Shown in pieces: positions 1-64,000 of a stretch of 64,000 nt of DNA. Made by a program: the position numbers and the translations under genes. Origin of the DNA: Pseudomonas oryzihabitans (GTDB lineage Bacteria; Pseudomonadota; Gammaproteobacteria; Pseudomonadales; Pseudomonadaceae); the NCBI RefSeq assembly GCF_001518815.1, contig NZ_CP013987.1, positions 2,626,501 through 2,690,500 of the forward strand, written 5' to 3'. The notes under the pieces were generated by a model. That model worked only from the letters and a program-made list of their open reading frames with translations, had not been told where the DNA came from and did not search any database. Numbering within the stretch: position 1 is the stretch's first letter; each line of letters starts with the position of its first letter.

Positions 1-2499
1 CTGCCGAAAGACTGGATCGGTTCGGTGTTCGATCGCCAGGGTCTTCGCATCGCGCGAACGGCCTTGCACGAAGAATCCCTCGGCCAGCGGGCCTTGCCGG
101 GGTTGACAGAGATCCTGGCGCAACCGGGTGACGAAGGGGTCGGCATTTCTCGTACCCGGGAGGGCCATGACGTCTACACGGCCTTCGTACGCCTGCCCGA
201 TTCCGGCTGGACCGTGACCACGGCCATCCCGACCGAAGAGGTGTCGGCAGCCGCCATCCGCTCCTTCGCTCTCTATGGCGGCGGGCTGGTGCTGTCGGTG
301 GCCTTCGCCTGGGCGGTGGCCCTGCTACTGTCACGGCGGATCAGCCGCCCGGTGCAGGCACTGCAGAAGGCGGCCGAGGCCCTGGGTCAACGCCTGCCAC
401 CGGTACTGCCCGACAGCGATGTCCTGGAGGTCCAGCTGGCAGGCGAGGCGCTGCTGGCCGCCGCCGAAGCGCGCCGGCTGATCGAAGAGGAGCGCGACGA
501 CTACCTGCGTGGTCTGCAACTGAGTCAGGGGGAGCTGCAGCTGCAGGTCGCCGATCTGGAGATCCTTCAGCGGCTGAACCATCGCCTGCTGCAACTCCCT
601 TCGCTGCCGCAGCAGTTGCAGGAGATCCTGGATATCCTGTGCCGCTTTCATCAGACGCCCTTCGGCTGTGTGTCGCTGGTCGAGGACGGCAGGCCGCCGC
701 AACTGTATTTCACCGCAGGCTTCGCGGCCGAGGACCACGCGCAGTTGGCCGCCCTGCCGCCCGAGGCCAGCGCCTGTGGCGCTGCCATTCGCAGCGGTGA
801 CCGAGTAGTGGCCGAACTCGCGGCCGCGACCGAATTCGCCGCCCTGGCGACCGTCGGCCGCCGCCTGGGCTTCGCCGCCGTGCATGCCGTGCCCCTGCGC
901 AGCACCCTGCATGGCACCCTTGGAGCCATCACCGTACACCTGCCGGCGGCCCGGGCACCCACGCCACGCGAGCAGCGTCTCGCCGATCTCTGTGCCTCCA
1001 AGGCGGTGCTGGTGATCGACCGTGCGCGCAGCCAGGAAACCGCGCAGCGATCCCAACGACGCCTGCGGGTGGCCCTGGAGAGTTCGCAGGTCTGCTTTGG
1101 CATCGCCGTGCCCACGGCGGGGGCTACCCTGGCCTGGGACTACCTTAATCCCATCGGCGCAGCGACCCTGGGTCTCGCTCAGCCGGAGGCCCACGGCAGC
1201 CTGACATGGGCCAGCGCCAGCATCCTGCAGCTCTGTCAGGAACGACTGGGCAGCGACACGACCTGGTCCACCGAGGTGCAGGGCCCTGACGTCGCGGGTA
1301 CCAGCAGCTGGCTACAGGTCAGCGCGACGCCGTTCGATGGCAACGTGGCCGTCTGGTTCCTCGACATCAGTACGCGCAAGCAGCAGGAACAGGCGCTGAG
1401 GGACATCGATCGGCAAAAGGACGAATTCCTCGCCATCCTCGCCCACGAGCTGCGCAACCCGCTGGCGCCGATTCGCCATGCGGCGGCGCTGATCGCGTCC
1501 CCGGCCGCCTCGCCGGAACAACAGCGTCGCAGCTGTCAGACCATCGATCGGCAGGTGGAGCGCATGGGCGCCCTGCTCAACGACCTGCTGGACATCTCCC
1601 GCCTCACCTTTGGCCGGATCACCTTGCACCAGGAGTTCATCACCCTCCAATCGGTTCTCGACGCGAGCGCGGATGCGGCGCTGCCCCTGTTTCAGGAGCG
1701 GGGGCAGGCCTTCGACCTGCAACTGCCCGAGGCGCCCATCTGGCTCTATGCCGATCCACTGCGCCTGGAGCAAATCTTCCTGAACCTGCTGGGCAATGCG
1801 GCTCGCTATACGCCGGTGGCTGGGCAGATCAGCCTGGCCGTCTTGGAGCGCGCCGACGGGGTCCGGGTGGAGATCGCCGACAACGGCATCGGCATAGCGC
1901 CTGAGCGCCTGGACGCCCTGTTCCAGATGTTCGGCCAGGTCGATCCGCGCCTGACGGAGCGCTCGCCGGGGCTGGGCATCGGCCTGGCGCTTTCCCGGGA
2001 ACTGGCGCGGCTACAGGGGGGCGACATCACCGCCGACAGCGCCGGACTCGGCCAAGGCAGCCGCTTCACCGTGACCCTGCCGGTCACGGTCGCGCCGCCG
2101 TCCGCCCTGCCGGCAGCGCCCGAGTTGGAGCCCGCGGCCCCAGTCGTTCGCCGGATTCTGGTCGCGGACGACAACCCCGACATCGCCAATACCATCGCCG
2201 AACTGCTGGAGCTGGACGGTCATCAGGTGCGAATCGCCTACGACGGTCAGCAGGCCCTGGACAGCTTCCAGAGTTACAACCCCGACATCGTCATCTCCGA
2301 CATCGGTATGCCGGGCCTGACCGGTCATCAACTGGCCCGGGCGATCCGCGAGACCGCCGCGGGGCAGGCGGTCAAGCTGATCGCCATGACCGGCTGGGGC
2401 CAGGCGCAGGACAAGGCCGATGCCCTGGCCGCGGGCTTCGATCATCATCTGACCAAGCCCGCCGACATGCAGACGCTCTATGAGCTGGTTGCCTCCTGA
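1..2499 (+). CDS. Hybrid sensor histidine kinase with C-terminal receiver (5' end cut by window)
   Basis: The reading frame is open from base 1, so the true start lies upstream. The first residues (LPKDWIGSVFDRQG) look like the end of a periplasmic Cache-type sensor domain. One membrane segment follows (window residues about 84-108), then a HAMP-like stretch, a GAF-like domain (about 190-340), a PAS-like domain (about 355-460), a HisKA dimerisation domain with the H-box AHELRNP (His482 in window numbering), an HATPase_c domain with DNGIGI and GLGIGLALSREL, and a receiver with VADDNPD, phospho-acceptor SDIGMPG and the conserved TKP lysine. It should autophosphorylate and pass phosphate to its own receiver. 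No separate regulator gene is next to it; the ligand cannot be read from the sequence. Confidence 0.9.
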   Translation: MPKDWIGSVFDRQGLRIARTALHEESLGQRALPGLTEILAQPGDEGVGISRTREGHDVYTAFVRLPDSGWTVTTAIPTEEVSAAAIRSFALYGGGLVLSVAFAWAVALLLSRRISRPVQALQKAAEALGQRLPPVLPDSDVLEVQLAGEALLAAAEARRLIEEERDDYLRGLQLSQGELQLQVADLEILQRLNHRLLQLPSLPQQLQEILDILCRFHQTPFGCVSLVEDGRPPQLYFTAGFAAEDHAQLAALPPEASACGAAIRSGDRVVAELAAATEFAALATVGRRLGFAAVHAVPLRSTLHGTLGAITVHLPAARAPTPREQRLADLCASKAVLVIDRARSQETAQRSQRRLRVALESSQVCFGIAVPTAGATLAWDYLNPIGAATLGLAQPEAHGSLTWASASILQLCQERLGSDTTWSTEVQGPDVAGTSSWLQVSATPFDGNVAVWFLDISTRKQQEQALRDIDRQKDEFLAILAHELRNPLAPIRHAAALIASPAASPEQQRRSCQTIDRQVERMGALLNDLLDISRLTFGRITLHQEFITLQSVLDASADAALPLFQERGQAFDLQLPEAPIWLYADPLRLEQIFLNLLGNAARYTPVAGQISLAVLERADGVRVEIADNGIGIAPERLDALFQMFGQVDPRLTERSPGLGIGLALSRELARLQGGDITADSAGLGQGSRFTVTLPVTVAPPSALPAAPELEPAAPVVRRILVADDNPDIANTIAELLELDGHQVRIAYDGQQALDSFQSYNPDIVISDIGMPGLTGHQLARAIRETAAGQAVKLIAMTGWGQAQDKADALAAGFDHHLTKPADMQTLYELVAS

Positions 2500-2520
2500 T
2501 CGCCTGAAAGTCCGCGGACC

Positions 2521-3837
2521 TCAGGCCGCGACCCGACGCGTTCCGGCCAGCCGGGTCAGGCCATAGAGCACGCCGCCGACCAGCAGCAGGACGCCGGCAC
2601 GCAGCCAGGTCGCCGCGCCCTGCTGGGCGATCAGTAGCACACAAGAAGCCAGGGCCAGCACCGGAAAGACCCAGTGCACCCGGAAATGCGGATGCTCGAC
2701 GCGATCGCGCTTGAGCACCAGTACCGCCAGGTTGGTGCTGATGAATACCACCAGAAGCAGCAGCACCACGGTTTCGGCCAGCACGTCCAGGGTGCTGGTG
2801 TAGGTCAGGGCGATGGCCACCGCCGTCGTGGCGAGGATGGCCACGCCAGGCGTCTGCCGGCGCGGCAGCACCTGCCCGAGTACCCCGGGCAGCAGCCCCT
2901 GGCGAGCCATGCCATAGGCCAGGCGGCTGGCCATGATCATGGTCAGCAGGGCGCCGTTGGCCACCGCGATCAAGGCGATGACCGCGAACAGCCGGGTCGG
3001 CACGCCTAGGCCCGAGGCACCGAGCACGTCCATCAGCGGCGCGCCCGACGCCTTGAGCTGGTCAACCGGCAGCACCAGGGCGGCGCCTGCCCCTACCAGC
3101 AGGTAGACGATGCCGGCGATGATCAGGGCGCCGAACAGGGCACGCGGATAGACGCGACTCACGTCCCGCACCTCTTCAGCCAGGTTGGCCGAGGTCTCGA
3201 AACCGACGAAGGAATAAAAGGCCAACAGCGACGCACTGAGAATGGCCACGGTGGCGGAAGGCGCATCCACTTCCAGCAGGCGCGCAGGCTCGGCCTGCCC
3301 CTGGGCGACGAACCAGGCCGCCGCCGCGACGACGATCACCAGGCCTGACAGCTCGATCAGGGTCATCACCAGGTTGACCGACAGCGACTCCTTGATGCCG
3401 CGGGCATTGAGCAGGCCTATCAGCAGCAGGAAGCCCAGGCAGACCCAGCTGGCGGGCCAGGGCACCAGTGCCTGCAGATAGCCACCGGCAAAGGCCACCG
3501 CTAACCCCGCGGCGCTGGTGACCCCGGCGGCCAGCATCGAGAAACCCACCAGGAAGGATAGCCACGGCCGCCCGAAGGCTCGTTCAGCGAACACCGCGGC
3601 CCCACCCGCCTTGGGATACTTGGTGACCAGTTCGGCATAGGAGGCGGCGGTGAGCAGCGCGAACAGCAGGGCGATCAACAGCGGCGCCCAGATGGCCCCG
3701 CCAACCCGTCCGGCGATGGTGCCGGCCAGGGCGTAGACGCCCGCCCCCAGCACATCGCCGAGGATGAAGAACAGCAGCATCGGCAGGGTGATGGCGCGGC
3801 GCAGCGCCGCCGGTGCGGAAGAGGATTCGGTGGCCAT
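2521..3837 (-). CDS. APC-family amino acid permease
   Basis: A 438-residue integral membrane protein of the amino acid-polyamine-organocation superfamily, expected to have about 12 membrane segments and to carry an amino acid or similar organic cation across the inner membrane. The N-terminus has the family's first-helix signature (FILGDVLGAGVYALAGT), then YAELVTKYPKAGG. The start at 3837 (MATESSSAP) is preferred over upstream in-frame starts because AGGAG lies about 9 bases upstream. It is divergent from the kinase at 4230 and tail-to-tail with the kinase ending at 2499. The roughly 390-bp leader region is unusually long and may be structured. Substrate not predictable. Confidence 0.88.
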   Translation of the reverse strand: MATESSSAPAALRRAITLPMLLFFILGDVLGAGVYALAGTIAGRVGGAIWAPLLIALLFALLTAASYAELVTKYPKAGGAAVFAERAFGRPWLSFLVGFSMLAAGVTSAAGLAVAFAGGYLQALVPWPASWVCLGFLLLIGLLNARGIKESLSVNLVMTLIELSGLVIVVAAAAWFVAQGQAEPARLLEVDAPSATVAILSASLLAFYSFVGFETSANLAEEVRDVSRVYPRALFGALIIAGIVYLLVGAGAALVLPVDQLKASGAPLMDVLGASGLGVPTRLFAVIALIAVANGALLTMIMASRLAYGMARQGLLPGVLGQVLPRRQTPGVAILATTAVAIALTYTSTLDVLAETVVLLLLVVFISTNLAVLVLKRDRVEHPHFRVHWVFPVLALASCVLLIAQQGAATWLRAGVLLLVGGVLYGLTRLAGTRRVAA

Positions 3838-4229
3838 GCGGGTGGTGCTCCTGAGTAAGGGGGCTGCGGGGTCCTTGACGGTCGTGACGACTGCCCCGTG
3901 CCTTCGTAGAGAGCCGGGGTGGCGACCGGGTTCCAGGCCAGGCACCGTACGTCTGGTCGCCACGGCGCAGAGGGACGCCACGCGGCTCCTTTCGGCCAGG
4001 TCGGCGCAACCAGACGGTTTCCGCCACTCGCACGGCTCTAGCGCTGATATTTAAGCCAGTTAGCCGCTTCGCTGCCCTGCCCCCTTCGACCAGGTCCTCC
4101 AGGGAGATCGGTACCCCAGCAAACCGCCGATCAGCGGCAAGGGCTTTTCCGCTCCGCGCCGTGCGGCCACACTGCGCCGTTTGTATGGTCGAACGCCCCG
4201 TCAATGAATTCCGAGAGGTCCCCAGCGCG
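3838..4229. other. Divergent intergenic region, APC permease / hybrid kinase
   Basis: A 392-bp non-coding region between two divergent starts. An AT-rich patch at 4043-4056 (on the minus strand TAAATAT) could be the -10 region for the permease. Downstream of it, in the would-be permease leader, lies a long inverted repeat (3950-4016, listed separately). Short open frames crossing this stretch lack ribosome-binding sites and good codon use. On the plus side a GAGAGG sequence precedes the kinase start at 4230. Confidence 0.5.
3950..4016 (-). promoter_or_regulatory. Candidate structured RNA leader of the APC permease
   Basis: CGTCTGGTCGCC (3950-3961) pairs with GGCG-CA-ACCAGACG (4003-4016), giving 12 base pairs with a 2-base bulge around a 41-base interior. 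The interior holds a small hairpin (GGCG 3964-3967 with CGCC 3976-3979) and a second weaker one. On the minus strand this would sit in the 5' leader of the permease mRNA, about 110-180 bases before its start codon. It does not match any riboswitch consensus I can recall with certainty, so this is only a structural observation. Confidence 0.3.
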
Positions 4230-7145
4230 ATGAATGAGGTACCCCTGGCCACGCTGACCCGCGAAAAGCTGGAAGCTGAAGTGCTCCGCCTACGCGAGGC
4301 GCTGCAGGCCAATTCCACACCTGCCTCGCCAAGGGACGAGCGCGGCCGCCTCAGCAAGGCCCGCAGCCGGGCGGTGTTGGAGAGCACGACTCAGTTCGCC
4401 ATCGTGGTCAGCGATCGCGACGGCCGCATCACCGACTGGAATCCGGGTGCCGAACAGGTCATGGGCTGGACCGCCGAAGAAATGATCGGCCAGGACGCCT
4501 CGCGCTTCTTCACGCCCGAAGACTGCGCCAACCATCGTGCCGAGTACGAGATGGCCAAGGCCCTGCGTGACGGCAGTGCCTTGGACGAACGCTGGCACCT
4601 GCGCAAGGACGGCCAGCGCTTCTGGGCCTCCGGCGAGATGATGGCCCTCACCGATGACGACGGTGAGCCACTCGGCTTCGTCAAGATCCTGCGCGACCGC
4701 ACCGTCGAACACCTGGCGGGCCAGGCGCTCAAGGAAACCCAGGAGCGCTACCGGCTGGTCGCCGAAGCGACCAACGACGCCATCTGGGACTGGGACTTCA
4801 GCTCGGGCCAGATTCGTTGGAACGAAGCCCTGACCGCCGCCTATGGCCATCTACCGGAGCACCTAGCATCCACTGGGACCTGGTGGCTCGAGCAGATCCA
4901 TCCGGATGATCGCGCGCGGATCGATGCGTCCATCCATGGCGTGATCGACGGCGATGGCGTGGTGTGGACCGACGAGTATCGCTTCCTGCGGGCCGATGGC
5001 TCCTATGCCCTGGTGTTCGACCGCGGCCGGGTGATCCGCGATACCTACGGGCGCCCCACGCGCATGATCGGCGCCATGCTGGACATGAGTCAGCTGCAAT
5101 CGGCGCAGACCGCGCTGCGCAAGAGCGAGGAACGCTTTCGCGCCATCATCGAGACCATCGGCTCGGCCTTCGCCATCATCCAGGTCAAGTTCGATGCCGA
5201 CGACAAGCCCATCGACTACCGTTTCCTCGAAGCCAACCCGGCATTCGAACTCCAGGCCGGCGTCAACCTGCGGGGCAAATGGGTCACTGAATTCGCGCCC
5301 AACCTGGAGCGATTCTGGTTCGATACCTATGGCCACGTGGCCAAGACTGGCGAGCCGGCGACCTTCGAGAACTATGCCAACACCTTCGAGCGCTGGTTCG
5401 ACGTGCGCGCCGTGCGGGTGGGCGACCCGGACGAGCGCCAGATCGCCATCCTGTTCAGTGACGTCACCGAGCGGCGCAATGCCCAGGAGCGCCTGCGCAT
5501 CAGCGAGGCCCTGGCCCGCCAGAACATCGAGCGGGTGCAACTGGCGCTCTCCGCTGGCGCCATCATCGGCACCTGGCACTGGGACCTGCCCAGCGACAGC
5601 TTCACGGTGGACGAAGCCTTCGCCACGGTGTTCGGGCTCGATCCGCAGCTAGGTCTGGACGGCCTGAATCTCACCCAGGTGGTGACCAACGTCCACCCGG
5701 ACGACAAGGAGGGCCTCGCCCGTGCCATCGGGGTGGTCGTCGCCCAGGGCGGCCCCTTTGCCCATCAATACCGCGTGCGCCGGGCTGACGGCCACTATTA
5801 CTGGATCGAGGCCAACGGCCGGGTCGACCATGATGCCGACGGGACGCCGCTGCGCTTTCCCGGGGTGCTCATCGACGTGGAGGAACGCCGGGCCATCGAG
5901 GCAGAGCGCGACAAGGCCCTGGCGGCCCTGCGCGCCCTCAACGATACCCTGGAGATCCGCGTGGCCGAGCGCTCCGCCGAGCTGATGCAGGCCGAGGAAA
6001 AGCTGCGCCAGTCGCAGAAGATGGAAGCCGTCGGCCAACTGACGGGGGGCCTGGCTCACGACTTCAACAACCTGCTGGCCGGCATCTCCGGCGCCCTGGA
6101 GTTGATGGAAACGCGCATCGCCCAGGGCCGGCTGCGCGACCTGGATCGCTATCTGGTCGCCGCCCAGGGTGCCGCCAAACGCGCCGCCGCCCTCACCCAC
6201 CGCCTGCTGGCCTTTTCCCGCCGGCAGACCCTGGCGCCGCGTCCGGTCGACGTCAATCAGCTGATCAATGGCCTCACCGAGCTCATCCAGCGCACCGTGG
6301 GCCCGGGCATCCAGGTCGAAACCGTCGGCGCCGCCGCCCTGTGGCCGGCACTGGTGGACCCGAGCCAGCTGGAGAATTCGCTGCTCAACCTCTGTATCAA
6401 CGCCCGCGACGCCATGCCCGAGGGTGGCCGCATCACCATCGAGACCGCCAACCGCTGGATGGATCGGGAGGCGGCCCGCGCCCAGGACCTGCCGGAGGGT
6501 CAGTACCTGTCGCTGTCCGTGACGGATACCGGGGTAGGCATCCCGCCCGAGGTCGCCGCCCGGGTGTTCGAGCCCTTCTTCACCACCAAGCCCATCGGCC
6601 AGGGCACCGGCCTGGGCCTGTCGATGATCTATGGCTTCGCTCGCCAGTCGGGCGGCCAGGTGCGGCTCTACTCCGAGGTCGGCCAGGGCACCACCCTGTG
6701 CATCTACCTGCCGCGCTACTTCGGCGAGATGCCGGCCGACGAGGGCCTGGCGGCGCGCCTGGACGTAGCCGGCGCCGCCCAGGGTGAAACGGTGCTCATC
6801 GTCGACGACGAGCCGACGGTGCGGATGCTGGTCATGGATATCCTCGAAGACCTCGGCTATGCCGTCATCGAGGCGGGTGACAGCCTGACCGGCTTGAAGA
6901 TCCTGCAGTCGGACGTCCACCTCGACCTGCTGATCACCGACGTCGGCCTGCCCGGCGGCATGAACGGTCGGCAGATGGCTGAAGCGGGACGCCAGTCGCG
7001 CCCCGGTCTCAAGACCCTGTTCATCACCGGCTACGCGGAGAACGCCGCCATCGGCAACGGGCATCTGGATCCCGGCATGGAGCTCCTCACCAAGCCCTTC
7101 GCCGTCGACCACCTGATCAGCCGCGTCCGCGACATGCTCGGCTAG
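4230..7145 (+). CDS. Multi-PAS hybrid histidine kinase with receiver
   Basis: A 971-residue kinase with no clear membrane segment, so probably cytoplasmic. The order is a short coiled-coil-like start (LTREKLEAEVLRLREAL), four PAS-type domains (about residues 45-165, 175-290, 300-410 and 430-550, several with PAC ends such as DVTERR and LIDVEERR), a coiled coil, HisKA with GGLAHDFNNLL (His610), HATPase_c with GTGLGLSMIYGFA, and a receiver with IVDDEPTVR, TDVGLPGGMNG and the TKPF lysine. The start at 4230 is chosen because GAGAGG lies upstream; an earlier in-frame start at 4161 has no such site. The stop overlaps by four bases the end of the convergent gene at 7142. Multi-PAS soluble kinases often sense redox, light or small ligands; no cofactor-binding Cys is obvious. 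Confidence 0.9.
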   Translation: MNEVPLATLTREKLEAEVLRLREALQANSTPASPRDERGRLSKARSRAVLESTTQFAIVVSDRDGRITDWNPGAEQVMGWTAEEMIGQDASRFFTPEDCANHRAEYEMAKALRDGSALDERWHLRKDGQRFWASGEMMALTDDDGEPLGFVKILRDRTVEHLAGQALKETQERYRLVAEATNDAIWDWDFSSGQIRWNEALTAAYGHLPEHLASTGTWWLEQIHPDDRARIDASIHGVIDGDGVVWTDEYRFLRADGSYALVFDRGRVIRDTYGRPTRMIGAMLDMSQLQSAQTALRKSEERFRAIIETIGSAFAIIQVKFDADDKPIDYRFLEANPAFELQAGVNLRGKWVTEFAPNLERFWFDTYGHVAKTGEPATFENYANTFERWFDVRAVRVGDPDERQIAILFSDVTERRNAQERLRISEALARQNIERVQLALSAGAIIGTWHWDLPSDSFTVDEAFATVFGLDPQLGLDGLNLTQVVTNVHPDDKEGLARAIGVVVAQGGPFAHQYRVRRADGHYYWIEANGRVDHDADGTPLRFPGVLIDVEERRAIEAERDKALAALRALNDTLEIRVAERSAELMQAEEKLRQSQKMEAVGQLTGGLAHDFNNLLAGISGALELMETRIAQGRLRDLDRYLVAAQGAAKRAAALTHRLLAFSRRQTLAPRPVDVNQLINGLTELIQRTVGPGIQVETVGAAALWPALVDPSQLENSLLNLCINARDAMPEGGRITIETANRWMDREAARAQDLPEGQYLSLSVTDTGVGIPPEVAARVFEPFFTTKPIGQGTGLGLSMIYGFARQSGGQVRLYSEVGQGTTLCIYLPRYFGEMPADEGLAARLDVAGAAQGETVLIVDDEPTVRMLVMDILEDLGYAVIEAGDSLTGLKILQSDVHLDLLITDVGLPGGMNGRQMAEAGRQSRPGLKTLFITGYAENAAIGNGHLDPGMELLTKPFAVDHLISRVRDMLG

Positions 7146-8074
7146 AAGCTGGCGCCGATGCGCAGCGCCACGGTATAGCCCTCCGCCCGGTTGCGCGCCT
7201 CGAATTCCTTGTAGGCGTGCAGCCAGATGGCCGGCAACCCCGAGGTGGGCTGGAAGAAGCTTACCGCCGGGCCCAGCGCCAGCACCCGTGCGCGATTGCC
7301 GCGGGTCAGGCCCGGGGCGTCGTCGTCACTGAGCTGGCGGTAATAGTAGCCACCCAGGCCCAGGGTCCAGTCGCCGACATGCTGGCCCACGGCGAACTCG
7401 TGGCGATACTCCACCCCGCTGCGGTAGTCGGTGGCCGCGTTGCGCGCATTGATGTCGAGCTGGAAGCTGGACGACAGCTCCAGGCCGCTCGGGCTGATGT
7501 AGCTGGCGTTGAGGATCGGCGAAACCGTCCAGTGGTTGGTGCCGGGGCTGACCAGGCGGTCCTTGTCGTAGTCGCCGGTGGGCGCCTGGATGAACAGCTG
7601 GGTATTGATCCCCACCCCTGGCGCCGGCCGCCAGTCGAGGATCAAGGGGATCAGTTGCACGTCCGCCGGGCGGAACAGCTCGGCGCTGTCGCTGAATACC
7701 CGCTGCCCGCCCGCGTCGATGCCGAGGTCGGCGTCCATGCGAAAGAACACCGAGACCGCGCCAAAGCCGTAGCGCGCGCCGAGCAGCTGCTGGTCGGTCA
7801 TGCGCAGATAGGCCAGGCCGATGGCCAGGACGTTGATGTTGAAGTCATTGCCATTGTCCTTGCCGTGGCTGTCCCTGATCACCCGCGCCTGGTAGTCGCT
7901 GATGCGCATGCCGACCGTGCCGAAGGGCGTCGTCGGCGGCATGAAGCCGGCCCCGAAGTCCTGCACCCCGGCCGCCGTGGTCGGCATGCCCTTCTCGGTG
8001 GCATGGGTGATGGGGGCGGCCAGCGCGGCGAGGGACAGGACGGCGGCGCGAGTCAGAGCTCCGGGCGAAGGCAT
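7142..8074 (-). CDS. Outer-membrane transporter-like protein (SphA / MetA-pathway phenol degradation family)
   Basis: A 310-residue exported beta-barrel candidate. A signal peptide (MPSPGALTRAAVLSLAALAA...) is followed by a mature domain with alternating hydrophobic strands and a C-terminal aromatic residue (…LRIGASF), typical of outer-membrane proteins. The pattern (GVQDFGAGFMPPTTPFGTVG near the start, GINTQLFIQAPTGDYD in the middle) resembles the Phenol_MetA_deg/COG4313 family, often near catabolic genes and thought to help hydrophobic or organic-acid substrates cross the outer membrane. The start at 8074 is supported by GAGGAA about 9 bases upstream. It lies downstream of a LuxR-type regulator on the same strand, which may control it. 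Confidence 0.75.
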   Translation of the reverse strand: MPSPGALTRAAVLSLAALAAPITHATEKGMPTTAAGVQDFGAGFMPPTTPFGTVGMRISDYQARVIRDSHGKDNGNDFNINVLAIGLAYLRMTDQQLLGARYGFGAVSVFFRMDADLGIDAGGQRVFSDSAELFRPADVQLIPLILDWRPAPGVGINTQLFIQAPTGDYDKDRLVSPGTNHWTVSPILNASYISPSGLELSSSFQLDINARNAATDYRSGVEYRHEFAVGQHVGDWTLGLGGYYYRQLSDDDAPGLTRGNRARVLALGPAVSFFQPTSGLPAIWLHAYKEFEARNRAEGYTVALRIGASF

Positions 8075-8170
8075 GGCAAAGGTTCCTCAAGACGTTCGAG
8101 CGGGCGAGCGAGGCCTCACCAGGCGCGCGGGGCGCCCGGTCTTGGCGAAAGGGTCAGAACGGGGGTGGGA

Positions 8171-9154
8171 TCAGTCCGGCGCGGCAGCGACCTGCTGGGC
8201 GATCTGCGCCTTGCGATTGACGCCGAGCTTTTCGTAGATCCGCCTCAGGTGATGACGCACCGTGGCCGGTGCCATACCCAGGGTGCGGGCGACTTCCTTG
8301 TAGGTCTGGCCCAGGGCGAAACACTGGGCCACTTCCAGTTCGCGGGCGCTGAGCCGCTCCGCCGAACTGCGCCGGCGCGCCTTGAGCAGCAAAAGGTCGC
8401 CCAGCGGCTGGGCGTCCAGCTGCAGGGTCCGGCCCTGGTAGCTGTGCTGGGGTGCACAGGCGGGTGGCAGCCGGTTGCCCTGCCAGCCCTCCCATTCCGC
8501 TGCCAGCAAGGCGGCGAAACCCGGCTCCATGGACAGCAGCACGCCGTAGCGATCGCACACCGCCAGGGCCAGTTCGTCGAAGCTGCCGCCGCTGTCCCTC
8601 AGGGTCGCCAGGGTGCGCAGGCAACTCTCGCGCTCGGCGTGCAGCAGGTGCGGCATCAGCCATTCCACCAGTTGGCATTCCAGGGCGGTGAAGGGGGTAG
8701 CGCGGAACAAGGTCAGGTGCACACCCAGGCGGGTCTGGTCGTCGGTCAGCACGATGCGCAGGCCCTGGGCCAGACCATGACGTTGCCCCAGGGCAGCCAG
8801 CGCCGGCGAGGCCGTTGCGTCATGGCAGTCGAACACCTGGCAGCGCCCCTGCTCCTGGTGCAGCTCGCCGAGGTCGTGATCGTCGGCCTTGAGGGCGTCC
8901 CATTCCCGGGTATAGGCGCTGGGCAGCCCCAGCAGGAAGGCGCTGTGCGCCACCGGCACCCCGTCACGCCAGGTGGAGTTGCCCCACCAGGCCTTGTCGA
9001 AGGCGACCAGGCGCCGCAGTTGCTCCAGGGCCTGGGCATGGAACTCGGTGATGGCCCCGCCGCGCAGACGGGACTGCAGGGCCAGGACGACCTCGCTGAA
9101 GCGGGCGACCACCTCGGCGGGCACACTGCAGGAAACGGCGGCTGACTGAGCCAT
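8171..9154 (-). CDS. LuxR-type HTH transcriptional regulator
   Basis: A 327-residue regulator. The C-terminal about 60 residues form a LuxR/FixJ helix-turn-helix (LSARELEVAQCFALGQTY, then ATVRHHLRRIYEKLGV). The N-terminal 250 residues do not show the AHL-binding pattern of quorum-sensing LuxR proteins and have no receiver aspartate; they may form a GAF/PAS-like sensor. The gene lies 96 bases upstream of the outer-membrane protein gene ending at 7142 and is co-directional with it, a layout common for a regulator and its target. The effector is unknown. Confidence 0.85.
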   Translation of the reverse strand: MAQSAAVSCSVPAEVVARFSEVVLALQSRLRGGAITEFHAQALEQLRRLVAFDKAWWGNSTWRDGVPVAHSAFLLGLPSAYTREWDALKADDHDLGELHQEQGRCQVFDCHDATASPALAALGQRHGLAQGLRIVLTDDQTRLGVHLTLFRATPFTALECQLVEWLMPHLLHAERESCLRTLATLRDSGGSFDELALAVCDRYGVLLSMEPGFAALLAAEWEGWQGNRLPPACAPQHSYQGRTLQLDAQPLGDLLLLKARRRSSAERLSARELEVAQCFALGQTYKEVARTLGMAPATVRHHLRRIYEKLGVNRKAQIAQQVAAAPD

Positions 9155-9431
9155 GCTACCCCCATTGTTGTGATTGTCTTGGGTAGAACGCCGGCCCCAG
9201 GAGGGCTCGGCTTGGGGTCCGAGTTTACCGTAGCGGGGCGGCGCGCCTATCGTTCAGATGCAGGATAGGGAGCCCTCTGCTACCCGCATGCCAGCGCAAC
9301 GGCCGCGTGATAGCGGAGGTCCCTGACGGGCGACCATCGTTCATCTGATCGATAGACCGGTCCGCGCCTGCCGGCGAGGCTGGCAGCGACTCGGCGTCCA
9401 CCCTGGCGCCCCGACATTCAGGAGAAGCCCC

Positions 9432-10397
9432 ATGCCAGACGCCTTCGCGCGCCTCACCCCGGAAGTTGCCCAGCTGCTGGCGCAGTTGGCGGCCCAGCCG
9501 CAGCCGCCAATGGACAGCCTCACGCCGCAGGACGCGCGCGCCGCCTATGTGCAGATGAGTCGCGCACTTGGTCTGCCGCCGGCCCCGGTGGCGCGGGTCG
9601 AGGCGCTGAGCGCACCCGGTCCCCTGGGGCCCATCCCGCTGCGCCTCTATCGACCCTATGCGGAAGACGACCGGCTGCGCCCGCTGGTGGTCTATTTGCA
9701 TGGGGGCGGCTGGGTGATCGGCGACCTGGACAGCCATGATTCGCTCTGCCGACAGATTGCCCTGGGCACCGACTGCGCGGTGCTGGCGGTGCACTATGCC
9801 CTCGCCCCGGAACATCCGGCGCCGGCCAGTCCCGATGATGTCCTGGCCGTCCTGCACTGGCTGGCCGACGCCGGCAGCGCCTTCCACCTCGATCTCGACC
9901 GCGTCGCCGTAGCCGGCGACAGCGCCGGCGGTGGCCTGGCCGCCATGGCCGCCCTGCACCTGCGCGAAGGCCCCCTCACGCTCAGGGCCCAGGTGCTGAT
10001 CTATCCCGGGGTCGACAACACCCCCGAGGCCTGGAATCACCCCTCACGGATCGAGAATGCCCAGGTCCCGCCGCTGACCCGGCCGATGATGGACTACTTC
10101 TCCGGCATGTACCTGCAGGACGTGGATACCCGCGATCCGCGGGTGTCACCGCTCTATGCCTCCTCCCACACCAATCTGCCGCCAGCACTGATCTTTGCTG
10201 CCGAATGCGATGCCCTGCGCGACGACGCCCGCCTCTATGCCCAGGCGCTGATCGGAACCGGTAACGCCGTGGAGTACCACGAACTGCCGGGCATGATCCA
10301 TGGCTTCATCGAGATGCTCGGCGTGCTGCCAGGGGTGCGCTGGACCCTGGCGCGGACCAATGCCTTCCTGCGCGAGCACCTGCAGCACCAGGCCTGA
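9432..10397 (+). CDS. HSL-family alpha/beta hydrolase (esterase/lipase)
   Basis: A 321-residue cytoplasmic serine esterase of the hormone-sensitive-lipase group. The oxyanion motif HGGGW sits in VVYLHGGGWVIGDLDSHD (about residue 90), the nucleophile elbow is GDSAGGG (about residue 160), and the likely acid and base are the Asp in AECDALRDD and the His in GMIHGF. Length and order are normal for the family, which hydrolyses short-chain carboxylic esters. AGGAG precedes the start by about 7 bases. It is convergent with the carboxypeptidase gene and shows no operon partner; the natural substrate is unknown. Confidence 0.9.
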   Translation: MPDAFARLTPEVAQLLAQLAAQPQPPMDSLTPQDARAAYVQMSRALGLPPAPVARVEALSAPGPLGPIPLRLYRPYAEDDRLRPLVVYLHGGGWVIGDLDSHDSLCRQIALGTDCAVLAVHYALAPEHPAPASPDDVLAVLHWLADAGSAFHLDLDRVAVAGDSAGGGLAAMAALHLREGPLTLRAQVLIYPGVDNTPEAWNHPSRIENAQVPPLTRPMMDYFSGMYLQDVDTRDPRVSPLYASSHTNLPPALIFAAECDALRDDARLYAQALIGTGNAVEYHELPGMIHGFIEMLGVLPGVRWTLARTNAFLREHLQHQA

Positions 10398-10412
10398 GTC
10401 CGCCCCCGAGTG

Positions 10413-11582
10413 TCAGACCCGGCCGAACCAGTGCAGCACCAGACGATAGAGGTGCTGGGGCCAGCGTGACCACCAGCCGCCCTGCTCCACCGCCTCCAGG
10501 GCTACCAGCGGGCGGGTCTGCAGGACTCGCTCGCCATCCAGCAGCTCCAGTTGCCCCACCACCGCGCCCTGGGCGATGGGTGCCACCAGCGGCTCGTTCA
10601 GCACCAGGCGGTGCTGTGGGGGCTGCTGGCCCTTGGGATGGGTAAGGACCACGTCCTGAGTCACGCCCACCGGCACGCTGGAACGATCCCCCTCCCAGAC
10701 CGCCGGGGTACCCAGGGTCGCGCCGGCCTTGTCGACGGTCAGGTTGTCGAAGAAGCGAAAACCATAGGTCAGCAGCTTCTGGGTATCGGCGGCACGATTG
10801 TTGATCGAATTGGAACCGAACACCGCGGTGATCAGCCGGCGCCCGTCGCGCAGTGCCGAGGTCACCATGCAATAGCCAGCGGCCTCGGTGTGGCCGGTCT
10901 TGAGGCCGTCCACGCTGTGATCGCGCCAGAGCAGCAGATTGCGATTGGGCTGGCGGATGCCGTTCCAGGTGAAGTACTTCTTGGCGTAGAGCTCATAGTA
11001 GGCCGACTCGTCCTGGATGATGGCGCGGGCCAGCAGCGCCATGTCGTAGGGCGAGGAAAAGTGCTCGGGATTGGGCAGCCCGGTGGGATTCATGAAATGG
11101 CTGTCGTGCAGGCCGAGGCGCTGGGCAGTGGCGTTCATCAGGCTGGCGAAGCTGTCGTTGCTGCCGGCGATATGTTCGGCCAGCGCCACGCTGGCGTCGT
11201 TACCCGAATCGATGACGATGCCCTGCAGGAGATCGTGCACCGACACCGGGGTGCGCGGATCGAGAAACATCCGCGAGCCCTCGGTCCGCCAGGCGTGCTC
11301 GCTGACGGTGACCTTGTCGTCGGCCTTGAGCTGGCCGGCCTGGATATCGCGGGTCGCCACATAGACGGTCATCAGCTTGGTCAGGCTGGCGGGTGGCAGG
11401 TGCTCATGGGCGTCCTCCTCGGCGATCACCTGGCCGGTGGTGGCATCCATCAGCACCCAGGCCTTGGCCGAGAGCTGGGGTGGCGAGGGAATCAGGACGG
11501 AGGCGGTAGGCGCAGCCTCGACCTGGCCGAGCCAGGTGAGACCCAGGGCGGCGAGGCCGAGAAAGAGCAAGGGGCGTTTCAC
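10413..11582 (-). CDS. dacC: D-alanyl-D-alanine carboxypeptidase (PBP5/6 type)
   Basis: A penicillin-binding protein of about 389 residues that trims the terminal D-Ala from peptidoglycan stem peptides in the periplasm. All three active-site motifs are visible: SLTK in PPASLTKLMT, SGN in IDSGNDASVALAEH, and KTG in VDGLKTGHTEAAGY. A signal peptide (KRPLLFLGLAALGLTWL) starts right after a GTG at 11582; an upstream in-frame TTG at 11645 is possible, but neither has a convincing ribosome-binding site, so the start is uncertain. The C-terminal PBP5_C domain and a terminal amphipathic helix (QHLYRLVLHWFGRV) for membrane attachment fit the family. The symbol is by family resemblance; the dacA/dacC assignment is not certain. 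Confidence 0.88.
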   Translation of the reverse strand: MKRPLLFLGLAALGLTWLGQVEAAPTASVLIPSPPQLSAKAWVLMDATTGQVIAEEDAHEHLPPASLTKLMTVYVATRDIQAGQLKADDKVTVSEHAWRTEGSRMFLDPRTPVSVHDLLQGIVIDSGNDASVALAEHIAGSNDSFASLMNATAQRLGLHDSHFMNPTGLPNPEHFSSPYDMALLARAIIQDESAYYELYAKKYFTWNGIRQPNRNLLLWRDHSVDGLKTGHTEAAGYCMVTSALRDGRRLITAVFGSNSINNRAADTQKLLTYGFRFFDNLTVDKAGATLGTPAVWEGDRSSVPVGVTQDVVLTHPKGQQPPQHRLVLNEPLVAPIAQGAVVGQLELLDGERVLQTRPLVALEAVEQGGWWSRWPQHLYRLVLHWFGRV

Positions 11583-11691
11583 GAGCGGCAAATCCGGATC
11601 GGCAGGAGGGGTCGCCACCCTAGGCAAGCCCTGCCTCGGTCTCAAATGAAGGAAAGTGAAGAAAAATTTAGGAAGGCCCCACCGCCGACGT

Positions 11692-13065
11692 TCAGTCGGC
11701 GGTGGCGATGACCACCCTAGCGCCCACCGGCTCAGCCGCCGCGATGCTCAGGTGGAACCCGTGCAGCCGGACGATGGCCGCCACCAGCGACAGGCCTAGA
11801 CCGTAGCCTGGCTGCTGGCGACTGGCATCGCCGCGATAGAGCCGGCGCAGCACGCTCTCCCGCTCGGCTTCGGGAATGCCGGGGCCGTCGTCGATCACCT
11901 CGATGCGCACCGCGGTGCCGACCCCGCGTGCTACCAGGCGCACCTGGCCACCCTCGGGGGCGAACTTGAGGGCGTTGTCCAGCAGATTGACCAGCGCCTC
12001 GAACAGCAACTCGGCGTCGCCCTGCACCTCCGGCAACGCCTCGCCCAGTTCCAGACTCAAGGTCTGGGCCTTTTCCTGAGCCAGGGGCTCGTAGAAGTCG
12101 TGGGCCTGGCGCAGCAGCGCGGCCAGGTCCAGAGGGGCGAAGGCCATGCGGCGGCGGGTGTCCTCCAGTTCGGAGATGCGCAGCAGGCCCTGGAAGCGCG
12201 ACATGATGGCCTCGGTCTCGGCCAGTGCCTCGCCCAGGCTGTCGGCCTGAGGCGCCGCCAACGGCAGCTGCTGCAATTGGTGCAGTCGCGCCCGCAATCG
12301 CGTCAGTGGGGTGCGCAGGTCATGGGCGATGCCGTCGCAGACCCCTTTCACCTCGTGCATCGAACGCTCCAGCTGGGCCAGGGTGGTGTTGACCGCATCG
12401 GCCAGCATGTCCAGCTCGTCATGCCGAGACGACAGCGGCAGGCGCTCCTCCAGATGACCGGCGACGATCCGTTCCAGGCTGCGCTGCAGCCGTTCCACCC
12501 GTCGTAGCGGGCGCCGCCGCAATAGGTGCCAGCCCACCAGGCCGGGTATCAGGGTCAGCGACAGCCCCCAGAACAGCGCCTGGCCGATGATGCCGCCTAC
12601 CGCCGAGATCGAGCCGCCATCGCGCGCCAGCACCAGGATGCGGCCGTCCGCGCGGCGCTGCAGGAAGGCGTGGCTGCTACGCGTTTCGTCCAGGGCATCG
12701 GTGGTCCTGAGGCCGCGCTGCAGATAGTGCACCTGGCCGTCGTCCGGCAGGTTGCGCAGGAGCTTCACCAGGTTGCCGGCGATATAGCGACCATCGGCCT
12801 CGAACAGGCCGTAGGCGTCGATGCCGGGCATGGAAAAGACCTCACTGGCCTGCAGCTCACCCAGCAGGTCACGGTCGGCGACCTTGCGGTAGTAGTGCGC
12901 CCGTTGCAGCAGGGTGCGTTCCGCCACGGCGCCGAGGTAGTTGGAGATCTGCCAGTAGAGCACCCCGGTGAAGACCGCCCCCCAGGCGGCAAAGAACAGC
13001 GCATAGAGGGCCAGCAGGCGACTGCTGCCCGAGCGCCATCGTCTAGTCCTGGGCGACGAGGACAT
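11692..13065 (-). CDS. Two-component sensor histidine kinase (OmpR-partner type)
   Basis: A 457-residue membrane kinase. Two transmembrane segments (about residues 15-40 and 155-180) flank a periplasmic region of roughly 115 residues, followed by HAMP, a HisKA domain with GIAHDLRTPLTRLRARL, and HATPase_c with LLDNALKFAPEGG, DDGPGIPEAE and GYGLGLSLVAAIV. The chosen start at 13065 (MSSSPRTRR) lies inside the end of the upstream response regulator, a 23-base overlap that implies translational coupling. It should phosphorylate the regulator at 13043-13720. The carboxypeptidase lies about 110 bases downstream on the same strand, so a cell-envelope signal is possible but not shown. Confidence 0.9.
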   Translation of the reverse strand: MSSSPRTRRWRSGSSRLLALYALFFAAWGAVFTGVLYWQISNYLGAVAERTLLQRAHYYRKVADRDLLGELQASEVFSMPGIDAYGLFEADGRYIAGNLVKLLRNLPDDGQVHYLQRGLRTTDALDETRSSHAFLQRRADGRILVLARDGGSISAVGGIIGQALFWGLSLTLIPGLVGWHLLRRRPLRRVERLQRSLERIVAGHLEERLPLSSRHDELDMLADAVNTTLAQLERSMHEVKGVCDGIAHDLRTPLTRLRARLHQLQQLPLAAPQADSLGEALAETEAIMSRFQGLLRISELEDTRRRMAFAPLDLAALLRQAHDFYEPLAQEKAQTLSLELGEALPEVQGDAELLFEALVNLLDNALKFAPEGGQVRLVARGVGTAVRIEVIDDGPGIPEAERESVLRRLYRGDASRQQPGYGLGLSLVAAIVRLHGFHLSIAAAEPVGARVVIATAD

Positions 13066-13720
13066 AGCCGGCCCCGCGTACCGTGTGCACCAGTGGCCGC
13101 CCTGCCCCCTCGATCTTGCGTCGCAGGCGGCCCATGTGCACATCGATGATGTTGGTGCCCGGATCGAAGTGATAGCCCCAGACCTGCTCGAAGAGCATGG
13201 TGCGGGTGACCAGCTGGCCCGCGTTGCGCATCAGGTAGGTGAGGATCTTGAATTCGGTGGGCAACAGGGCGATGGCCTCTCCGGCGCGGGTCAGGGTGTT
13301 CTCGATCAAATCCAGGGTCAGCTCGCCGACCCGCAGCTGGTGACTGGCGGATGACACGGCCGGCCGCCGCAACAGCGCCTCCAGCCGGGCCATCATTTCC
13401 ACCAGGGAAAACGGCTTGGTCAGGTAGTCGTCACCGCCGCATCTCAGGCCGCGGACGCGTTCGTCGACATCGGACAGGGCGCTGAGCATGAGCACGGGGG
13501 TAGCGATGCCAAGACCCCGCAGGGTGCTGACGATGGTCAGGCCATCGAAGTCCGGTAGCATGCGGTCGAGGGTGATGATGTCGTGGCCGCCGGCAATGGC
13601 CGCGGCGAGACCGTCGCGGCCGGTGCTTTCCCAGCGTACCTGGTAGTGCTGGGCCTGCAATTCGCTGGCGATGGCGTGGGCGGTCACCTCGTCGTCTTCG
13701 ATGACCAAAGCCTGGGTCAT
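13043..13720 (-). CDS. OmpR/PhoB-family response regulator
   Basis: A 225-residue DNA-binding regulator. The N-terminal receiver has the acidic pair in IEDDEVTA, the phospho-acceptor Asp in ITLDRMLPDFDG and the conserved lysine in YLTKPF. The C-terminal winged helix (about residues 128-222) contains LLPTEFKILTYLMRN, NIIDVHMGRLRRKIEG and ends VRGAGYVL. It is the first gene of a coupled pair with the sensor kinase that overlaps its 3' end. The promoter must lie in the 151-bp divergent region shared with the aconitate isomerase-like gene at 13872, which contains an AT-rich stretch at 13783-13801. Confidence 0.93.
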   Translation of the reverse strand: MTQALVIEDDEVTAHAIASELQAQHYQVRWESTGRDGLAAAIAGGHDIITLDRMLPDFDGLTIVSTLRGLGIATPVLMLSALSDVDERVRGLRCGGDDYLTKPFSLVEMMARLEALLRRPAVSSASHQLRVGELTLDLIENTLTRAGEAIALLPTEFKILTYLMRNAGQLVTRTMLFEQVWGYHFDPGTNIIDVHMGRLRRKIEGAGRPLVHTVRGAGYVLVAQD

Positions 13721-13871
13721 GATGGCCTCTGGATCTGGCGCCCGGTCTGGCGGACCGCACAGCCTAGGGAAAACCTCCAGGGTAATAAATTAAATTTTTC
13801 TTCATCCGGACTAACGCGCTCCGCGCACGCCCGCGGTCTATCGTCCGTTCTTTCCTATCGGAGTCATCCTC

Positions 13872-14660
13872 ATGTTTCCACGTTTGCCCACCCTTGCCCT
13901 CGGCGCCCTGCTGCTGGCTTCCACCCCGCTGCTGGCCGCGCAACCCGTCACCACCCTCACGGTGCTGAGCTCGGGCGGCATCATGGGCACCATCCGCGAG
14001 GTCGCCCCGGCCTATGAAAAGGCCACTGGGGTCAAGCTGGACATCGCCGCCGCGCCATCCATGGGTGATACGCCCCAGGCCATTCCCAATCGCCTGGCAC
14101 GCAATGAGCCGGCCGACGTGGTGCTGATGGTGGGTTCGGCGCTGGACAAGCTGGTCGCCAGTGGCCAGGTGGCCAAGGACAGCCGCGTCGACCTGGGCCA
14201 GTCCTTTATCGCCATGGCAGTGCGCCAGGGCGCACCCAAGCCGGACATCTCGAACATGGACGCCTTCAAGCAGACCCTGGAGAAGGCCCAGTCGGTGGCC
14301 TATTCCGACAGCGCCAGCGGCGTCTACCTGTCGCGCATCCTCTTCCCGCGCATGCAGCTGGACAAGAGCTTCATGGCCAAGGCACGCATGATTCCCGCCG
14401 AACCCGTGGGCGCCGTGGTAGCCCGTGGCGAAGCGCAGCTGGGCTTCCAGCAGTTGAGCGAGCTGAAGGCGGTGTCAGGCATCGACATCGTCGGCCTGAT
14501 CCCCGACCAGGCGCAGAAGATGACCCTCTACTCCGGCGCCATGGTCAGCAAGAGTCAGCACCCCGAGGCCGCTCGCGCCCTGCTCCAGTACCTGGCCTCG
14601 AAAGACGCCGCCAAGGCCATCGAGGACAGCGGCCTCAAGCCGGTTCCCGCCCAGCCGTAA
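13872..14660 (+). CDS. ais: Periplasmic aconitate isomerase (ModA-like fold)
   Basis: A 262-residue exported protein that automated annotation would call a molybdate-binding protein. It has a signal peptide whose AxA-type site (STPLLA) gives a 22-residue leader. The mature part follows the ModA-like two-lobed fold but lacks the usual molybdate-site pattern; it has PSMGDTPQAIPNRLARNEP and later YSDSASGVYLSRILF. From memory, aconitate isomerase Ais of Pseudomonas sp. WU-0701 is a 262-residue protein with a 22-residue leader that resembles ModA proteins of P. psychrotolerans, so length, leader and fold all match. It would interconvert trans- and cis-aconitate in the periplasm. No modB/modC genes lie nearby; a CitMHS transporter is convergent 17 bases away. 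CGGAG precedes the start. Alternative: an orphan binding protein. Confidence 0.75.
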   Translation: MFPRLPTLALGALLLASTPLLAAQPVTTLTVLSSGGIMGTIREVAPAYEKATGVKLDIAAAPSMGDTPQAIPNRLARNEPADVVLMVGSALDKLVASGQVAKDSRVDLGQSFIAMAVRQGAPKPDISNMDAFKQTLEKAQSVAYSDSASGVYLSRILFPRMQLDKSFMAKARMIPAEPVGAVVARGEAQLGFQQLSELKAVSGIDIVGLIPDQAQKMTLYSGAMVSKSQHPEAARALLQYLASKDAAKAIEDSGLKPVPAQP

Positions 14661-14677
14661 TCGCCAGGCCGCCGGCG

Positions 14678-15991
14678 TCAGACGAAGAACGAAATGGCGC
14701 CTGTGAGCAGCGCGAGGGCGGTGATGACCAGGGAGGTCAGCACCGCCCATTTGACAGTGGCCTTCTGGAAGTCACCGATGTCGCGGTCGACCATGCCCAC
14801 CAGCAACAGGGTGGAGGCCACCAGCGGACTCATCAGGTGCACCGGCTGGCCCAGCACCGAGGCGCGGGCGATCTCCACCGGGTCGATGCCGTAGGCCGCG
14901 GCGGCATTGGCCAGGATGGGCACCACCCCGAAGTAGTAGGCATCGTTGGACAGCACGAAGGTCAGCGGCATGCTGGTGATGGCCACCACCAGCGGGAACC
15001 AGTGGCCCCAGGCCGGCGGGATCCAGTCGACCAAGGTCTGGGCCAGGGCGTCGACCATCTTGGTGCCGGAAAAGATGCCGGCGAAGATGCCTGCGGCGAA
15101 CACCAGCAGCACCACGGTCATGGCATTGCCGGAGTGCGCCAGGATGCGCTCCTTCTGCAGCTCCAGCTGCGGGTAGTTGATCATCAGCGCCAGCACGAAG
15201 CCGATCATGAAGAGAATGGCGGCATGCATCACGCCCATGACCAGGGCGGTCATCACCAGGATCACCAGCACCAGGTTGACGTAGGCCAGGCGGGGGCGCT
15301 TGTTCGGCGAGTCGCCGAGGATCTCCTCGATATAGCACCTGCCACCGGCCGCCCCACCACTTTCCAGGCTGACGTTGCCGATGCGGGCGCGCTCGCGGCG
15401 ACCGAGCAGGAAGGCGGTGAACACCACCCAGGCCGCCCCGCCAATCACCGTGGGCAACAGGGGGATGAAGTAGGCGGTGGCGTCCAGGCCCAGCGCGGCG
15501 ATGGCGCGGGTGGCAGGGCCACCCCAGGGACTCATGCCGCTCATGATGCTCAGGGAGAGCATGGACACCGTCGCCAGCACCATGGGATTCATGCCGATCC
15601 GCTTGTACAGCGGCAACATGGCGGCGCAGGTGATCATGTAGGTGGTGGTACCGTCGCCGTCCAAAGCGACCAGCAGCGAGAGCAGCGCGGTGCCGATGGC
15701 GATCTTCACCGGATCACCGTTGACGCGCTTGAGGATCTTGCGGATCAGGGGATCGAACAGGCCGGCATCGATCATCAGGCCGAAGAAGAGGATGGCGAAC
15801 AGCAGCAGCGCCGCCGAGGGCGCCACCATCTTGAGGCCGTCGAGCATCATCTTGCCGGTGGTGGGGGCGAAGCCACCGATGAGGGCGAAAACGATGGGCA
15901 CCACGGTGAGCGCCACGATGGGCGACAAACGTTTGCTCATGATCAGGTAGGTGAAGGTCACCACCATGATCAGACCGAGAAGCGCGAGCAT
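14678..15991 (-). CDS. CitMHS-family citrate/tricarboxylate-metal:proton symporter
   Basis: A 437-residue membrane protein with about 12 hydrophobic segments. Characteristic stretches are SKRLSPIVALTVVPIVFALI near the start, LVALDGDGTTTYMITCAAML, SMSPWGGPATRAIAALG-like residues in the middle, and VLSNDAYYFGVVPIL, all typical of CitM/CitH-type transporters that take up citrate or related tricarboxylates as complexes with divalent cations. The start at 15991 is preferred over 15997 because AAGGGA is then 7 bases upstream. It ends 17 bases from the aconitate isomerase gene and is downstream of dctA and the galD-like gene on the same strand, so it fits uptake of aconitate or citrate. Confidence 0.87.
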   Translation of the reverse strand: MLALLGLIMVVTFTYLIMSKRLSPIVALTVVPIVFALIGGFAPTTGKMMLDGLKMVAPSAALLLFAILFFGLMIDAGLFDPLIRKILKRVNGDPVKIAIGTALLSLLVALDGDGTTTYMITCAAMLPLYKRIGMNPMVLATVSMLSLSIMSGMSPWGGPATRAIAALGLDATAYFIPLLPTVIGGAAWVVFTAFLLGRRERARIGNVSLESGGAAGGRCYIEEILGDSPNKRPRLAYVNLVLVILVMTALVMGVMHAAILFMIGFVLALMINYPQLELQKERILAHSGNAMTVVLLVFAAGIFAGIFSGTKMVDALAQTLVDWIPPAWGHWFPLVVAITSMPLTFVLSNDAYYFGVVPILANAAAAYGIDPVEIARASVLGQPVHLMSPLVASTLLLVGMVDRDIGDFQKATVKWAVLTSLVITALALLTGAISFFV

Positions 15992-16105
15992 AGGCATATC
16001 CCTTGTTCTTGTTGTGTGCCTGGCCAAACGCAGGCCAGCCGATCCCCTCCTCCGGCCAGCTGACGACGCGGAGGTGGGGCTACAGCAGGAGAGGCGTTGG
16101 CGCGA

Positions 16106-17419
16106 TCAGGCGTGGGGACGGACGTCCGGTACGGTCCACTCGACGGCGTCGGGCATTGCCTGGGGTTCGGCCTTGCCGCTGGCCAGGGCGCGTAACAGCC
16201 GCTCCCGATCGCAGGCACCTTCGGACAGCGAGATCACCACGGTGGCCACGGCGTTACTCGCCAGGCTGGTCAGCGCGCGGGCTTCGGACATGAATCTGTC
16301 GATCCCGATGAGCAGCGCGAGTCCCGCCAGGGGGATGTCATGGATCACGGTGAGGGTCGAGGCCAGGGCGACGAAGCCGCTGCCGGTCACGCCGGCTGCG
16401 CCCTTGGAGGACAGCAGCATGATCGCCAGCATGGTCAGGGTCTGGCCGATGGTCAGGTCGATGTTGCAGGCCTGGGCGATGAAGACGGCGGCCAGCGACA
16501 GGTAGATGGCGGTGCCGTCCAGGTTGAAGGAATAGCCAGTGGGCAGCACCAGACCGACCACGCCCTTCTTGCAGCCCAGACCTTCGAGCTTCTGCAGCAT
16601 GCGCGGCAGCACCGGCTCAGTGGACGAGGTGCCCAGCACCACCAGGAATTCCTCCCGGAAGTAACGCAGGAGTTTCCACAGGCTGAAGCCCCGCGAGCGG
16701 CACAGGGCGCCCAGCACCACGAAGACGAAGAAGGCGCAGGCGATATAGAGGGTGGCGATCAACTTGGCCAGGGAGCCCAGCGAGGTGATGCCGTACTGGC
16801 CGACGGTAAAGGCCAGGGCGCCGAAGGCGCCGATCGGGGCGAAGCGCATCAGGTAGCCGAAGATCCTGAAGACCATCTGGGAGGCCGACTCCAGCACGTT
16901 CAGCACCGGCCGGCCGCGGTCCCCCATGGAGGACAGGGCGAAACCGCAGAGCACGGCGATGAACAGCACCGGCAGTACCTCACCCTTGTTGAACGCCCCC
17001 ATGAAGGTGTCCGGGATGATGTGCATGAAGAAGTCCACCACGCTGAGCTTGGCCGCCGACGCCGTGTACTGGGCGATGCTGGCGGTGCTCAGGGTCGCGG
17101 GATCGATGTTCATGCCCACACCGGGCTGGAACAGATAGACCGCGCCGAGGCCGATGAACAGGCTGATGACGGTGAGCACCAGGAACAGCAGGAGCGTCTT
17201 GCCCATCAGCCGACCCAGGCTGCTCTTGTCGGTCATGCCGGCGATGCCGGTGACGATGGTGCAGAACACCACCGGGGCGATCATCATCTTGATCAGCTTG
17301 ATGAAGGCGTCACCCAGAGGCTTGAGCGCAACGGCCTGTTGCGCCCAGAAGTGACCGACCAGCACCCCGAGGACCACGGCGCAGAGGATCTGGAAGTACA
17401 GCGATTTGGCAAGTTTCAT
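16106..17419 (-). CDS. dctA: C4-dicarboxylate:cation symporter (DctA family)
   Basis: A 437-residue inner-membrane symporter of the DAACS family. It starts MKLAKSLYFQILCAVVLG and shows the re-entrant loop and substrate-site motifs: SSTEPVLPRML (serine-rich hairpin), GLVLPTGYSFNLDGTAIY, and SSKGAAGVTGSGF. DctA proteins import succinate, fumarate, malate and sometimes orotate or citrate with protons or sodium. It lies 114 bases upstream of the CitMHS gene and 57 bases downstream of the galD-like gene, all on the minus strand, suggesting one operon with an extra promoter. A GTTTATTGAAGTT stretch just upstream (17431-17443) resembles one in front of the galD-like gene. A second DctA gene occurs at 41103. 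Confidence 0.9.
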   Translation of the reverse strand: MKLAKSLYFQILCAVVLGVLVGHFWAQQAVALKPLGDAFIKLIKMMIAPVVFCTIVTGIAGMTDKSSLGRLMGKTLLLFLVLTVISLFIGLGAVYLFQPGVGMNIDPATLSTASIAQYTASAAKLSVVDFFMHIIPDTFMGAFNKGEVLPVLFIAVLCGFALSSMGDRGRPVLNVLESASQMVFRIFGYLMRFAPIGAFGALAFTVGQYGITSLGSLAKLIATLYIACAFFVFVVLGALCRSRGFSLWKLLRYFREEFLVVLGTSSTEPVLPRMLQKLEGLGCKKGVVGLVLPTGYSFNLDGTAIYLSLAAVFIAQACNIDLTIGQTLTMLAIMLLSSKGAAGVTGSGFVALASTLTVIHDIPLAGLALLIGIDRFMSEARALTSLASNAVATVVISLSEGACDRERLLRALASGKAEPQAMPDAVEWTVPDVRPHA

Positions 17420-17476
17420 GGGGCATCACCGTTTATTGAAGTTGTGCGGATGCGCTGGTGGTTGGGGGATATCGCG

Positions 17477-18556
17477 TTAGCCGGCGAGCCTCCGCGCGAC
17501 GGGCGCGTAGACATGGCCGGCGAACAGGCGGCGCGCGGTCCGGACGACCGAGGCCTGGATGGTAGTGCCGTCAGCGCCGCCGCGCGACAGCACCACGTCG
17601 ATACCGCCGCTGGGATGCTCCAGGCGAACGTCGGTGAGGGTTTCGGCGCCGGCTCCGAGCAGCGCCATCACCACCGTTTCCGGGGTGACGCAGGCGGTGG
17701 CCAGGCCGATGGAGCCGGTGATGGCCAGCGCCCGGTGGCAGCTGTGCGGCATGAAGTAGCGGACCTGCAGGGTGCCGCTGTGCTGAGGCAGGGAAATCAG
17801 CACCGGCTTGGGGATCACCTTGCCGCTGACATCGCCCAGGCCCATGGCCCGGCCGGCCTGCAGCCGCAGGGCTTCCAGCCGCGCCAGCAGCCCGGTGTCG
17901 GCGTCCAGCTCGGCCGGGCGCTCGCTGCCGGTCACACCCAGGTGGCGGGCGTCGACGATCATCATCGGCATGGCCATATCGATGCAGGTCACCGGCACCC
18001 CGTCGAAGACATCGGTGGCCTGGCCCGTGGGAAACAGCTTGCCGGTCTTGCTGCCCACGGCGTCGAGAAAGGTCAGTTGGACCGGTGCCGCGGTGCCGGG
18101 CACGCCGTCGATGGCGGTATCGCCTTCGTAGCGCACCACGCCGCCGGGCGTGTGCACCAGGGCGTCGACGAAGCTGTCGGTGTTGAGGTTGCGGATACGC
18201 ACCAGGGTCTTGCCGTCTCTGGCGGCGACCAGGCCCTGCTCCACGGCGAAAGGACCCACGGCGCAGAGCATGTTGCCGCAGTTAGGCGCGGTATCGACAC
18301 GGCGGTCGGCGACCATCACCTGAACGAAGAGGTAATCCACGTCGGCATCGGCATGGCTGGACGGGCTGATGATGGCGACCTTGCTGGTCTGGGGACTGCC
18401 ACCCCCGATGCCGTCGATTTCCAGCTCGTGGCCGGCGCCCATGAGGTCGATCAGCATCTCGTCGCGTAGCGCGGGATCGCTGGGCAGGTCGCTGGCGTGG
18501 AAGAAGGGCCCCTTGGAGGTGCCACCGCGCATGAGAACGCAGGGAATACGTTGCAT
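17477..18556 (-). CDS. galD: GalD-like 4-oxalomesaconate tautomerase / PrpF-family isomerase
   Basis: A 359-residue cytoplasmic enzyme of the PrpF family (diaminopimelate-epimerase-like fold), which moves double bonds or converts cis/trans isomers of tricarboxylates. Family hallmarks include LMRGGTSKGPFF at the start, DGIGGGSPQTSKVAII, NCGNMLCAVGPFA, IDMAMPMMIVDA and HSCHRALAITGSIGLATAC. The closest match I can recall is GalD of Pseudomonas putida (gallate pathway); PrpF (2-methylaconitate isomerase) and aconitate-isomerising relatives belong to the same family. No galB or galC hydratase/aldolase genes lie nearby, and the neighbours are citrate and dicarboxylate transporters, so an aconitate-like substrate is equally possible. 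The start at 18556 has AAGAGA upstream. It is divergent from the LysR gene. Confidence 0.8.
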   Translation of the reverse strand: MQRIPCVLMRGGTSKGPFFHASDLPSDPALRDEMLIDLMGAGHELEIDGIGGGSPQTSKVAIISPSSHADADVDYLFVQVMVADRRVDTAPNCGNMLCAVGPFAVEQGLVAARDGKTLVRIRNLNTDSFVDALVHTPGGVVRYEGDTAIDGVPGTAAPVQLTFLDAVGSKTGKLFPTGQATDVFDGVPVTCIDMAMPMMIVDARHLGVTGSERPAELDADTGLLARLEALRLQAGRAMGLGDVSGKVIPKPVLISLPQHSGTLQVRYFMPHSCHRALAITGSIGLATACVTPETVVMALLGAGAETLTDVRLEHPSGGIDVVLSRGGADGTTIQASVVRTARRLFAGHVYAPVARRLAG

Positions 18557-18702
18557 GACTGCTGTCTCTTGTTGATCAATAGCGTTTATTGATGTTCTAG
18601 GGGCAAGATTGGCAGCCGCAGATAAATCTATCCAATGCAAATATCGTCGCTATTATTCCACTTGGATAATCAATAAAGCCGGATTCGAGAGACAGGTAAT
18701 TC
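18557..18702. promoter_or_regulatory. Divergent promoter/operator region between galD-like gene and lysR
   Basis: The 146-bp region holds two dyads: ATCAATA-GCGTT-TATTGAT (18575-18593), a perfect 7-bp inverted repeat with 5-bp spacer placed just before the galD-like start, and TATCCAA (18629-18635) paired with TTGGATA (18662-18668). LysR-type regulators usually bind such interrupted dyads in the divergent region. The sequence GTTTATTGATGTT at 18584-18596 recurs with one change in front of dctA. Confidence 0.45.
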
Positions 18703-19602
18703 ATGGACTACGAGCTGCAAGACATTCGATCTTTCGTGAAGATCGCCGAACTGGGCAGCTTCCATGAAGCGGCCGATGCCCTGCACCTGTCGCAGCCAGC
18801 CCTGAGTCGGCGCATCAAGAAGCTGGAAGACGGTCTGGGCACGCCCCTGCTCGAACGCACCACTCGTCGCGTCGGCCTCACCAGTGTCGGACGGGATTTC
18901 CTGCCCAAGGCGCGCCGGCTGCTGGATGATTTCGAAGATTCCATCCTCAGCATCCGCGAACTGGCCGAACGCCAGACCGGCCAGGTCACCCTGGCCTGCA
19001 TCCCCACCGCGGCCTTCTACTTCCTGCCCTCGGTGATCCGCCAATACAACGCGCAATACCCCAAGATCCGCATCCGCCTACTGGACCTCAGTGCCAACGA
19101 TGGTCTGGAAGCCGTGCTGCGTGGCGAGGCGGACTTCGGCATCAACATGCTCAGCGGCCAGCACCCGGACATCGAGTTCGTGCCTCTGGTGCAGGAGCAG
19201 TTCGTGCTGGCCTGCCGGCGCGACCACGAACTGGCCGGGCGCCCGTCGATCAGCTGGGGCGAACTGGTCGAGCACCGGCTGATCGGCGTAGGTCGCCTGA
19301 GCGGCAACCGGGTGCTACTCGACCATGCCCTCTCCGCCCGTGGCATCCGTCCCAAGTGGTTCTATGAGGTACAGCACCTGTCCACCTCCCTGGGCATGGT
19401 GGAAGCCGGGCTGGGCGTCTCGGCCATGCCCAGCCTGGCCATGCCAGCCGCCGACCACCCGACGCTGGTCAGCGTGCCCCTTACCGATCCGGAGGTAACC
19501 CGGACCCTGGGCCTGGTGTCCCGGCGCGGCGCCTCCCTGTCCCCCGCCGCGGAAAAATTCGTCGCCATCCTGCTTGGCCAGTGGAAGACCGAACAGCCCT
19601 AG
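18703..19602 (+). CDS. LysR-family transcriptional regulator
   Basis: A 299-residue regulator with an N-terminal winged helix-turn-helix (FVKIAELGSFHEAADALHLS, then QPALSRRIKKLEDGLG) and a C-terminal LysR substrate-binding domain (about residues 90-295). It is transcribed divergently from the galD-like gene and most probably controls the galD-dctA-citM genes in response to a tricarboxylate or similar acid. The start ATG at 18703 is preceded by GACAGG. Resembles regulators of gallate/oxalomesaconate-type loci, but the effector is inferred only from context. Confidence 0.9.
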   Translation: MDYELQDIRSFVKIAELGSFHEAADALHLSQPALSRRIKKLEDGLGTPLLERTTRRVGLTSVGRDFLPKARRLLDDFEDSILSIRELAERQTGQVTLACIPTAAFYFLPSVIRQYNAQYPKIRIRLLDLSANDGLEAVLRGEADFGINMLSGQHPDIEFVPLVQEQFVLACRRDHELAGRPSISWGELVEHRLIGVGRLSGNRVLLDHALSARGIRPKWFYEVQHLSTSLGMVEAGLGVSAMPSLAMPAADHPTLVSVPLTDPEVTRTLGLVSRRGASLSPAAEKFVAILLGQWKTEQP

Positions 19603-19722
19603 CGCGGGTCCTGTATGCCATCGCGTCCCGAGCCGAGGCGGCCAAGCGCCAGTATCCAGTGAACGCCGCCCCTGATCGGATGGTCTGTTGGCTGCAATAA
19701 CTGGTTACGGTCGAGTCCGCTC

Positions 19723-20664
19723 ATGTCCCTCGCGCGATTACCGCGTCCCGCTCTGCGCCTGCCGACCCTCAAGGGTGGGCAGCCCCTGCCATTCCGGTTG
19801 GCTGCCACTCTGGTCGTGGCCACCCTGCTGGCCGGCTGCTCGCCCCTCCAGCATGGTTTCCTCGTGCCCGCAGGGCTCGCCGCCAGTGGCGAGCGGGACC
19901 TGCTGCAGTGGATCGTCGGCCTGGCGCTGGTGGTAGTGCTGCCGGTGATCCTGCTGACCCCGCTCATCGTCTGGCGCTATCGCCACGGCAACGATCGCGC
20001 TGCCTACCGGCCGCGCTGGGAGTTCTCCTGGCTGCTGGACATCTTCGCCTGGGGCGTGCCGGCGCTGATCGTGGTAGCCCTGGCCTTCCTGGTCTGGACC
20101 CGGACCCATAGCCTGGACCCCTATCGCTCGCCAACGCCCAGCGTGGCGCCGCTGGAGGTCCAGGTGATCGGCCTGGACTGGAAGTGGCTGTTCCTCTACC
20201 CCGAGCAGGGCATCGCCAGTGTCAACGAACTGGTCCTGCCGGCGGGCCGTCCGGTACAGCTCAAGCTCACCAGCGATACGGTGATGCAGTCGCTGCTGTT
20301 GCCGCGCCTGGGCGGCCAGATCTATGCCATGGCCGGCATGCAGACGCAGCGCTATCTGCAGATTCCCGCGCCCGGCCAGTTCGAGGGACGCAATGCTCAG
20401 TACAGCGGTAAGGGCTTCCAGGACCAGCACTTCCCGATCCGGGTGTTGGGCGAGGCCGACTTTCAAGCCTGGATCCAAAGGGTGGGTCAGGCTCGCGAGG
20501 CGCTGGACTGCGCTCATTACCAGGTGCTGGCCCGCCCCGGCACCCTGGAGCAGGCCGCCGAGCTGCGCCTGACCCAACCCGCTCTCTTCGCCTGGGTGCT
20601 GGCGCGCTATCGCCAGGATCCGGTACCCGCCTGCGACACCTTCACCGGAGCCGCCCATGACTGA
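19723..20664 (+). CDS. cyoA: Cytochrome o ubiquinol oxidase subunit II
   Basis: A 313-residue lipoprotein subunit of a heme-copper quinol oxidase. The long N-terminal leader ends in a lipobox (LLAGC, Cys39), followed by two membrane segments (about residues 60-85 and 105-128) and a periplasmic cupredoxin-like domain starting near VQVIGLDWKWLFLYPEQGIA. The CuA ligands of cytochrome c oxidases are absent, as expected for a quinol oxidase. The stretch GKGFQDQHFPI replaces the more usual GPGFS-type motif, so this is a somewhat divergent Cyo branch. The stop overlaps the start of cyoB by eight bases. No strong ribosome-binding site is visible before the start. Confidence 0.88.
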   Translation: MSLARLPRPALRLPTLKGGQPLPFRLAATLVVATLLAGCSPLQHGFLVPAGLAASGERDLLQWIVGLALVVVLPVILLTPLIVWRYRHGNDRAAYRPRWEFSWLLDIFAWGVPALIVVALAFLVWTRTHSLDPYRSPTPSVAPLEVQVIGLDWKWLFLYPEQGIASVNELVLPAGRPVQLKLTSDTVMQSLLLPRLGGQIYAMAGMQTQRYLQIPAPGQFEGRNAQYSGKGFQDQHFPIRVLGEADFQAWIQRVGQAREALDCAHYQVLARPGTLEQAAELRLTQPALFAWVLARYRQDPVPACDTFTGAAHD

Positions 20665-22720
20665 CTCCTCGGCCCTCTGGCACCTGCTGTTCGGCCGCCT
20701 GGGCTACGACGCCCTGCCCTTCTACAGCTTGGTCGCCACCTGCGGCGCCAGCGTGGTGATCCTCGGCGCCCTCGCCACGGCCGGGGTGATCACCTGGCTC
20801 GGCAAATGGCGCTATCTCTGGCAGGAGTGGTTCACCAGCCTGGACCACAAGCGCATCGGCATCATGTATGTGGTGCTGGCCCTGGCGATGTTCAGCCGTG
20901 GCGTGGTGGAAGGGGTGATGATGCGCACCCAGCAGGCCCTGGCCATCGACGCGCCGGGCTATCTGCCGCCGGAACACTTCGGGCAGCTGTTCAGCACCCA
21001 TGGCACCATCATGGTGTTCTTCGTCGCCATGCCCTTCCTGACGGGGCTGATCAACTTCGTCATGCCGCTGCAGATCGGCGCCCGCGACGTGCGCTTTCCG
21101 CTGCTCAATGCCATCAGCCTCTGGCTGACGGTAGCCGGCGCGGCGCTGGTGATGGTCTCACTGGTGCTGGGGCGCTTCTCCACTGGCGGCTGGAGCGGCT
21201 ACCCGCCCTATACCGGCATCGAATACCAGCCCGGCGTCGGCCCGGACTACTGGATCTGGGCGCTGACCCTTAGCTCCCTGGGCAGCACCCTCACCGGCCT
21301 CAACTTCGCGGTGACTCTCTACAAGGAGCGGGCGCCGGGCATGCGCCTGTTCCACATGTCGCTGTTCAGCTGGACGGCGCTGTGCACCAGCATCCTGATG
21401 ATCTTCGCCATGCCGCCGCTGACCGTGGCCACCCTGCTGCTGGCCCTGGACCGCTACCTGGACTTCCACTTCTTCACCAATACCCAGGGCGGCAACCTGA
21501 TGAATTACATCAACCTGTTCTGGCTGTTCGGCCACCCGGAGGTGTACATCCTCATCCTGCCGGCCTTCGGGGTGTTTTCCGAGGTCTTCGCCACCTTTTC
21601 CACCAAGCGTCTCTATGGCTATCACTCGCTGGTCTGGGCCACCCTGGTGATCGCCGTGTTGTCCTTTACCGTCTGGCTGCACCACTTCTTCACCATGGGC
21701 CAGAGCCCCAGGATCAACGCCGCCTTCGGCATCGCCACCATGCTCATCGGCATTCCCACCGGGGTGAAGATCTACGACTGGATGGCAACCATGTTCCGCG
21801 GTCGCATCCGCCTGACCACGCCGCTGATCTACGCGGTGATGTTCATCATGCTGTTCGTGATCGGCGGCCTCACCGGCATCACCCTGGCCACACCGCCGGT
21901 GGACTACCAGGTGCACAACACCGTCTACCTGGTCGCCCACTTCCACAACATGCTGATCCCGGGAATGCTGTTCGGCATGCTGGCCGGCTACCACTTCTGG
22001 TTTCCCAAGGCCTTCGGCTTCCGCCTCGACGAACGCTGGGGCCGCATCGCCGCGCTGAATTTCGGCCTGGGCTTCATCCTCGCCTTCATGCCCCTGTATG
22101 TGCTGGGCGTCTCCGGTCTGCCGCGGCGCAGCCAAGCCATCCACAACCCCGATTTCGCCCCGCTGCTGTGGGTCGCCGAACTCGGCGCGGTGGTGCTGCT
22201 GGCCGCCCTGGGCAGCCTGGTGATTCAGCTGGTGGTGAGCATTCGTCGCCGCGACAGTGCGCGGGTGCCGGCGGGTGATCCCTGGAACGGCCGCACCCTG
22301 GAATGGGCGGTCGCCGCGCCGCCGCCGGAGTACAACTTCGCCGTGCCGCTGCCGATCAACGACCGGGATCCCTTCACCTGGCTCAAGGAACAAGGCCTGG
22401 CCTACGACCGGCCGCGGACCTATGCCGATCTGGTGCTTCCCAAGAACAGTGCCGTCCCGGCCATCGTCGGCGCGGCGGGCTTCGCCTGTGCCTTCGGCCT
22501 GGTGTGGCACATCGGCTGGATGGCCGTACTGGGGCTGCTGGTGGCCTGGGGGGCGGTCATCGCCCGCAGCTTCCAGCGCGATACCGAGCGACTGATCTCG
22601 GCGGCGGACGTTCGGCGCGAACATGAAGCCTGGCTGGATGAGGTCGCCGCGACCCGCCCGGTCACGCGCGACGAGGAAACCAGCCCGGGCAATCGTGGCC
22701 TGGCGGAGATGGGGCCATGA
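20657..22720 (+). CDS. cyoB: Cytochrome o ubiquinol oxidase subunit I
   Basis: The 687-residue catalytic subunit that reduces oxygen to water and pumps protons. Visible landmarks are SLDHKRIGIMYVVLAL, STHGTIMVFFVAMPFL with a heme-ligand His, WLFGHPEVYILILPAFG (CuB His and the cross-linked Tyr of the K channel), HHFFTMG, and the heme ligands in VAHFHNMLIPGM. The C-terminal extension with extra membrane segments, typical of CyoB over cytochrome c oxidases, is present. It overlaps cyoA at its start and cyoC at its stop (ATGA). Confidence 0.93.
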   Translation: MTDSSALWHLLFGRLGYDALPFYSLVATCGASVVILGALATAGVITWLGKWRYLWQEWFTSLDHKRIGIMYVVLALAMFSRGVVEGVMMRTQQALAIDAPGYLPPEHFGQLFSTHGTIMVFFVAMPFLTGLINFVMPLQIGARDVRFPLLNAISLWLTVAGAALVMVSLVLGRFSTGGWSGYPPYTGIEYQPGVGPDYWIWALTLSSLGSTLTGLNFAVTLYKERAPGMRLFHMSLFSWTALCTSILMIFAMPPLTVATLLLALDRYLDFHFFTNTQGGNLMNYINLFWLFGHPEVYILILPAFGVFSEVFATFSTKRLYGYHSLVWATLVIAVLSFTVWLHHFFTMGQSPRINAAFGIATMLIGIPTGVKIYDWMATMFRGRIRLTTPLIYAVMFIMLFVIGGLTGITLATPPVDYQVHNTVYLVAHFHNMLIPGMLFGMLAGYHFWFPKAFGFRLDERWGRIAALNFGLGFILAFMPLYVLGVSGLPRRSQAIHNPDFAPLLWVAELGAVVLLAALGSLVIQLVVSIRRRDSARVPAGDPWNGRTLEWAVAAPPPEYNFAVPLPINDRDPFTWLKEQGLAYDRPRTYADLVLPKNSAVPAIVGAAGFACAFGLVWHIGWMAVLGLLVAWGAVIARSFQRDTERLISAADVRREHEAWLDEVAATRPVTRDEETSPGNRGLAEMGP

Positions 22721-23346
22721 GTTCGCGTGACATGAACCACGCTGGTCTCAACGTCGGCGCCACCGATCACGCGACCCACGCCGAGGCTGAGTACTCGCTG
22801 TTCGGTTTCTGGATTTTCCTGATGAGCGACGCCCTGGTGTTCGCGCTGCTGTTCGCCATCTATGCGACGCTGCAGCACGCCACCGCCGGGGGGCCAGTCG
22901 CTCGCGACGTCTTCGAACTGGGCAGCGTGACCCTGCAGACCCTGGTGCTGCTGGCCAGCAGCTTCACCTATGGCCTCGCCTCGCTGGCGATGAAATACCA
23001 CGAGGGCCGCCTGCGTCCCCTGGTGACCTGGCTGCTGGTGACCCTGGCGCTGGGCCTGGTCTTTCTCGGCCTGGAGCTGCACGACTTCCTGGGTATGGCG
23101 GACAAAGGTGCCCTGCCCCAGCGCAGTGCCTTCCTGTCGGCGTTCTTCGCCCTGGTGGGCATGCACGGGGTGCACGTCGCCTGTGGCTGCCTGTGGCTGG
23201 TGGTGATGCTGGTGCAACTGAGGGTGTTCGGCCTGGATACGTCCGTGAAGACCCGGCTGATGCGCCTGGGGCTGTTCTGGCACTTTCTCGATATCGTCTG
23301 GGTCGCCATCCTGTCGGTGGTCTACCTGCAGGGGCTGTTGCCATGA
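22717..23346 (+). CDS. cyoC: Cytochrome o ubiquinol oxidase subunit III
   Basis: A 209-residue membrane protein with five predicted helices, matching CyoC length. It shows EYSLFGFWIFLMSDALVF at the first helix and MHGVHVACGCLWL near the fourth. It starts in the ATGA overlap with cyoB and ends in an ATGA overlap with cyoD, so all four subunits should be translated as a coupled unit. Confidence 0.92.
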   Translation: MSSRDMNHAGLNVGATDHATHAEAEYSLFGFWIFLMSDALVFALLFAIYATLQHATAGGPVARDVFELGSVTLQTLVLLASSFTYGLASLAMKYHEGRLRPLVTWLLVTLALGLVFLGLELHDFLGMADKGALPQRSAFLSAFFALVGMHGVHVACGCLWLVVMLVQLRVFGLDTSVKTRLMRLGLFWHFLDIVWVAILSVVYLQGLLP

Positions 23347-23651
23347 AGCGTGACGACTATCGCCGCGAATTGGCGAGCTATGTGACTGGCCTGACGCTGG
23401 CCGTGCTGTTGAGCCTGATACCCATCGCCCTCATCCAGTTTCCCAGCCTGCCGCGCGGAACCACCCTTGGCGTCATCTTTGGCCTGGGCTTGCTGCAGAT
23501 CCTGGTGCACCTGCGTTGCTTCCTGCATATCAGCCTGGGTCGTTCGCACCGCCACGACCTCTATCTGCTGCTGTTCACCAGCCTGATCCTGGTGCTGATG
23601 GTGGTGGGCAGCCTGGTGGTGCTGGGGGATCTGCATCACCGCATGGGTTGA
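23343..23651 (+). CDS. cyoD: Cytochrome o ubiquinol oxidase subunit IV
   Basis: A 102-residue protein with three hydrophobic helices, the size and layout of CyoD, which assists assembly of the CuB site. The start at 23343 (MKRDDYRREL) is chosen because it forms the ATGA overlap with cyoC; the reading frame is open further upstream inside cyoC but without any start signal. It is the last gene of the run. cyoE, the heme o synthase that usually follows, is absent here and a hairpin ends the unit instead. Confidence 0.88.
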   Translation: MKRDDYRRELASYVTGLTLAVLLSLIPIALIQFPSLPRGTTLGVIFGLGLLQILVHLRCFLHISLGRSHRHDLYLLLFTSLILVLMVVGSLVVLGDLHHRMG

Positions 23652-23656
23652 GCGCA

Positions 23657-23682
23657 GTTGCCGCCCCTCCAGGGGCGGCAAC
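23657..23682. terminator. GC-rich hairpin between convergent cyoD and PQQ-dehydrogenase genes
   Basis: GTTGCCGCCCC and GGGGCGGCAAC form a perfect 11-bp stem with loop TCCA, directly after the cyoD stop and before the end of the convergent gene. There is no clear T-run on either side, so it may act as a weak bidirectional terminator or simply as an mRNA end stabiliser. Confidence 0.55.
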
Positions 23683-23704
23683 GCGATCGTCTCTCGGCAG
23701 GGCC

Positions 23705-25000
23705 TTACTGGGTGCGAGTCACGCGCCAGATGGTGTTGGCCAGGTCGTCGGCGATGATGACGCCACCCCGCTGATCCACCGCCACCCCGACCGGTCGGCC
23801 ACGGGTCTTGCCGTCTTCGCCATAGAAGCCGGTGGCGAAATCGACAGGCTCGCCGGCGGGACGGCCATCCTTGAAGGGCACGAACACCACCCGGTAACCC
23901 ACCGGCTTGTCGCGGTTCCAGCTGCCGTGTTCGCCAACGAAGACACCGTCGGTGAACTGCCCGCCCACCGCCGCGGTGGAAAAGCTCAGGCCCAGGGCGG
24001 CAACGTGAGAGCCCAGGCTGTAATCGGGCTTGATGGCCGCCGCCACCTTGGCTGGATCCTGCGGCTTGACCCGCGGATCGGCGTTCTGGCCCCAGTAGCT
24101 GTAAGGCCAGCCATAGAAGCCGCCCTCACGAATCGAGGTCAGGTAGTCGGGCACCAGGTCCGGGCCGAGTTCGTCACGCTCGTTGGCCACTGCCCAGAGC
24201 TGGCCGTTGCCGGGCTGCATGGCCAGCGCCGTGGGATTGCGCACCCCGGTGGCATAGGCCTTGTGGGCGCCACTCTCGGCATCGATCTGCCAGATCTCCG
24301 CGCGATTCACCTCGACGTCCAGGCCACGTTCGCCGACGTTGCTGTTGGAGCCGATGCCGACATAGAGGTAGCGGCCATCAGGACTCGCGGCGAGCGACTT
24401 GGTCCAGTGGTGATTGATCGCCGCCGGCAGGTCCACCACCTTGGTCGGCGCGGCACCGGCCTGGGTCTGGCCGTCCTGGTAGGGAAAGCTCACCAGGGCA
24501 TCCTGGTTGGCCACATAGATGCGGCCATTCGCGAAGGCCAGGCCGTAGGGGGCGTTGAGATTCTCCGCGAATACCGTCTTGAGTTCGTAGGTGCCGTCGC
24601 CGTCGGCGTCGCGCAGCAGGGTCAGGCGATTGCCACCCTTCACCTGGGTGTTGCCCTTGGCCTTGATGTAGCCGGCGATGACGTCCTTGGGCTTGAGCTT
24701 GGGCGCATTGCCGCCCCGGCCTTCGGCTACCAGGATGTCGCCGTTGGGCAGCACCAGCATCTGCCGGGGAATGCGCAGGTCGGTGGCGATGGCGGTGATC
24801 TTGTAGCCTTGGGGAACGGCAGGCGTGCGGTCGCCCCAGGCCGCCGGCTCGGCGATCTTCATGCTCGGCAGGAGGCCGCGCTGGGGTTCAGGCAGCTTGG
24901 GATCGGGACCTCGGGCCTGGGTATCGGCGCCACCCTCGCCACCGCACGCGGCGAGCAACATGGCCAGACTGAGGGCGCTCAGGGCTCTTGGCGTGCTCAT
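23705..25000 (-). CDS. PQQ-type sugar/sorbosone dehydrogenase-like lipoprotein
   Basis: A 431-residue exported protein with a lipobox (MLLAACGGEG) so it should be anchored in a membrane facing the periplasm. The mature part is a six-bladed propeller of the GSDH family (soluble glucose dehydrogenase / L-sorbosone dehydrogenase): QMLVLPNGDILVAEGRGG, LNAPYGLAFANGRIYVAN, HHWTKSLAASPDGRYLYVG, GVRNPTALAMQPG, and GSWNRDKPVGYRV near the end. Such enzymes oxidise sugars or aldehydes with PQQ. No heme-binding CxxCH is present, so electrons would pass to another carrier; the quinol oxidase genes lie directly next door in convergent orientation. Overlaps the end of the DUF2231 gene by four bases. Many relatives are uncharacterised, so catalytic activity is inferred. 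Confidence 0.82.
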   Translation of the reverse strand: MSTPRALSALSLAMLLAACGGEGGADTQARGPDPKLPEPQRGLLPSMKIAEPAAWGDRTPAVPQGYKITAIATDLRIPRQMLVLPNGDILVAEGRGGNAPKLKPKDVIAGYIKAKGNTQVKGGNRLTLLRDADGDGTYELKTVFAENLNAPYGLAFANGRIYVANQDALVSFPYQDGQTQAGAAPTKVVDLPAAINHHWTKSLAASPDGRYLYVGIGSNSNVGERGLDVEVNRAEIWQIDAESGAHKAYATGVRNPTALAMQPGNGQLWAVANERDELGPDLVPDYLTSIREGGFYGWPYSYWGQNADPRVKPQDPAKVAAAIKPDYSLGSHVAALGLSFSTAAVGGQFTDGVFVGEHGSWNRDKPVGYRVVFVPFKDGRPAGEPVDFATGFYGEDGKTRGRPVGVAVDQRGGVIIADDLANTIWRVTRTQ

Positions 25001-25425
25001 CGGGTCACCTCCGAACGCAGATTGGACAGGCCGATCCAGGCAGCCGCCAGGCTCAGCACCGTGACGACCACCGAGAGGATCAGCCCGTTAGGCATCACCG
25101 CCCAGGCATCCTTGGCGTGTTCGAAGGCATTGACCAGCCCGAGCACCCAGGCCAGCAACAGCAGGAGGAAGTAGATCGCCGGCCGGCCACCCTTGCGTTC
25201 GGCGCGGATCAGATTGACCAGCGCGAACAGCAGCGCCAGCCCCGACAGCAGCAGGGCGCCAGCGATCAGCCAGGCCGCGAAGTTGGCCCACTGGATGTGA
25301 TAGGTCTGGTAATAGGCGATATCGCTGAGCAGACCGCCGATAAACAGCGGCACAGAGCCGCCCAACAGCAGCGCATGCAGCGGGCCGGGCCGGACGGGAT
25401 GGTAATGATGGGCAGCTACGGTCAC
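24997..25425 (-). CDS. DUF2231 four-helix membrane protein
   Basis: A 142-residue inner-membrane protein with four hydrophobic helices and a His-rich start (MTVAAHHYHPVRPGPLHALL), matching DUF2231. The GTG start at 25425 has an ideal AAGGAG six bases upstream, so it is preferred over the longer frame. Its stop overlaps the start of the PQQ-dehydrogenase-like gene (ATGA), so the two are translationally coupled. DUF2231 proteins are frequently found beside such dehydrogenases; a role as membrane partner or electron acceptor is inference only. Confidence 0.8.
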   Translation of the reverse strand: MTVAAHHYHPVRPGPLHALLLGGSVPLFIGGLLSDIAYYQTYHIQWANFAAWLIAGALLLSGLALLFALVNLIRAERKGGRPAIYFLLLLLAWVLGLVNAFEHAKDAWAVMPNGLILSVVVTVLSLAAAWIGLSNLRSEVTR

Positions 25426-25688
25426 TGACGACTCCTTTTCATGACGGGACGCCGTGGGCCGAATGGCCACCACGACGGGAAGGACGCACTGAAAAGGATT
25501 GCTGGCGCGCGAGGTTAGTTCAGCCGTATCGCTTGGCGGACACCTCTTGAAAAAGAAGAGATAATGACAGGCTCGTTGCAGCCGCAGCGTCTACCAGGCG
25601 CCTGCGCGGACGGGCCGTCCCTGCAATCCGCTGTCCAGCCGCCGACCATCGGGCTGGATGTCACCTCGTCTACAGGAATTCCTCGCGC

Positions 25689-26813
25689 ATGACCTCTTCC
25701 CGGTCCGTCGACCAGGCCTCCCGGCGCGCGGCCATCGCCCTCGCCTTCTGCCTGCCCAGCGACGTGCTGCTCTACCTCGTCCTGCCCATGTACGCCTCGG
25801 TCTTCGGCATCACCCTGATCGAAGCCGGCATCCTGCTGGCCGCCAACCGGGTGATCCGCATCGTCGGCTATCGCTACGTGGTGCAGCTCTATGCCCGTTT
25901 CGGCGATCGGCGCAGCCTGGTGGTGGCCGCCGCGGTGGCCGCGCTCTGCGCCCTGGGCAATGCCAACCTCTCGGGCTTCTGGGCGTTGCTGGGACTCCGC
26001 CTGGCCTGGGGCCTGAGTTTCGCCACCTTCAACCTGTCTACCCAGGTGCTGGCCACCGCCGATCCGGCCGGTGCTGCCCGGCGCACCGGTACGTCCCGGT
26101 CGCTGATCGCCATCGGTCCCATGCTCGCCCTATCCGCGGGTGCCTGGCTCACCCTGCAATACGGGCCGCGCGCGGTGCTGCTGCTCTGCAGCGGCCTCTG
26201 CCTGATCGGCCTGCTGCTGGCGCTGGGGCTGCCCAGCGCCGGGCACCAGTTACCGGCACCCGGGCGCCGCCTGCGCTGGCCGGATCGCATCGTCACCTGG
26301 TCCTTCATCGAAGGAGTGACCCTGGACGGTCTGTTCATCTTTGGCCTGTCGGCCTTTTCCCAGGCGGTGCTGGGCGGCGACGCGGTGCTGGTGGCCGGGC
26401 TGCTGATGGCGCTGCGTTATGTGTCCGACATGCTGCTCAGCCCGCTCGGCGGCCGGGCGGCGGATCGCTATGGCGCAGCGCCCATGCTGGTGGCCTGCTC
26501 GACGTTGACGGCGCTATCGCTGACCGCCTTCGGCTTCCATTGGCTGATCCTCGGCGCCGGCGGGGTGCTCATCCTGCGCGCCCTGCAGATCCCCCTGGTG
26601 GTGACCCTGGTCGCCACCCGCCATCCGGGTCAGGCACGGCTACCGGCGCTAGCGTCCAACGCCATGTGGCGCGACGTGGGTGCCAGCGTGGGGCCGCTGC
26701 TGGCGGGCGTGCTCATCCCGCTGGTGCCTTCGACCCTGCTGTACCCGCTGTCCGGCCTGGCCATCCTGGTCAGCTCCCTGGCGTGCCTGAAATTGAAACC
26801 GGCTTCCGAGTAG
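25689..26813 (+). CDS. MFS transporter
   Basis: A 374-residue major facilitator with about 11-12 hydrophobic segments (for example AIALAFCLPSDVLLYLVLPM and FIEGVTLDGLFIFGLSAFSQ). The motif-A-like loop is RFGDRRSLVV. The length is on the short side for MFS. It stands alone between a divergent DUF2231 gene and a convergent peptidase, with AGGAA upstream of its start. No substrate clue is visible; a small-molecule exporter is the default guess. Confidence 0.8.
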   Translation: MTSSRSVDQASRRAAIALAFCLPSDVLLYLVLPMYASVFGITLIEAGILLAANRVIRIVGYRYVVQLYARFGDRRSLVVAAAVAALCALGNANLSGFWALLGLRLAWGLSFATFNLSTQVLATADPAGAARRTGTSRSLIAIGPMLALSAGAWLTLQYGPRAVLLLCSGLCLIGLLLALGLPSAGHQLPAPGRRLRWPDRIVTWSFIEGVTLDGLFIFGLSAFSQAVLGGDAVLVAGLLMALRYVSDMLLSPLGGRAADRYGAAPMLVACSTLTALSLTAFGFHWLILGAGGVLILRALQIPLVVTLVATRHPGQARLPALASNAMWRDVGASVGPLLAGVLIPLVPSTLLYPLSGLAILVSSLACLKLKPASE

Positions 26814-26821
26814 CTATCCCC

Positions 26822-26850
26822 ACCCTGGCGTCTATTGCGGACGCCAGGGT
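26822..26850. terminator. Perfect 11-bp hairpin between convergent MFS and M20 peptidase genes
   Basis: ACCCTGGCGTC (26822-26832) pairs perfectly with GACGCCAGGGT (26840-26850) around the loop TATTGCG. It lies in the 47-bp gap between two convergent genes, a position typical of a shared terminator, although no T-run follows on either strand. Confidence 0.55.
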
Positions 26851-26860
26851 CTGCCTGCCG

Positions 26861-28186
26861 CTACTTGCCGTGGGCCTGCAGCACCGGCTCGCTGACGCCC
26901 TTGACGCCCACCAGGGTCAGGCTGGTCAGCAGCACGTTCTGCGGGCCCTGGTAGGCGTCCACCGGCTTGTACCACTCCGCCAGCGAGTGGGCACTGCCGC
27001 CCTCCCCGCCGCCGCTGATGGTCATGGCCGGCACACCCAGGGACATGGCGGTGTTGGAGTCGGTGCTGCCACCGCTCAAGGTGACCTTGGCGCCATTGGT
27101 TACCGCCGCGATGGAGCGCTGCGCCGTCTGTACCATGGGCGAATCCTCCGCCGTGCCACCGGCTGGACGATCACCGATCAGCTTGATGTCGACCGAGATC
27201 TGATCGGTGTCCCAGCGCTTGTTCTCCTCCTTCACCGCGTCCTGCACCAGGGCCAGGATCTCCTTCTCTTCGGCCAGCAGCGCGGCCTCCTCGTTGGATC
27301 TCATGTCCAGGGTCAGGCGCGCTTCGCCGGCGATGGCGTTGACCGAGGTGCCGCCCTGCACCGTGCCCACGGTAAAGGTGGTCTTGGGCTCCTTGGGCGG
27401 ACGCACCTCGGCGATCTTGGCAATGGCGCGACCCATGGCGTGGATGGCGCTGGGTCGACCGAATTCGGCGAAGCTGTGGCCACCCGGGCCCTTGAAGGTC
27501 ATCTCGTAGCGGTGGCTGCCGGTGCCGCGATTGACGATCCGCCGCACGTCGATGCCGTCCACCGAGATGAAGCCATCAATGCCCTGGCGATCCTTGAACA
27601 GGGCCTTCACCCCGCGCAGGTTGCCCAGCTCCTCCTCGCCCACGGTGCCGACGAACACCAGATCACCCACCGTCTCGATGCCGCTCTTGTTCAGGGCGTC
27701 GATCACCGACAGCAGCGCCGCCAGGCCCCGGGCGTCATCGCCGATACCGGGGCCGTAGGTCTTGCCGTCCTTTTCCTTGAGGGTCAGGTCGGTGCCCTCG
27801 GGGAACACCGTATCCAGGTGCGCCGAGACCACCAGCTGCGGACCCTGGCCGCTGCCCTTGCGGGTGGCGATCACATAGCCTTCCGGGGCGATGCTGGCGT
27901 CCTTCAGGCCCAGCTCCTGGAAACGCTTGAGGTAATACTCGGCGCGCACCTTTTCCTTGAACGGCGGCGAGGGAATCTGGGCGATGTGCTTCTGTTCCGT
28001 GAAGGTGCGACCATCATCGGCGCGCAGCGCGTCCAGCGCCTTGGTGACCCGGGCATCGCCCTGCACCGAGGACAGGGCGCCCTCGACGGTGGGTGCCGCA
28101 GCCAGGGGTAGCGACAGGGTGGCGGTCGCCGCCGTAATAATCATTGCGGAAAAGCGATTGGCCAAAGCCGAACGAGCAAAAGACAT
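26861..28186 (-). CDS. Exported M20-family metallopeptidase
   Basis: A 441-residue zinc-dependent peptidase with a signal peptide ([20 protein letters not shown]...AAA). The M20 metal ligands can be placed: His and Asp in [11 protein letters not shown], the bridging Asp in [13 protein letters not shown], the EE pair in [13 protein letters not shown], Asp in SVDGIDVRR and the C-terminal His in [12 protein letters not shown] dimerisation (lid) domain sits between (about residues 205-320). The family removes residues from peptides or modified amino acids; the export signal puts this one in the periplasm, where it could release amino acids for uptake. The start at 28186 has GGGAG six bases upstream. 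Confidence 0.88.
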
Positions 28187-28335
28187 CTGACACTCCCATT
28201 GCCTGAATTGGTATTCCGATCGGGCGAAATCGTCTGACGAATACACCCTTGCCTGACCCTAGGGGTGCGCGAACGAAAGGTCAAAGAACGGGGCGCTATC
28301 GGATATGTAGCGTCGCTCAGGGTGCTGCTTTCGAC

Positions 28336-30417
<2,082 letters not shown>

Positions 30418-30435
30418 ATGAGGTCTCCCGAAGGG

Positions 30436-31686
30436 TCAGAGCAGCGACAGCGGATAGCTGGCGATGACGCGGACGTCATTGGCGTCCCGCGAGAAATCGG
30501 AACGGTAGGTGGCGCTGCGCAGGCGCAGGTTCAGGCCCTTGAGCGAGCCGCCCTGCAGCACGTATTGCAGCTCCACATCCAGTTCTCGCTCGCCGCCGGA
30601 CGCGCCTCCGCGCAGTTCGGCCTGGCTGCCGCGTACGAAGCGCGTCATGAAGTTCAGGCCAGGAATACCCAGTCGACCCAGGTCGTAGTCGTAGCGTGCC
30701 TGCCAGGAACGCTCATTGGTCTCGGCGAAGTCGCCCACCTGGACGAAGTTGACCAGATAGGGATCGGTGCCATTGACGTAGGGAAAGGCCGTTGAGCCCG
30801 ACATCTTCTGATAGCCCAGGCCCAGGGAGTGGCCGGCGCGCTTGTAGGTACCCAGGGCGCTGAAGGCGCGGTTGTCGATCCGCCCGCCGCGGGCGCTGCC
30901 CTCGTCGTCGCTGTCGAACAGCCGCACCTCGGTGAGGAAGGCGCCCCAGTCGCCCTTGCGGCGGTCGGTCAGGCCGAGAAAGCGCTGGCGATAGACATCC
31001 TCCAGTACGGCGTACTGGGCGCTTACATCGGTGGTGGTGCCGAAGCGATAGAGGGCGCCGACGACATTGAAATCTCCCCCTTCCAGGGAACCGCTGAAAC
31101 GGCGATTCTTGTTGTTCAGCGAAAGGCCGTCGGCCCCGGAGCTGTCGCGATAAACCGTGCGCTGGATGTTGGCGCCGGTCAGGGTCAGACCCTTGATCTC
31201 CTTGAATTCGAACTGGCTGCCCTCGAAGGTCTGGGGCAGCAGGCGGCCATTGTTGGTGACCAGGGTCGGCCAGCGCGGTAGCAGGGTGCCGATCCGCAAC
31301 TCACTCTTGGAGAGGCGCGCCTTGAAGGTCGCCCCGGCCTTGGCGTACTCGCCGGGTGCGCGGCCCTCGTCGTCTACCGGCAGCAGACCGGTGCCGGTGC
31401 GGCCACGGCCTGAATCGAGCTTCAACCCCACCAGGCCCAGGGCGTCCAGGCCGAAGCCAAGGGCGCCCTGGGTAAAGCCGGATTCGTACTTGAGGATGAA
31501 CCCCTGGCCCCACTCCTCGCGCTTGGACTGGCCGCCGCCGTCGCGAAAGTCGCGATTCATATAGAAGTTGCGCAGCTCCAGGGTGGCCTTGCTGTCTTCG
31601 AGGAAACCCTCGGCATAGGTGAGGGGCGACAGCAGGGCAATACCCAGCCCTGCCGCCAGGATCGGCTTGTCATGATGCCTGTGCAT
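30436..31686 (-). CDS. OprD-family outer-membrane porin
   Basis: A 416-residue exported beta-barrel with signal peptide ending near PLTYA and the family's opening motif (ATLELRNFYMNRDFRD), then EWGQGFILKYESG and GLDALGLVGLKLDSG, and the SWQARYDYDLG and RGSQAELRGG stretches before the C-terminal strand. OprD-type channels are specific for amino acids or aromatic/aliphatic acids. Its position between an ABC importer and a beta-oxidation enzyme implies it admits the same carboxylic substrate. Confidence 0.93.
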   Translation of the reverse strand: MHRHHDKPILAAGLGIALLSPLTYAEGFLEDSKATLELRNFYMNRDFRDGGGQSKREEWGQGFILKYESGFTQGALGFGLDALGLVGLKLDSGRGRTGTGLLPVDDEGRAPGEYAKAGATFKARLSKSELRIGTLLPRWPTLVTNNGRLLPQTFEGSQFEFKEIKGLTLTGANIQRTVYRDSSGADGLSLNNKNRRFSGSLEGGDFNVVGALYRFGTTTDVSAQYAVLEDVYRQRFLGLTDRRKGDWGAFLTEVRLFDSDDEGSARGGRIDNRAFSALGTYKRAGHSLGLGYQKMSGSTAFPYVNGTDPYLVNFVQVGDFAETNERSWQARYDYDLGRLGIPGLNFMTRFVRGSQAELRGGASGGERELDVELQYVLQGGSLKGLNLRLRSATYRSDFSRDANDVRVIASYPLSLL

Positions 31687-31750
31687 AGGAGGTCTCTACC
31701 GAACCCTGGCCACCCACGGCGCGCCAGGGGGATGGAAGGAAGCGCGCGGG

Positions 31751-32749
31751 TCAGCGCACCTGCGTCAGGTAATCGCCGGCGGTACCGGGGATTTGGGTGT
31801 TCTGGATCTGACCCAGGAAAGTGATGGCGCGCTGGACGTCTTCATCGGTGAGATAGGGCGTCGCGGGGAAGGACTTGCGGTTGTTCTTCCAGGCGGCGGC
31901 ATAGACCTCGTCGTTGACACCCTCGAAGCGGGTGCGCACGGCCTTGGCGGCCTCGTCCGGATGCTGGCTGATCAGCTGGGTGGCATCACTGAGCGCGGCG
32001 AGAAAGGCCTTGACCGTGTCCGGGTGCTCTTGCGACCACTCGCGGCGAGCGCTCAGGGCGATGGAAGGATAGCCGTCCAGGGCCTTCACCTGGCCCTCGG
32101 ACATGTCCAGCAGGGTGAAGCCCTTCTGCTCGATCACCGCGCTGTCCGACGCCGGCGACGACAGCGCGAAGCCGTCGATGCGGCCCTGGGCGAAGGCGGC
32201 CAGCATGGCGCCGCCGTTGTTCAGGTACAGCAGGGTGAAGTCCTTCTCCGACTGCAGCTTGGCTTCCTGGCCGAGGAAGCGCACCAGGAAGTCGGCGCTG
32301 CCGCCAGTACCGCTGACCGCCAGGCGCAGCCCCTTGAAGGCGGCCAGGCGCTGCTCGACGGTGGAGTTGGCGTTCAGCCCCAGGCGGTCGGCCACCTCCT
32401 GGCGGATCACCACGTTGCTCGCATACTGGCCGACCATGCGCCCCAGCAGGGTCACGTCGGCGCCCTTCACCTTGGCGTTGATGGCGTTCTGGATGGCGCA
32501 GGAACAGAACTCCACCGAGCGGCTGACCAGCCCGGAGGCGGCGGCGCCGCCACCCTTGAACTTGACCAGGCTGACGTCCAGCCCGTGCTTCTTGAACAGC
32601 CCGGCATCCAGCGCCACGAACAGCGGCATGTGCACGAAACCTTCGGTACCTATGGCCACCTTGACCGCTTCATCGGCCTGCACGGCGGGGGTAGCGGTGA
32701 GCAGCGCGGCACTCAGGCCGAGGGCGGAAAACAGACGCTTGAACGACAT
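31751..32749 (-). CDS. ABC transporter substrate-binding protein (SsuA/NMT1 type)
   Basis: A 332-residue periplasmic binding protein with signal peptide (LFSALGLSAALLTATPAVQA). It has the NMT1/THI5-like pattern: IGTEGFVHMPLFVALDAGLF near the start, FKGGGAAASGLVSRSVEF, LRLAVSGTGGSADFLVR and YLNNGGAMLAAFAQGRIDGF. Relatives bind sulfonates, taurine, nitrate, thiamine precursors or aromatic acids. The neighbouring CoA ligase and beta-oxidation genes argue for a carboxylate rather than a sulfonate; there is no monooxygenase gene of the SsuD/TauD kind nearby. Confidence 0.88.
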   Translation of the reverse strand: MSFKRLFSALGLSAALLTATPAVQADEAVKVAIGTEGFVHMPLFVALDAGLFKKHGLDVSLVKFKGGGAAASGLVSRSVEFCSCAIQNAINAKVKGADVTLLGRMVGQYASNVVIRQEVADRLGLNANSTVEQRLAAFKGLRLAVSGTGGSADFLVRFLGQEAKLQSEKDFTLLYLNNGGAMLAAFAQGRIDGFALSSPASDSAVIEQKGFTLLDMSEGQVKALDGYPSIALSARREWSQEHPDTVKAFLAALSDATQLISQHPDEAAKAVRTRFEGVNDEVYAAAWKNNRKSFPATPYLTDEDVQRAITFLGQIQNTQIPGTAGDYLTQVR

Positions 32750-32791
32750 GGCAAAGACCTCTCTTCTTCTTGTAATGGGTAGTAGGGGCGA

Positions 32792-33559
32792 TCAGATCGA
32801 GAGTTCGCGGGCGTCCTGTTCCTTCTTCCAGGGCATCAGCGCGGTTTCCAGCTTGCGCACCGCCGCCTGCAGCAGCAGCGCCAGGAAGATGATCGCCAGC
32901 AGCGCGGCGAAGACCCCGGCGGTGTCCAGCTGGCCGGCGGCGTCCTGCAGCAGGTAGCCCAGGCCCCGGTTGGCCGCCATGATCTCGCCGACGATGGCAC
33001 CGATCAGCGCATAGGGCACCGACAGCTTGAGCCCGGTGAACACCCACTGGATGGCCGAGGGCAGCACCACCTTGCCGATCAGGTGATGTTCCTTGGCGCC
33101 CATCAGCCGCAGGATCTCCAACTGCTCGCGCTCCACGGCGCGCACGCCGCTGTAGGTGTTGAGGAACACCAGGAAGAACACGATGGTGGCGGTCAGGATG
33201 ATCTTCATCTCGATGCCGATGCCGAACCACATGATGAACAGCGGCGCCAGGGCCACCTTGGGCAGGCTGTAGATGGAGATCAGGATGGGGTCGAGCAGCT
33301 TGGCCAGGGTCTCGTTGCGGCCCAGCAGCAGGCCGACACTGATCCCGGCGCAGGCGCCGCAGAAGAAGCCGGCCAGGGTCTCGACGACGGTGATCCAGCC
33401 ATGGGCGAACAGCCGGCCGCTGGAGACCAGCTCGACGAAGCGGCCGCCGATCTCGCTGGGCGAGCTGACGAAGAAGGGATCCACCAGCGGTCCCGAGGCG
33501 AACTGCCAGGACAGCAGGATGACGGCAAAGATGGCGACGCGGCCGAGAAAGATGTTCAT
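32792..33559 (-). CDS. ABC transporter permease (SsuC/TauC type)
   Basis: A 255-residue inner-membrane permease with about six helices and the EAA-loop region near ELVRLMGA-type residues (here EREQLEILRLMGAKEHHLIG, followed by VVLPSAIQWVFTGLKLSV). It pairs with the ATPase at 33586 and the binding protein at 31751, all co-directional with gaps of 26-42 bases. It would form the homodimeric channel of the importer. Confidence 0.92.
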   Translation of the reverse strand: MNIFLGRVAIFAVILLSWQFASGPLVDPFFVSSPSEIGGRFVELVSSGRLFAHGWITVVETLAGFFCGACAGISVGLLLGRNETLAKLLDPILISIYSLPKVALAPLFIMWFGIGIEMKIILTATIVFFLVFLNTYSGVRAVEREQLEILRLMGAKEHHLIGKVVLPSAIQWVFTGLKLSVPYALIGAIVGEIMAANRGLGYLLQDAAGQLDTAGVFAALLAIIFLALLLQAAVRKLETALMPWKKEQDARELSI

Positions 33560-33585
33560 AGCAGGATTCTCCAGGGGTGGGCCGC

Positions 33586-34413
33586 TCAGGCGTCTTGGCT
33601 CGGGGTGATGAATTCCCAGAGATCACCGCAGAGCTGGTGATACCGCGGGTCCTTGCGCAGCTGCAGGATGTTGCGTTCGTCGCCCAGGGGGATGGGCACG
33701 TCGCGGACGATGGTGCCGGGGCGACCGGAGAAGATCAGGCAGCGATCGCCCAGGGCCACCGCCTCGTCCAGGTCGTGGGTAACGAACAGCACGGTCTTCT
33801 TCAGCTGGCGACTGAGCTTGAATAACTCGGTCTGCATGCGCATGCGCAGCTGGGCATCGAGCGCCGCGAAGGGCTCGTCCATCAGCAGGGTCTCGGGATC
33901 GTAGGCCAGCAGCCGGGCCAGGGCGGCACGCTTGCGCATGCCCCCGGATAGCTGGCTGGGATAGGCCTTCTCGTGCCCTTCCAGGCCGACCAGGGCCAGC
34001 AGGTCGCGGATGCGTGCCTGGCGTTCGGCCTTGCCTACGCCACGGATCTCCAGGGGCACGGCGATGTTGCCGGCCACGTCGCGCCAGGGCAGCAGGTGAT
34101 CGCTCTGGGTCATGTAGCCGGTGCGGCCGTTGATGCCCTTCACCGGCTGGCCACCGTAGAGCACCTGGCCTTCAGTGGGGGCGAACAGGCCGGCCACCAT
34201 GTTGAGCAGGGTCGACTTGCCGCAGCCGGAAGGACCGACGATGGTCACCACCTGGCCTTGCTGGATGTCGACAGTAATGCTGTGCGAAGCCTGTTTCGCC
34301 ACGCCCTTGACGGTAAAGGCCTTGGCGACGTTGCGAAAGGAAATCACGGTGGGCGCCGGGGCGATGCCACCGATCGGCTCGCGAGGGCTGGCGTTCTTCA
34401 GTACGGCGGACAT
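33586..34413 (-). CDS. ABC transporter ATP-binding protein (SsuB/TauB type)
   Basis: A 275-residue ATPase with Walker A GPSGCGKST, Q-loop YMTQSDHLLPWRDV, signature LSGGMRKRAALARLL, Walker B LLMDEPFAALD and H-loop FVTHDLDEAVALG. The first 25 residues are a non-conserved extension. It is the first gene of the importer unit; 217 bases separate it from the upstream ligase gene, enough for its own promoter. Confidence 0.93.
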   Translation of the reverse strand: MSAVLKNASPREPIGGIAPAPTVISFRNVAKAFTVKGVAKQASHSITVDIQQGQVVTIVGPSGCGKSTLLNMVAGLFAPTEGQVLYGGQPVKGINGRTGYMTQSDHLLPWRDVAGNIAVPLEIRGVGKAERQARIRDLLALVGLEGHEKAYPSQLSGGMRKRAALARLLAYDPETLLMDEPFAALDAQLRMRMQTELFKLSRQLKKTVLFVTHDLDEAVALGDRCLIFSGRPGTIVRDVPIPLGDERNILQLRKDPRYHQLCGDLWEFITPSQDA

Positions 34414-34630
34414 GGCATTACTCCCGGTTCGAGGACGTGGCGTCGGGTTCAGGACTCATGAACGACGCGACGGCGCCTGACGGTAGGAATGCACACCATG
34501 GGAAGTTGATCTGGAAGCTGTTCATAGTGACCTACTTATTGTTATGAGTCAGAAATGAAGCGTTCTTGGATTATGCAAGGGTGAACCTGAGCGGCAATGG
34601 CGCTGTTCTACCCTGTGGAACAGTGACGCT

Positions 34631-36718
34631 TCAGCTCAGCACCGTCAGACCGTCGAGGGCGACCACGCCCTGCCCTTGCGGCCTGACCAGCAGCGGATTG
34701 ATTTCGGCTTCCTGCAGGCGCTCGCCCAGACGCAGGGCCATGTCGGAGAACGCCACGATGCAATGCGCCGCCGCATCGACGTCGGCCTTGGGTCGGCCGC
34801 GATAGCCGTCCAGCAAGGGGTAGGTACGCAATTCGGCGAGCATTTCCCGGGCATCCTCCAGGGTCACCGGCAGCAGGCGCAGCGTGGTGTCCTGGAACAG
34901 TTCGGCCGTCACCCCGCCCATGCCGAGCAGCAGCGCCGGGCCCAGTTGCGGATCACGGGTGAAACCGAGGATCAGCTCCTCGCCGCCGCTGACCATTTCC
35001 TGCACCAGGAAGGCCTCGGGTTCGAAGCCGACCTGGGTGGTCACCTCGTCGCGCATGCGCTCCAGACGCGCACCGATCCCGTCGGGTCGCTGGCGCAGGG
35101 CCACGCCGCCCACCTCGCTCTTGTGCGGGATGCGCGCCGAGAGCACCTTGAGTACCACCTCGCCACCCAGTTCGCGAGCCGCCGCTTCGGCCTGACGCGC
35201 GTCACCCACTACCCGCTCGCGGGTGACCGGAATGCCAAAGGTCTCGTAGAGCTGCTTGCTGCGCGCCTCGTCCAGTGGACCCGGTTGCAGACCGGGCAAG
35301 GTGACCCCTGCCGTATCCGCGACGGTACCGACCTGGGTCTGCCGCTGGCGAGCGAAGCTGCCCTGCAGGGCCAGGGCCTTGAGGGCACCGGCACAGCTTT
35401 CAGGGGCACTGAAGGCTACGCCGCCCGAGCCGTTGATACGCTGCGCCGCTGCCGGCGCATGGGGACTGATATAGGCCAGGACCGGCTTGGTCGAATGGGC
35501 CAGGCTGTCACGGATGGCATCGGCCATCAGGTGCGGCTGGGCCACGCCGGAAGAGCCCACCACGCTGATCACCGCGTCGTAGTCGGGGCTGTCCAGCAGG
35601 ATGCTGATGGCGCCGCGCATCACCTCGGGTTGCAGGCCCGCCAGGGTCAGGTCGATGGGGTTGCGGTCGAGCACCGCCTGGTCGCCGACGTCCAGGGCCC
35701 GCAGCCGCGCCGCCGTCTCCGCGCCGGGCGGCGGGGTCTGGTAGCCGTTGACGCCCAGATTGTCGGCGATCAGGGTGCCGGCGCCACCGGTGGAGGTGAG
35801 GATGGCCACCCGGGTGCCCTGCATCACCCGGCCACTGGCCAGGGCGAAGGGAATGTCCAGCAGGTCGGCGAAGGTCTCCGCGCGGATCACCCCAAGCTGA
35901 CGGAAATAAGCCGAATAGAGATCGTCCGAGCCGGCCAGGGCGCCAGTATGGGAGGCCGCGGCGCTGGCGCCGGCTTCCGAACGGCCGACCTTGAACACCA
36001 CCACCGGCTTGCCGGCGGCGCGGGCCCGGCCCACGGCGCGGGTGAACCTGGCGGTGTCGCGCAGCCCTTCGAGGTAGAGGGCGATCACCGCGGTCGCCGG
36101 ATCGTCAGCCAGGTGGTCGACGAAGTCGGCGACATCCAGATCCACCTCGTTGCTGGTGGAGATCAGCTTGGAAAAGCCGATGCCGGCCGCCACGCCGCGA
36201 GAGAGCAAGGCGCCAAGGATGCCGCCGCTCTGGGAGACCAGGGCCACCTTGCCCGGCAGCAGGGCGTCCATGTCCAGGGCGCCACTGGCGGACAGGGTGA
36301 TGCGCTCGCTGACGTTGACCAGGCCGATGGTATTGGGGCCGAGGATACGCATGCCGCCGCGCGCGGCCTGGAGTTCCGCCTGGCGGCGGATGCCGCTCTC
36401 CCCCGTTTCGCCATAGCCGCCGGCCAGCACGATGGCCGCCGCACAGCCCAGCGCCGCCAGTTCGGCCACCGCCTGATTGGCGCGTTCGGCACCCAGCAGG
36501 ATGACGGCCACGTCCGGCACCTCGGGCAACTCGGCGATGGAGGGATAGCAACGCAGGCCGTCGATCTCCTCGTAGCGCGGATTGACCGGGTAGAGGCGTC
36601 CTTGGAAACCATGCTTGCGCAGGAAGGCGATGGGTCGGCCGGAGGTCTTGCGGGCGTCGCCCGAGGCGCCGATAACGGCGACGCTGGCCGGGCTGAGCAG
36701 ACGGTCGAGGGCGCTCAT
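34631..36718 (-). CDS. ADP-forming acyl-CoA ligase (acetyl-CoA synthetase family, fused alpha and beta parts)
   Basis: A 695-residue fused ligase that makes acyl-CoA from an acid, CoA and ATP, releasing ADP. The N-terminal CoA-binding domain opens SVAVIGASGDARKTSGRPIA; the catalytic phospho-His lies in ASHTGALAGSDDLY; the C-terminal ATP-grasp half (about residues 490-695) has VVLKVLSARIPHKSEVGGVA and QEMVSGGEELILGFTRDP. It overlaps the upstream enoyl-CoA hydratase gene by four bases (ATGA), so the two work in one pathway: activation of an acid followed by hydration of an unsaturated acyl-CoA. Hydroxycinnamate-like or unsaturated aliphatic acids would fit; the substrate is not proven. Confidence 0.9.
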   Translation of the reverse strand: MSALDRLLSPASVAVIGASGDARKTSGRPIAFLRKHGFQGRLYPVNPRYEEIDGLRCYPSIAELPEVPDVAVILLGAERANQAVAELAALGCAAAIVLAGGYGETGESGIRRQAELQAARGGMRILGPNTIGLVNVSERITLSASGALDMDALLPGKVALVSQSGGILGALLSRGVAAGIGFSKLISTSNEVDLDVADFVDHLADDPATAVIALYLEGLRDTARFTRAVGRARAAGKPVVVFKVGRSEAGASAAASHTGALAGSDDLYSAYFRQLGVIRAETFADLLDIPFALASGRVMQGTRVAILTSTGGAGTLIADNLGVNGYQTPPPGAETAARLRALDVGDQAVLDRNPIDLTLAGLQPEVMRGAISILLDSPDYDAVISVVGSSGVAQPHLMADAIRDSLAHSTKPVLAYISPHAPAAAQRINGSGGVAFSAPESCAGALKALALQGSFARQRQTQVGTVADTAGVTLPGLQPGPLDEARSKQLYETFGIPVTRERVVGDARQAEAAARELGGEVVLKVLSARIPHKSEVGGVALRQRPDGIGARLERMRDEVTTQVGFEPEAFLVQEMVSGGEELILGFTRDPQLGPALLLGMGGVTAELFQDTTLRLLPVTLEDAREMLAELRTYPLLDGYRGRPKADVDAAAHCIVAFSDMALRLGERLQEAEINPLLVRPQGQGVVALDGLTVLS

Positions 36719-37527
36719 CGCTGGCCACCCGTGCTCTTGCGCGCCAGGAAGGCGGCGACCGACTCCTGATGCTCGCTGGAGGTGTAGCAGATACCCTGGG
36801 CCTGGCTGCCCATGGCCGAGATCTGGCCCTGGGTCAGCTCGAAGGTATTGTTGAGGATCGACTTGCTCAGGCCCAGTGCCGTGGCGGAACCGGCGGACAG
36901 TTGCAGCGCCCAGTCCTGGGCCGCTGGCAGCAAGGCGTCGTGGGGCACCACCCGGTCGATCATGTTGATGCGCTCGGCTTCGCCCGGCGCGACGGTACGA
37001 CCGGTGAAGATCAATTCCTTGGCCCGGCTCAGGCCGACCCGCCGTGGCAGGAAATAAAGGCCACCGCCGTCAGGGATGAGGCCTCGGGCGATGTAGCTCA
37101 TAGCGAAGGACGCCTGCTCGGACGCGATGATGAAGTCGCAGCTCAATGCCATGTCGCAGCCCAGCCCGGTGGCGGCGCCGTTGACCGCGGCGATGGTCGG
37201 CTTGGGCAGGTTGTGCAGCAGCGAAACGGCGTGGTGAACCCGTTGCTGGCGCTTCCAGCCGTTGAAGGCCACCGAACCGGCCGGCGCACTCATGCGCGCC
37301 TGCATGCCCTTGATGTCGCCACCGGCGCAGAAGCCCTTGCCGGTACCGGTCAGGATCAGCGCCTTGATCTCGCTGTCGGCGGCGATACGCTCCAGGTGCT
37401 CGATCAGCAGCGTTCGCATGTCGTCACTGATGGCGTTGCGCGCTTCAGGACGGTTGAGCGTCAGGGTGGCGATGCCCTGGGTCACCGTCAGCTCGATGGG
37501 GGTCGACGATTCGGGAGCTGTCGTCAT
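36715..37527 (-). CDS. Enoyl-CoA hydratase/isomerase family protein
   Basis: A 270-residue crotonase-fold enzyme with NRPEARNAISDDM, GKGFCAGGDIKGM (oxyanion hole), NGAATGLGCDMALSCDF and ARGLIPDGGGLYFLPRRVG. The residue pattern at the two usual catalytic Glu positions (GCDMALSCDF and FAMSYIARGLIPDGGG) lacks the second canonical Glu of mitochondrial-type hydratases, so isomerase or specialised activity is possible. It is the first gene of the block, translationally coupled to the CoA ligase, and divergent from the IclR regulator 84 bases away. Confidence 0.88.
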   Translation of the reverse strand: MTTAPESSTPIELTVTQGIATLTLNRPEARNAISDDMRTLLIEHLERIAADSEIKALILTGTGKGFCAGGDIKGMQARMSAPAGSVAFNGWKRQQRVHHAVSLLHNLPKPTIAAVNGAATGLGCDMALSCDFIIASEQASFAMSYIARGLIPDGGGLYFLPRRVGLSRAKELIFTGRTVAPGEAERINMIDRVVPHDALLPAAQDWALQLSAGSATALGLSKSILNNTFELTQGQISAMGSQAQGICYTSSEHQESVAAFLARKSTGGQR

Positions 37528-37611
37528 GGGAGGCCTCTCTCTTATTCTTGGGTTGATTGGCTGCCCGGATCTGCGCCAGGCTTGAAATCAATCTGCGCGA
37601 GGAGACCTGTC

Positions 37612-38445
37612 ATGACAACGCAGCCATTCCACCAGGTGGAACACGCCATCGCCGAGCCGAACGCCGCCGACATGCCTGGCCAGGGCAAGGCGCCGGCCAA
37701 CCGCTCGCTGGAGCGTGGCCTGGATGTCCTGCGGGCCTTTCGTCCGGGCACCGAATACCTCACCAATGGTGACCTCAGCGACCTCCTCGGCCTGGCCAAG
37801 TCCACCGTCAGCCGCCTGACCCAGACCCTGGTGCGCACCGGCTTTCTGGACTACGACGGCGGCCGCAGCGCCTATCGCCTGGCGCCGACCTTTCTCGGCC
37901 TGGCCCATGCCATGCACCAGGGCAGCAGCCTCTTGCAGGCCGCCTCGCCGCTGATGATCAAGGTGGCGCGGGAACACCAGGTCAACGTAAGCCTGGCGGC
38001 GGCGGACCGCGACGAGATGATCTACCTGGAGTCGATTCGCCTGAGTCAACGCAAGACCCCGCGCAACGTCCTGGTCGGCCAGCGCCTACCGATGGACATC
38101 ACCTCCCTGGGTCGCGCCTGCCTCGCCGGCCTGGGCGAAGCCCAGCGCGAGACGCTGATCGCCACCTTCTGCGCCCGCCGCTGCGAGGCACGCCGGGCGC
38201 CGCTGGAACAGGAGATCCGCGCCGCCATCGCCAGCGTCCGCAGCAAGGGCTACTGCCTGGCTGCCTGGCAACCCGAAGTGGTCGCCATCGCCACCCCCCT
38301 CGGCCTCCCCGGCTACCGCACCCATGCCCTCAACATCAGCCTGGCCACCCCGCTGTCGGAAGCGGAGATCGAGGAACGCTATGCCGGGGTGCTGCTGGAA
38401 TTGGCCAGGGAGATCAGGGCGGCCTGTGGGGTGGTGGCTGGATGA
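37612..38445 (+). CDS. IclR-family transcriptional regulator
   Basis: A 277-residue regulator. The winged helix (about residues 28-90) includes SLERGLDVLRAF, LTNGDLSDLLGLAKSTVSRL and RTGFLDYDGGRSAYRLAPTF. The C-terminal IclR effector domain includes NVSLAAADRDEMIYLESIR and LPMDITSLGRACLAG. The start at 37612 follows GGAGA; the longer open frame upstream runs antisense through the hydratase gene and is not coding. Its divergent position points to control of the ech-ligase-ABC-porin-fadB block, with a pathway acid or acyl-CoA as likely effector. Confidence 0.92.
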   Translation: MTTQPFHQVEHAIAEPNAADMPGQGKAPANRSLERGLDVLRAFRPGTEYLTNGDLSDLLGLAKSTVSRLTQTLVRTGFLDYDGGRSAYRLAPTFLGLAHAMHQGSSLLQAASPLMIKVAREHQVNVSLAAADRDEMIYLESIRLSQRKTPRNVLVGQRLPMDITSLGRACLAGLGEAQRETLIATFCARRCEARRAPLEQEIRAAIASVRSKGYCLAAWQPEVVAIATPLGLPGYRTHALNISLATPLSEAEIEERYAGVLLELAREIRAACGVVAG

Positions 38446-38520
38446 CGGCCATTTCCTTGAAGAACTATGATGGCCGGCATAGCCAGCCATCTATTAAAGC
38501 CAGTTACTAGGGTATAAAAC

Positions 38521-38970
38521 TTGGGCCATTTGAAAACTACAATTTTAGCTCTGCTTTGTTCTACACCCTTCTTAATCCATGCTACTGAACAGTCACCTGA
38601 CATAAGAGACAGCGTCGAGGCTCGGCTCCTCGACTGTATCAAATCAAATTTTTCCAAAAGCTGCTGGCTGCAAACCTTCCAGGGAAAGATAGTTCCATGG
38701 TTAAAAGAAAAAGAAAAGCCAGTATTGATCGAAGGAGAGAAACATTGGCAAAACTGGCTTGACGGAAGGAAAGTCTTTGGTGTGTATAAAGTCGAAGCCG
38801 TAGAAAAAGCACAAATATTTGACTCGAGATCCTATATTGTAGAAAGGGATGATGGAGAAGTAGCCGGCCTAATTGTTGGCTTCAGAAGAGCCACTGGCAA
38901 CTGGTACGTAAGTGATCTCAAAAGCGATAACACAAAGGCGTTCCTCGATAAGATAATATCTACCCCCTGA
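38521..38970 (+). CDS. Hypothetical exported protein, about 149 residues
   Basis: No family recognised. The predicted protein begins with a clear signal peptide (KTTILALLCSTPFLIHA) and continues as a small soluble domain with EGEKHWQNWLDG, VYKVEAVEKAQIFDSRSYIV and FRRATGNWYVSDLKS, suggesting a compact periplasmic fold. The start is a TTG at 38521, or a second TTG at 38530; neither has a strong ribosome-binding site. Base composition is clearly more A+T-rich than the flanking genes, with many AAA/ATA codons, a sign of recent acquisition. The following 367 bases share this composition. Confidence 0.6.
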   Translation: MGHLKTTILALLCSTPFLIHATEQSPDIRDSVEARLLDCIKSNFSKSCWLQTFQGKIVPWLKEKEKPVLIEGEKHWQNWLDGRKVFGVYKVEAVEKAQIFDSRSYIVERDDGEVAGLIVGFRRATGNWYVSDLKSDNTKAFLDKIISTP

Positions 38971-39337
38971 TTCAGCAACATGATTGGCTCCGCTACACCA
39001 GTCATGTCTTACTGACGAACACCCATTTGCGTTATGCAAAACTAAAAAATTATTGCACTGCTGTTTCAAACCACTGATCTTGCAATGCCACGACCTCTCT
39101 ACCAACTCAGGCAGCAGTGCAAAATGGTCCTCTACGCCTTCAACAGAAGGCTCACCGCTACATCTATTAAAAGGCGAGTTAAAGGAAGGTGATGTTGCGA
39201 TAGCCATGGGCGATCCCGAGGGCGTATGAAGTGGCAGGTTAAGCCATCCCAACCTTTGTGCGTTGAAGTTCTTAGCAGACTACGAGCGCTACACTTAATA
39301 CCCGACATCGAATCTTTCCATATGAGGAGTCGCGCTT
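38971..39337. other. A+T-richer intergenic region without a supported gene
   Basis: The 367-bp stretch after the small exported protein keeps its A+T-rich composition up to about 39300. Two open frames cross it (38984-39229 on plus, 38869-39252 on minus), but neither has a ribosome-binding site, a recognisable domain or good codon use. It may be the remains of a transferred segment. Nothing else is visible. Confidence 0.4.
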
Positions 39338-39961
39338 ATGAGAGCTTCCAGCCTGGATCATCTGGTCGTCGTGGCCCCGACGCTTGCCGCAGGCGCGCTG
39401 TACGTCGAAGAACGACTCGGGGTAGCGATGCAGCCAGGCGGCAAGCATCCGCGCATGGGTACCCATAACCTCTTGCTGCGCCTGGGCGACTGCTATCTGG
39501 AGGTCATCGCCCCGGACCCCGACGCTCCGGCGCCGACCAGACCCCGATGGTTTGGCCTGGATGATCTGGAGCCTCGGACTGCCCCCTGCCTGGCGCACTG
39601 GGTCGCGCGGACCCAGCGGCTGGATCGCACGGACGCTAGCCTCACGCAGACCTTCGGCACCATCGAATCGATGAGCAGAGGCACGCTATCCTGGCAGATA
39701 TCGATCCACGCCGATGGGCACTTGCCGCTGGGAGGGATGCTACCCAGCCTGATCGACTGGGGCGACGCCCAGCCTCCCGCCCTGCACCTGATCGACAGGG
39801 GCTGTCGGTTACAGCGGCTGGAGATCGCCCATCCCGATCCCGCTTCGATAAGGCAGCAGCTGGACGCCATCGGATTCTCCGGTCCGATAGCGTGTATGGC
39901 CGCTGCGCACCCTGGCTTGCTGGCTTGTATCGAGACGCCCAACGGACTCAAGACCCTTTGA
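39338..39961 (+). CDS. Glyoxalase-like (VOC fold) domain protein
   Basis: A 207-residue protein of the Glyoxalase_3 group: LDHLVVVAPTLAAGALYVEE and GTHNLLLRLGDCYLEVIAPD form the first VOC half, with His and Glu in places compatible with metal binding; the second half ends with GFSGPIACMAAAHPGLLACI. Usually a cytoplasmic enzyme or binding protein of unknown substrate. It stands alone between the A+T-rich patch and a convergent LysR gene, with GAGG about 12 bases upstream of the start. Specific activity cannot be stated. Confidence 0.78.
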   Translation: MRASSLDHLVVVAPTLAAGALYVEERLGVAMQPGGKHPRMGTHNLLLRLGDCYLEVIAPDPDAPAPTRPRWFGLDDLEPRTAPCLAHWVARTQRLDRTDASLTQTFGTIESMSRGTLSWQISIHADGHLPLGGMLPSLIDWGDAQPPALHLIDRGCRLQRLEIAHPDPASIRQQLDAIGFSGPIACMAAAHPGLLACIETPNGLKTL

Positions 39962-40015
39962 TGTGCGGCCAGCCTTTAGTCATGGCGAGCAAGGCACCTT
40001 GGCCACCCAGCCTGC

Positions 40016-40942
40016 TCAATGGCCAAGCCAGTGGGCCGCTTCTTTCCAGGGCCCCACGGTGACCAGCTCCTCCAGGGTTTCCAGCACGATCTTTTCCCAG
40101 CTCAGGGCCAGGCGGCTGCTGCGGCGTTCCTTGAGCCGCGCCAGGGCCACCGTCGAGCGGATGCCTGGTCGCTCGATCTCGTGGCCGACCAGTTCGCCGC
40201 GGTCGATGTCCTGCTGCACGGCGGCGTGGGCGAGGATCGAATAGCCCTGCCCTGCGGCGACCAGCTTCTTGGTCAGGCCGACACTGTCCACCTCCAGGAT
40301 CACGTTCAGGCGCACCGTGTTCTGCGCTGCCACCTGCTCCACCAGGCGTCTGTTGCTGTGCGGCAGCCCGGGCAGGATCAGCGGCACCTCGCCCAGCGCC
40401 GACAGCCGCTGCGAGCGACTGGCTTCGCCCGGCGGCCCTACCAGCACCATCCGCTCGCTGAACAGCGGCCGCACCTCGAAGGCTTCCAGCAACGGCTGGT
40501 TGTAGACCACGGCCACCTCGATGCGCCCCTGCAGCAGCCACTCCTGCAGCGAGGTGCTCAAGCCCTCCAGGGCATGCAGTGAGGCCTTGGGCCAACGCTG
40601 ACGAAACTTCTGGATCAACTGGGGACCGACCAGCGAACCGATCGCCGGTGGCAGGCCTACCGCCAGGTGGCCCCGCTCCTCCTCGGCACTGCTGCGCACA
40701 TGGTCGGCGGTTTCCTCCAGATACCGCAGCATCACCTCGGCACGCTCTACCAGCCGTGCTCCCGCGGCGGTCAGTTCCACCCCCTTGCCGTGGCGGGTGA
40801 AAAGCTCGACCCCCAGTTGCTCTTCGAGCTTGGCGATCTGCCGGCTGAGCGCGGGTTGAGCGACATAGAGTTCTCGCGCAGCGCGGCTGAAGCCGCCGCA
40901 CTGAGCGACTTTGACGAAGGAGCGAAGCTCGCGAATATCCAT
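40016..40942 (-). CDS. LysR-family transcriptional regulator
   Basis: A 308-residue regulator with N-terminal DNA-binding helix-turn-helix (FVKVAQCGGFSRAARELYVA, QPALSRQIAKLEEQLG) and a LysR effector domain. It is divergent from the dctA gene at 41103 across 160 bases and so most likely controls the whole dctA-to-hydrolase run. The pattern resembles the Nac/cynR-like and tricarballylate-type LysR branches, but the effector is not readable. Confidence 0.9.
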   Translation of the reverse strand: MDIRELRSFVKVAQCGGFSRAARELYVAQPALSRQIAKLEEQLGVELFTRHGKGVELTAAGARLVERAEVMLRYLEETADHVRSSAEEERGHLAVGLPPAIGSLVGPQLIQKFRQRWPKASLHALEGLSTSLQEWLLQGRIEVAVVYNQPLLEAFEVRPLFSERMVLVGPPGEASRSQRLSALGEVPLILPGLPHSNRRLVEQVAAQNTVRLNVILEVDSVGLTKKLVAAGQGYSILAHAAVQQDIDRGELVGHEIERPGIRSTVALARLKERRSSRLALSWEKIVLETLEELVTVGPWKEAAHWLGH

Positions 40943-41102
40943 GGCAACCCCATGCTTTCAAAGCATAGCTTTTGATGAAAATAAGGTTTTTGTCCACCTA
41001 AAGCGACTTATCTATGCTCGCATCAAATAGCTCGTAGGGGGAATTGGCTATCCCTACAGGCCAATCACAAGAACAACGACGCCCGCAGGGCGAGGACACG
41101 CC

Positions 41103-42452
41103 ATGACTCTGTTGAAGAAACTGCACGTGCAGGTGCTGATCGCTCTGGTCGCCGCCATCATCGTCGGCTTCGCCGCCCCGGGTTGGGCGGTCGCGATGAA
41201 GCCGCTGGGCCAGGCATTCATTGCCCTCCTGAAGATGATGCTCGCCCCCATCGTCTTCGTGACCCTGGTCCACGGCCTCACCCATGTCCAGGACATGCGC
41301 AAGCTGGGTCGCCTGGGGATGAAGTCCCTGGCGTACTTCGAGGTGGTCAGCACCGTCGCCATGCTGGTCGGCTTCGTCCTGGTCAATCTCGTGCAGCCCG
41401 GCAACGGCCTGCACGCCACCAACCTCGCCGAATCCACCGCTGCCATCAAGGCGACGTCGAGCGCGGGCGAGATCTCGGTAACCGGCTATCTGCTCAGCCT
41501 CATCCCGCACACCCTGGTCGATGCCTTCGCCAAGGGCGACATCATCCAGGTGCTGCTCATCTCGCTGCTGGCGGGCATCGCCATCAACCGCACCTGTGGC
41601 CCCGAATCCATCGCGGTACGCGCCCTCGACGAAGCCCAGACCATCCTGTTCAAGATGCTCGGCTTCATCATGAAGCTCGCGCCGCTGGGCGCCTTCGGAG
41701 CCATGGCCGCCGCCATCGGCAGTTACGGCGGCGCCACCCTGCTCTATCTGCTCAAGCTGATCGCGGTCTACTACGCCGCCTCGCTGTTCTTCGTCTTCGG
41801 CGTGCTGGGCAGCATCAGCTGGTCGATCGGCCTGCCGTTCATGGCGGTGTTGCGCCTGATCCGCGACGAGATCCTGCTGGTGTTCGGCACCGCCTCCGGC
41901 GAGGTGGCCTTCCCGCGCCTGATCGAGAAACTCAAGCGCAGCGGCTGTGACGAGGTGGTGGTGGGCTTCGTGCTGCCGGCCGGTTACAGCTTCAACCTGG
42001 ATGGCACCGCCATCTACATGGCCATCGCCGTTGGCTTCATCGCCCAGGCCACCGACACCCCCTTCTCGCTCTGGCAGCAACTGGGTTTGCTCGCGGTCCT
42101 GAGCATCACCTCCAAGGGCGGCACCACGGTGGCTGGCGGCGCCTTCATCAAGCTGGCGGCCACCCTGCAGTCGGTGCACGTCCTGCCACTGAGCGGTCTG
42201 GGCCTGCTGTTCGGCATCGATCGCATCATGGCCACCGCCACGGCCTTGACCAACATCGTCGGCAACACCGTCGCGGTGTTCGCCATCGCCCGCTGGGAGG
42301 GCAGCTTCGACCGTGACGCCTTCACCCGCGCCACGGGCAAAACGCCCGGCCGCAGCCTGCTGCGCCCCTCCGCCGCGGCTATCCGAGAAGCCCAGGCAGA
42401 AGCTCAGGCCGAAGCCGTCGCTACCTCCTCCTCTTCCACCCTGCGCTCCTGA
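41103..42452 (+). CDS. dctA: DctA-family dicarboxylate:cation symporter
   Basis: A 449-residue inner-membrane symporter, first gene of the catabolic run. Motifs are FGTASGEVAFPRLIEKLKR (where typical DctA has SSSE-type serines; here T-A-S-G-E), GFVLPAGYSFNLDGTAIYMA, and SKGGTTVAGGAF. The changed hairpin serines and the GGTTVAGG variant suggest a different acid preference from the copy at 16106. The C-terminal tail is rich in Glu/Ala/Ser. Downstream genes follow at 12, 10, 57, 26 and 25 bases or overlap, so a single transcript is likely. Confidence 0.9.
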   Translation: MTLLKKLHVQVLIALVAAIIVGFAAPGWAVAMKPLGQAFIALLKMMLAPIVFVTLVHGLTHVQDMRKLGRLGMKSLAYFEVVSTVAMLVGFVLVNLVQPGNGLHATNLAESTAAIKATSSAGEISVTGYLLSLIPHTLVDAFAKGDIIQVLLISLLAGIAINRTCGPESIAVRALDEAQTILFKMLGFIMKLAPLGAFGAMAAAIGSYGGATLLYLLKLIAVYYAASLFFVFGVLGSISWSIGLPFMAVLRLIRDEILLVFGTASGEVAFPRLIEKLKRSGCDEVVVGFVLPAGYSFNLDGTAIYMAIAVGFIAQATDTPFSLWQQLGLLAVLSITSKGGTTVAGGAFIKLAATLQSVHVLPLSGLGLLFGIDRIMATATALTNIVGNTVAVFAIARWEGSFDRDAFTRATGKTPGRSLLRPSAAAIREAQAEAQAEAVATSSSSTLRS

Positions 42453-42464
42453 CAGGACACCACC

Positions 42465-43025
42465 ATGCATCGTCTCGCCCCCGTCGACCCGCAGCACCTC
42501 AACGCCGCGCAACAGGAGATCTACGACCGCATCGCCAGCGGTCCCCGTAAAGGCGTCCGCGGCCCCCTGGCCATCTGGCTGCACCGCCCGGAACTGGCGG
42601 CCTGCGCCCAGGCCCTGGGCCGCTACTGCCGCTACGACAGCTGCCTGGAACCGCGTCTGTCCGAGCTGGCCATCCTGCTGCTCGGCCGCCACTGGCTCGC
42701 CGAATACGAATGGGCCGCGCACAAACCCTTCGCCCTGGAGGCCGGGCTGGATCCAGACGTCATCGAGGCAATCCGCCTTGGCGAGGAGCCCGCATTCCAG
42801 CGTCGCGATGAGCATCTCGTTTACCGCTTCGTTCGCGAGCTGCACGAGCAGCGCCAGGTGGGCGATGACCTCTACCAGGCCTTCGTCGCCGAGCTGGGCA
42901 ACGACGCGGCGGTCGACTTGGTCGGCATCGCCGGCTACTACACGCTGATTTCCATGACCATCAAGGTGTTCGAGGTTCCGCCACCCGTCGGCGTCGCCCC
43001 CGAATTGCCCGCCACCCTTGCCTGA
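42465..43025 (+). CDS. Carboxymuconolactone decarboxylase-family protein
   Basis: A 186-residue AhpD-fold protein. It contains LSELAILLLGRHWLAEYEWAAHKP-type sequence (the conserved E-W-x-x-H segment) and LIVYRF-like helix residues, but no CxxC pair, so it is not an AhpD peroxidase; it falls in the CMD group that includes 4-carboxymuconolactone decarboxylase and related uncharacterised proteins. Its neighbours (lactonase, amidohydrolase, dehydrogenase) agree with a role on a carboxylated lactone. Exact reaction not known. Confidence 0.8.
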   Translation: MHRLAPVDPQHLNAAQQEIYDRIASGPRKGVRGPLAIWLHRPELAACAQALGRYCRYDSCLEPRLSELAILLLGRHWLAEYEWAAHKPFALEAGLDPDVIEAIRLGEEPAFQRRDEHLVYRFVRELHEQRQVGDDLYQAFVAELGNDAAVDLVGIAGYYTLISMTIKVFEVPPPVGVAPELPATLA

Positions 43026-43035
43026 GGAACCTTTT

Positions 43036-43854
43036 ATGACCGACCAACTTCCCCGCAGTGACCGCCTCCAGGGCAAGGTCGCCATCGTCACCGGTGCCGG
43101 TTGCGTCGCCGCCGGCTGGGGCAACGGCCGAGCGGTGGCCACCCTCTTCGCCCTGGCCGGCGCCAAGGTGTTTGCCGTGGACCGCGACCTCGGCGCGCTC
43201 GAAGAAACCCTGGCGCGCATTCGCGAAGCCGGTGGCGAGGTGACCCCTCATGCCTGCGACGTCACCGACAGCGACGCGGTGGCGGCCATGGTAGAGGCCT
43301 GTCAGGCCACCTATGGCCAGGTCGACATCCTGGTCAACAACGTCGGCGGTTCGGCCGCCGGCGGTGCCGTCGCCCTGGCCGAGGAGCGCTTCGATGCCCA
43401 GATCGCCCTTAATCTCAAGAGCGTCTACCTGACCTGCAAGCACGTCCTGCCACTGATGGAAGCCCAGGGCAGCGGCGCCATCGTCAACACCGCTTCCACC
43501 TCGGGCATTCGCTGGACCGGCTCGGCCCAGGTGGCCTATGCCGCCAGCAAGGCCGGCGTGATTCAGCTTTCACGGGTGACGGCGGTGGAATACGCGCCCA
43601 AGGGCATCCGGGTGAACACCGTGGTGCCCGGCCAGTTGCACACGCCTATGGTCGAAGCGCGCCTGGCCGGCCAGCGTACCGGCGGCGACGTCAGCAAGCT
43701 GCTCGATACGCGCCTGGCGCGCATCCCCCTGGGCTTCATGGGTGATGGCCGCGATACCGCTTTCGCCGCGCTGTACCTGGCCAGCGACGAGGCGCGCTTC
43801 GTCACCGGGACCGAGATCGTGGTCGACGGCGGCATGACCGCGCGCTGCGACTAG
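43036..43854 (+). CDS. Short-chain dehydrogenase/reductase
   Basis: A 272-residue SDR with the cofactor motif in IVTGAGCVAAGWGNGRAVA (a long variant of TGxxxGxG), NNVGGS, Ser in TASTSGIRW and the YxxxK catalytic pair in YAASKAG. The Asp after the second strand (FAVDRD) favours NAD over NADP. The start at 43036 follows GAGGAA; an upstream in-frame TTG at 43018 would overlap the previous gene. The C-terminus ends in VDGGMTARCD, normal for the family. It would oxidise a hydroxyl group of the pathway intermediate. Confidence 0.88.
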   Translation: MTDQLPRSDRLQGKVAIVTGAGCVAAGWGNGRAVATLFALAGAKVFAVDRDLGALEETLARIREAGGEVTPHACDVTDSDAVAAMVEACQATYGQVDILVNNVGGSAAGGAVALAEERFDAQIALNLKSVYLTCKHVLPLMEAQGSGAIVNTASTSGIRWTGSAQVAYAASKAGVIQLSRVTAVEYAPKGIRVNTVVPGQLHTPMVEARLAGQRTGGDVSKLLDTRLARIPLGFMGDGRDTAFAALYLASDEARFVTGTEIVVDGGMTARCD

Positions 43855-43911
43855 TTCGCCCAGGGCGGCGCCGGCCGCCCGGTTCTTTCTTTTCCAACCC
43901 TGGAGCGCCCG

Positions 43912-44853
43912 ATGGCCGATGCCCACGTTCCCCCTACGCGCCGCCGCTTTCTGAAGCAGGCAACCCTTGCCGCTGCCGCCCTGGGGCTGGGCGCCGCCCC
44001 CCTCGTCCAGACCCATGGAGCCACCATGAACGCTTCCCCTGCCCTGACCGGCCTCTGGGATTGTCACACCCATATCTATGGCCCCTGGGCACGCTTTCCC
44101 TTGCCGGCCAACGCCGCCTACACCCCGGCGCCGGCGCCCTTCAGCGAACTGCTGGCCCTGCATCGCCGCCTGGGCATCAGCCACGGCGTACTGGTCCAGG
44201 CCGCACCCTATGGCACCGATCACAGCGCCATCCTGGCCGCCATCGCGGAAAGCGACGGCCACTACCGCGGCGTCGGCCTGATCGACCAGGACACCAGCGA
44301 CGCCCAGCTGCAGGCACTGCACGACGGCGGTCTACGCGGTATCCGCTTCAATCTGATGGGGCACCTGCCGGGCGCCCGCGACCCCCAGCAGCTACGCCGG
44401 CTCGCCGAGCGCGTTGCCCCACTGGGCTGGCACGTGCTCATCCATGGCGAACTGCCCACCCTGCTGCCGTTCCTGGAACAGTGGCGCACCCTGCAGGTGC
44501 CGCTGGTGATCGACCACATGGCCCGCCCCGACCTCACCCAGCCGCTGGACGAGGCAGGCTTTGCCGCGCTGCGCAAGGAACTGCGGCGTCCGGATCGCTG
44601 GATCAAGCTGTCCGGTATCGACCGGGCCATGCAGGGTCAGCCCGGCCCCTGGCCCCAGGCCCTGGATCGCGTGCGGCAACTCCTCGAATGCGCGCCGGAG
44701 CGTGCCCTCTGGGGCAGCGACTGGCCGCACCCGAACATCAAGGGTCCGGTTCCCGACGATGGCCAGCTGCTGGACTTCGTGCTGCAGGTCTGCGACAGCC
44801 GGGCGCTGCAACAGGCCGTGCTGATCGACAACCCGCGTCGGCTATACGCCTAG
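43912..44853 (+). CDS. Tat-exported amidohydrolase-2 family protein (LigI / lactone hydrolase-like)
   Basis: A 313-residue TIM-barrel metal-dependent hydrolase. The N-terminus carries a twin-arginine signal (TRRRFLKQ followed by ATLAAAALGLGAAPL), predicting export of the folded enzyme to the periplasm. Metal and active-site motifs are DCHTHIYG (about residue 48), HGELP, IDHMARPDL and ALWGSDWPHPN, the pattern of 2-pyrone-4,6-dicarboxylate lactonase, 4-sulfomuconolactone hydrolase and D-galactarolactone isomerase. Characterised relatives are cytoplasmic, so the Tat signal is unusual. An in-frame internal ATG (MNASPALTG, about residue 38) would give a cytoplasmic form, but the upstream start is the one with the intact signal sequence. 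Confidence 0.86.
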   Translation: MADAHVPPTRRRFLKQATLAAAALGLGAAPLVQTHGATMNASPALTGLWDCHTHIYGPWARFPLPANAAYTPAPAPFSELLALHRRLGISHGVLVQAAPYGTDHSAILAAIAESDGHYRGVGLIDQDTSDAQLQALHDGGLRGIRFNLMGHLPGARDPQQLRRLAERVAPLGWHVLIHGELPTLLPFLEQWRTLQVPLVIDHMARPDLTQPLDEAGFAALRKELRRPDRWIKLSGIDRAMQGQPGPWPQALDRVRQLLECAPERALWGSDWPHPNIKGPVPDDGQLLDFVLQVCDSRALQQAVLIDNPRRLYA

Positions 44854-44879
44854 CCCACCTGCTTCCCCGAGGAGAGCCC

Positions 44880-45815
44880 ATGGACGCCATCGAATGGCAA
44901 CCGAGTCGCCGGGTACCCGACCCGGCAGTACGCGAACTGGATTCGCGCTTCGCCCAGTACCGTCTGGCCCATGCCAAGGTAGAGCGCCTGGCAACGGGCA
45001 TGCGCTGGGCCGAAGGTCCGGTCTGGTTCGGCGATGGCCGTTACCTGCTGTTCACCGACCTGCCCAACGACCGCATCCTTAGGTGGGACGAAGCCACCGA
45101 AACCCTCGGCGTCTTCCGCCAGCCCGCTCACCAGGCCAACGGCCTGACCCGTGATCGCCAGGGCCGACTGCTGGCCTGCGAGCACGGCGGGCGCCGCATC
45201 ACCCGCACCGAGTACGACGGCAGCCTGACGGTGCTGGCCGACCAATTTGCCGGTAAGCCCCTGAACTCGCCCAACGACATCGTGGTGAAGGGCGACGACA
45301 GCATCTGGTTCACCGATCCGCCCTTCGGCCTGGTCAGCGACTACATGGGGCGCCAGGGCACGGCGGAGTTACCCGGCAATTTGTATCGCCTGGATCCGGA
45401 CGGCCAGCTGCACTGTGTCGCCGAAGACCTCGAAGGCCCCAATGGCCTGGCCTTCTCGCCGGATGAACGCACCCTCTATCTGGTCGAATCTCGCGCACGC
45501 CCGCGCCGGATCGTGGCCTATGACGTCGATGACCAGAACCATCTGACCGGTCGACGCGAACTCATCGATGCCGGCAGTGGGCTACCCGACGGCCTACGTG
45601 TGGACGTGGACGGCAATCTCTGGTGTGGCTGGGGCGCTGCCGAGCCAGGACTGGATGGTGTCCGTGTCTTCGCTCCGGACGGCACCGCCATCGGCCACAT
45701 CGACCTGCCTGAACGCTGCGCCAACCTCTGCTTTGGCGGCCCACGGCGCAATCGCCTGCTGATGGCCTCCACCACCTCGCTCTACGCGCTGTTCGTCAAT
45801 ACCCGCGGCCTGTAG
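44880..45815 (+). CDS. SMP-30/gluconolactonase-family lactonase
   Basis: A 311-residue six-bladed propeller lactonase. Metal-site residues appear in GMRWAEGPVWFGDGRYLLF (Glu), KPLNSPNDIVVKGDDSIWFT (Asn), DLEGPNGLAFSPDERTLY (Asn) and GLPDGLRVDVDGNLWCG (Asp). It has no signal peptide, so it acts in the cytoplasm, unlike the upstream Tat-exported hydrolase. The start at 44880 follows GAGGAGAG. Members hydrolyse sugar-acid lactones to the free acid. Having two different lactone-opening folds in adjacent genes suggests a lactone intermediate on each side of the membrane. Confidence 0.87.
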   Translation: MDAIEWQPSRRVPDPAVRELDSRFAQYRLAHAKVERLATGMRWAEGPVWFGDGRYLLFTDLPNDRILRWDEATETLGVFRQPAHQANGLTRDRQGRLLACEHGGRRITRTEYDGSLTVLADQFAGKPLNSPNDIVVKGDDSIWFTDPPFGLVSDYMGRQGTAELPGNLYRLDPDGQLHCVAEDLEGPNGLAFSPDERTLYLVESRARPRRIVAYDVDDQNHLTGRRELIDAGSGLPDGLRVDVDGNLWCGWGAAEPGLDGVRVFAPDGTAIGHIDLPERCANLCFGGPRRNRLLMASTTSLYALFVNTRGL

Positions 45816-45840
45816 CGGCCGCACCTGCCTGGAAGCCACC

Positions 45841-46638
45841 ATGAAAAAAACAAGATCCGCTTCGCTCCTCGTGACCACCGGCCTGGCCGGTCTGGTGAGC
45901 CTCGCCCCGACCGTCGACGCCGCTGAACTGAAGATCATCGCCAGCGGCGCGCTCAAGGGCGCCATGGCGCAGTTGCAGCCAGCTTATGAGAAGGCCACTG
46001 GCAACACCCTGACCATCGCCTGGGGCCCCTCGATGGGCACTTCACCGGAATCCATTCCTGAACGCATCAAGCACAGGGAACCCATGGACCTGGCCATCAT
46101 GGCCGACGAGACCCTTGCCCTGCTCGGCCCCACGGGCGTCTTCGACATGGCGAGTCGCCGCGAAATCGCCGAATCCCGTATTGGCGTAGGGGTGCCCAAG
46201 GGCCGCGCTCACCCTGATGTGAGCACGGTGGCGGCCTTGCGTACGGCGCTCTTGCAGGCGCCCCGGATCGCCTACTCCCAGGGGGCCAGCGGCGTCTTCG
46301 TGCGAAACGAGCTGTTCCAGCGCCTGGGCATCAGCGAGCAGGTCAAGGGCAAGACGCTCGAGATTCAGGGCAAGGAGCTGGTGGGTACCGCCCTCGCCCG
46401 GGGCGATGCCGACATCGGCATGCAGCAGGTCAGCGAGCTCAAGGTGACTCCTGGCGTCGACTATCTCGGCCCGCTGCCGGAAGAGGTGCAAAAGGTCAGC
46501 CGCTTCTGCGCTGCGATAGCGAGTAACACTCCTCACACTCAGGTCGCCAGCGAATTCGTGGCCTTCCTGGGCAGTCCCGCTGCCCGTCATCTGCTGGTCG
46601 AAAGCGGCCTCGAACCCATCGCTGGAGCTCACCCATGA
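45841..46638 (+). CDS. ModA-like periplasmic protein, Ais paralogue (possible acid isomerase)
   Basis: A 265-residue exported protein (basic start MKKTRSA, hydrophobic core, cleavage near VDAA). It aligns along its length with the Ais-like protein at 13872: PAYEKATG, PSMGTSPESIPERIKHREP, YSQGASGVFVRNELFQR, and ARGDADIGMQQVSELK are shared in order with PAYEKATG, PSMGDTPQAIPNRLARNEP, YSDSASGVYLSRILF and ARGEAQLGFQQLSELK. There are no modB/modC-type genes nearby. By analogy with aconitate isomerase it may isomerise an unsaturated carboxylic acid in the periplasm instead of binding molybdate. Overlaps the next gene by four bases. Confidence 0.72.
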   Translation: MKKTRSASLLVTTGLAGLVSLAPTVDAAELKIIASGALKGAMAQLQPAYEKATGNTLTIAWGPSMGTSPESIPERIKHREPMDLAIMADETLALLGPTGVFDMASRREIAESRIGVGVPKGRAHPDVSTVAALRTALLQAPRIAYSQGASGVFVRNELFQRLGISEQVKGKTLEIQGKELVGTALARGDADIGMQQVSELKVTPGVDYLGPLPEEVQKVSRFCAAIASNTPHTQVASEFVAFLGSPAARHLLVESGLEPIAGAHP

Positions 46639-47534
46639 ATATCCCTGCTTCCCTGCTGTTGGCCGGCTCCCTGACATTGGCCAGTGCCCTGGCCTACGCG
46701 GTACCGGTATCGCCACCTCTGACCCAGACGCTGGTAAAGCACGATAACGTTCAGATCGAGGTCAATGCCCAAGGTAAAGGTCCCGTGATCGTGATGCTGC
46801 CCTCTCTCGGCCGCTCGGGGCGCGACTACGATCAGGTGGCCGCCTACCTGGTCGAGCAGGGTTTCCGCATCGTACGGCCCGAGCCCCGGGGCATAGGCCG
46901 TAGCCGGGGCCCCATGGACAGTCTTTCGGTTCACGACTTCGCCCACGATGTCGCCGCCGTGGTTGAGCACGAACACCAAGGTCCAGTGGTGGTGGTCGGC
47001 CATGCCTGGGGCAACTTCCCGGCGCGGCAGCTCGCGGTGGATCGTCCGGACCTGGTTCGCGGCGTGGTCCTGGCCGCCGCCTCGGCCGGCAAGGTGCCAC
47101 CCGGTTCGACCGAAAAGCCGATCAACGCCGAGATGCGCCAGGCCATCGACGGCGCCGGGGACCCGTCGCTGTCCGAAGCACAGCGCCTGGTCTATCTGCG
47201 CAAGGCCTTCTTCGCCCCGGGCAACGATCCGCGCCTCTGGCTGAATGGCTGGCATGAAGCCACCCACGAAGCCGAATCCCATGCGCGCAACACCACTCCC
47301 GTGGACGACTATTTCGCCGCTGGCAAGGCGCCCATCCTCGACCTCCAGGGTGAGGCCGATGCGGTGGCGCCCCGTCGCTTCTCGGGTGTGCTCAAGAGCA
47401 TGCTGGGTGATCGAGTACAGGTGGAAGTGCTGAAGAACGCCGGCCACGCCATGGCCCCGGAACAGCCTAAGGCCATGGCTGACGCCATCGGTGCCTTTGC
47501 CCGCACCTGCTACGAGCAGCCTCCACACAGTTGA
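46635..47534 (+). CDS. Exported alpha/beta-hydrolase-fold protein with Ala at the nucleophile position
   Basis: A 299-residue protein with a signal peptide (LLLAGSLTLASALAYA). The fold is clear: MLPSLGRSGRDYDQVAAYL, RPEPRGIG, VVVVGHAWGNFPAR, ILDLQGEADAV (acid Asp) and NAGHAMAPEQP (His). The nucleophile elbow reads G-H-A-W-G with Ala124 where Ser, Cys or Asp is expected; a paralogue at 53347 has the same change. It may be a binding protein, a pseudo-enzyme or use other chemistry. It starts inside the end of the Ais-like gene (ATGA), so the two exported proteins are made together. Confidence 0.83.
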   Translation: MNIPASLLLAGSLTLASALAYAVPVSPPLTQTLVKHDNVQIEVNAQGKGPVIVMLPSLGRSGRDYDQVAAYLVEQGFRIVRPEPRGIGRSRGPMDSLSVHDFAHDVAAVVEHEHQGPVVVVGHAWGNFPARQLAVDRPDLVRGVVLAAASAGKVPPGSTEKPINAEMRQAIDGAGDPSLSEAQRLVYLRKAFFAPGNDPRLWLNGWHEATHEAESHARNTTPVDDYFAAGKAPILDLQGEADAVAPRRFSGVLKSMLGDRVQVEVLKNAGHAMAPEQPKAMADAIGAFARTCYEQPPHS

Positions 47535-47692
47535 CGTGCAGTGGCGCATAGGGCTGGCTGTCGGTTTGCGAAATAGATGCGACCCCTGGCCAACGAGTCT
47601 GCAATAGGGAGCTCCAGATCTTCAAAATAGCTGCGACTGCTGGTAGCAATCAATGCGACGGCCCAAGGACTTGCTTGTAATAGCTACGGCTG

Positions 47693-47723
47693 TCGGTGGA
47701 TTCTTGCTTGAAGAATCCACCGA
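47693..47723. terminator. Perfect 13-bp hairpin downstream of the hydrolase gene
   Basis: TCGGTGGATTCTT (47693-47705) pairs perfectly with AAGAATCCACCGA (47711-47723) around the loop GCTTG, followed by TGGCCTTTTAT. The T-run begins five bases after the stem, so it is an acceptable factor-independent terminator for the dctA-to-hydrolase transcript about 160 bases after the last stop codon. Confidence 0.5.
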
Positions 47724-47762
47724 TGGCCTTTTATGCAGTAGGAAAGGCTTAAGGTCTGCTCT

Positions 47763-47798
47763 CGACCCAAAGCTGCCGTTGGCGTAGGGCAGCTAGCG
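47763..47798 (-). repeat. 36-bp dispersed repeat, copy 1 (inverted relative to copy at 53119)
   Basis: This 36-base block matches the reverse complement of 53119-53154 at 34 of 36 positions (CGACCCAAAGCTGCC... against CGACCCATAGCTGCC...). The two copies lie at either side of the orphan-gene island, about 5.3 kb apart, in opposite orientations. Confidence 0.75.
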
Positions 47799-48379
47799 TC
47801 CACGTCCGGACGGCTGATGAGGCCTGTACCCAATGCCCCCACCGACTTGAATAATCGGCGACAAGGTAGGGATTCCAAATTCCTACAATCACCTGGACGC
47901 CCTGCATCTATCGTACTGGTAGAACCATGCCCCAAATATTAAGTTGCCTACCATCGGTCAGCGGCGCGGCGACAAGCTCCGATGCAGCGTTAACCGGTTC
48001 GTGTGAACCTTCGCTGATTCGTAGAGCTCAAGGGTATCCAATATAGGAGATCGTACGCGTGCACGTGATTAGGCAGCGACGAGCCGCCGGCTGAGGGACT
48101 GCGCGATAGCCTTCACTGATGAACCGATTGATCAGACAGGCATCGTTTTTTTGGACGCTCCGAGTAGATCCAGATCGGCTTTACTATGAGCCAACTATAG
48201 CTACGCAGCTCAATAGTTATTGATATTTCCCCTCTACTGTATATGCCGGAAATCGCCTAGGCAACGACATCCTACCCGAGTAGAAAGCACAAGCTCAGGC
48301 CCAAATGGCATAAATTAGCAACAGCAGTTTTATTGCCTTCTAAATCCTGACAGAACGCGGCACAAAGCTATAGCGAAGC

Positions 48380-48419
48380 GTTGCGCGATCTCAGCGAACG
48401 GTAGCTGAGATCGCGCAAC
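48380..48419. repeat. Perfect 16-bp inverted repeat with 8-base loop
   Basis: GTTGCGCGATCTCAGC (48380-48395) and GCTGAGATCGCGCAAC (48404-48419) are perfect reverse complements around GAACGGTA. No T-run follows, so it is not a standard terminator. The 11-base part GCGATCTCAGC occurs again directly at 48546-48556, between this palindrome and the solenoid gene promoter. Confidence 0.7.
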
Positions 48420-48611
48420 CAGCGTTAGAAATTTAATAATTTTCAAATTCGATAGTGTTCGAGATTGCGAAAAACGTATTGCCTAACGATATCCAAATAG
48501 ACTGACTGTGATTGTCAACGTTCGTTAACTTCGCAAAATCGGTTAGCGATCTCAGCACCTCCGTTGCTTATCGCAATACTAGCAATCTCACATTGCCATC
48601 TTATAAGGCTA

Positions 48612-48639
48612 TTGACTTTCAGGAGCGCTAAGCTATGGT
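48612..48639 (+). promoter_or_regulatory. Sigma70-like promoter for the solenoid gene
   Basis: TTGACT (48612-48617) and TATGGT (48634-48639) are separated by 16 bases, 60 bases before the start codon at 48700. The -35 box differs from consensus at one position and the -10 at two. Confidence 0.4.
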
Positions 48640-48699
48640 TGCTACGCGGACCTTTCAGAGTGAAGCCCGCGAATTAATGGATAAACGCGAGGTGTAAAC

Positions 48700-49841
48700 A
48701 TGAAACTAACCATGATATGCGAAGGCTTGGCGGCAAATCCACCACGTGTAACAGCTATAGATGTAGCAAACTTTAGTCAAATATTGAATGCAGCTGGCCC
48801 TAACACCCAAATCACTCTTTCAAACGCTCAAGGCGGCCTATTGCAGAATTAGCGCCAGTCATTCAGTCCGCTGGCAGCAGAAACCTTAGTCTTCAAATAG
48901 ACGGATTGAGAGCCTCGGAAAGTCAAGCCGTACAAATAATCAATTCCTCCGTCGGCCCTAACACCTCAGTCGACATCTCTTCCATCAACAGCTTTACTCA
49001 GCAGAGCATATTAAATGTGGTCAGTGCGGCTGCAGGTAAGAAAGTTTCAGTAAAGGCCAATTGTGCTACTGCATCTGAAGCCCAGGCTGTATTTATCGCA
49101 AACGCTATAAAGGACACACCTATTGGACTAGGCTTTCTCGCTTTAAACGCTCTTCCAAGCCAAAGTATCCCCGCCGTTTTTGATGCGGTAGGATCCAAGG
49201 AGATATCCGCAGAACTCAATGCACTTACCAGCACTATCGATCAGGCAAAGAATGTAATTAATAATGCAACCCCTGCCACAAAACTTTCCTTAGTAAATGC
49301 CGAAGCTTGGGGCTACGCTGGGATTGCGCAAATCGTCCAAGCGGTAGGGGCTAGAGAATTTATTATCAGCATAAATGCTGAAAGCATGACGATAAACGAT
49401 CTGAATAACTTAATACAAATAACTAACCCCAATACATCTCTAAGCCTTAGCATGGCCCATGCGATTGCTGTCGGAAACATTTCTAATCTTATAAATTTAT
49501 CTGCAGGCAAGAAGCTTTCTTTTAGCATGAGCGGCCAAACATCTACTCAAGATCAACTCAGGGCTGCGGTCACCAATGCTAACGGAAGCACCTCGACCTC
49601 AATAGATACTGCGCACGCAGTTATGTTAAATGTAATGCTTGATTTAATTTCCACATCAAATAACAAGGAGCTTGCACTTACCTACAACGGATCACAATTG
49701 GTAGTCACGCCTACGGATGGAAATTACGTGGTCCGAGCTCTACAAGTTGCAAAACCAACAACCTCAATTACCGTAAACTCTATCGGTGTGACGAATTTCA
49801 GCTTGCAGCATACACTGGAAATAGTTCGAGCCGCGGGATAG
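48700..49841 (+). pseudogene. Helix/strand solenoid repeat protein, broken by a one-base deletion
   Basis: The gene starts at an ATG with GAGGTG six bases upstream, but the frame ends at TAG 48850-48852 after 50 codons. The next frame is open to 49841 (312 codons from a TTG at 48906). Restoring one C in GGCGGCC (48832-48838) joins them into a single 380-residue protein, and the joined residues (NAQGGPIAELAPVIQSAG) fit its repeat pattern. About 14 units of 26-27 residues alternate between two types, one ending like AAGKKVSVKAN and one like GPNTSVDISS, each with a hydrophobic helix and a short strand: an LRR-like solenoid. There is no signal peptide. A+T-rich, no family recognised. Decay, phase variation or a sequencing error in the C run are all possible. 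Confidence 0.65.
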
Positions 49842-49849
49842 TAGATTGT

Positions 49850-49893
49850 GCGCCTCTGAAGATCGTTGAAAATTTTCAGAGGCGCTTTATTCT
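49850..49893. terminator. Factor-independent terminator after the solenoid gene
   Basis: GCGCCTCTGAA (49850-49860) pairs with TTCAGAGGCGC (49875-49885), followed by TTTATTCTT. The 11-bp stem plus T-rich tail is a good terminator for the plus strand, and it also separates the convergent DUF2845 gene. Confidence 0.75.
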
Positions 49894-49907
49894 TCCATTT
49901 TTCAACA

Positions 49908-50258
49908 CTAAGGATTTTGCGGGTAAACGTCGTCATTATCACCTGAGCCCGTTGGACGATATGTTACGATATTAGCAACATTATCGCCAGAAAATCTAAT
50001 TTGAGATACGCTTCCATTCCTAGGCCCATAATAGAATAGTACGACTACAGCGCTTCTAAACCTTGGATTATTCGATGAGTTATTTCCTACCATAACTTTT
50101 CTTTTAAAATCTGGCGAGCCGCACTTTTCTACTACCTCTGACAACGTATCTCCAACAGAGACTAAACCTGTCGAACACCGCATGCTTGCATTACTGCTGA
50201 GCGAGATCGAGATAAGTAATACACCAAATAGCCACAAAAAACTGCTCATTACTCTCAT
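49908..50258 (-). CDS. DUF2845 small exported protein
   Basis: A 116-residue protein with a signal peptide (SSFLWLFGVLLISISLSSNA) and a mature domain MRCSTGLVSVGDTLSEVVEKCG, the hallmark of DUF2845 (a Cys-containing start, then VSVGDTxxEVxxKCG). The family is common in Pseudomonas with no known function; the two Cys probably form a disulfide in the periplasm. Start 50258 has GGAGG four bases upstream; 50249 is possible. A+T-rich like the neighbouring solenoid gene and convergent with it. Confidence 0.75.
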   Translation of the reverse strand: MRVMSSFLWLFGVLLISISLSSNASMRCSTGLVSVGDTLSEVVEKCGSPDFKRKVMVGNNSSNNPRFRSAVVVLFYYGPRNGSVSQIRFSGDNVANIVTYRPTGSGDNDDVYPQNP

Positions 50259-50386
50259 AAGTCCTCCGGCAGATACTCTGAAGTCGCTTAGTCTCCAGTG
50301 TAGTAGCTTTATAGCTTTTGTCATACATGGTTCGTGTTAGGCAATGATGAGAGATTCCCGACCTATGGTCCCATTAGGAGTTTGGG

Positions 50387-50548
50387 ATGGCTGTTTATCC
50401 TGTGCACTACTCGATGCCGAAAGGCGTGTATCCAGAAGTGGCGCCTACCAGAAATTTCAACCGCCGGGCGGCTTATCGTTTCCTCGAGACCGCGCGTCGA
50501 GGAATGGCAGTGGCGAAACGTTGGCTGCGTTTACCCTGGTACCTATAG
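50387..50548 (+). CDS. Small ORF, 53 residues, arginine- and tyrosine-rich
   Basis: Starts at ATG 50387 with TAGGAG 6 bases upstream and ends at TAG 50546-50548. The peptide begins MAVYPVHYSMPKGVYPEVA, contains NRRAAYRFLETARRGMAVAK and ends RWLRLPWYL: basic, with one probable amphipathic helix. Base composition is GC-rich at third positions, unlike the surrounding non-coding bases. It lies 60 bases upstream of the co-directional membrane-protein gene at 50609 and could be in the same transcript. No family recognised. Confidence 0.5.
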   Translation: MAVYPVHYSMPKGVYPEVAPTRNFNRRAAYRFLETARRGMAVAKRWLRLPWYL

Positions 50549-50608
50549 GTCAGTCACTGGCACGTCCATCGCCTGATCTCTCTTGACACGAAGAAAAGGA
50601 CTTTGAAC

Positions 50609-51247
50609 ATGGCCAGCAGTACCGAGCCAGATGACGCGCCGGAATGGCTCGTGCAGAAGTCACGCAGGGCGCGGCTGATCGCCTTTGCCGTATGCCTTGC
50701 GATCGGAAGCCTGGCGACACTCGCCGTCATCGAACTCGCCGGCCGGGCAATGCCCGGACCCATGGCCTCCCTGAATGCCGAAGGCCCTGCTCGTCGCCTC
50801 GACGCTCCCCATCCCTCTGACGTGAAGCGTGTCGATACCGCCCGCGGAACGGTACGCCGCGCTGTGCCTTCCGCGACGGAAATACTGCCGGCGATCGAGG
50901 CCAATTCACCTCAGAACATCCATCAGCCGGCAACGCCCGCCAGCAAGCAAACGGTGTTCACGGACCAGAACTGGACGCCGCGCGGCGCTGCTAACGTGGT
51001 GCGCTTCAGCGAAGCACCCCGCGGCCAGGCGCTCGAACCGGCGCCACCTCAGCCAACGAAGGTAACAGTGGTATCCGAGACGCCAAGTATGAAGGATCGG
51101 GCCTGCTGGCCAAACACGGCCGGGAGTCTGGAGCGCCGCAACTGCCGGTCCGCAGTTGGCCGATTGCAACCCGTCGCCACTGGCTGCTATCGGCCAAAAG
51201 CGGTCACCGAGTATTTGCAAAAGGTGGGTGATTCACCTGGTAGTTGA
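50609..51247 (+). CDS. Hypothetical membrane-anchored protein, 212 residues
   Basis: An unrecognised protein with a cytoplasmic N-terminus (ASSTEPDDAPEWLVQKSRRA), one membrane helix (LIAFAVCLAIGSLATLAVIEL, quoted in part; residues about 24-44) and a Pro/Ala-rich periplasmic part. The start at 50609 follows AAGGA. The last 35-40 residues (CRSAVGRLQPVATGCYRPKA) are encoded by sequence resembling a Pseudomonas intergenic repeat (GGCCGATTGC ... GGCTGCTATCGGCC), so the original C-terminus may have been replaced. Its stop overlaps the convergent 560-residue gene by 15 bases. Confidence 0.6.
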   Translation: MASSTEPDDAPEWLVQKSRRARLIAFAVCLAIGSLATLAVIELAGRAMPGPMASLNAEGPARRLDAPHPSDVKRVDTARGTVRRAVPSATEILPAIEANSPQNIHQPATPASKQTVFTDQNWTPRGAANVVRFSEAPRGQALEPAPPQPTKVTVVSETPSMKDRACWPNTAGSLERRNCRSAVGRLQPVATGCYRPKAVTEYLQKVGDSPGS

Positions 51248-52915
51248 GAACCGCTCTAGTAGGCTGCTCAGCCAGGCTGGCCGGGAGGCATTCTGTTCTT
51301 TAGTGCCGAAGAAGGCATCCAGAATGTAGCGGTTCTGTTCCAAGCCAGCGATGGAGGCATTGGAGCGCTGCGACGTACCGGTTACCTGATCCAGCGTGAT
51401 ACCCGCAGCCGCGCCTTTATCCGTTACTGTCCAGACGCCGTTAACGTTGGTGATATCCGGTTCGAATGGCTTAAGCTTCACGCTTTCCGAGGCGGTCAGC
51501 ACGATGTTGTCTTTGATGCTTGCAACTGGCGTGTAGCTGGCAAAGCGGCTGTCGAGCGAGGATTGTGAGCTACCTTCGTTGGAAAACTTCGTCACCATCT
51601 GTTCGAGGAAACCGAGGTCGCTTGTGTTGGTCAAAGCGCCGTAACCCGGATCAAGAATATGGCTCAGGAAACCTTGGTCGATGCGGGTGCTGCTGATCGC
51701 TGAGCCGTTCAGAATGCGAGCTGCAGTCGCGCTGTCCTGCTCATTGAAGTTTACTGCCAGTTGGCGCCCCTGCACGTCGTAGTTGGTGCCGTTGTTGAAA
51801 TTCGAACTCAGTCGGCCGCTGTCGTGCTGGCGATATTCGCCGAGCTCTCCGGCAAGTTGATCAACATGCCTCAGATCGGCCCCTTGTGCTTGGGCATAAG
51901 CATACATATCTGCGGCGAGCGCACGATCCTCACGGGTGAGGAACTCATAGGCACTGCGGCTAATGTTACTGGTGCTCATGCCCTGGGCACCGTTGGCCAC
52001 TGTTGGTTCTTTTCCACCAAATAAGCGTGAGACCATAAGGTCGTAACCTGCGCTGCTATTAGTTTTGGTGACTGATAACGCCGGGGTAGTTGCACTGGCG
52101 GCTTGCACGGCGGATGTCGCTTGCTGGGCGGCAGATGACGTTGCGCGATCCGCTTCCTTGCGAGTCTCTGGGCCTGCAAAGACCATTTTCTCAATCAGGC
52201 TAGTGACGCTACTGCCCTTGCCCTCGGCTATGTGCATCGTGTCGTCAGAGTCGAGGTCGATTTTCTCCTGTAGGTCAGCAGCGTAATCCTCGGGATATTG
52301 CGACTTCTCGATGGCTGGCAGGCTCTCGTAGTGATCGAGCACTGCGCTGAAAAAGTTGGTCAGCTTGCCGGAGCGGTTGTATTCATCCATAGCCTGGACA
52401 ACTACTTTTTGCCTCCAAGCCGATTCTTGATCAAAAGCTTCCACGTAGGCGGCACGGCGCTCATTGACAGTGAAGGTGTCGCGCTCGTCATAGGTAATCA
52501 GAGCAAGCTGATCTCGAGACATACCCTTGAAAGGATTGCTTCCAGAACCGTTGACGAAACTGGTGGCCTGCTTGGCTCGCGCCTGTAGCTCTGGGTCGTC
52601 GGTGTCAGGAACCTCGGCATCGTGTTTCGCCTCATTCAAGTGATAACTATCACCGGTGATCCTGTCGAGCAGCGCGGTTGCTTTCTGGCCCAACGCCTTG
52701 TGTTCAAGGTTCGAGTCGCGTGATCCAGCTCGCGTAGCCGCTTCGCTCAGTTGACGGGCCAGGTTCGAGACAATGCTGGCATTGCCGCCGGCGCTGCTCA
52801 TGGGGAGGGCACCGGCCTTGTCGTTAGCAGGGACGCTCTGGGCCTGTTTAGCTGCACTGGTGCTGCTAGCATGACTGCTGCTAGACAGGGATGTGTAGGT
52901 GTTGATGCCAACCAT
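51233..52915 (-). CDS. Hypothetical Ser/Ala-rich protein, 560 residues
   Basis: No domain recognised with certainty. The first 50 residues are Ser/Ala/Thr-rich and polar without a signal peptide (TYTSLSSSSHASSTSAAKQA), a composition often seen in type III or flagellar-type secreted proteins. A helical middle follows with GMSRDQLALITYDERDTFTV and NERRAAYVEAFDQESAWRQK, a long Ala/Ser/Thr linker (about residues 255-285), then a second globular part with YEFLTREDRALAADMYAYAQ and LDPGYGALTNTSDLGFLEQM. The start follows GGGGAG at good spacing. GC content is lower than the core genes. I believe similar proteins occur across Pseudomonas, but I cannot name a function. Confidence 0.7.
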   Translation of the reverse strand: MVGINTYTSLSSSSHASSTSAAKQAQSVPANDKAGALPMSSAGGNASIVSNLARQLSEAATRAGSRDSNLEHKALGQKATALLDRITGDSYHLNEAKHDAEVPDTDDPELQARAKQATSFVNGSGSNPFKGMSRDQLALITYDERDTFTVNERRAAYVEAFDQESAWRQKVVVQAMDEYNRSGKLTNFFSAVLDHYESLPAIEKSQYPEDYAADLQEKIDLDSDDTMHIAEGKGSSVTSLIEKMVFAGPETRKEADRATSSAAQQATSAVQAASATTPALSVTKTNSSAGYDLMVSRLFGGKEPTVANGAQGMSTSNISRSAYEFLTREDRALAADMYAYAQAQGADLRHVDQLAGELGEYRQHDSGRLSSNFNNGTNYDVQGRQLAVNFNEQDSATAARILNGSAISSTRIDQGFLSHILDPGYGALTNTSDLGFLEQMVTKFSNEGSSQSSLDSRFASYTPVASIKDNIVLTASESVKLKPFEPDITNVNGVWTVTDKGAAAGITLDQVTGTSQRSNASIAGLEQNRYILDAFFGTKEQNASRPAWLSSLLERFSTTR

Positions 52916-53346
52916 GGCGTTTGCTCCCCTGGGGATTTCGCTGAGACGTGTTTATCCAACTAGATCGACTGTTACCCTGAATCGCCCCTAGTTTCGTGGA
53001 TGCTCTTAAGCCCTAAGAGTAGTCTATGCAGGTCACTGCGAAAGGCGGCCAGGCATAGGTTGAGGCTGTCTGCTAGTGCGTAATAATTCAGAGCAGTTCG
53101 TGACAGGTAGCTTTTGGCCGCTAGCTGCCCTACGCCAAAGGCAGCTATGGGTCGGTAGCGGTCGCTTTTCGACGTCCTCTTCTGGCCGATTGCTGTCATT
53201 GCTATTTCCGGTTTTGGTATTTCCCGAATGTCGCAACAATTTCGGGAACCGACACTGGCTGCAGCCTTATCCGCCCGCTCAACTATCGCCAATTTCCTTT
53301 CTTCCGACGTGGCAGGGGCTTTCCTGCCACGTCGCTCAGCTTTGGC
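52916..53346. other. Intergenic region with degenerate repeats at the right edge of the island
   Basis: A 431-bp region between two minus-strand genes. It holds the second copy of the 36-bp repeat (53119-53154) and, around it, further repeat-like blocks (CAGGTAGCTTTTGGCCGCTAG at 53104, TCTGGCCGATTGCTGTCATT at 53182) of the kind that also appears at 51145-51205. Small open frames here encode only repeat-derived peptides. A promoter for the 560-residue gene is not obvious. Confidence 0.5.
53119..53154 (+). repeat. 36-bp dispersed repeat, copy 2
   Basis: Reads CGCTAGCTGCCCTACGCCAA and onward; its reverse complement matches 47763-47798 at 34 of 36 positions. It is embedded in other repeat-like sequence (53091-53205). 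Confidence 0.75.
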
Positions 53347-54222
53347 TTAAAGCCCATACACCCGCTTGGCAAAACCGGCGATGGCGGACGCCATCGCCTT
53401 GGGCTGCTCAGGCGCCATGGCATGGCCCGCATTGGCAATGACCTGGTGTTCGACCCGCGCCCCGAGCATGCCTTTGAGGATATTCGGGATGACCACGGCG
53501 TCATGCTCACCTTGCAAGTCGAGGATGGGCACCTGGCTTCCGGCGGACCAGTAGCTGTCCACCGGCGTATGGTCGCGGGCATAGCCCTCGGCGTCATGGG
53601 TCTGCCCATACCAGCCGGTCAGCCAGGGCCGCGGATCGTTGCCTGGCGCGAAGAACGCCTGCTTGAGATAGGTCAGCCGCTGCGCCTCCGGAAGTGCATA
53701 GTTGCCGGAGCCATTGATCGCCTCTTTGAGCCGGCCATAGGGCTTTTCCTTGGAATCCGGCGGCAGCTTGCCAATCGAGGCGGCGGCCAGGACGATGCCC
53801 TTGACCAGATCCGGGCGATCCACCGCCAGTACCCGCGCGGGTTGGCTGCCCCAGGCGTGACCCACCACCACCGCCGGGCCGCTTTTCACCTCGTCGAGCA
53901 CCTGGGCCACGTCGGCGGCGAAGTCGTGGAGCGTCAGCTCGGCCATGGGCGCCTTGCTGCCATTGACGCCCCGCGGCTCAGGGCGCAGGACCCGATAGCC
54001 ATCGGCGGCAAGTTGTGCGGCGACCTCGTCGTAATCATGGGCACCCCGGCCAAGGGACGGCAGGATGACGATGACCTTGCCCTCACCCTGATCGAGGACC
54101 TGGATGCTGATATCGCCCTTCACGCTCTGAAAGCTTCGTACGGGGTCCGCCGCAAGGGCCGCCAGGCTGAGCGTCAGGGCGCCGAGCGTGAGGCAGCCGG
54201 TGGTGAAACGCTGTTTGATCAT
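53347..54222 (-). CDS. Exported alpha/beta-hydrolase-fold protein, paralogue of the 46635 gene, Ala nucleophile position
   Basis: A 291-residue exported protein (signal peptide LTLGALTLSLAALA). It matches the 46635 product throughout: ILPSLGRGAHDYDEVAAQLA, RPEPRGVNG, VVVGHAWGSQPARVLAVDRP, KQAFFAPGNDPRPWLTGWYG, ILDLQGEHDAV and NAGHAMAPEQPKAMA. As in the paralogue, the nucleophile elbow is GHAWG, with Ala123 in place of Ser while the Asp and His positions are kept. The start at 54222 has AAGGA nine bases upstream. It lies in opposite orientation to its paralogue, on the other side of the island, and is divergent from an MFS carboxylate transporter gene. Confidence 0.85.
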   Translation of the reverse strand: MIKQRFTTGCLTLGALTLSLAALAADPVRSFQSVKGDISIQVLDQGEGKVIVILPSLGRGAHDYDEVAAQLAADGYRVLRPEPRGVNGSKAPMAELTLHDFAADVAQVLDEVKSGPAVVVGHAWGSQPARVLAVDRPDLVKGIVLAAASIGKLPPDSKEKPYGRLKEAINGSGNYALPEAQRLTYLKQAFFAPGNDPRPWLTGWYGQTHDAEGYARDHTPVDSYWSAGSQVPILDLQGEHDAVVIPNILKGMLGARVEHQVIANAGHAMAPEQPKAMASAIAGFAKRVYGL

Positions 54223-54450
54223 TGCATCTGTTCCTTGTTGTTTTCGGATGTCACGCAGCAGGCGTGATCCCCGAACGTGATGCAAAGCCTCACGCGGAAC
54301 AAATGCTTTATCCGGATGGATTCCCATAGTGTTCCGGCATGGACAGGCACATGCCGAAACGCTATGAGGAGCCATGTCGAAAAGGTTTTGGCGGGCAAAC
54401 GAAGGGCCGCCCTAAGCTGGCGCGACCCCTACAAGAACAAGGTCCGCCCT

Positions 54451-55794
54451 ATGCCAACTCCATCCGTGCACGAGGCGCCAGGCCTCGATCCGGTCGTGCA
54501 GCGAGCCTGCCGCAAGGCCGCCTTGCGCCTGGTGCCGCTGCTGGCCCTCGCCTACTTCTTCAACTACCTCGACCGCACCAATGTCGGCTTCGCCTCCCTG
54601 ACCATGAACGACGATCTGGGGCTCACCGCCGCCCAGTTCGGCTTTGCCGCCGGGATCTTCTACCTTGGCTATTGCCTGTTCGAGGTGCCCAGCAACCTGG
54701 CGCTCTATCGCTTCGGCGCCCGGCGCTGGTTGGCGCGGATCATGATCACCTGGGGGCTGTGCGCGGCGGCCACGGCCCTTGCCCAGGGTCCGACGAGCTA
54801 TGCGGTGATTCGCCTCCTGGCCGGCATCGCCGAGGCAGGCTTCTTTCCCGGCGTGATCTTCTTTCTGTCGCTATGGTTTCCGGTGCAGTACCGCACCCGG
54901 GTGATGGCCTGGTTTCTCTTCGCCATCCCGCTGTCCTCGGTGCTGGGCGGCCCCCTGTCCGCCGCCATGCTCCAGCTGGACGGCCTCTGGGGCTACGCCG
55001 GCTGGCAATGGCTGCTGGTGCTGCAAGGGCTGCCGGCCTGCTTCCTGGGCGTGCTCTGCCTGAAGATGCTGGCCGATCAGCCCGCCCAGGCTGCCTGGCT
55101 CAGTGCGGAAGAACGCCAGGCCCTGCAAGGCGCGCTGGACGCCGAACAGGCCAGCAAGGGCACCCACAGCTTTCGGCAGTCGCTCAAGGACGGCCGCGTC
55201 TGGCTGCTGGCGGCCATCCTCTTCAGCTACATCATCGGCATCCTGGGCATCGGCGTCTGGCTGCCGCAGATCCTCAAGAGCCATCACCTCACCACCCTGC
55301 AGATCGGCTGGATCTCCGCGGTGCCCTACATCATCGCCAGCGGTGCCATGCTGATCTGGGCGCGGATCCTGGCCGGCAAGCGGCGCTACATCCTGCACCT
55401 TGCCCTCACCTGCGGCACGGGCGCGGCGGGCTTTCTGTTTTCGGTGGTGTTCAACGAACTGCTACCGGCCCTGATCGGACTCACCGTCGCGCTGATCGGC
55501 CTGTGCTCGGTGCGCACCTGCTTCTACAGCATTCCAGCGACCTTTCTCAGCAGACAGGCCGCGGCGGGCGGCATCGCCTTCATCAACGCCACCGGCAGCC
55601 TGGGTGGCCTGGTCGGTCCCTACGCCGTGGGTTGGCTCAAGGATGCGACCGGCTCCTTCACCGCCGGCCTGCTGGGCATGGGCTGCATGCTGTGCCTGGC
55701 CACGGCGCTGACCGGCGTGCTGGGTCTGGTAGCGCGTCGCGACCGGATCAGAAGCACGGCCATCGATTCCGCCCCTGCGCCCACCGCCGCGTGA
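54451..55794 (+). CDS. MFS transporter, anion:cation symporter (phthalate/tartrate-type) family
   Basis: A 447-residue transporter with 12 predicted helices. The first helix motif (YFFNYLDRTNVGFASLTMN) and FYLGYCLFEVPSNLALYRFG are typical of the ACS family, which imports organic anions such as tartrate, glucarate, 4-hydroxyphenylacetate or phthalate. The start at 54451 is preferred to an open upstream frame because it begins exactly at the conserved cytoplasmic N-terminus. Divergent from the exported hydrolase-fold gene, which may supply its substrate. Confidence 0.9.
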   Translation: MPTPSVHEAPGLDPVVQRACRKAALRLVPLLALAYFFNYLDRTNVGFASLTMNDDLGLTAAQFGFAAGIFYLGYCLFEVPSNLALYRFGARRWLARIMITWGLCAAATALAQGPTSYAVIRLLAGIAEAGFFPGVIFFLSLWFPVQYRTRVMAWFLFAIPLSSVLGGPLSAAMLQLDGLWGYAGWQWLLVLQGLPACFLGVLCLKMLADQPAQAAWLSAEERQALQGALDAEQASKGTHSFRQSLKDGRVWLLAAILFSYIIGILGIGVWLPQILKSHHLTTLQIGWISAVPYIIASGAMLIWARILAGKRRYILHLALTCGTGAAGFLFSVVFNELLPALIGLTVALIGLCSVRTCFYSIPATFLSRQAAAGGIAFINATGSLGGLVGPYAVGWLKDATGSFTAGLLGMGCMLCLATALTGVLGLVARRDRIRSTAIDSAPAPTAA

Positions 55795-55869
55795 GGAAAG
55801 CCGGATGGCGCTGAACCTGGCCCCGGCCCAGAGCCCGAAGAGCGCGACTCCTGCGCGCTCGTTGCCCAC

Positions 55870-57084
55870 TCAGGCCGGCACCACCAGGCCCTTGTCCCGG
55901 TAGCTGTCGATGTCGATCCCGTAGGCACCCGAGGGCTTTACCGAGCGGACAATGATCAGACGATCAGCGGCATCCAGCGGATTGCGCGCCAGATCGAGCA
56001 CCTGTTCCGGCCGTGGCTGCTTGTCGGCGTCAAGGACGAGCAGGACCCGCGGCTTGAGTTTGCTGCCGGCTTCGAAGCCGATGATGATCCCGACCTCCCC
56101 GGTGCTCAGTTCGACGATTTCGCCGGGTGGGTAGACGCCAATCAACTGGATGAAGGCGAGGACGACCGTTTCGTCGAATTGCGTGCCCTTGGCTTCGAAG
56201 AGAATACGCAGGGCTTCCAGGCTCGACCGCCCTTCGCTGTAGGCCCTGTCACTGGTGATGGCATCGTAGGCATCCACCACGGCGATGATCTTGGCCTTGA
56301 AGGGGATGCGCTGCGCCGGCAGCTTTCGGGGATAGCCCAAGCCATCCATGCGCTCGTGGTGGGTATAGGCGACATCGACGGCCGCGGGCGGCACCTCGCG
56401 GTTGGCCATCAGCAGCTGCCAGCCGTAGGTGGTATGGGCTTGCATGATGAGGAATTCCTCATCGGTCAAGCGACCCGGCTTGTTGAGGATCTCGTCGGGA
56501 ACCTTGATCTTGCCAACGTCGTGCAGTATGCCGCACATGCCGAGCTCTTCGAGCTCCAGCGGCAACATGCCCAGTTCCTTGCCCAGGGCGATGGCATAGA
56601 GGGCTACGCGCAGGCAATGCTCCGCCGTGTATTCGTCACGGTGCTTGATGCGCGCCAACCAGAGGCTGGCTGCCGGGTGCTTGAGGACACTCTCGACGCA
56701 CTCGCCGATCGCCTGGCGCACTTCGCCGACATCGAGCTCCTTGCCGAACCTGACGGCATCCAGCATACGCCTCGACACCGCCTGGGCTTCGCGCCACATG
56801 GGCTCGGCGACATTGACCGCCTCCCGATAGTCGATGGCATAGGTCTTCGCCTGGGCACCTGCCGCCTGGGCGGTCGAGAGCGGGGTCAGCGACCTGTTCT
56901 GACGCCGGTCCACCCAGACGAACTCGCAGGTTTCCTGCAGGGTGCGGATGTCCTGCACGCTCTGGATGGGAAATCCCTGGAACAGAAAGGGCGTGCCTTC
57001 CCATGGGCGATCCAGTTCGCAGACGTACATGCCCAGTTGCAGCTGGGTGACAGGTACTCTGATGCTGTATTGGGGCAGCGCCAT
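55870..57084 (-). CDS. Cyclic-di-GMP phosphodiesterase, DUF3391 + HD-GYP
   Basis: A 404-residue protein. The N-terminal DUF3391 domain (about residues 5-130) includes VTQLQLGMYVCELDRPW and GFPIQSVQDIRTLQ. The HD-GYP domain (about 140-330) has HCLRVALYAIALGKELGM, ILHDVGKIKVPDEILNKPG (metal-binding HD) and HHERMDGLGYPRKL (the GYP loop), all residues needed to hydrolyse c-di-GMP. A C-terminal about 70-residue part follows. It would promote motility over biofilm. Start 57084 has GAGA upstream; the longer frame to 57117 is less likely. It is convergent with the MFS gene and near a chemoreceptor gene. Confidence 0.93.
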   Translation of the reverse strand: MALPQYSIRVPVTQLQLGMYVCELDRPWEGTPFLFQGFPIQSVQDIRTLQETCEFVWVDRRQNRSLTPLSTAQAAGAQAKTYAIDYREAVNVAEPMWREAQAVSRRMLDAVRFGKELDVGEVRQAIGECVESVLKHPAASLWLARIKHRDEYTAEHCLRVALYAIALGKELGMLPLELEELGMCGILHDVGKIKVPDEILNKPGRLTDEEFLIMQAHTTYGWQLLMANREVPPAAVDVAYTHHERMDGLGYPRKLPAQRIPFKAKIIAVVDAYDAITSDRAYSEGRSSLEALRILFEAKGTQFDETVVLAFIQLIGVYPPGEIVELSTGEVGIIIGFEAGSKLKPRVLLVLDADKQPRPEQVLDLARNPLDAADRLIIVRSVKPSGAYGIDIDSYRDKGLVVPA

Positions 57085-57435
57085 GGTTTCTCTACGAGAG
57101 CGTCGGGTGCGGATCAATAGGTATTACAATAACCATTGATACCAAAAAGCCATCATCTATGGAAGTGAGCGGACGGCTTGAGCCGATGAGCCGGCAGAAA
57201 TGAGTCGCCAGAGGCATATCATCGGATAGCCGCAGGCCAGGATGACGCACTGCTACCCAGGGTGGAGCCGGCATCTCTCACCTCCGATACCCACCGTGAT
57301 GCCCGGGCCAGCCGCTTCATGGCCTACCTCCTCGCGGAACAGCAGCCCGCTTCAGGCAGTACGGCCACTCGCGCCAGACCAGGGATGCCCTCTCACGCGG
57401 TCAGGCGCGCAGCCCAGCTGCGCGCCCGTCCGCAC
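57085..57435. other. 351-bp region between HD-GYP and chemoreceptor genes, with one hairpin
   Basis: The first half should contain the HD-GYP promoter (A+T-rich stretch at 57113-57160). Near the chemoreceptor stop, GGCGCGCAG (57404-57412) and CTGCGCGCC (57418-57426) form a perfect 9-bp hairpin with loop CCCAG, a possible terminator for the chemoreceptor gene without a T-run. An open plus-strand frame from 57262 continues antisense through the chemoreceptor and has no ribosome-binding site, so I do not call a gene. Confidence 0.45.
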
Positions 57436-59064
57436 TCATGCCAACTTGAAACGACGCACCAGGGTCTGCAGCTCCCCGGCCAGTTCGGACAGTTGCTCGC
57501 TGGCGCCCACCGTTTCGCGGTTGCCGTCGCTGGTCTGCACCGACAGGTCGCGGATGCTGATGAGGTTGCGGTCGACCTCGCGGGAGACGTGGGCCTGCTC
57601 TTCGGAGGCGGTGGCGATCTGCAGGTTGCGCTCGTCGATCAGGCGCACGGCCTGGAGGATGTCGTTCAGCGCCCGGCCGGCTTCCTGGGCCACCTCGTAG
57701 GTGGCCTGGGCCTGGTTGGTGCTGAGCTGCATGGAGTCCACGGCTTCCGCGGAGCCCTTCTGGATCGCCTGGATCATCTGCTCGATCTCGCGGGTCGACG
57801 TCTGGGTACGGTGCGCCAGAGCGCGGACCTCATCGGCGACGACGGCGAAGCCACGGCCCTGCTCGCCGGCCCGCGCCGCCTCGATGGCCGCGTTGAGCGC
57901 CAGCAGGTTGGTCTGCTCGGCGATGGAGCCGATCACGCTCAGCACCTGGCTGATGTCCTGTGCTTGCCCGGCCAGGCCTTCGACCTGCACCGACGTCGAC
58001 TGCACCTGCTGGGTGAGGCGCTGCATGGCGTCGAGCGCCTGGCCGACCTTGGCATTGCCGTTTTCCGCGGCCGCACTGGAATCCCGCGCGGCCTGGGAGG
58101 TGGAGGAGGCATTGCGCGCCACCTCTTCGACCGCAGCGCTCATCTCGGTGACCGCGGTGGCGGCCTGGTCGATCTCGGCGTTCTGGCTGGACAGCGCACG
58201 GCTGGCCTGGTCGGTGACCGCGTTCATGGTGCGGGCGGTTTCGCTCAAGCGCCCGGAGGATCGGGAGATGCCGTGCAGGGTGTCCTTGAGGTTGTCCTGC
58301 ATCTGCGCCAGGGCGCGCATGAGGCCAGCAGCCTCGTCCGCACCGCTTGGATCGATCTTGCCGGTGAGCTCGCCCTTGGCGATGGCGTTGGCCACGGCCA
58401 GGGAATCCCCGATGGGTTGGGCCAGGCTGCGGGTCAGGCGCCAGGCCAGCAGCAGGGTCACCACGACCGCCAGCAGCATGATGCCGACGGTGATGCGCAC
58501 ACTGTGCTCATAGATGCCCAACGCGGCCTGGCTGGCCTGGCGGGCGCCTTCGCTGTTGAATTCGCGCAGTGCGGTCAGTCGTTCCTGATAGCCCTCCGCG
58601 CGCAGGCGCTGGTCACCGTTGGCCAGCTTGAGCGCCTCGTTGCGGTCGGTACCGACCAAGGCGACGACGTGTTCCAGCCCTTCCAGATAGGCCTTCATCT
58701 GCAGGGCTGCCTGCTCGAAGTTGGTCCGCTCTTCAGGGGTCGAAACCAGGTGCTCCCGGTAGTAGGCCGTGCGGGCGTTCATCACGTCGCGATTCATCTG
58801 GATCTGCCGGGTCGCGATGGCCATGGCCGCGCTGTCTTCGCTGGCCAGCAGGCGGATGCTTTCCAGGCGGGTATGCAGCAGCGCGATCTGGATGTCGTCG
58901 GTGGTCTGGACGCTCGCGAGCCATTCGGCCTCCATCGCCTGTTCGGTCGCCCGCAAGGCATTGAGCTGGAACAGGGCGAACACCCCGAGCAGCATCACGA
59001 ACAGGGTGACCGCACCAAAGCAGAGGGCGGCGCGGGGGGCAATGCGTAGCGAGCGAAGGTTCAA
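57436..59064 (-). CDS. Methyl-accepting chemotaxis protein
   Basis: A 542-residue chemoreceptor: first membrane helix ([20 protein letters not shown]), a periplasmic four-helix bundle sensor of about 160 residues (4HB_MCP type), second helix ([14 protein letters not shown]), HAMP, then a long coiled signalling domain with the conserved tip [20 protein letters not shown] and [16 protein letters not shown]. No C-terminal CheR-binding pentapeptide is seen. The ligand is unknown, but small organic acids are common ligands of such sensors and fit the window. Three copies of CTGACTAT (59117-59186) lie in the upstream region. Confidence 0.95.
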
Positions 59065-59340
59065 GACGGGCTCCTTGAGATCAGCGAAAGGCGATCCTCT
59101 AACGCCCTAAGATCGACTGACTATTTCCTTTCTTTAGCGCGATTTTTATTTATGCGCTGATTAAATCTGACTATCTGACTGACTATTCTGGTCGTGGCTT
59201 GATCCTGACCGAAACAAGGCGTCTGGTCCCTGCACACCGTTCTTGTTCGCGGCATCGAAACTTCATCTTCCTGTCATCGAAACGACATTCGTAGCCCTCA
59301 CTGTCTGCCCTCGATGAGATCGATCTCAAACGAGGCAGGC

Positions 59341-60342
59341 ATGACCGATCTGAAACAGGTAGCGCAGCAGGCAGGCGTCTCCCGGGCCACCGCGGCGCGG
59401 GCCTTCGCCACGCCCGAACAGGTGCGCGAGAGCACCCGGCAGCGTGTGCTGGATGCTGCGCGTAGCCTCAACTTCCGGCCCAACCTGCTGGGTCGCCAGC
59501 TGCGCCAGCAGAGCACCCGGCTGATCGGCGTGGTGGTACCCAGCCTGCTCAACCCGGTGTTCGCCGAGCAGCTGCAGGCCATGGAGCGCACCGCCCGTAG
59601 CCAGGGCTACTCCCTGGTGATCGCCACCACCGATTACCAGCCCGAGCGCGAGGCGGCGGTGGTGGAAGAACTCTTGCGCCAGCGTGTCGCCGGCCTGGTG
59701 CTGACGGTGGCCGATGCCGACCGCAGCCAGGTGCTGGCCGAGCTGAGCCGGGAGCAGACGCCCTTCATCCTCGCCTACCACGAGCCCCAGCGCCCCTATG
59801 CAGCGGTGGCGGTGGACAACTGCCAGGGCATGGCCATGGCCACCGAGCACCTGCTCGCCCTGGGTCACCAACGGATCGCCCTGGTCTCGGGGCCGGCCCA
59901 GCAATCGGATCGCAGCGAGCGGCGCTTCACCGGCTATTGCCAGGCGATGGACGCCGCCGCCCTGCCCCTGCTGCCGCGCCTGGAGCTGGCCAGCCATACC
60001 GACGCCGACTGGGCGGAGCTGGCCCCACTGCTGGAGCGCCATGCGCCGACCGCCCTGCTCTGCACCAACGACCTGCTGGCCATCAGCGTCATCGCCGAGC
60101 TGCAGCGGCATGGGCTATCCGTCCCCAACGACCTCTCGGTGGTGGGCTTCGATGGCATCGCCATGGGCGCCCGCCTGGAACCCAGCCTGTGCAGTGTCAT
60201 GCAGCCGCTGCAGAGCCTGGGCGCCGTGCTCGTCACCGAATTGCTGGCGCTGATCGCCGGCAGTGCCACCCACCAGCAGTGCCTGCCCTGCCTCGTCCGT
60301 CCCGGCACCAGTGCCGGTCCTTTGAAGGAGCCTTGCCGATGA
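59341..60342 (+). CDS. LacI-family transcriptional regulator
   Basis: A 333-residue regulator. The N-terminal LacI helix-turn-helix is DLKQVAQQAGVSRATAARAF followed by the hinge QRVLDAARSLNFRPNLLGRQ; the rest is a periplasmic-binding-like effector domain (LIGVVVPSLLNPVFAEQLQA, QRIALVSGPAQQSDRSERR, LSVVGFDGIAMGARLEPS). Its stop overlaps the start of the ABC binding-protein gene (ATGA), so it is the first gene of that operon and probably controls it and itself. The start at 59341 fits the family; an upstream in-frame ATG at 59314 is less likely. Confidence 0.92.
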   Translation: MTDLKQVAQQAGVSRATAARAFATPEQVRESTRQRVLDAARSLNFRPNLLGRQLRQQSTRLIGVVVPSLLNPVFAEQLQAMERTARSQGYSLVIATTDYQPEREAAVVEELLRQRVAGLVLTVADADRSQVLAELSREQTPFILAYHEPQRPYAAVAVDNCQGMAMATEHLLALGHQRIALVSGPAQQSDRSERRFTGYCQAMDAAALPLLPRLELASHTDADWAELAPLLERHAPTALLCTNDLLAISVIAELQRHGLSVPNDLSVVGFDGIAMGARLEPSLCSVMQPLQSLGAVLVTELLALIAGSATHQQCLPCLVRPGTSAGPLKEPCR

Positions 60343-61352
60343 AATCCCGATTCCCCTTGCGTCGTCTCCTGGCCGGTGTGGCCCTGGCTTGCGGTCTGGC
60401 CAGCGCCCAGGCCGCCGAAACCGCCATCTGCTACAACTGCCCGCTGGAATGGGCCGACTGGGGCGCCCAGCTCAAGGCCATCGCCGCCGATACCGGCATC
60501 CAGGTGCCCCAGGACAACAAGAATTCCGGCCAGTCCCTGGCTCAGCTGGTGGCCGAACGCGAAGCCCCGGTGGCCGACGTCGTCTACTACGGGGTGACCT
60601 TTGGCATCCAGGCCGACAAGGCCGGGGTGCTGGAGCCCTATCGGCCCAAGCATTGGGACCAGGTCCCTGCTGGCCTCAAGGATCCCAAGGGCCAGTGGAC
60701 CGCCATTCACTCCGGCACCCTCGGTTTCATGGTCAATACCCAGGCCCTGGGCGGCAAGCCGGTACCCCAGCGCTGGAGCGATCTGCTCAAGCCCGAGTAC
60801 CGCGGCCTGGTCGGCTACCTGGATCCCTCCAGCGCCTTCGTCGGCTACGTCACCGCCGTGGCGGTGAACCAGGCCCTGGGCGGCACGCTCGACGACTTCG
60901 GCCCGGCGCTGGGCTTCTTCAAGAAGCTGGCGGCCAACGATCCCATCGTGCCCAAGCAGACCGCCTATGCGCGCCTGCTGTCCGGTGAGATCCCGATCCT
61001 GGTGGACTACGACTTCAACGCCTATCGCGCCCGCTACAAGGACAACGCCCCGGTGGCCTTCGTCATTCCCCAGGAAGGCAGCCTGACCGTGCCCTACACC
61101 ATGAGCCTGGTGAAGGGCGCGCCGCACCGCGGCAATGGCGAGAAGGTGCTGGACTACGTGCTGTCGGACAAGGGCCAGGCGCTCTGGGCCCAGGCCTATC
61201 TGCGCCCGGTGCGGGACGTGCCGCTGCCGGACGAGGTCAAGGCGCGCTTCCTGCCCGCTGCCGACTATGCCCGCGCCGGCACCGTGGACTATGGCCACAT
61301 GGCAGCGGTCCAGGAAGCCTTCGCCAAGCGCTACCAGGCCGAGGTGCGTTGA
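60339..61352 (+). CDS. ABC transporter extracellular solute-binding protein
   Basis: A 337-residue periplasmic binding protein of the iron/putrescine/phosphonate type (SBP_bac_6-like). Signal peptide LLAGVALACGLASAQA; mature start ETAICYNCPLEWADWG, with a Cys pair (C-Y-N-C) unusual for the group; later QDNKNSGQSLAQLVAERE, YYGVTFGIQADKAG, WTAIHSGTLGFMVNTQALGG and LVDYDFNAYRARYKDNA. The ligand is not clear: 2-aminoethylphosphonate, a polyamine or ferric complex could all fit. Translationally coupled to the LacI gene. Confidence 0.88.
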   Translation: MKSRFPLRRLLAGVALACGLASAQAAETAICYNCPLEWADWGAQLKAIAADTGIQVPQDNKNSGQSLAQLVAEREAPVADVVYYGVTFGIQADKAGVLEPYRPKHWDQVPAGLKDPKGQWTAIHSGTLGFMVNTQALGGKPVPQRWSDLLKPEYRGLVGYLDPSSAFVGYVTAVAVNQALGGTLDDFGPALGFFKKLAANDPIVPKQTAYARLLSGEIPILVDYDFNAYRARYKDNAPVAFVIPQEGSLTVPYTMSLVKGAPHRGNGEKVLDYVLSDKGQALWAQAYLRPVRDVPLPDEVKARFLPAADYARAGTVDYGHMAAVQEAFAKRYQAEVR

Positions 61353-61353
61353 G

Positions 61354-62211
61354 ATGCAGGGCCTCGCCATCTCCCTCGGGTGCCCTCGGGCGCCGCGTCG
61401 GCTACCCTGGCCGGCACTCGTCGCCCTGGCACCGGCGAGCGCCTTCCTGCTGGCGTTCTGGCTGTTGCCGCTGGCGCAGCTGCTGGTGCTCGGCGCCCGC
61501 CCGGACGCCGCGGGCAGCTCCGGCTACTGGCAGGTGCTGACCAGCGCCGGCTATCTATCCGGGCTCGCCCAGACGGTGGCCCTGGCCGCCGTCACCACCC
61601 TGGCTACCCTGGTGGTGGCCGGCATCACCGGCTGCTTCCTGGCGCGCCATGCCTTCGTCGGGCGCAGCCTGCTGGTGGCGCTGCTGACCTTTCCGCTGGC
61701 CTTTCCCGGCGTGGTGGTGGGCTTTTTGATCATCCTGCTGGGCGGCCGCCAGGGTCTGTTCGCCGGCCTTGGGCGCAGCCTGTTCGATGAACCCTGGGTG
61801 TTCGCCTATTCGCTGTTCGGGCTCTTTCTGGGCTATCTCTATTTTTCCATCCCGCGGGTGATCCTCACGGTGATGGCAGCCTGCGAAACCCTCGACACCA
61901 GTCTGGAAGAAGCGGCCCGCTCCCTGGGCGCCGGGCTCTTTGCCGTGGTGCGCGATGTGCTGATCCCCGGTCTGACCCCAGCCCTGCTGTCCAGCGGCGC
62001 GCTCTGCTTCGCCACCGCCATGGGCGCCTTCGGCACGGCCTTCACCCTCGGCACACGGCTCTCTGTGACGCCCATCGCCATCTACGACACCTTCACCAAC
62101 TTCGCCAACTTCGGCGTGGCGGCAGCGCTCTCGGTGGTGCTCGGCCTCGTCACCTGGCTGGTCCTGCTGCTGGCTCGGCGCCTCGGCGGCACCCAGGGAG
62201 ACTTGCGATGA
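61354..62211 (+). CDS. ABC transporter permease subunit 1
   Basis: A 285-residue binding-protein-dependent permease with about six helices (ALVALAPASAFLLAFWLLPL at the start) and the EAA loop (LEEAARSLGAGLFAVVRDVL, then IPGLTPALLSSG). One base separates it from the binding-protein stop and it overlaps permease 2 by four bases. Pairs with the second permease as a heterodimer. Confidence 0.9.
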   Translation: MQGLAISLGCPRAPRRLPWPALVALAPASAFLLAFWLLPLAQLLVLGARPDAAGSSGYWQVLTSAGYLSGLAQTVALAAVTTLATLVVAGITGCFLARHAFVGRSLLVALLTFPLAFPGVVVGFLIILLGGRQGLFAGLGRSLFDEPWVFAYSLFGLFLGYLYFSIPRVILTVMAACETLDTSLEEAARSLGAGLFAVVRDVLIPGLTPALLSSGALCFATAMGAFGTAFTLGTRLSVTPIAIYDTFTNFANFGVAAALSVVLGLVTWLVLLLARRLGGTQGDLR

Positions 62212-63002
62212 ATCGTCCCCTGCGTTTCTGGCTGCAACTGCTGTTCACCCTGCTGGTGGCCGCCTTCCTATTGGTGCCCGTGCTGCTCTCGGTGCTGGCC
62301 GGCCTTACCCGCAACTACTTCCAGGGCCTCGCCAGCGGCCTGACCCTCGACTGGGTGATCCAGGTCTGGCAGGCCTATGCCCCCACCGTCTGGCTGTCGC
62401 TGCAACTGGCGCTGGGCACGGCGGCCCTCGCGGTCATGCTCGGTGTCCCCGCGGCCTATGCCCTGGTACGGATGGACAACCGCTTCGCCCGCGCCTTCGA
62501 GGAATTGCTGGTGCTGCCGGTGGCCATGCCCGGCTTCGCCTCGGCCCTGGCGCTGCTGCTGACCTACGGGCACCTTGGCGGCTTTCGCCGCAGCCCGGTG
62601 ATCATCCTGGTCGGCCACCTGCTGTTCACCCTGCCCTTCCTGATCCGCCCGGTGATGGCGGTGCTCAGGCGCAGCCAATTGCCGCAGCTGGAAGAAGCCG
62701 CGGCCAGCCTGGGCGCCGGTCCCTGGCGGCGCTTCTTCGGCGTGGTGGTGCCCAATGCCCGCGCCGGCATCCTCGCCGGCAGCCTCATGGTGATCACCCT
62801 CTCGCTGGGCGAATTCAACCTCACCTGGATGCTGCACACGCCCCTGACCAAGACCCTGCCGGTGGGCCTGGCCGACAGCTACGCCTCGGCGCGGCTGGAG
62901 GTGGGCTCCGCCTACACCCTGATCTTCCTCTTGCTGATCGTGCCGCTGCTGGTCGCCCTCCAGGCCCTCAGCGCCCGCCTCTCCCGTGGAGCCCTGCGAT
63001 GA
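62208..63002 (+). CDS. ABC transporter permease subunit 2
   Basis: A 264-residue permease with about six helices and EAA loop LEEAAASLGAGPWRRFFGVV. Overlaps permease 1 and the ATPase gene by four bases each (ATGA). Confidence 0.9.
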   Translation: MNRPLRFWLQLLFTLLVAAFLLVPVLLSVLAGLTRNYFQGLASGLTLDWVIQVWQAYAPTVWLSLQLALGTAALAVMLGVPAAYALVRMDNRFARAFEELLVLPVAMPGFASALALLLTYGHLGGFRRSPVIILVGHLLFTLPFLIRPVMAVLRRSQLPQLEEAAASLGAGPWRRFFGVVVPNARAGILAGSLMVITLSLGEFNLTWMLHTPLTKTLPVGLADSYASARLEVGSAYTLIFLLLIVPLLVALQALSARLSRGALR

Positions 63003-64000
63003 CCCAAGGTACCGCCGTTCGCCTGCGCCACTGCGCCAAGACCTTTGCCGGAGGCCGCCAGGTGCTGCAGCCCCTGGACCTCGACATCCACCCGGGCGAG
63101 ACCCTGGTGTTCCTTGGCCCGTCCGGCTGCGGCAAGACCACCACCCTGCGCCTGATCGCCGGCCTGGAGCAGCCCGATGCCGGCGGCCAGGTGCTGTTCG
63201 ACGACCGTGACGTCACCGCCCTGCCCATCGAGCGCCGCGACGTCGGCATGGTGTTCCAGAACTACGCCCTGTTCCCCAACCTGGACGTGGCCGGCAACAT
63301 CGCCTACGGCCTGAAGATCCGTGGCCTGACGCGCGCCGAGCGCGATGCCCGGGTCGCCGAATTGCTGGCCATGATGCAGCTGGAGGCCCTGGCCGACCGG
63401 CGCATCCAGCAGCTGTCCGGTGGCCAGCGCCAGCGCGTGGCCCTGGCCCGCGCACTGGCGCCACGGCCGCGGGTGCTCCTGTTCGACGAACCCCTGGCAG
63501 CCCTGGACGCCCAGTTGCGCGAGCAGCTGCGGGCCGACATCGGCGCCCTGTTGCGCGAGCTGGGTACCACGGCGGTCTATGTCACCCACGACCAGCAGGA
63601 GGCCCTGGCGCTGGGCGACCGCATCGTGGTGATGGGCGACGGGCGCATCGCCCAGATCGGCACGCCGGCGCAGATCTACCAGCGCCCGGCCAGTCGCTTC
63701 GTGGCCGGTTTCGTCGGCCAGCTCAATCGCTTCGAGGTGCGCAGCCAGACGGGCAACGAGGTGGCCGTCGCGGGCGGTCGCCTGCCCTGGACCGGTTCGG
63801 CCAGCACCCTGTTCTGCCGCCCGGAACACCTGGAGCCCAGCACAACGCCTGCGCACCTCGTCGGCATCCTGGTCGGTCAGTTCTTCCAGGGCGCCCATTC
63901 GCGGCTGCTGGTGGAAGTGGGCACCGGCCAGCCGCTGCTGGTCGACACCGCCCAGAACGTGCAGGCCCAGCCGGGCGACCTGCTGCACCTGAACGTGCAC
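62999..64000 (+). CDS. ABC transporter ATP-binding protein (3' end beyond window)
   Basis: The ATG at 62999 overlaps the permease stop and the frame stays open to the last base (334 codons). Walker A GPSGCGKTT, Q-loop FQNYALFPNL, signature LSGGQRQRVALARAL, Walker B LLFDEPLAALD and H-loop VTHDQQEALALGD are all present, followed by a TOBE-like domain (LFCRPEHLEPS, FFQGAHSRLLVEVG) that is cut by the window end. It is the ATPase of the LacI-linked importer, of the PotA/FbpC type. Genes after it, which might tell the substrate, are outside the window. Confidence 0.93.
   Translation, partial: MTQGTAVRLRHCAKTFAGGRQVLQPLDLDIHPGETLVFLGPSGCGKTTTLRLIAGLEQPDAGGQVLFDDRDVTALPIERRDVGMVFQNYALFPNLDVAGNIAYGLKIRGLTRAERDARVAELLAMMQLEALADRRIQQLSGGQRQRVALARALAPRPRVLLFDEPLAALDAQLREQLRADIGALLRELGTTAVYVTHDQQEALALGDRIVVMGDGRIAQIGTPAQIYQRPASRFVAGFVGQLNRFEVRSQTGNEVAVAGGRLPWTGSASTLFCRPEHLEPSTTPAHLVGILVGQFFQGAHSRLLVEVGTGQPLLVDTAQNVQAQPGDLLHLNVH

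What the first reader, a model, noticed from the sequence alone, without database searches (positions are those of the whole stretch)
41103..47534. Candidate periplasmic acid/lactone processing module coupled to a DctA symporter
Within one probable transcript three of seven products carry export signals (Tat amidohydrolase, Ais-like protein, alpha/beta-hydrolase-fold protein), while SDR, CMD protein and SMP-30 lactonase are cytoplasmic. This reads as: hydrolyse or isomerise a complex carboxylate outside, import through DctA, then oxidise and open a second lactone inside. I know of no described pathway with this set.
Basis: inference. Interest (0 to 1): 0.78.

Follow-up and report, generated by a model that had tools for sequence, protein, structure and literature searches.

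The report
Conserved Pseudomonas organic-acid breakdown operon
A block of seven genes found intact in some Pseudomonas species looks like an undescribed pathway for taking up and breaking down an unknown organic acid or lactone, with some of its proteins probably working outside the inner membrane.

Summary
The gene list and coordinates are right. The operon, with a divergent LysR gene, has the same order in all nine distinct Pseudomonas loci examined and a conserved divergent promoter. In 298 Pseudomonadaceae genomes, close SDR and Ais relatives occur in the same three. It is a real, probably mobile unit: two relatives lack the 15.9 kb segment carrying it.

The interpretation needs correcting. 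(1) The transporter misses the DctA cut-off and has Thr where related carriers have the substrate-binding Arg. (2) The Tat amidohydrolase has two LigI (PDC lactonase) positions replaced in 19 of 19 cluster members; export is not conserved (5 of 9 loci), while a start site with Shine-Dalgarno just after the Tat region is kept in 9 of 9, suggesting a cytoplasmic form. (3) The exported alpha/beta protein lacks the catalytic serine, as does a second exported copy 6 kb away. (4) A better trans-aconitate-type cluster lies elsewhere in the window.

An SDR-amidohydrolase core, mostly with CMD, recurs in beta- and alphaproteobacteria with other carboxylate transporters and CoA/beta-oxidation genes; such a block also flanks this operon. 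Best reading: an undescribed catabolic operon, substrate unknown, cytosolic core with periplasmic additions.

The parts
40016..40942 (-). LysR-type regulator, divergent from the operon
   Evidence: Pfam LysR_substrate and HTH_1; 77-83% identical and divergent in the 8 other distinct loci
40943..41102 (.). Divergent promoter region with a conserved ATGC-spacer-GCAT inverted repeat and conserved CTTT..AT.AAAATAA.GTTTTTG and TCTATGCTC blocks
   Evidence: DNA alignment of 9 loci
41103..42452 (+). SDF-family symporter, DctA-like paralogue with the TM8 Arg replaced by Thr
   Evidence: PF00375 300 bits; below NCBIfam DctA cut-off; Thr in 11 of 11 distinct cluster transporters, Arg in 4 other SDF proteins of the own genome
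42465..43025 (+). CMD-like protein (AhpD/carboxymuconolactone decarboxylase type, weak match)
   Evidence: PF02627 E 0.028, below cut-off; relatives in plasmids annotated as CMD family
43036..43854 (+). Short-chain dehydrogenase, probably NAD-type
   Evidence: PF13561; best PDB relative 5jc8, 366 bits; YxxxK and TGAGCV..GWG motifs conserved in 19 rows; NAD preference inferred from the Asp in AVD
43863..43880 (+). GC hairpin with T-rich tail between SDR and amidohydrolase, possible partial terminator
   Evidence: consensus match only
43912..44853 (+). LigI-like amidohydrolase with Tat signal; the mature part also has its own internal start at 44026
   Evidence: PF04909, TIGR01409, active-site comparison, internal GGAG-ATG conserved in 9 of 9 loci
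44017..44028 (+). Internal Shine-Dalgarno (GGAG) and in-frame ATG just after the Tat region
   Evidence: sequence and comparison
44880..45815 (+). SMP-30/gluconolactonase-family lactonase, no export signal seen
   Evidence: PF08450 199 bits; PDB 3e5z and 3dr2; E, ND, PNG and PDG positions conserved in 14 rows
45841..46638 (+). Exported Ais-family protein (ModA-like fold, Ais-type PSMG..IP.R motif)
   Evidence: PF13531; predicted fold matches ModA; motif in 9 of 9 operon-type rows
46635..47534 (+). Exported alpha/beta-fold protein with GHAWG elbow (no catalytic Ser)
   Evidence: PF00561; Ala at the nucleophile in 22 of 22 distinct rows
47688..47728 (+). Terminator-like hairpin after the operon
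   Evidence: 18 pairs followed by TTTT
53347..54222 (-). Second exported alpha/beta-fold protein, 61% identical to the first over 257 aligned residues, also GHAWG
   Evidence: a linked second copy in 9 of 9 loci
39964..55863 (.). Segment that carries the operon and the second alpha/beta gene; absent from two close relatives
   Evidence: blastn to G369 and G371: 26 bases between the two matches there
28336..37527 (-). Flanking block: 3-hydroxyacyl-CoA dehydrogenase/hydratase, OprD porin, NitT/TauT-type ABC transporter, acyl-CoA ligase, enoyl-CoA hydratase
   Evidence: beside the operon also in P. corrugata (L010) and P. entomophila (L011)
37612..38445 (+). IclR-type gene divergent from the flanking block (PcaR/PcaU-like)
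   Evidence: TIGR02431 119 bits, below cut-off 285

Best explanation
This is a probably mobile, LysR-controlled catabolic operon for one unidentified organic acid or lactone. Its widespread core is cytoplasmic (SDR, amidohydrolase and CMD protein); the Pseudomonas form adds a dedicated SDF symporter, an SMP-30 lactonase and periplasmic proteins. Proposed order, inferred: the Ais-type protein, with the serine-less alpha/beta proteins, shifts the double bond or tautomer of the substrate in the periplasm; the SDF symporter, which lost the Arg for a second carboxylate, imports a less charged or lactone form; the SDR oxidises a hydroxyl with NAD; the amidohydrolase (made in the cytoplasm from an internal start, and in some species also exported) and SMP-30 open ester or ring bonds; the CMD protein decarboxylates or tautomerises; the acid is passed to CoA ligation and beta-oxidation, whose genes flank the operon here. 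Shown: gene set, order, conservation, presence/absence of the segment, promoter, residue changes, linkage to CoA genes. Inferred: every reaction, the localisation and the substrate.
For: Same eight genes in order in 9 of 9 distinct Pseudomonas loci (gaps). In 298 family genomes the close SDR match occurs in 3 and the close Ais match in the same 3 (hypergeometric 2e-7 ignoring kinship). Promoter conserved in 9. SDR with an amidohydrolase relative in 10 of 10 outside clusters read, CMD relative in 8 of 10, with other transporters: SDF in Paraburkholderia and Agrobacterium, TRAP in Martelella, TctC-type in Cupriavidus and Variovorax. CoA genes in some of the same clusters: acyl-CoA ligase 62% and hydratase 64-66% in Cupriavidus L043, L044 and L053, ligase 64%, hydratase 67% and IclR 51% in V. 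paradoxus L054, ligases and FadJ in Martelella, CoA transferase and thiolase in Agrobacterium. Residue evidence.
Against: No substrate or activity is shown. The nine loci are not independent: four of them are 86-96% identical to each other in Ais DNA. The flanking CoA block exists without the operon in G369, and its ligase in G371, and close ligase relatives are missing from 4 of 9 operon-bearing genomes, so it is not strictly required. No Ais relative was found in the fetched stretches of the beta/alpha clusters. The dual start rests on comparison only: among the five Tat-bearing loci alone an identical codon at an invariant four-fold residue occurs in 4 of 72 cases. The hairpin at 43863 could split the transcript.
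Confidence: 0.6

Rival explanations
1. A trans-aconitate utilisation operon: the Ais-like protein isomerises trans- to cis-aconitate in the periplasm and the symporter imports it.
For: Ais-family motif shared with Ais-type proteins next to a TcuC tricarballylate symporter and TctA/TctC; trans-aconitate use is widespread in bacteria (PMC11495376, abstract and first three of seven parts read).
Against: A cluster nearer to tricarboxylate loci (LysR, OMA tautomerase/PrpF family, DctA, CitMHS, Ais) is at 13872-19602 in the same window; 13 of 13 genus genomes have an Ais relative but only this one the operon type. Isomerase plus importer would suffice, leaving five genes unexplained; the symporter lost the Arg.
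Confidence: 0.12
2. A sugar-acid lactone pathway (uronate/aldarate type): SDR makes a lactone, amidohydrolase isomerises or opens it, SMP-30 hydrolyses it.
For: Family make-up; the two best SMP-30 relatives in the PDB are named gluconolactonases; a weak match of the amidohydrolase to L-fuconolactonase.
Against: No dehydratase or keto-deoxy-acid aldolase among the genes scanned in or beside the operon; flanking and cluster partners are CoA-ligase, hydratase and thiolase genes; CMD and Ais stay unexplained.
Confidence: 0.13
3. A pyrone-dicarboxylate/protocatechuate 4,5-cleavage branch with a PDC lactonase.
For: Amidohydrolase is closest to LigI among solved structures (198 bits); an Ais relative sits near LigA/LigB in two other genomes.
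Against: Positions 130 and 156 of LigI (Arg, Tyr) are His in 19 of 19 cluster amidohydrolases but unchanged in 2 of 2 lig-cluster proteins; no dioxygenase among the operon or flanking genes scanned.
Confidence: 0.05
4. The Ais-like and serine-less alpha/beta proteins are periplasmic binding or sensing partners, not enzymes; only the cytoplasmic genes do chemistry.
For: ModA-type binding fold; no catalytic Ser in the alpha/beta proteins.
Against: No ABC permease or sensor kinase inside the operon; Asp and His of the triad are kept; RutD is an enzyme with a serine-less elbow (recalled; the search did not confirm it).
Confidence: 0.1

Closest known systems
Aconitate isomerase Ais of Pseudomonas sp. 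WU-0701 (Yuhara 2015, seen only as a citation in PMC13188880 and PMC11495376; not held; its ModA-like nature is recalled)
   Same: Exported ModA-fold protein; shares the PSMG..IP.R motif with Ais-type proteins beside tricarboxylate transporters
   Different: Only 37% identical to the Ais-type protein of the second cluster in the window; no tricarboxylate transporter; found with SDR, CMD and lactonases in 9 of 9 loci
LigI, 2-pyrone-4,6-dicarboxylate lactonase
   Same: Amidohydro_2 fold; H31, H33, R124, H180, R183, R217 and D248 kept
   Different: R130 and Y156 are His, and positions 77 and 79 also differ here; variable Tat export; no 4,5-cleavage genes seen
DctA C4-dicarboxylate symporter
   Same: SDF family, NLDGTAIY and SKG motifs
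   Different: Below the curated DctA cut-off; TM8 Arg is Thr; HP2 reads TSKGGTTVAGG
tar system of Bacillus velezensis (TarA PrpF-type isomerase, TarB MFS, TarR LysR; PMC11495376)
   Same: Divergent LysR next to an isomerase and a transporter
   Different: Different isomerase family and transporter; the second cluster in the window is the nearer parallel
L-ascorbate catabolic pathway of Ralstonia eutropha (gluconolactonase and amidohydrolase steps; recalled, not looked up)
   Same: Pairs an SMP-30-type lactonase with an amidohydrolase-family lactonase
   Different: Its other enzymes, as recalled, are not in this operon

Membership tests
Aconitate isomerase (Ais) | Exported ModA-like fold | tested here: met
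   PF13531; predicted model matches ModA chains, TM (query) 0.62-0.73; Sec-type leader read by eye
Aconitate isomerase (Ais) | Ais-type PSMG..IP.R motif | tested here: met
   9 of 9 operon-type rows; 12 of 18 other relatives have it
Aconitate isomerase (Ais) | Close identity to the WU-0701 enzyme and trans/cis-aconitate activity | not testable with these tools
   That sequence was not at hand and the paper is not held; activity needs the bench
Aconitate isomerase (Ais) | Partner tricarboxylate transporter | tested here: not met
   SDF paralogue with Arg to Thr; tricarboxylate transporters adjoin two other Ais proteins
LigI PDC lactonase | Amidohydro_2 fold with HxH and Asp | tested here: met
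LigI PDC lactonase | Arg130 and Tyr156 (site list recalled) | tested here: not met
   His at both in 19 of 19 cluster members
DctA | SDF family | tested here: met
   PF00375 300 bits
DctA | Curated DctA score | tested here: not met
   NF002461 459 bits, cut-off 513
DctA | TM8 Arg for the second carboxylate | tested here: not met
   Thr in 11 of 11 distinct cluster transporters
Serine alpha/beta hydrolase (PcaD type) | Nucleophile Ser in the elbow | tested here: not met
   GHAWG or GHAHG in 22 of 22 distinct rows; TIGR02427 69 bits, cut-off 256
Carboxymuconolactone decarboxylase (PF02627) | Curated Pfam score | tested here: not met
   14.9 bits, cut-off 23
SMP-30 lactonase | SGL propeller with metal-site residues | tested here: met
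   PF08450 199 bits; E, ND, PNG, PDG invariant in 14 rows (metal roles recalled)
Classical SDR | Glycine-rich motif, Ser and YxxxK | tested here: met

The most novel reading that the evidence does not exclude
An undescribed catabolic route in which an Ais-fold isomerase and two serine-less alpha/beta proteins rework the substrate in the periplasm, a DctA relative re-tuned by an Arg-to-Thr change imports it, and one amidohydrolase gene serves both compartments through a Tat signal plus an internal start placed just behind the signal.
Probability: 0.35. Interest if true: 0.72.

Novelty: new variant of a known kind. Interest (0 to 1): 0.5.

Why it matters
The SDR-amidohydrolase-CMD core occurs in gamma-, beta- and alphaproteobacteria from soil, roots, sludge and insects, yet two searches of the held library found no paper with the set. 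Finding the substrate would name enzymes in many genomes. The operon also gives testable cases of three general questions: how an SDF symporter changes substrate, what serine-less alpha/beta proteins do in the periplasm, and whether one gene can feed two compartments through an internal start behind a Tat signal.

Tried and rejected
Rejected: 'Ais-like' as a misreading of a molybdate-binding protein; the ModA models score below their cut-offs (best 37 bits against 62.5) and the Ais-type motif is present. Rejected: PDC lactonase. Rejected: a chance grouping. Weak: the structure model of the alpha/beta protein (mean pLDDT 65) matched many hydrolases, mostly at rmsd of 10 A or more, and says no more than the fold. 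Led nowhere: paper searches for the gene set (no hits), for Ais with periplasm and molybdate (none), for RutD (off-topic), for LigI (off-topic) and for trans-aconitate with RB-TnSeq (listing; of it only passages of PMC9875883 were seen); passages of PMC8959697 did not bear on it. Class-wide samples: Ais at E 1e-20 in 3 of 369 genomes (own, G107, G224), CMD at 1e-20 in 3 of 339 (own, G093, G303), SDR at 1e-70 in 1 of 303, the own, so these samples were too thin to show the beta-proteobacterial clusters. One pattern in the script (second column) was badly written and matched nothing; it is not used. In one search one of eight loci (L014) is a 31-residue match without the operon and was dropped; L023 duplicates L010 (identical Ais DNA) and was counted once. 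In one search the SMP-30 query was in a wrong frame; corrected from then on. Not followed: the CMD relative elsewhere in the own genome (L022).


Full report
Observation. The CMD match is weak (E 0.028, below cut-off). Gaps are -4 to 57 nt. The Tat signal of the amidohydrolase passes its NCBIfam model; the two Sec leaders are read by eye. A weak hairpin lies between SDR and amidohydrolase and a strong terminator-like one follows the last gene.

Conservation. A scan of genome contigs with the Ais-like protein gave eight loci; seven are Pseudomonas species with the same genes in the same order, the eighth is a 31-residue match without the operon. The SDR at E 1e-80 occurs in exactly the same three of 298 (hypergeometric 2e-7, ignoring kinship). 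This makes nine distinct loci: the window, L007 to L013 and L024. They are not equally independent: L007, L008, L010 and L012 are 86-96% identical in Ais DNA. Protein identities of the eight genes to the window are 74-91%. The LysR-symporter intergenic region keeps an ATGC-spacer-GCAT repeat and two further blocks in all nine.

Presence and absence. Within the genus 13 of 13 genomes have an Ais relative at E 1e-15 but only this genome has the operon type. In two relatives (blastn identity of the left flank 96% for G369 and 94% for G371) the match that ends at window 39963, just after the VOC gene, is followed after 26 bases by the match to window 55864; in G369 the stretch 38431-39324 is unmatched as well. 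So 15.9 kb, holding LysR, the operon, an AT-rich stretch and a second alpha/beta gene, was gained here or lost there. A second alpha/beta gene is linked in all nine loci.

The core beyond Pseudomonas. Protein searches of plasmids found the SDR at 68-78% identity in 12 records and CMD relatives. I read ten of those twelve neighbourhoods: an amidohydrolase relative is near the SDR in 10 of 10 and a CMD relative (tblastn 1e-10) in 8 of 10; L047 has an annotated CMD-family gene without such a match, and in L054 I saw none. Partners: Paraburkholderia with an SDF symporter (L042); Cupriavidus with TctC-type receptors, a MmgE/PrpD protein in L043, SMP-30 66-67% (L043, L044, L052, L053), enoyl-CoA hydratase 64-66% and acyl-CoA ligase 62% (L043, L044, L053); Martelella with TRAP, acyl-CoA dehydrogenase, two ligases and FadJ (L046); Variovorax with TctC-type receptors (L047) or with ligase 64%, hydratase 67% and IclR 51% (L054); Agrobacterium with an SDF symporter, CoA transferase and a pcaF-type thiolase (L048); Hyphomicrobiales UR115 (L045) without CoA-gene matches. 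The window's own flanking block (28336-37527) is a hydratase/dehydrogenase, OprD, NitT-type ABC transporter, ligase and hydratase beside an IclR gene, and lies beside the operon also in P. corrugata and P. entomophila. Against a strict bond: G369 and G371 have the ligase without the operon, and close ligase relatives are found in five of the nine operon genomes, the window's own included, and not in the other four; in two of the five (G670, G671) they are not inside the fetched locus and their distance is not established. In the 298-genome sample the ligase occurs in four and the operon in three, overlap two (4e-4 ignoring kinship).

Symporter. The NLDGTAIY and SKG motifs are kept, but the TM8 Arg (GltPh R397 position) is Thr in 11 of 11 distinct cluster transporters (nine Pseudomonas, L042, L048), while four other SDF proteins of the own genome have Arg; a fifth, more distant one (L004) was not in that alignment. 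[quoted passage not shown] The equivalent Arg is said to be conserved in all EAAT-like orthologues of an alignment that includes Bacillus DctA (PMC3737229, passages). A standard C4-dicarboxylate is therefore doubtful.

Amidohydrolase. It is nearest to LigI among solved chains. At twelve LigI positions (list recalled), R130 and Y156 are His in 19 of 19 cluster members (nine Pseudomonas, ten others); positions 49, 77 and 79 vary among them; the two relatives from loci with LigA/LigB genes keep Arg and Tyr. The Tat signal is present in five of nine loci (window, L009, L011, L012, L024), absent in L007, L008 and L010, and interrupted by a stop in L013. In the ten outside clusters I see no Tat signal (by eye). 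All nine Pseudomonas loci keep GGAG and ATG or GTG ten codons before WDCHTH. In the five Tat-bearing loci this site is internal. Of 926 internal ATG/GTG codons in the operons 16 have GGAG at that spacing, and five of the 16 are this very site. Invariant four-fold residues have identical codons in 1 of 65 (nine loci) or 4 of 72 (five loci), Gly 0 of 19 in both. I read this as a cytoplasmic form in all and an added exported form in some; it is comparative evidence only, and an inherited relic of an older start is not excluded.

Alpha/beta proteins. The elbow is GHAWG, or GHAHG in Cupriavidus, in 22 of 22 distinct rows (nine first copies, nine second copies, four outside; 25 rows less three duplicates), with Asp and His kept. 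They are not classical serine hydrolases. In Pseudomonas both copies carry leader-like starts by eye (L012's second copy is cut by the locus end); in the Cupriavidus and Variovorax proteins I recognise none.

Ais. The predicted structure (mean pLDDT 77.8) matches ModA. The operon type shares the PSMG..IP.R motif with 12 of 18 other relatives. Among 15 other Ais loci fetched, six have an MFS gene beside Ais (five by Pfam; the sixth, L026, is TcuC at 752 bits, cut-off 445), one has TctA and TctC, two lie near LigAB, and in the rest I name no partner. The window's second Ais (13872-14660, 37% identical) sits with CitMHS, DctA, an OMA tautomerase/PrpF protein over its cut-off and LysR: a better candidate for trans-aconitate, though the OMA tautomerase call would also fit another tricarboxylate. 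Papers: PMC11495376 (abstract and the first three of seven parts read, further passages found) describes the PrpF-type TarA system; PMC13188880 (passages) cites the WU-0701 enzyme; Yuhara 2015 itself is not held.

Mechanism. Shown: composition, order, conservation, presence/absence, promoter, residue changes, linkage. Inferred: periplasmic double-bond or tautomer shift, import, NAD oxidation, ring or ester opening by two enzymes, decarboxylation or tautomerisation, then CoA ligation and beta-oxidation. The substrate is unknown; a lactone or hydroxy acid with one exposed carboxylate fits the symporter best, a tricarboxylate fits Ais best, and this tension is not resolved.

Verdict. A real, conserved operon that I could not find described, ordinary in its families but new as a set, with three features worth a test: symporter residue, serine-less exported pair and dual start.

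Noticed in passing
window 13872-19602: Second Ais-family gene with CitMHS, DctA, an OMA tautomerase/PrpF-family gene and LysR: a probable tricarboxylate (trans-aconitate-type) cluster combining two unrelated isomerase families.
   Followed up: partly
window 48000-53000: AT-rich part of the extra segment with ORFs that match no Pfam family at E 0.001 (48906-49841, 50603-51247, 51233-52915); only 49908-50324 matches DUF2845.
   Followed up: partly
A possible link of the Ais family to oxalomesaconate-type isomerisation.
   Followed up: partly
L022 (own genome C1:4042338): Second CMD-like gene, 46% identical, apart from the operon.
   Followed up: no
window 28336-37527: ABC, OprD and acyl-CoA block beside an IclR gene, present without the operon in a close relative (G369 for the whole block); its own substrate is unknown.
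   Followed up: partly
L042:6385-7005 and L047:7354-7965: Small genes of about 205 codons without a Pfam match inside two of the SDR-amidohydrolase clusters.
   Followed up: no
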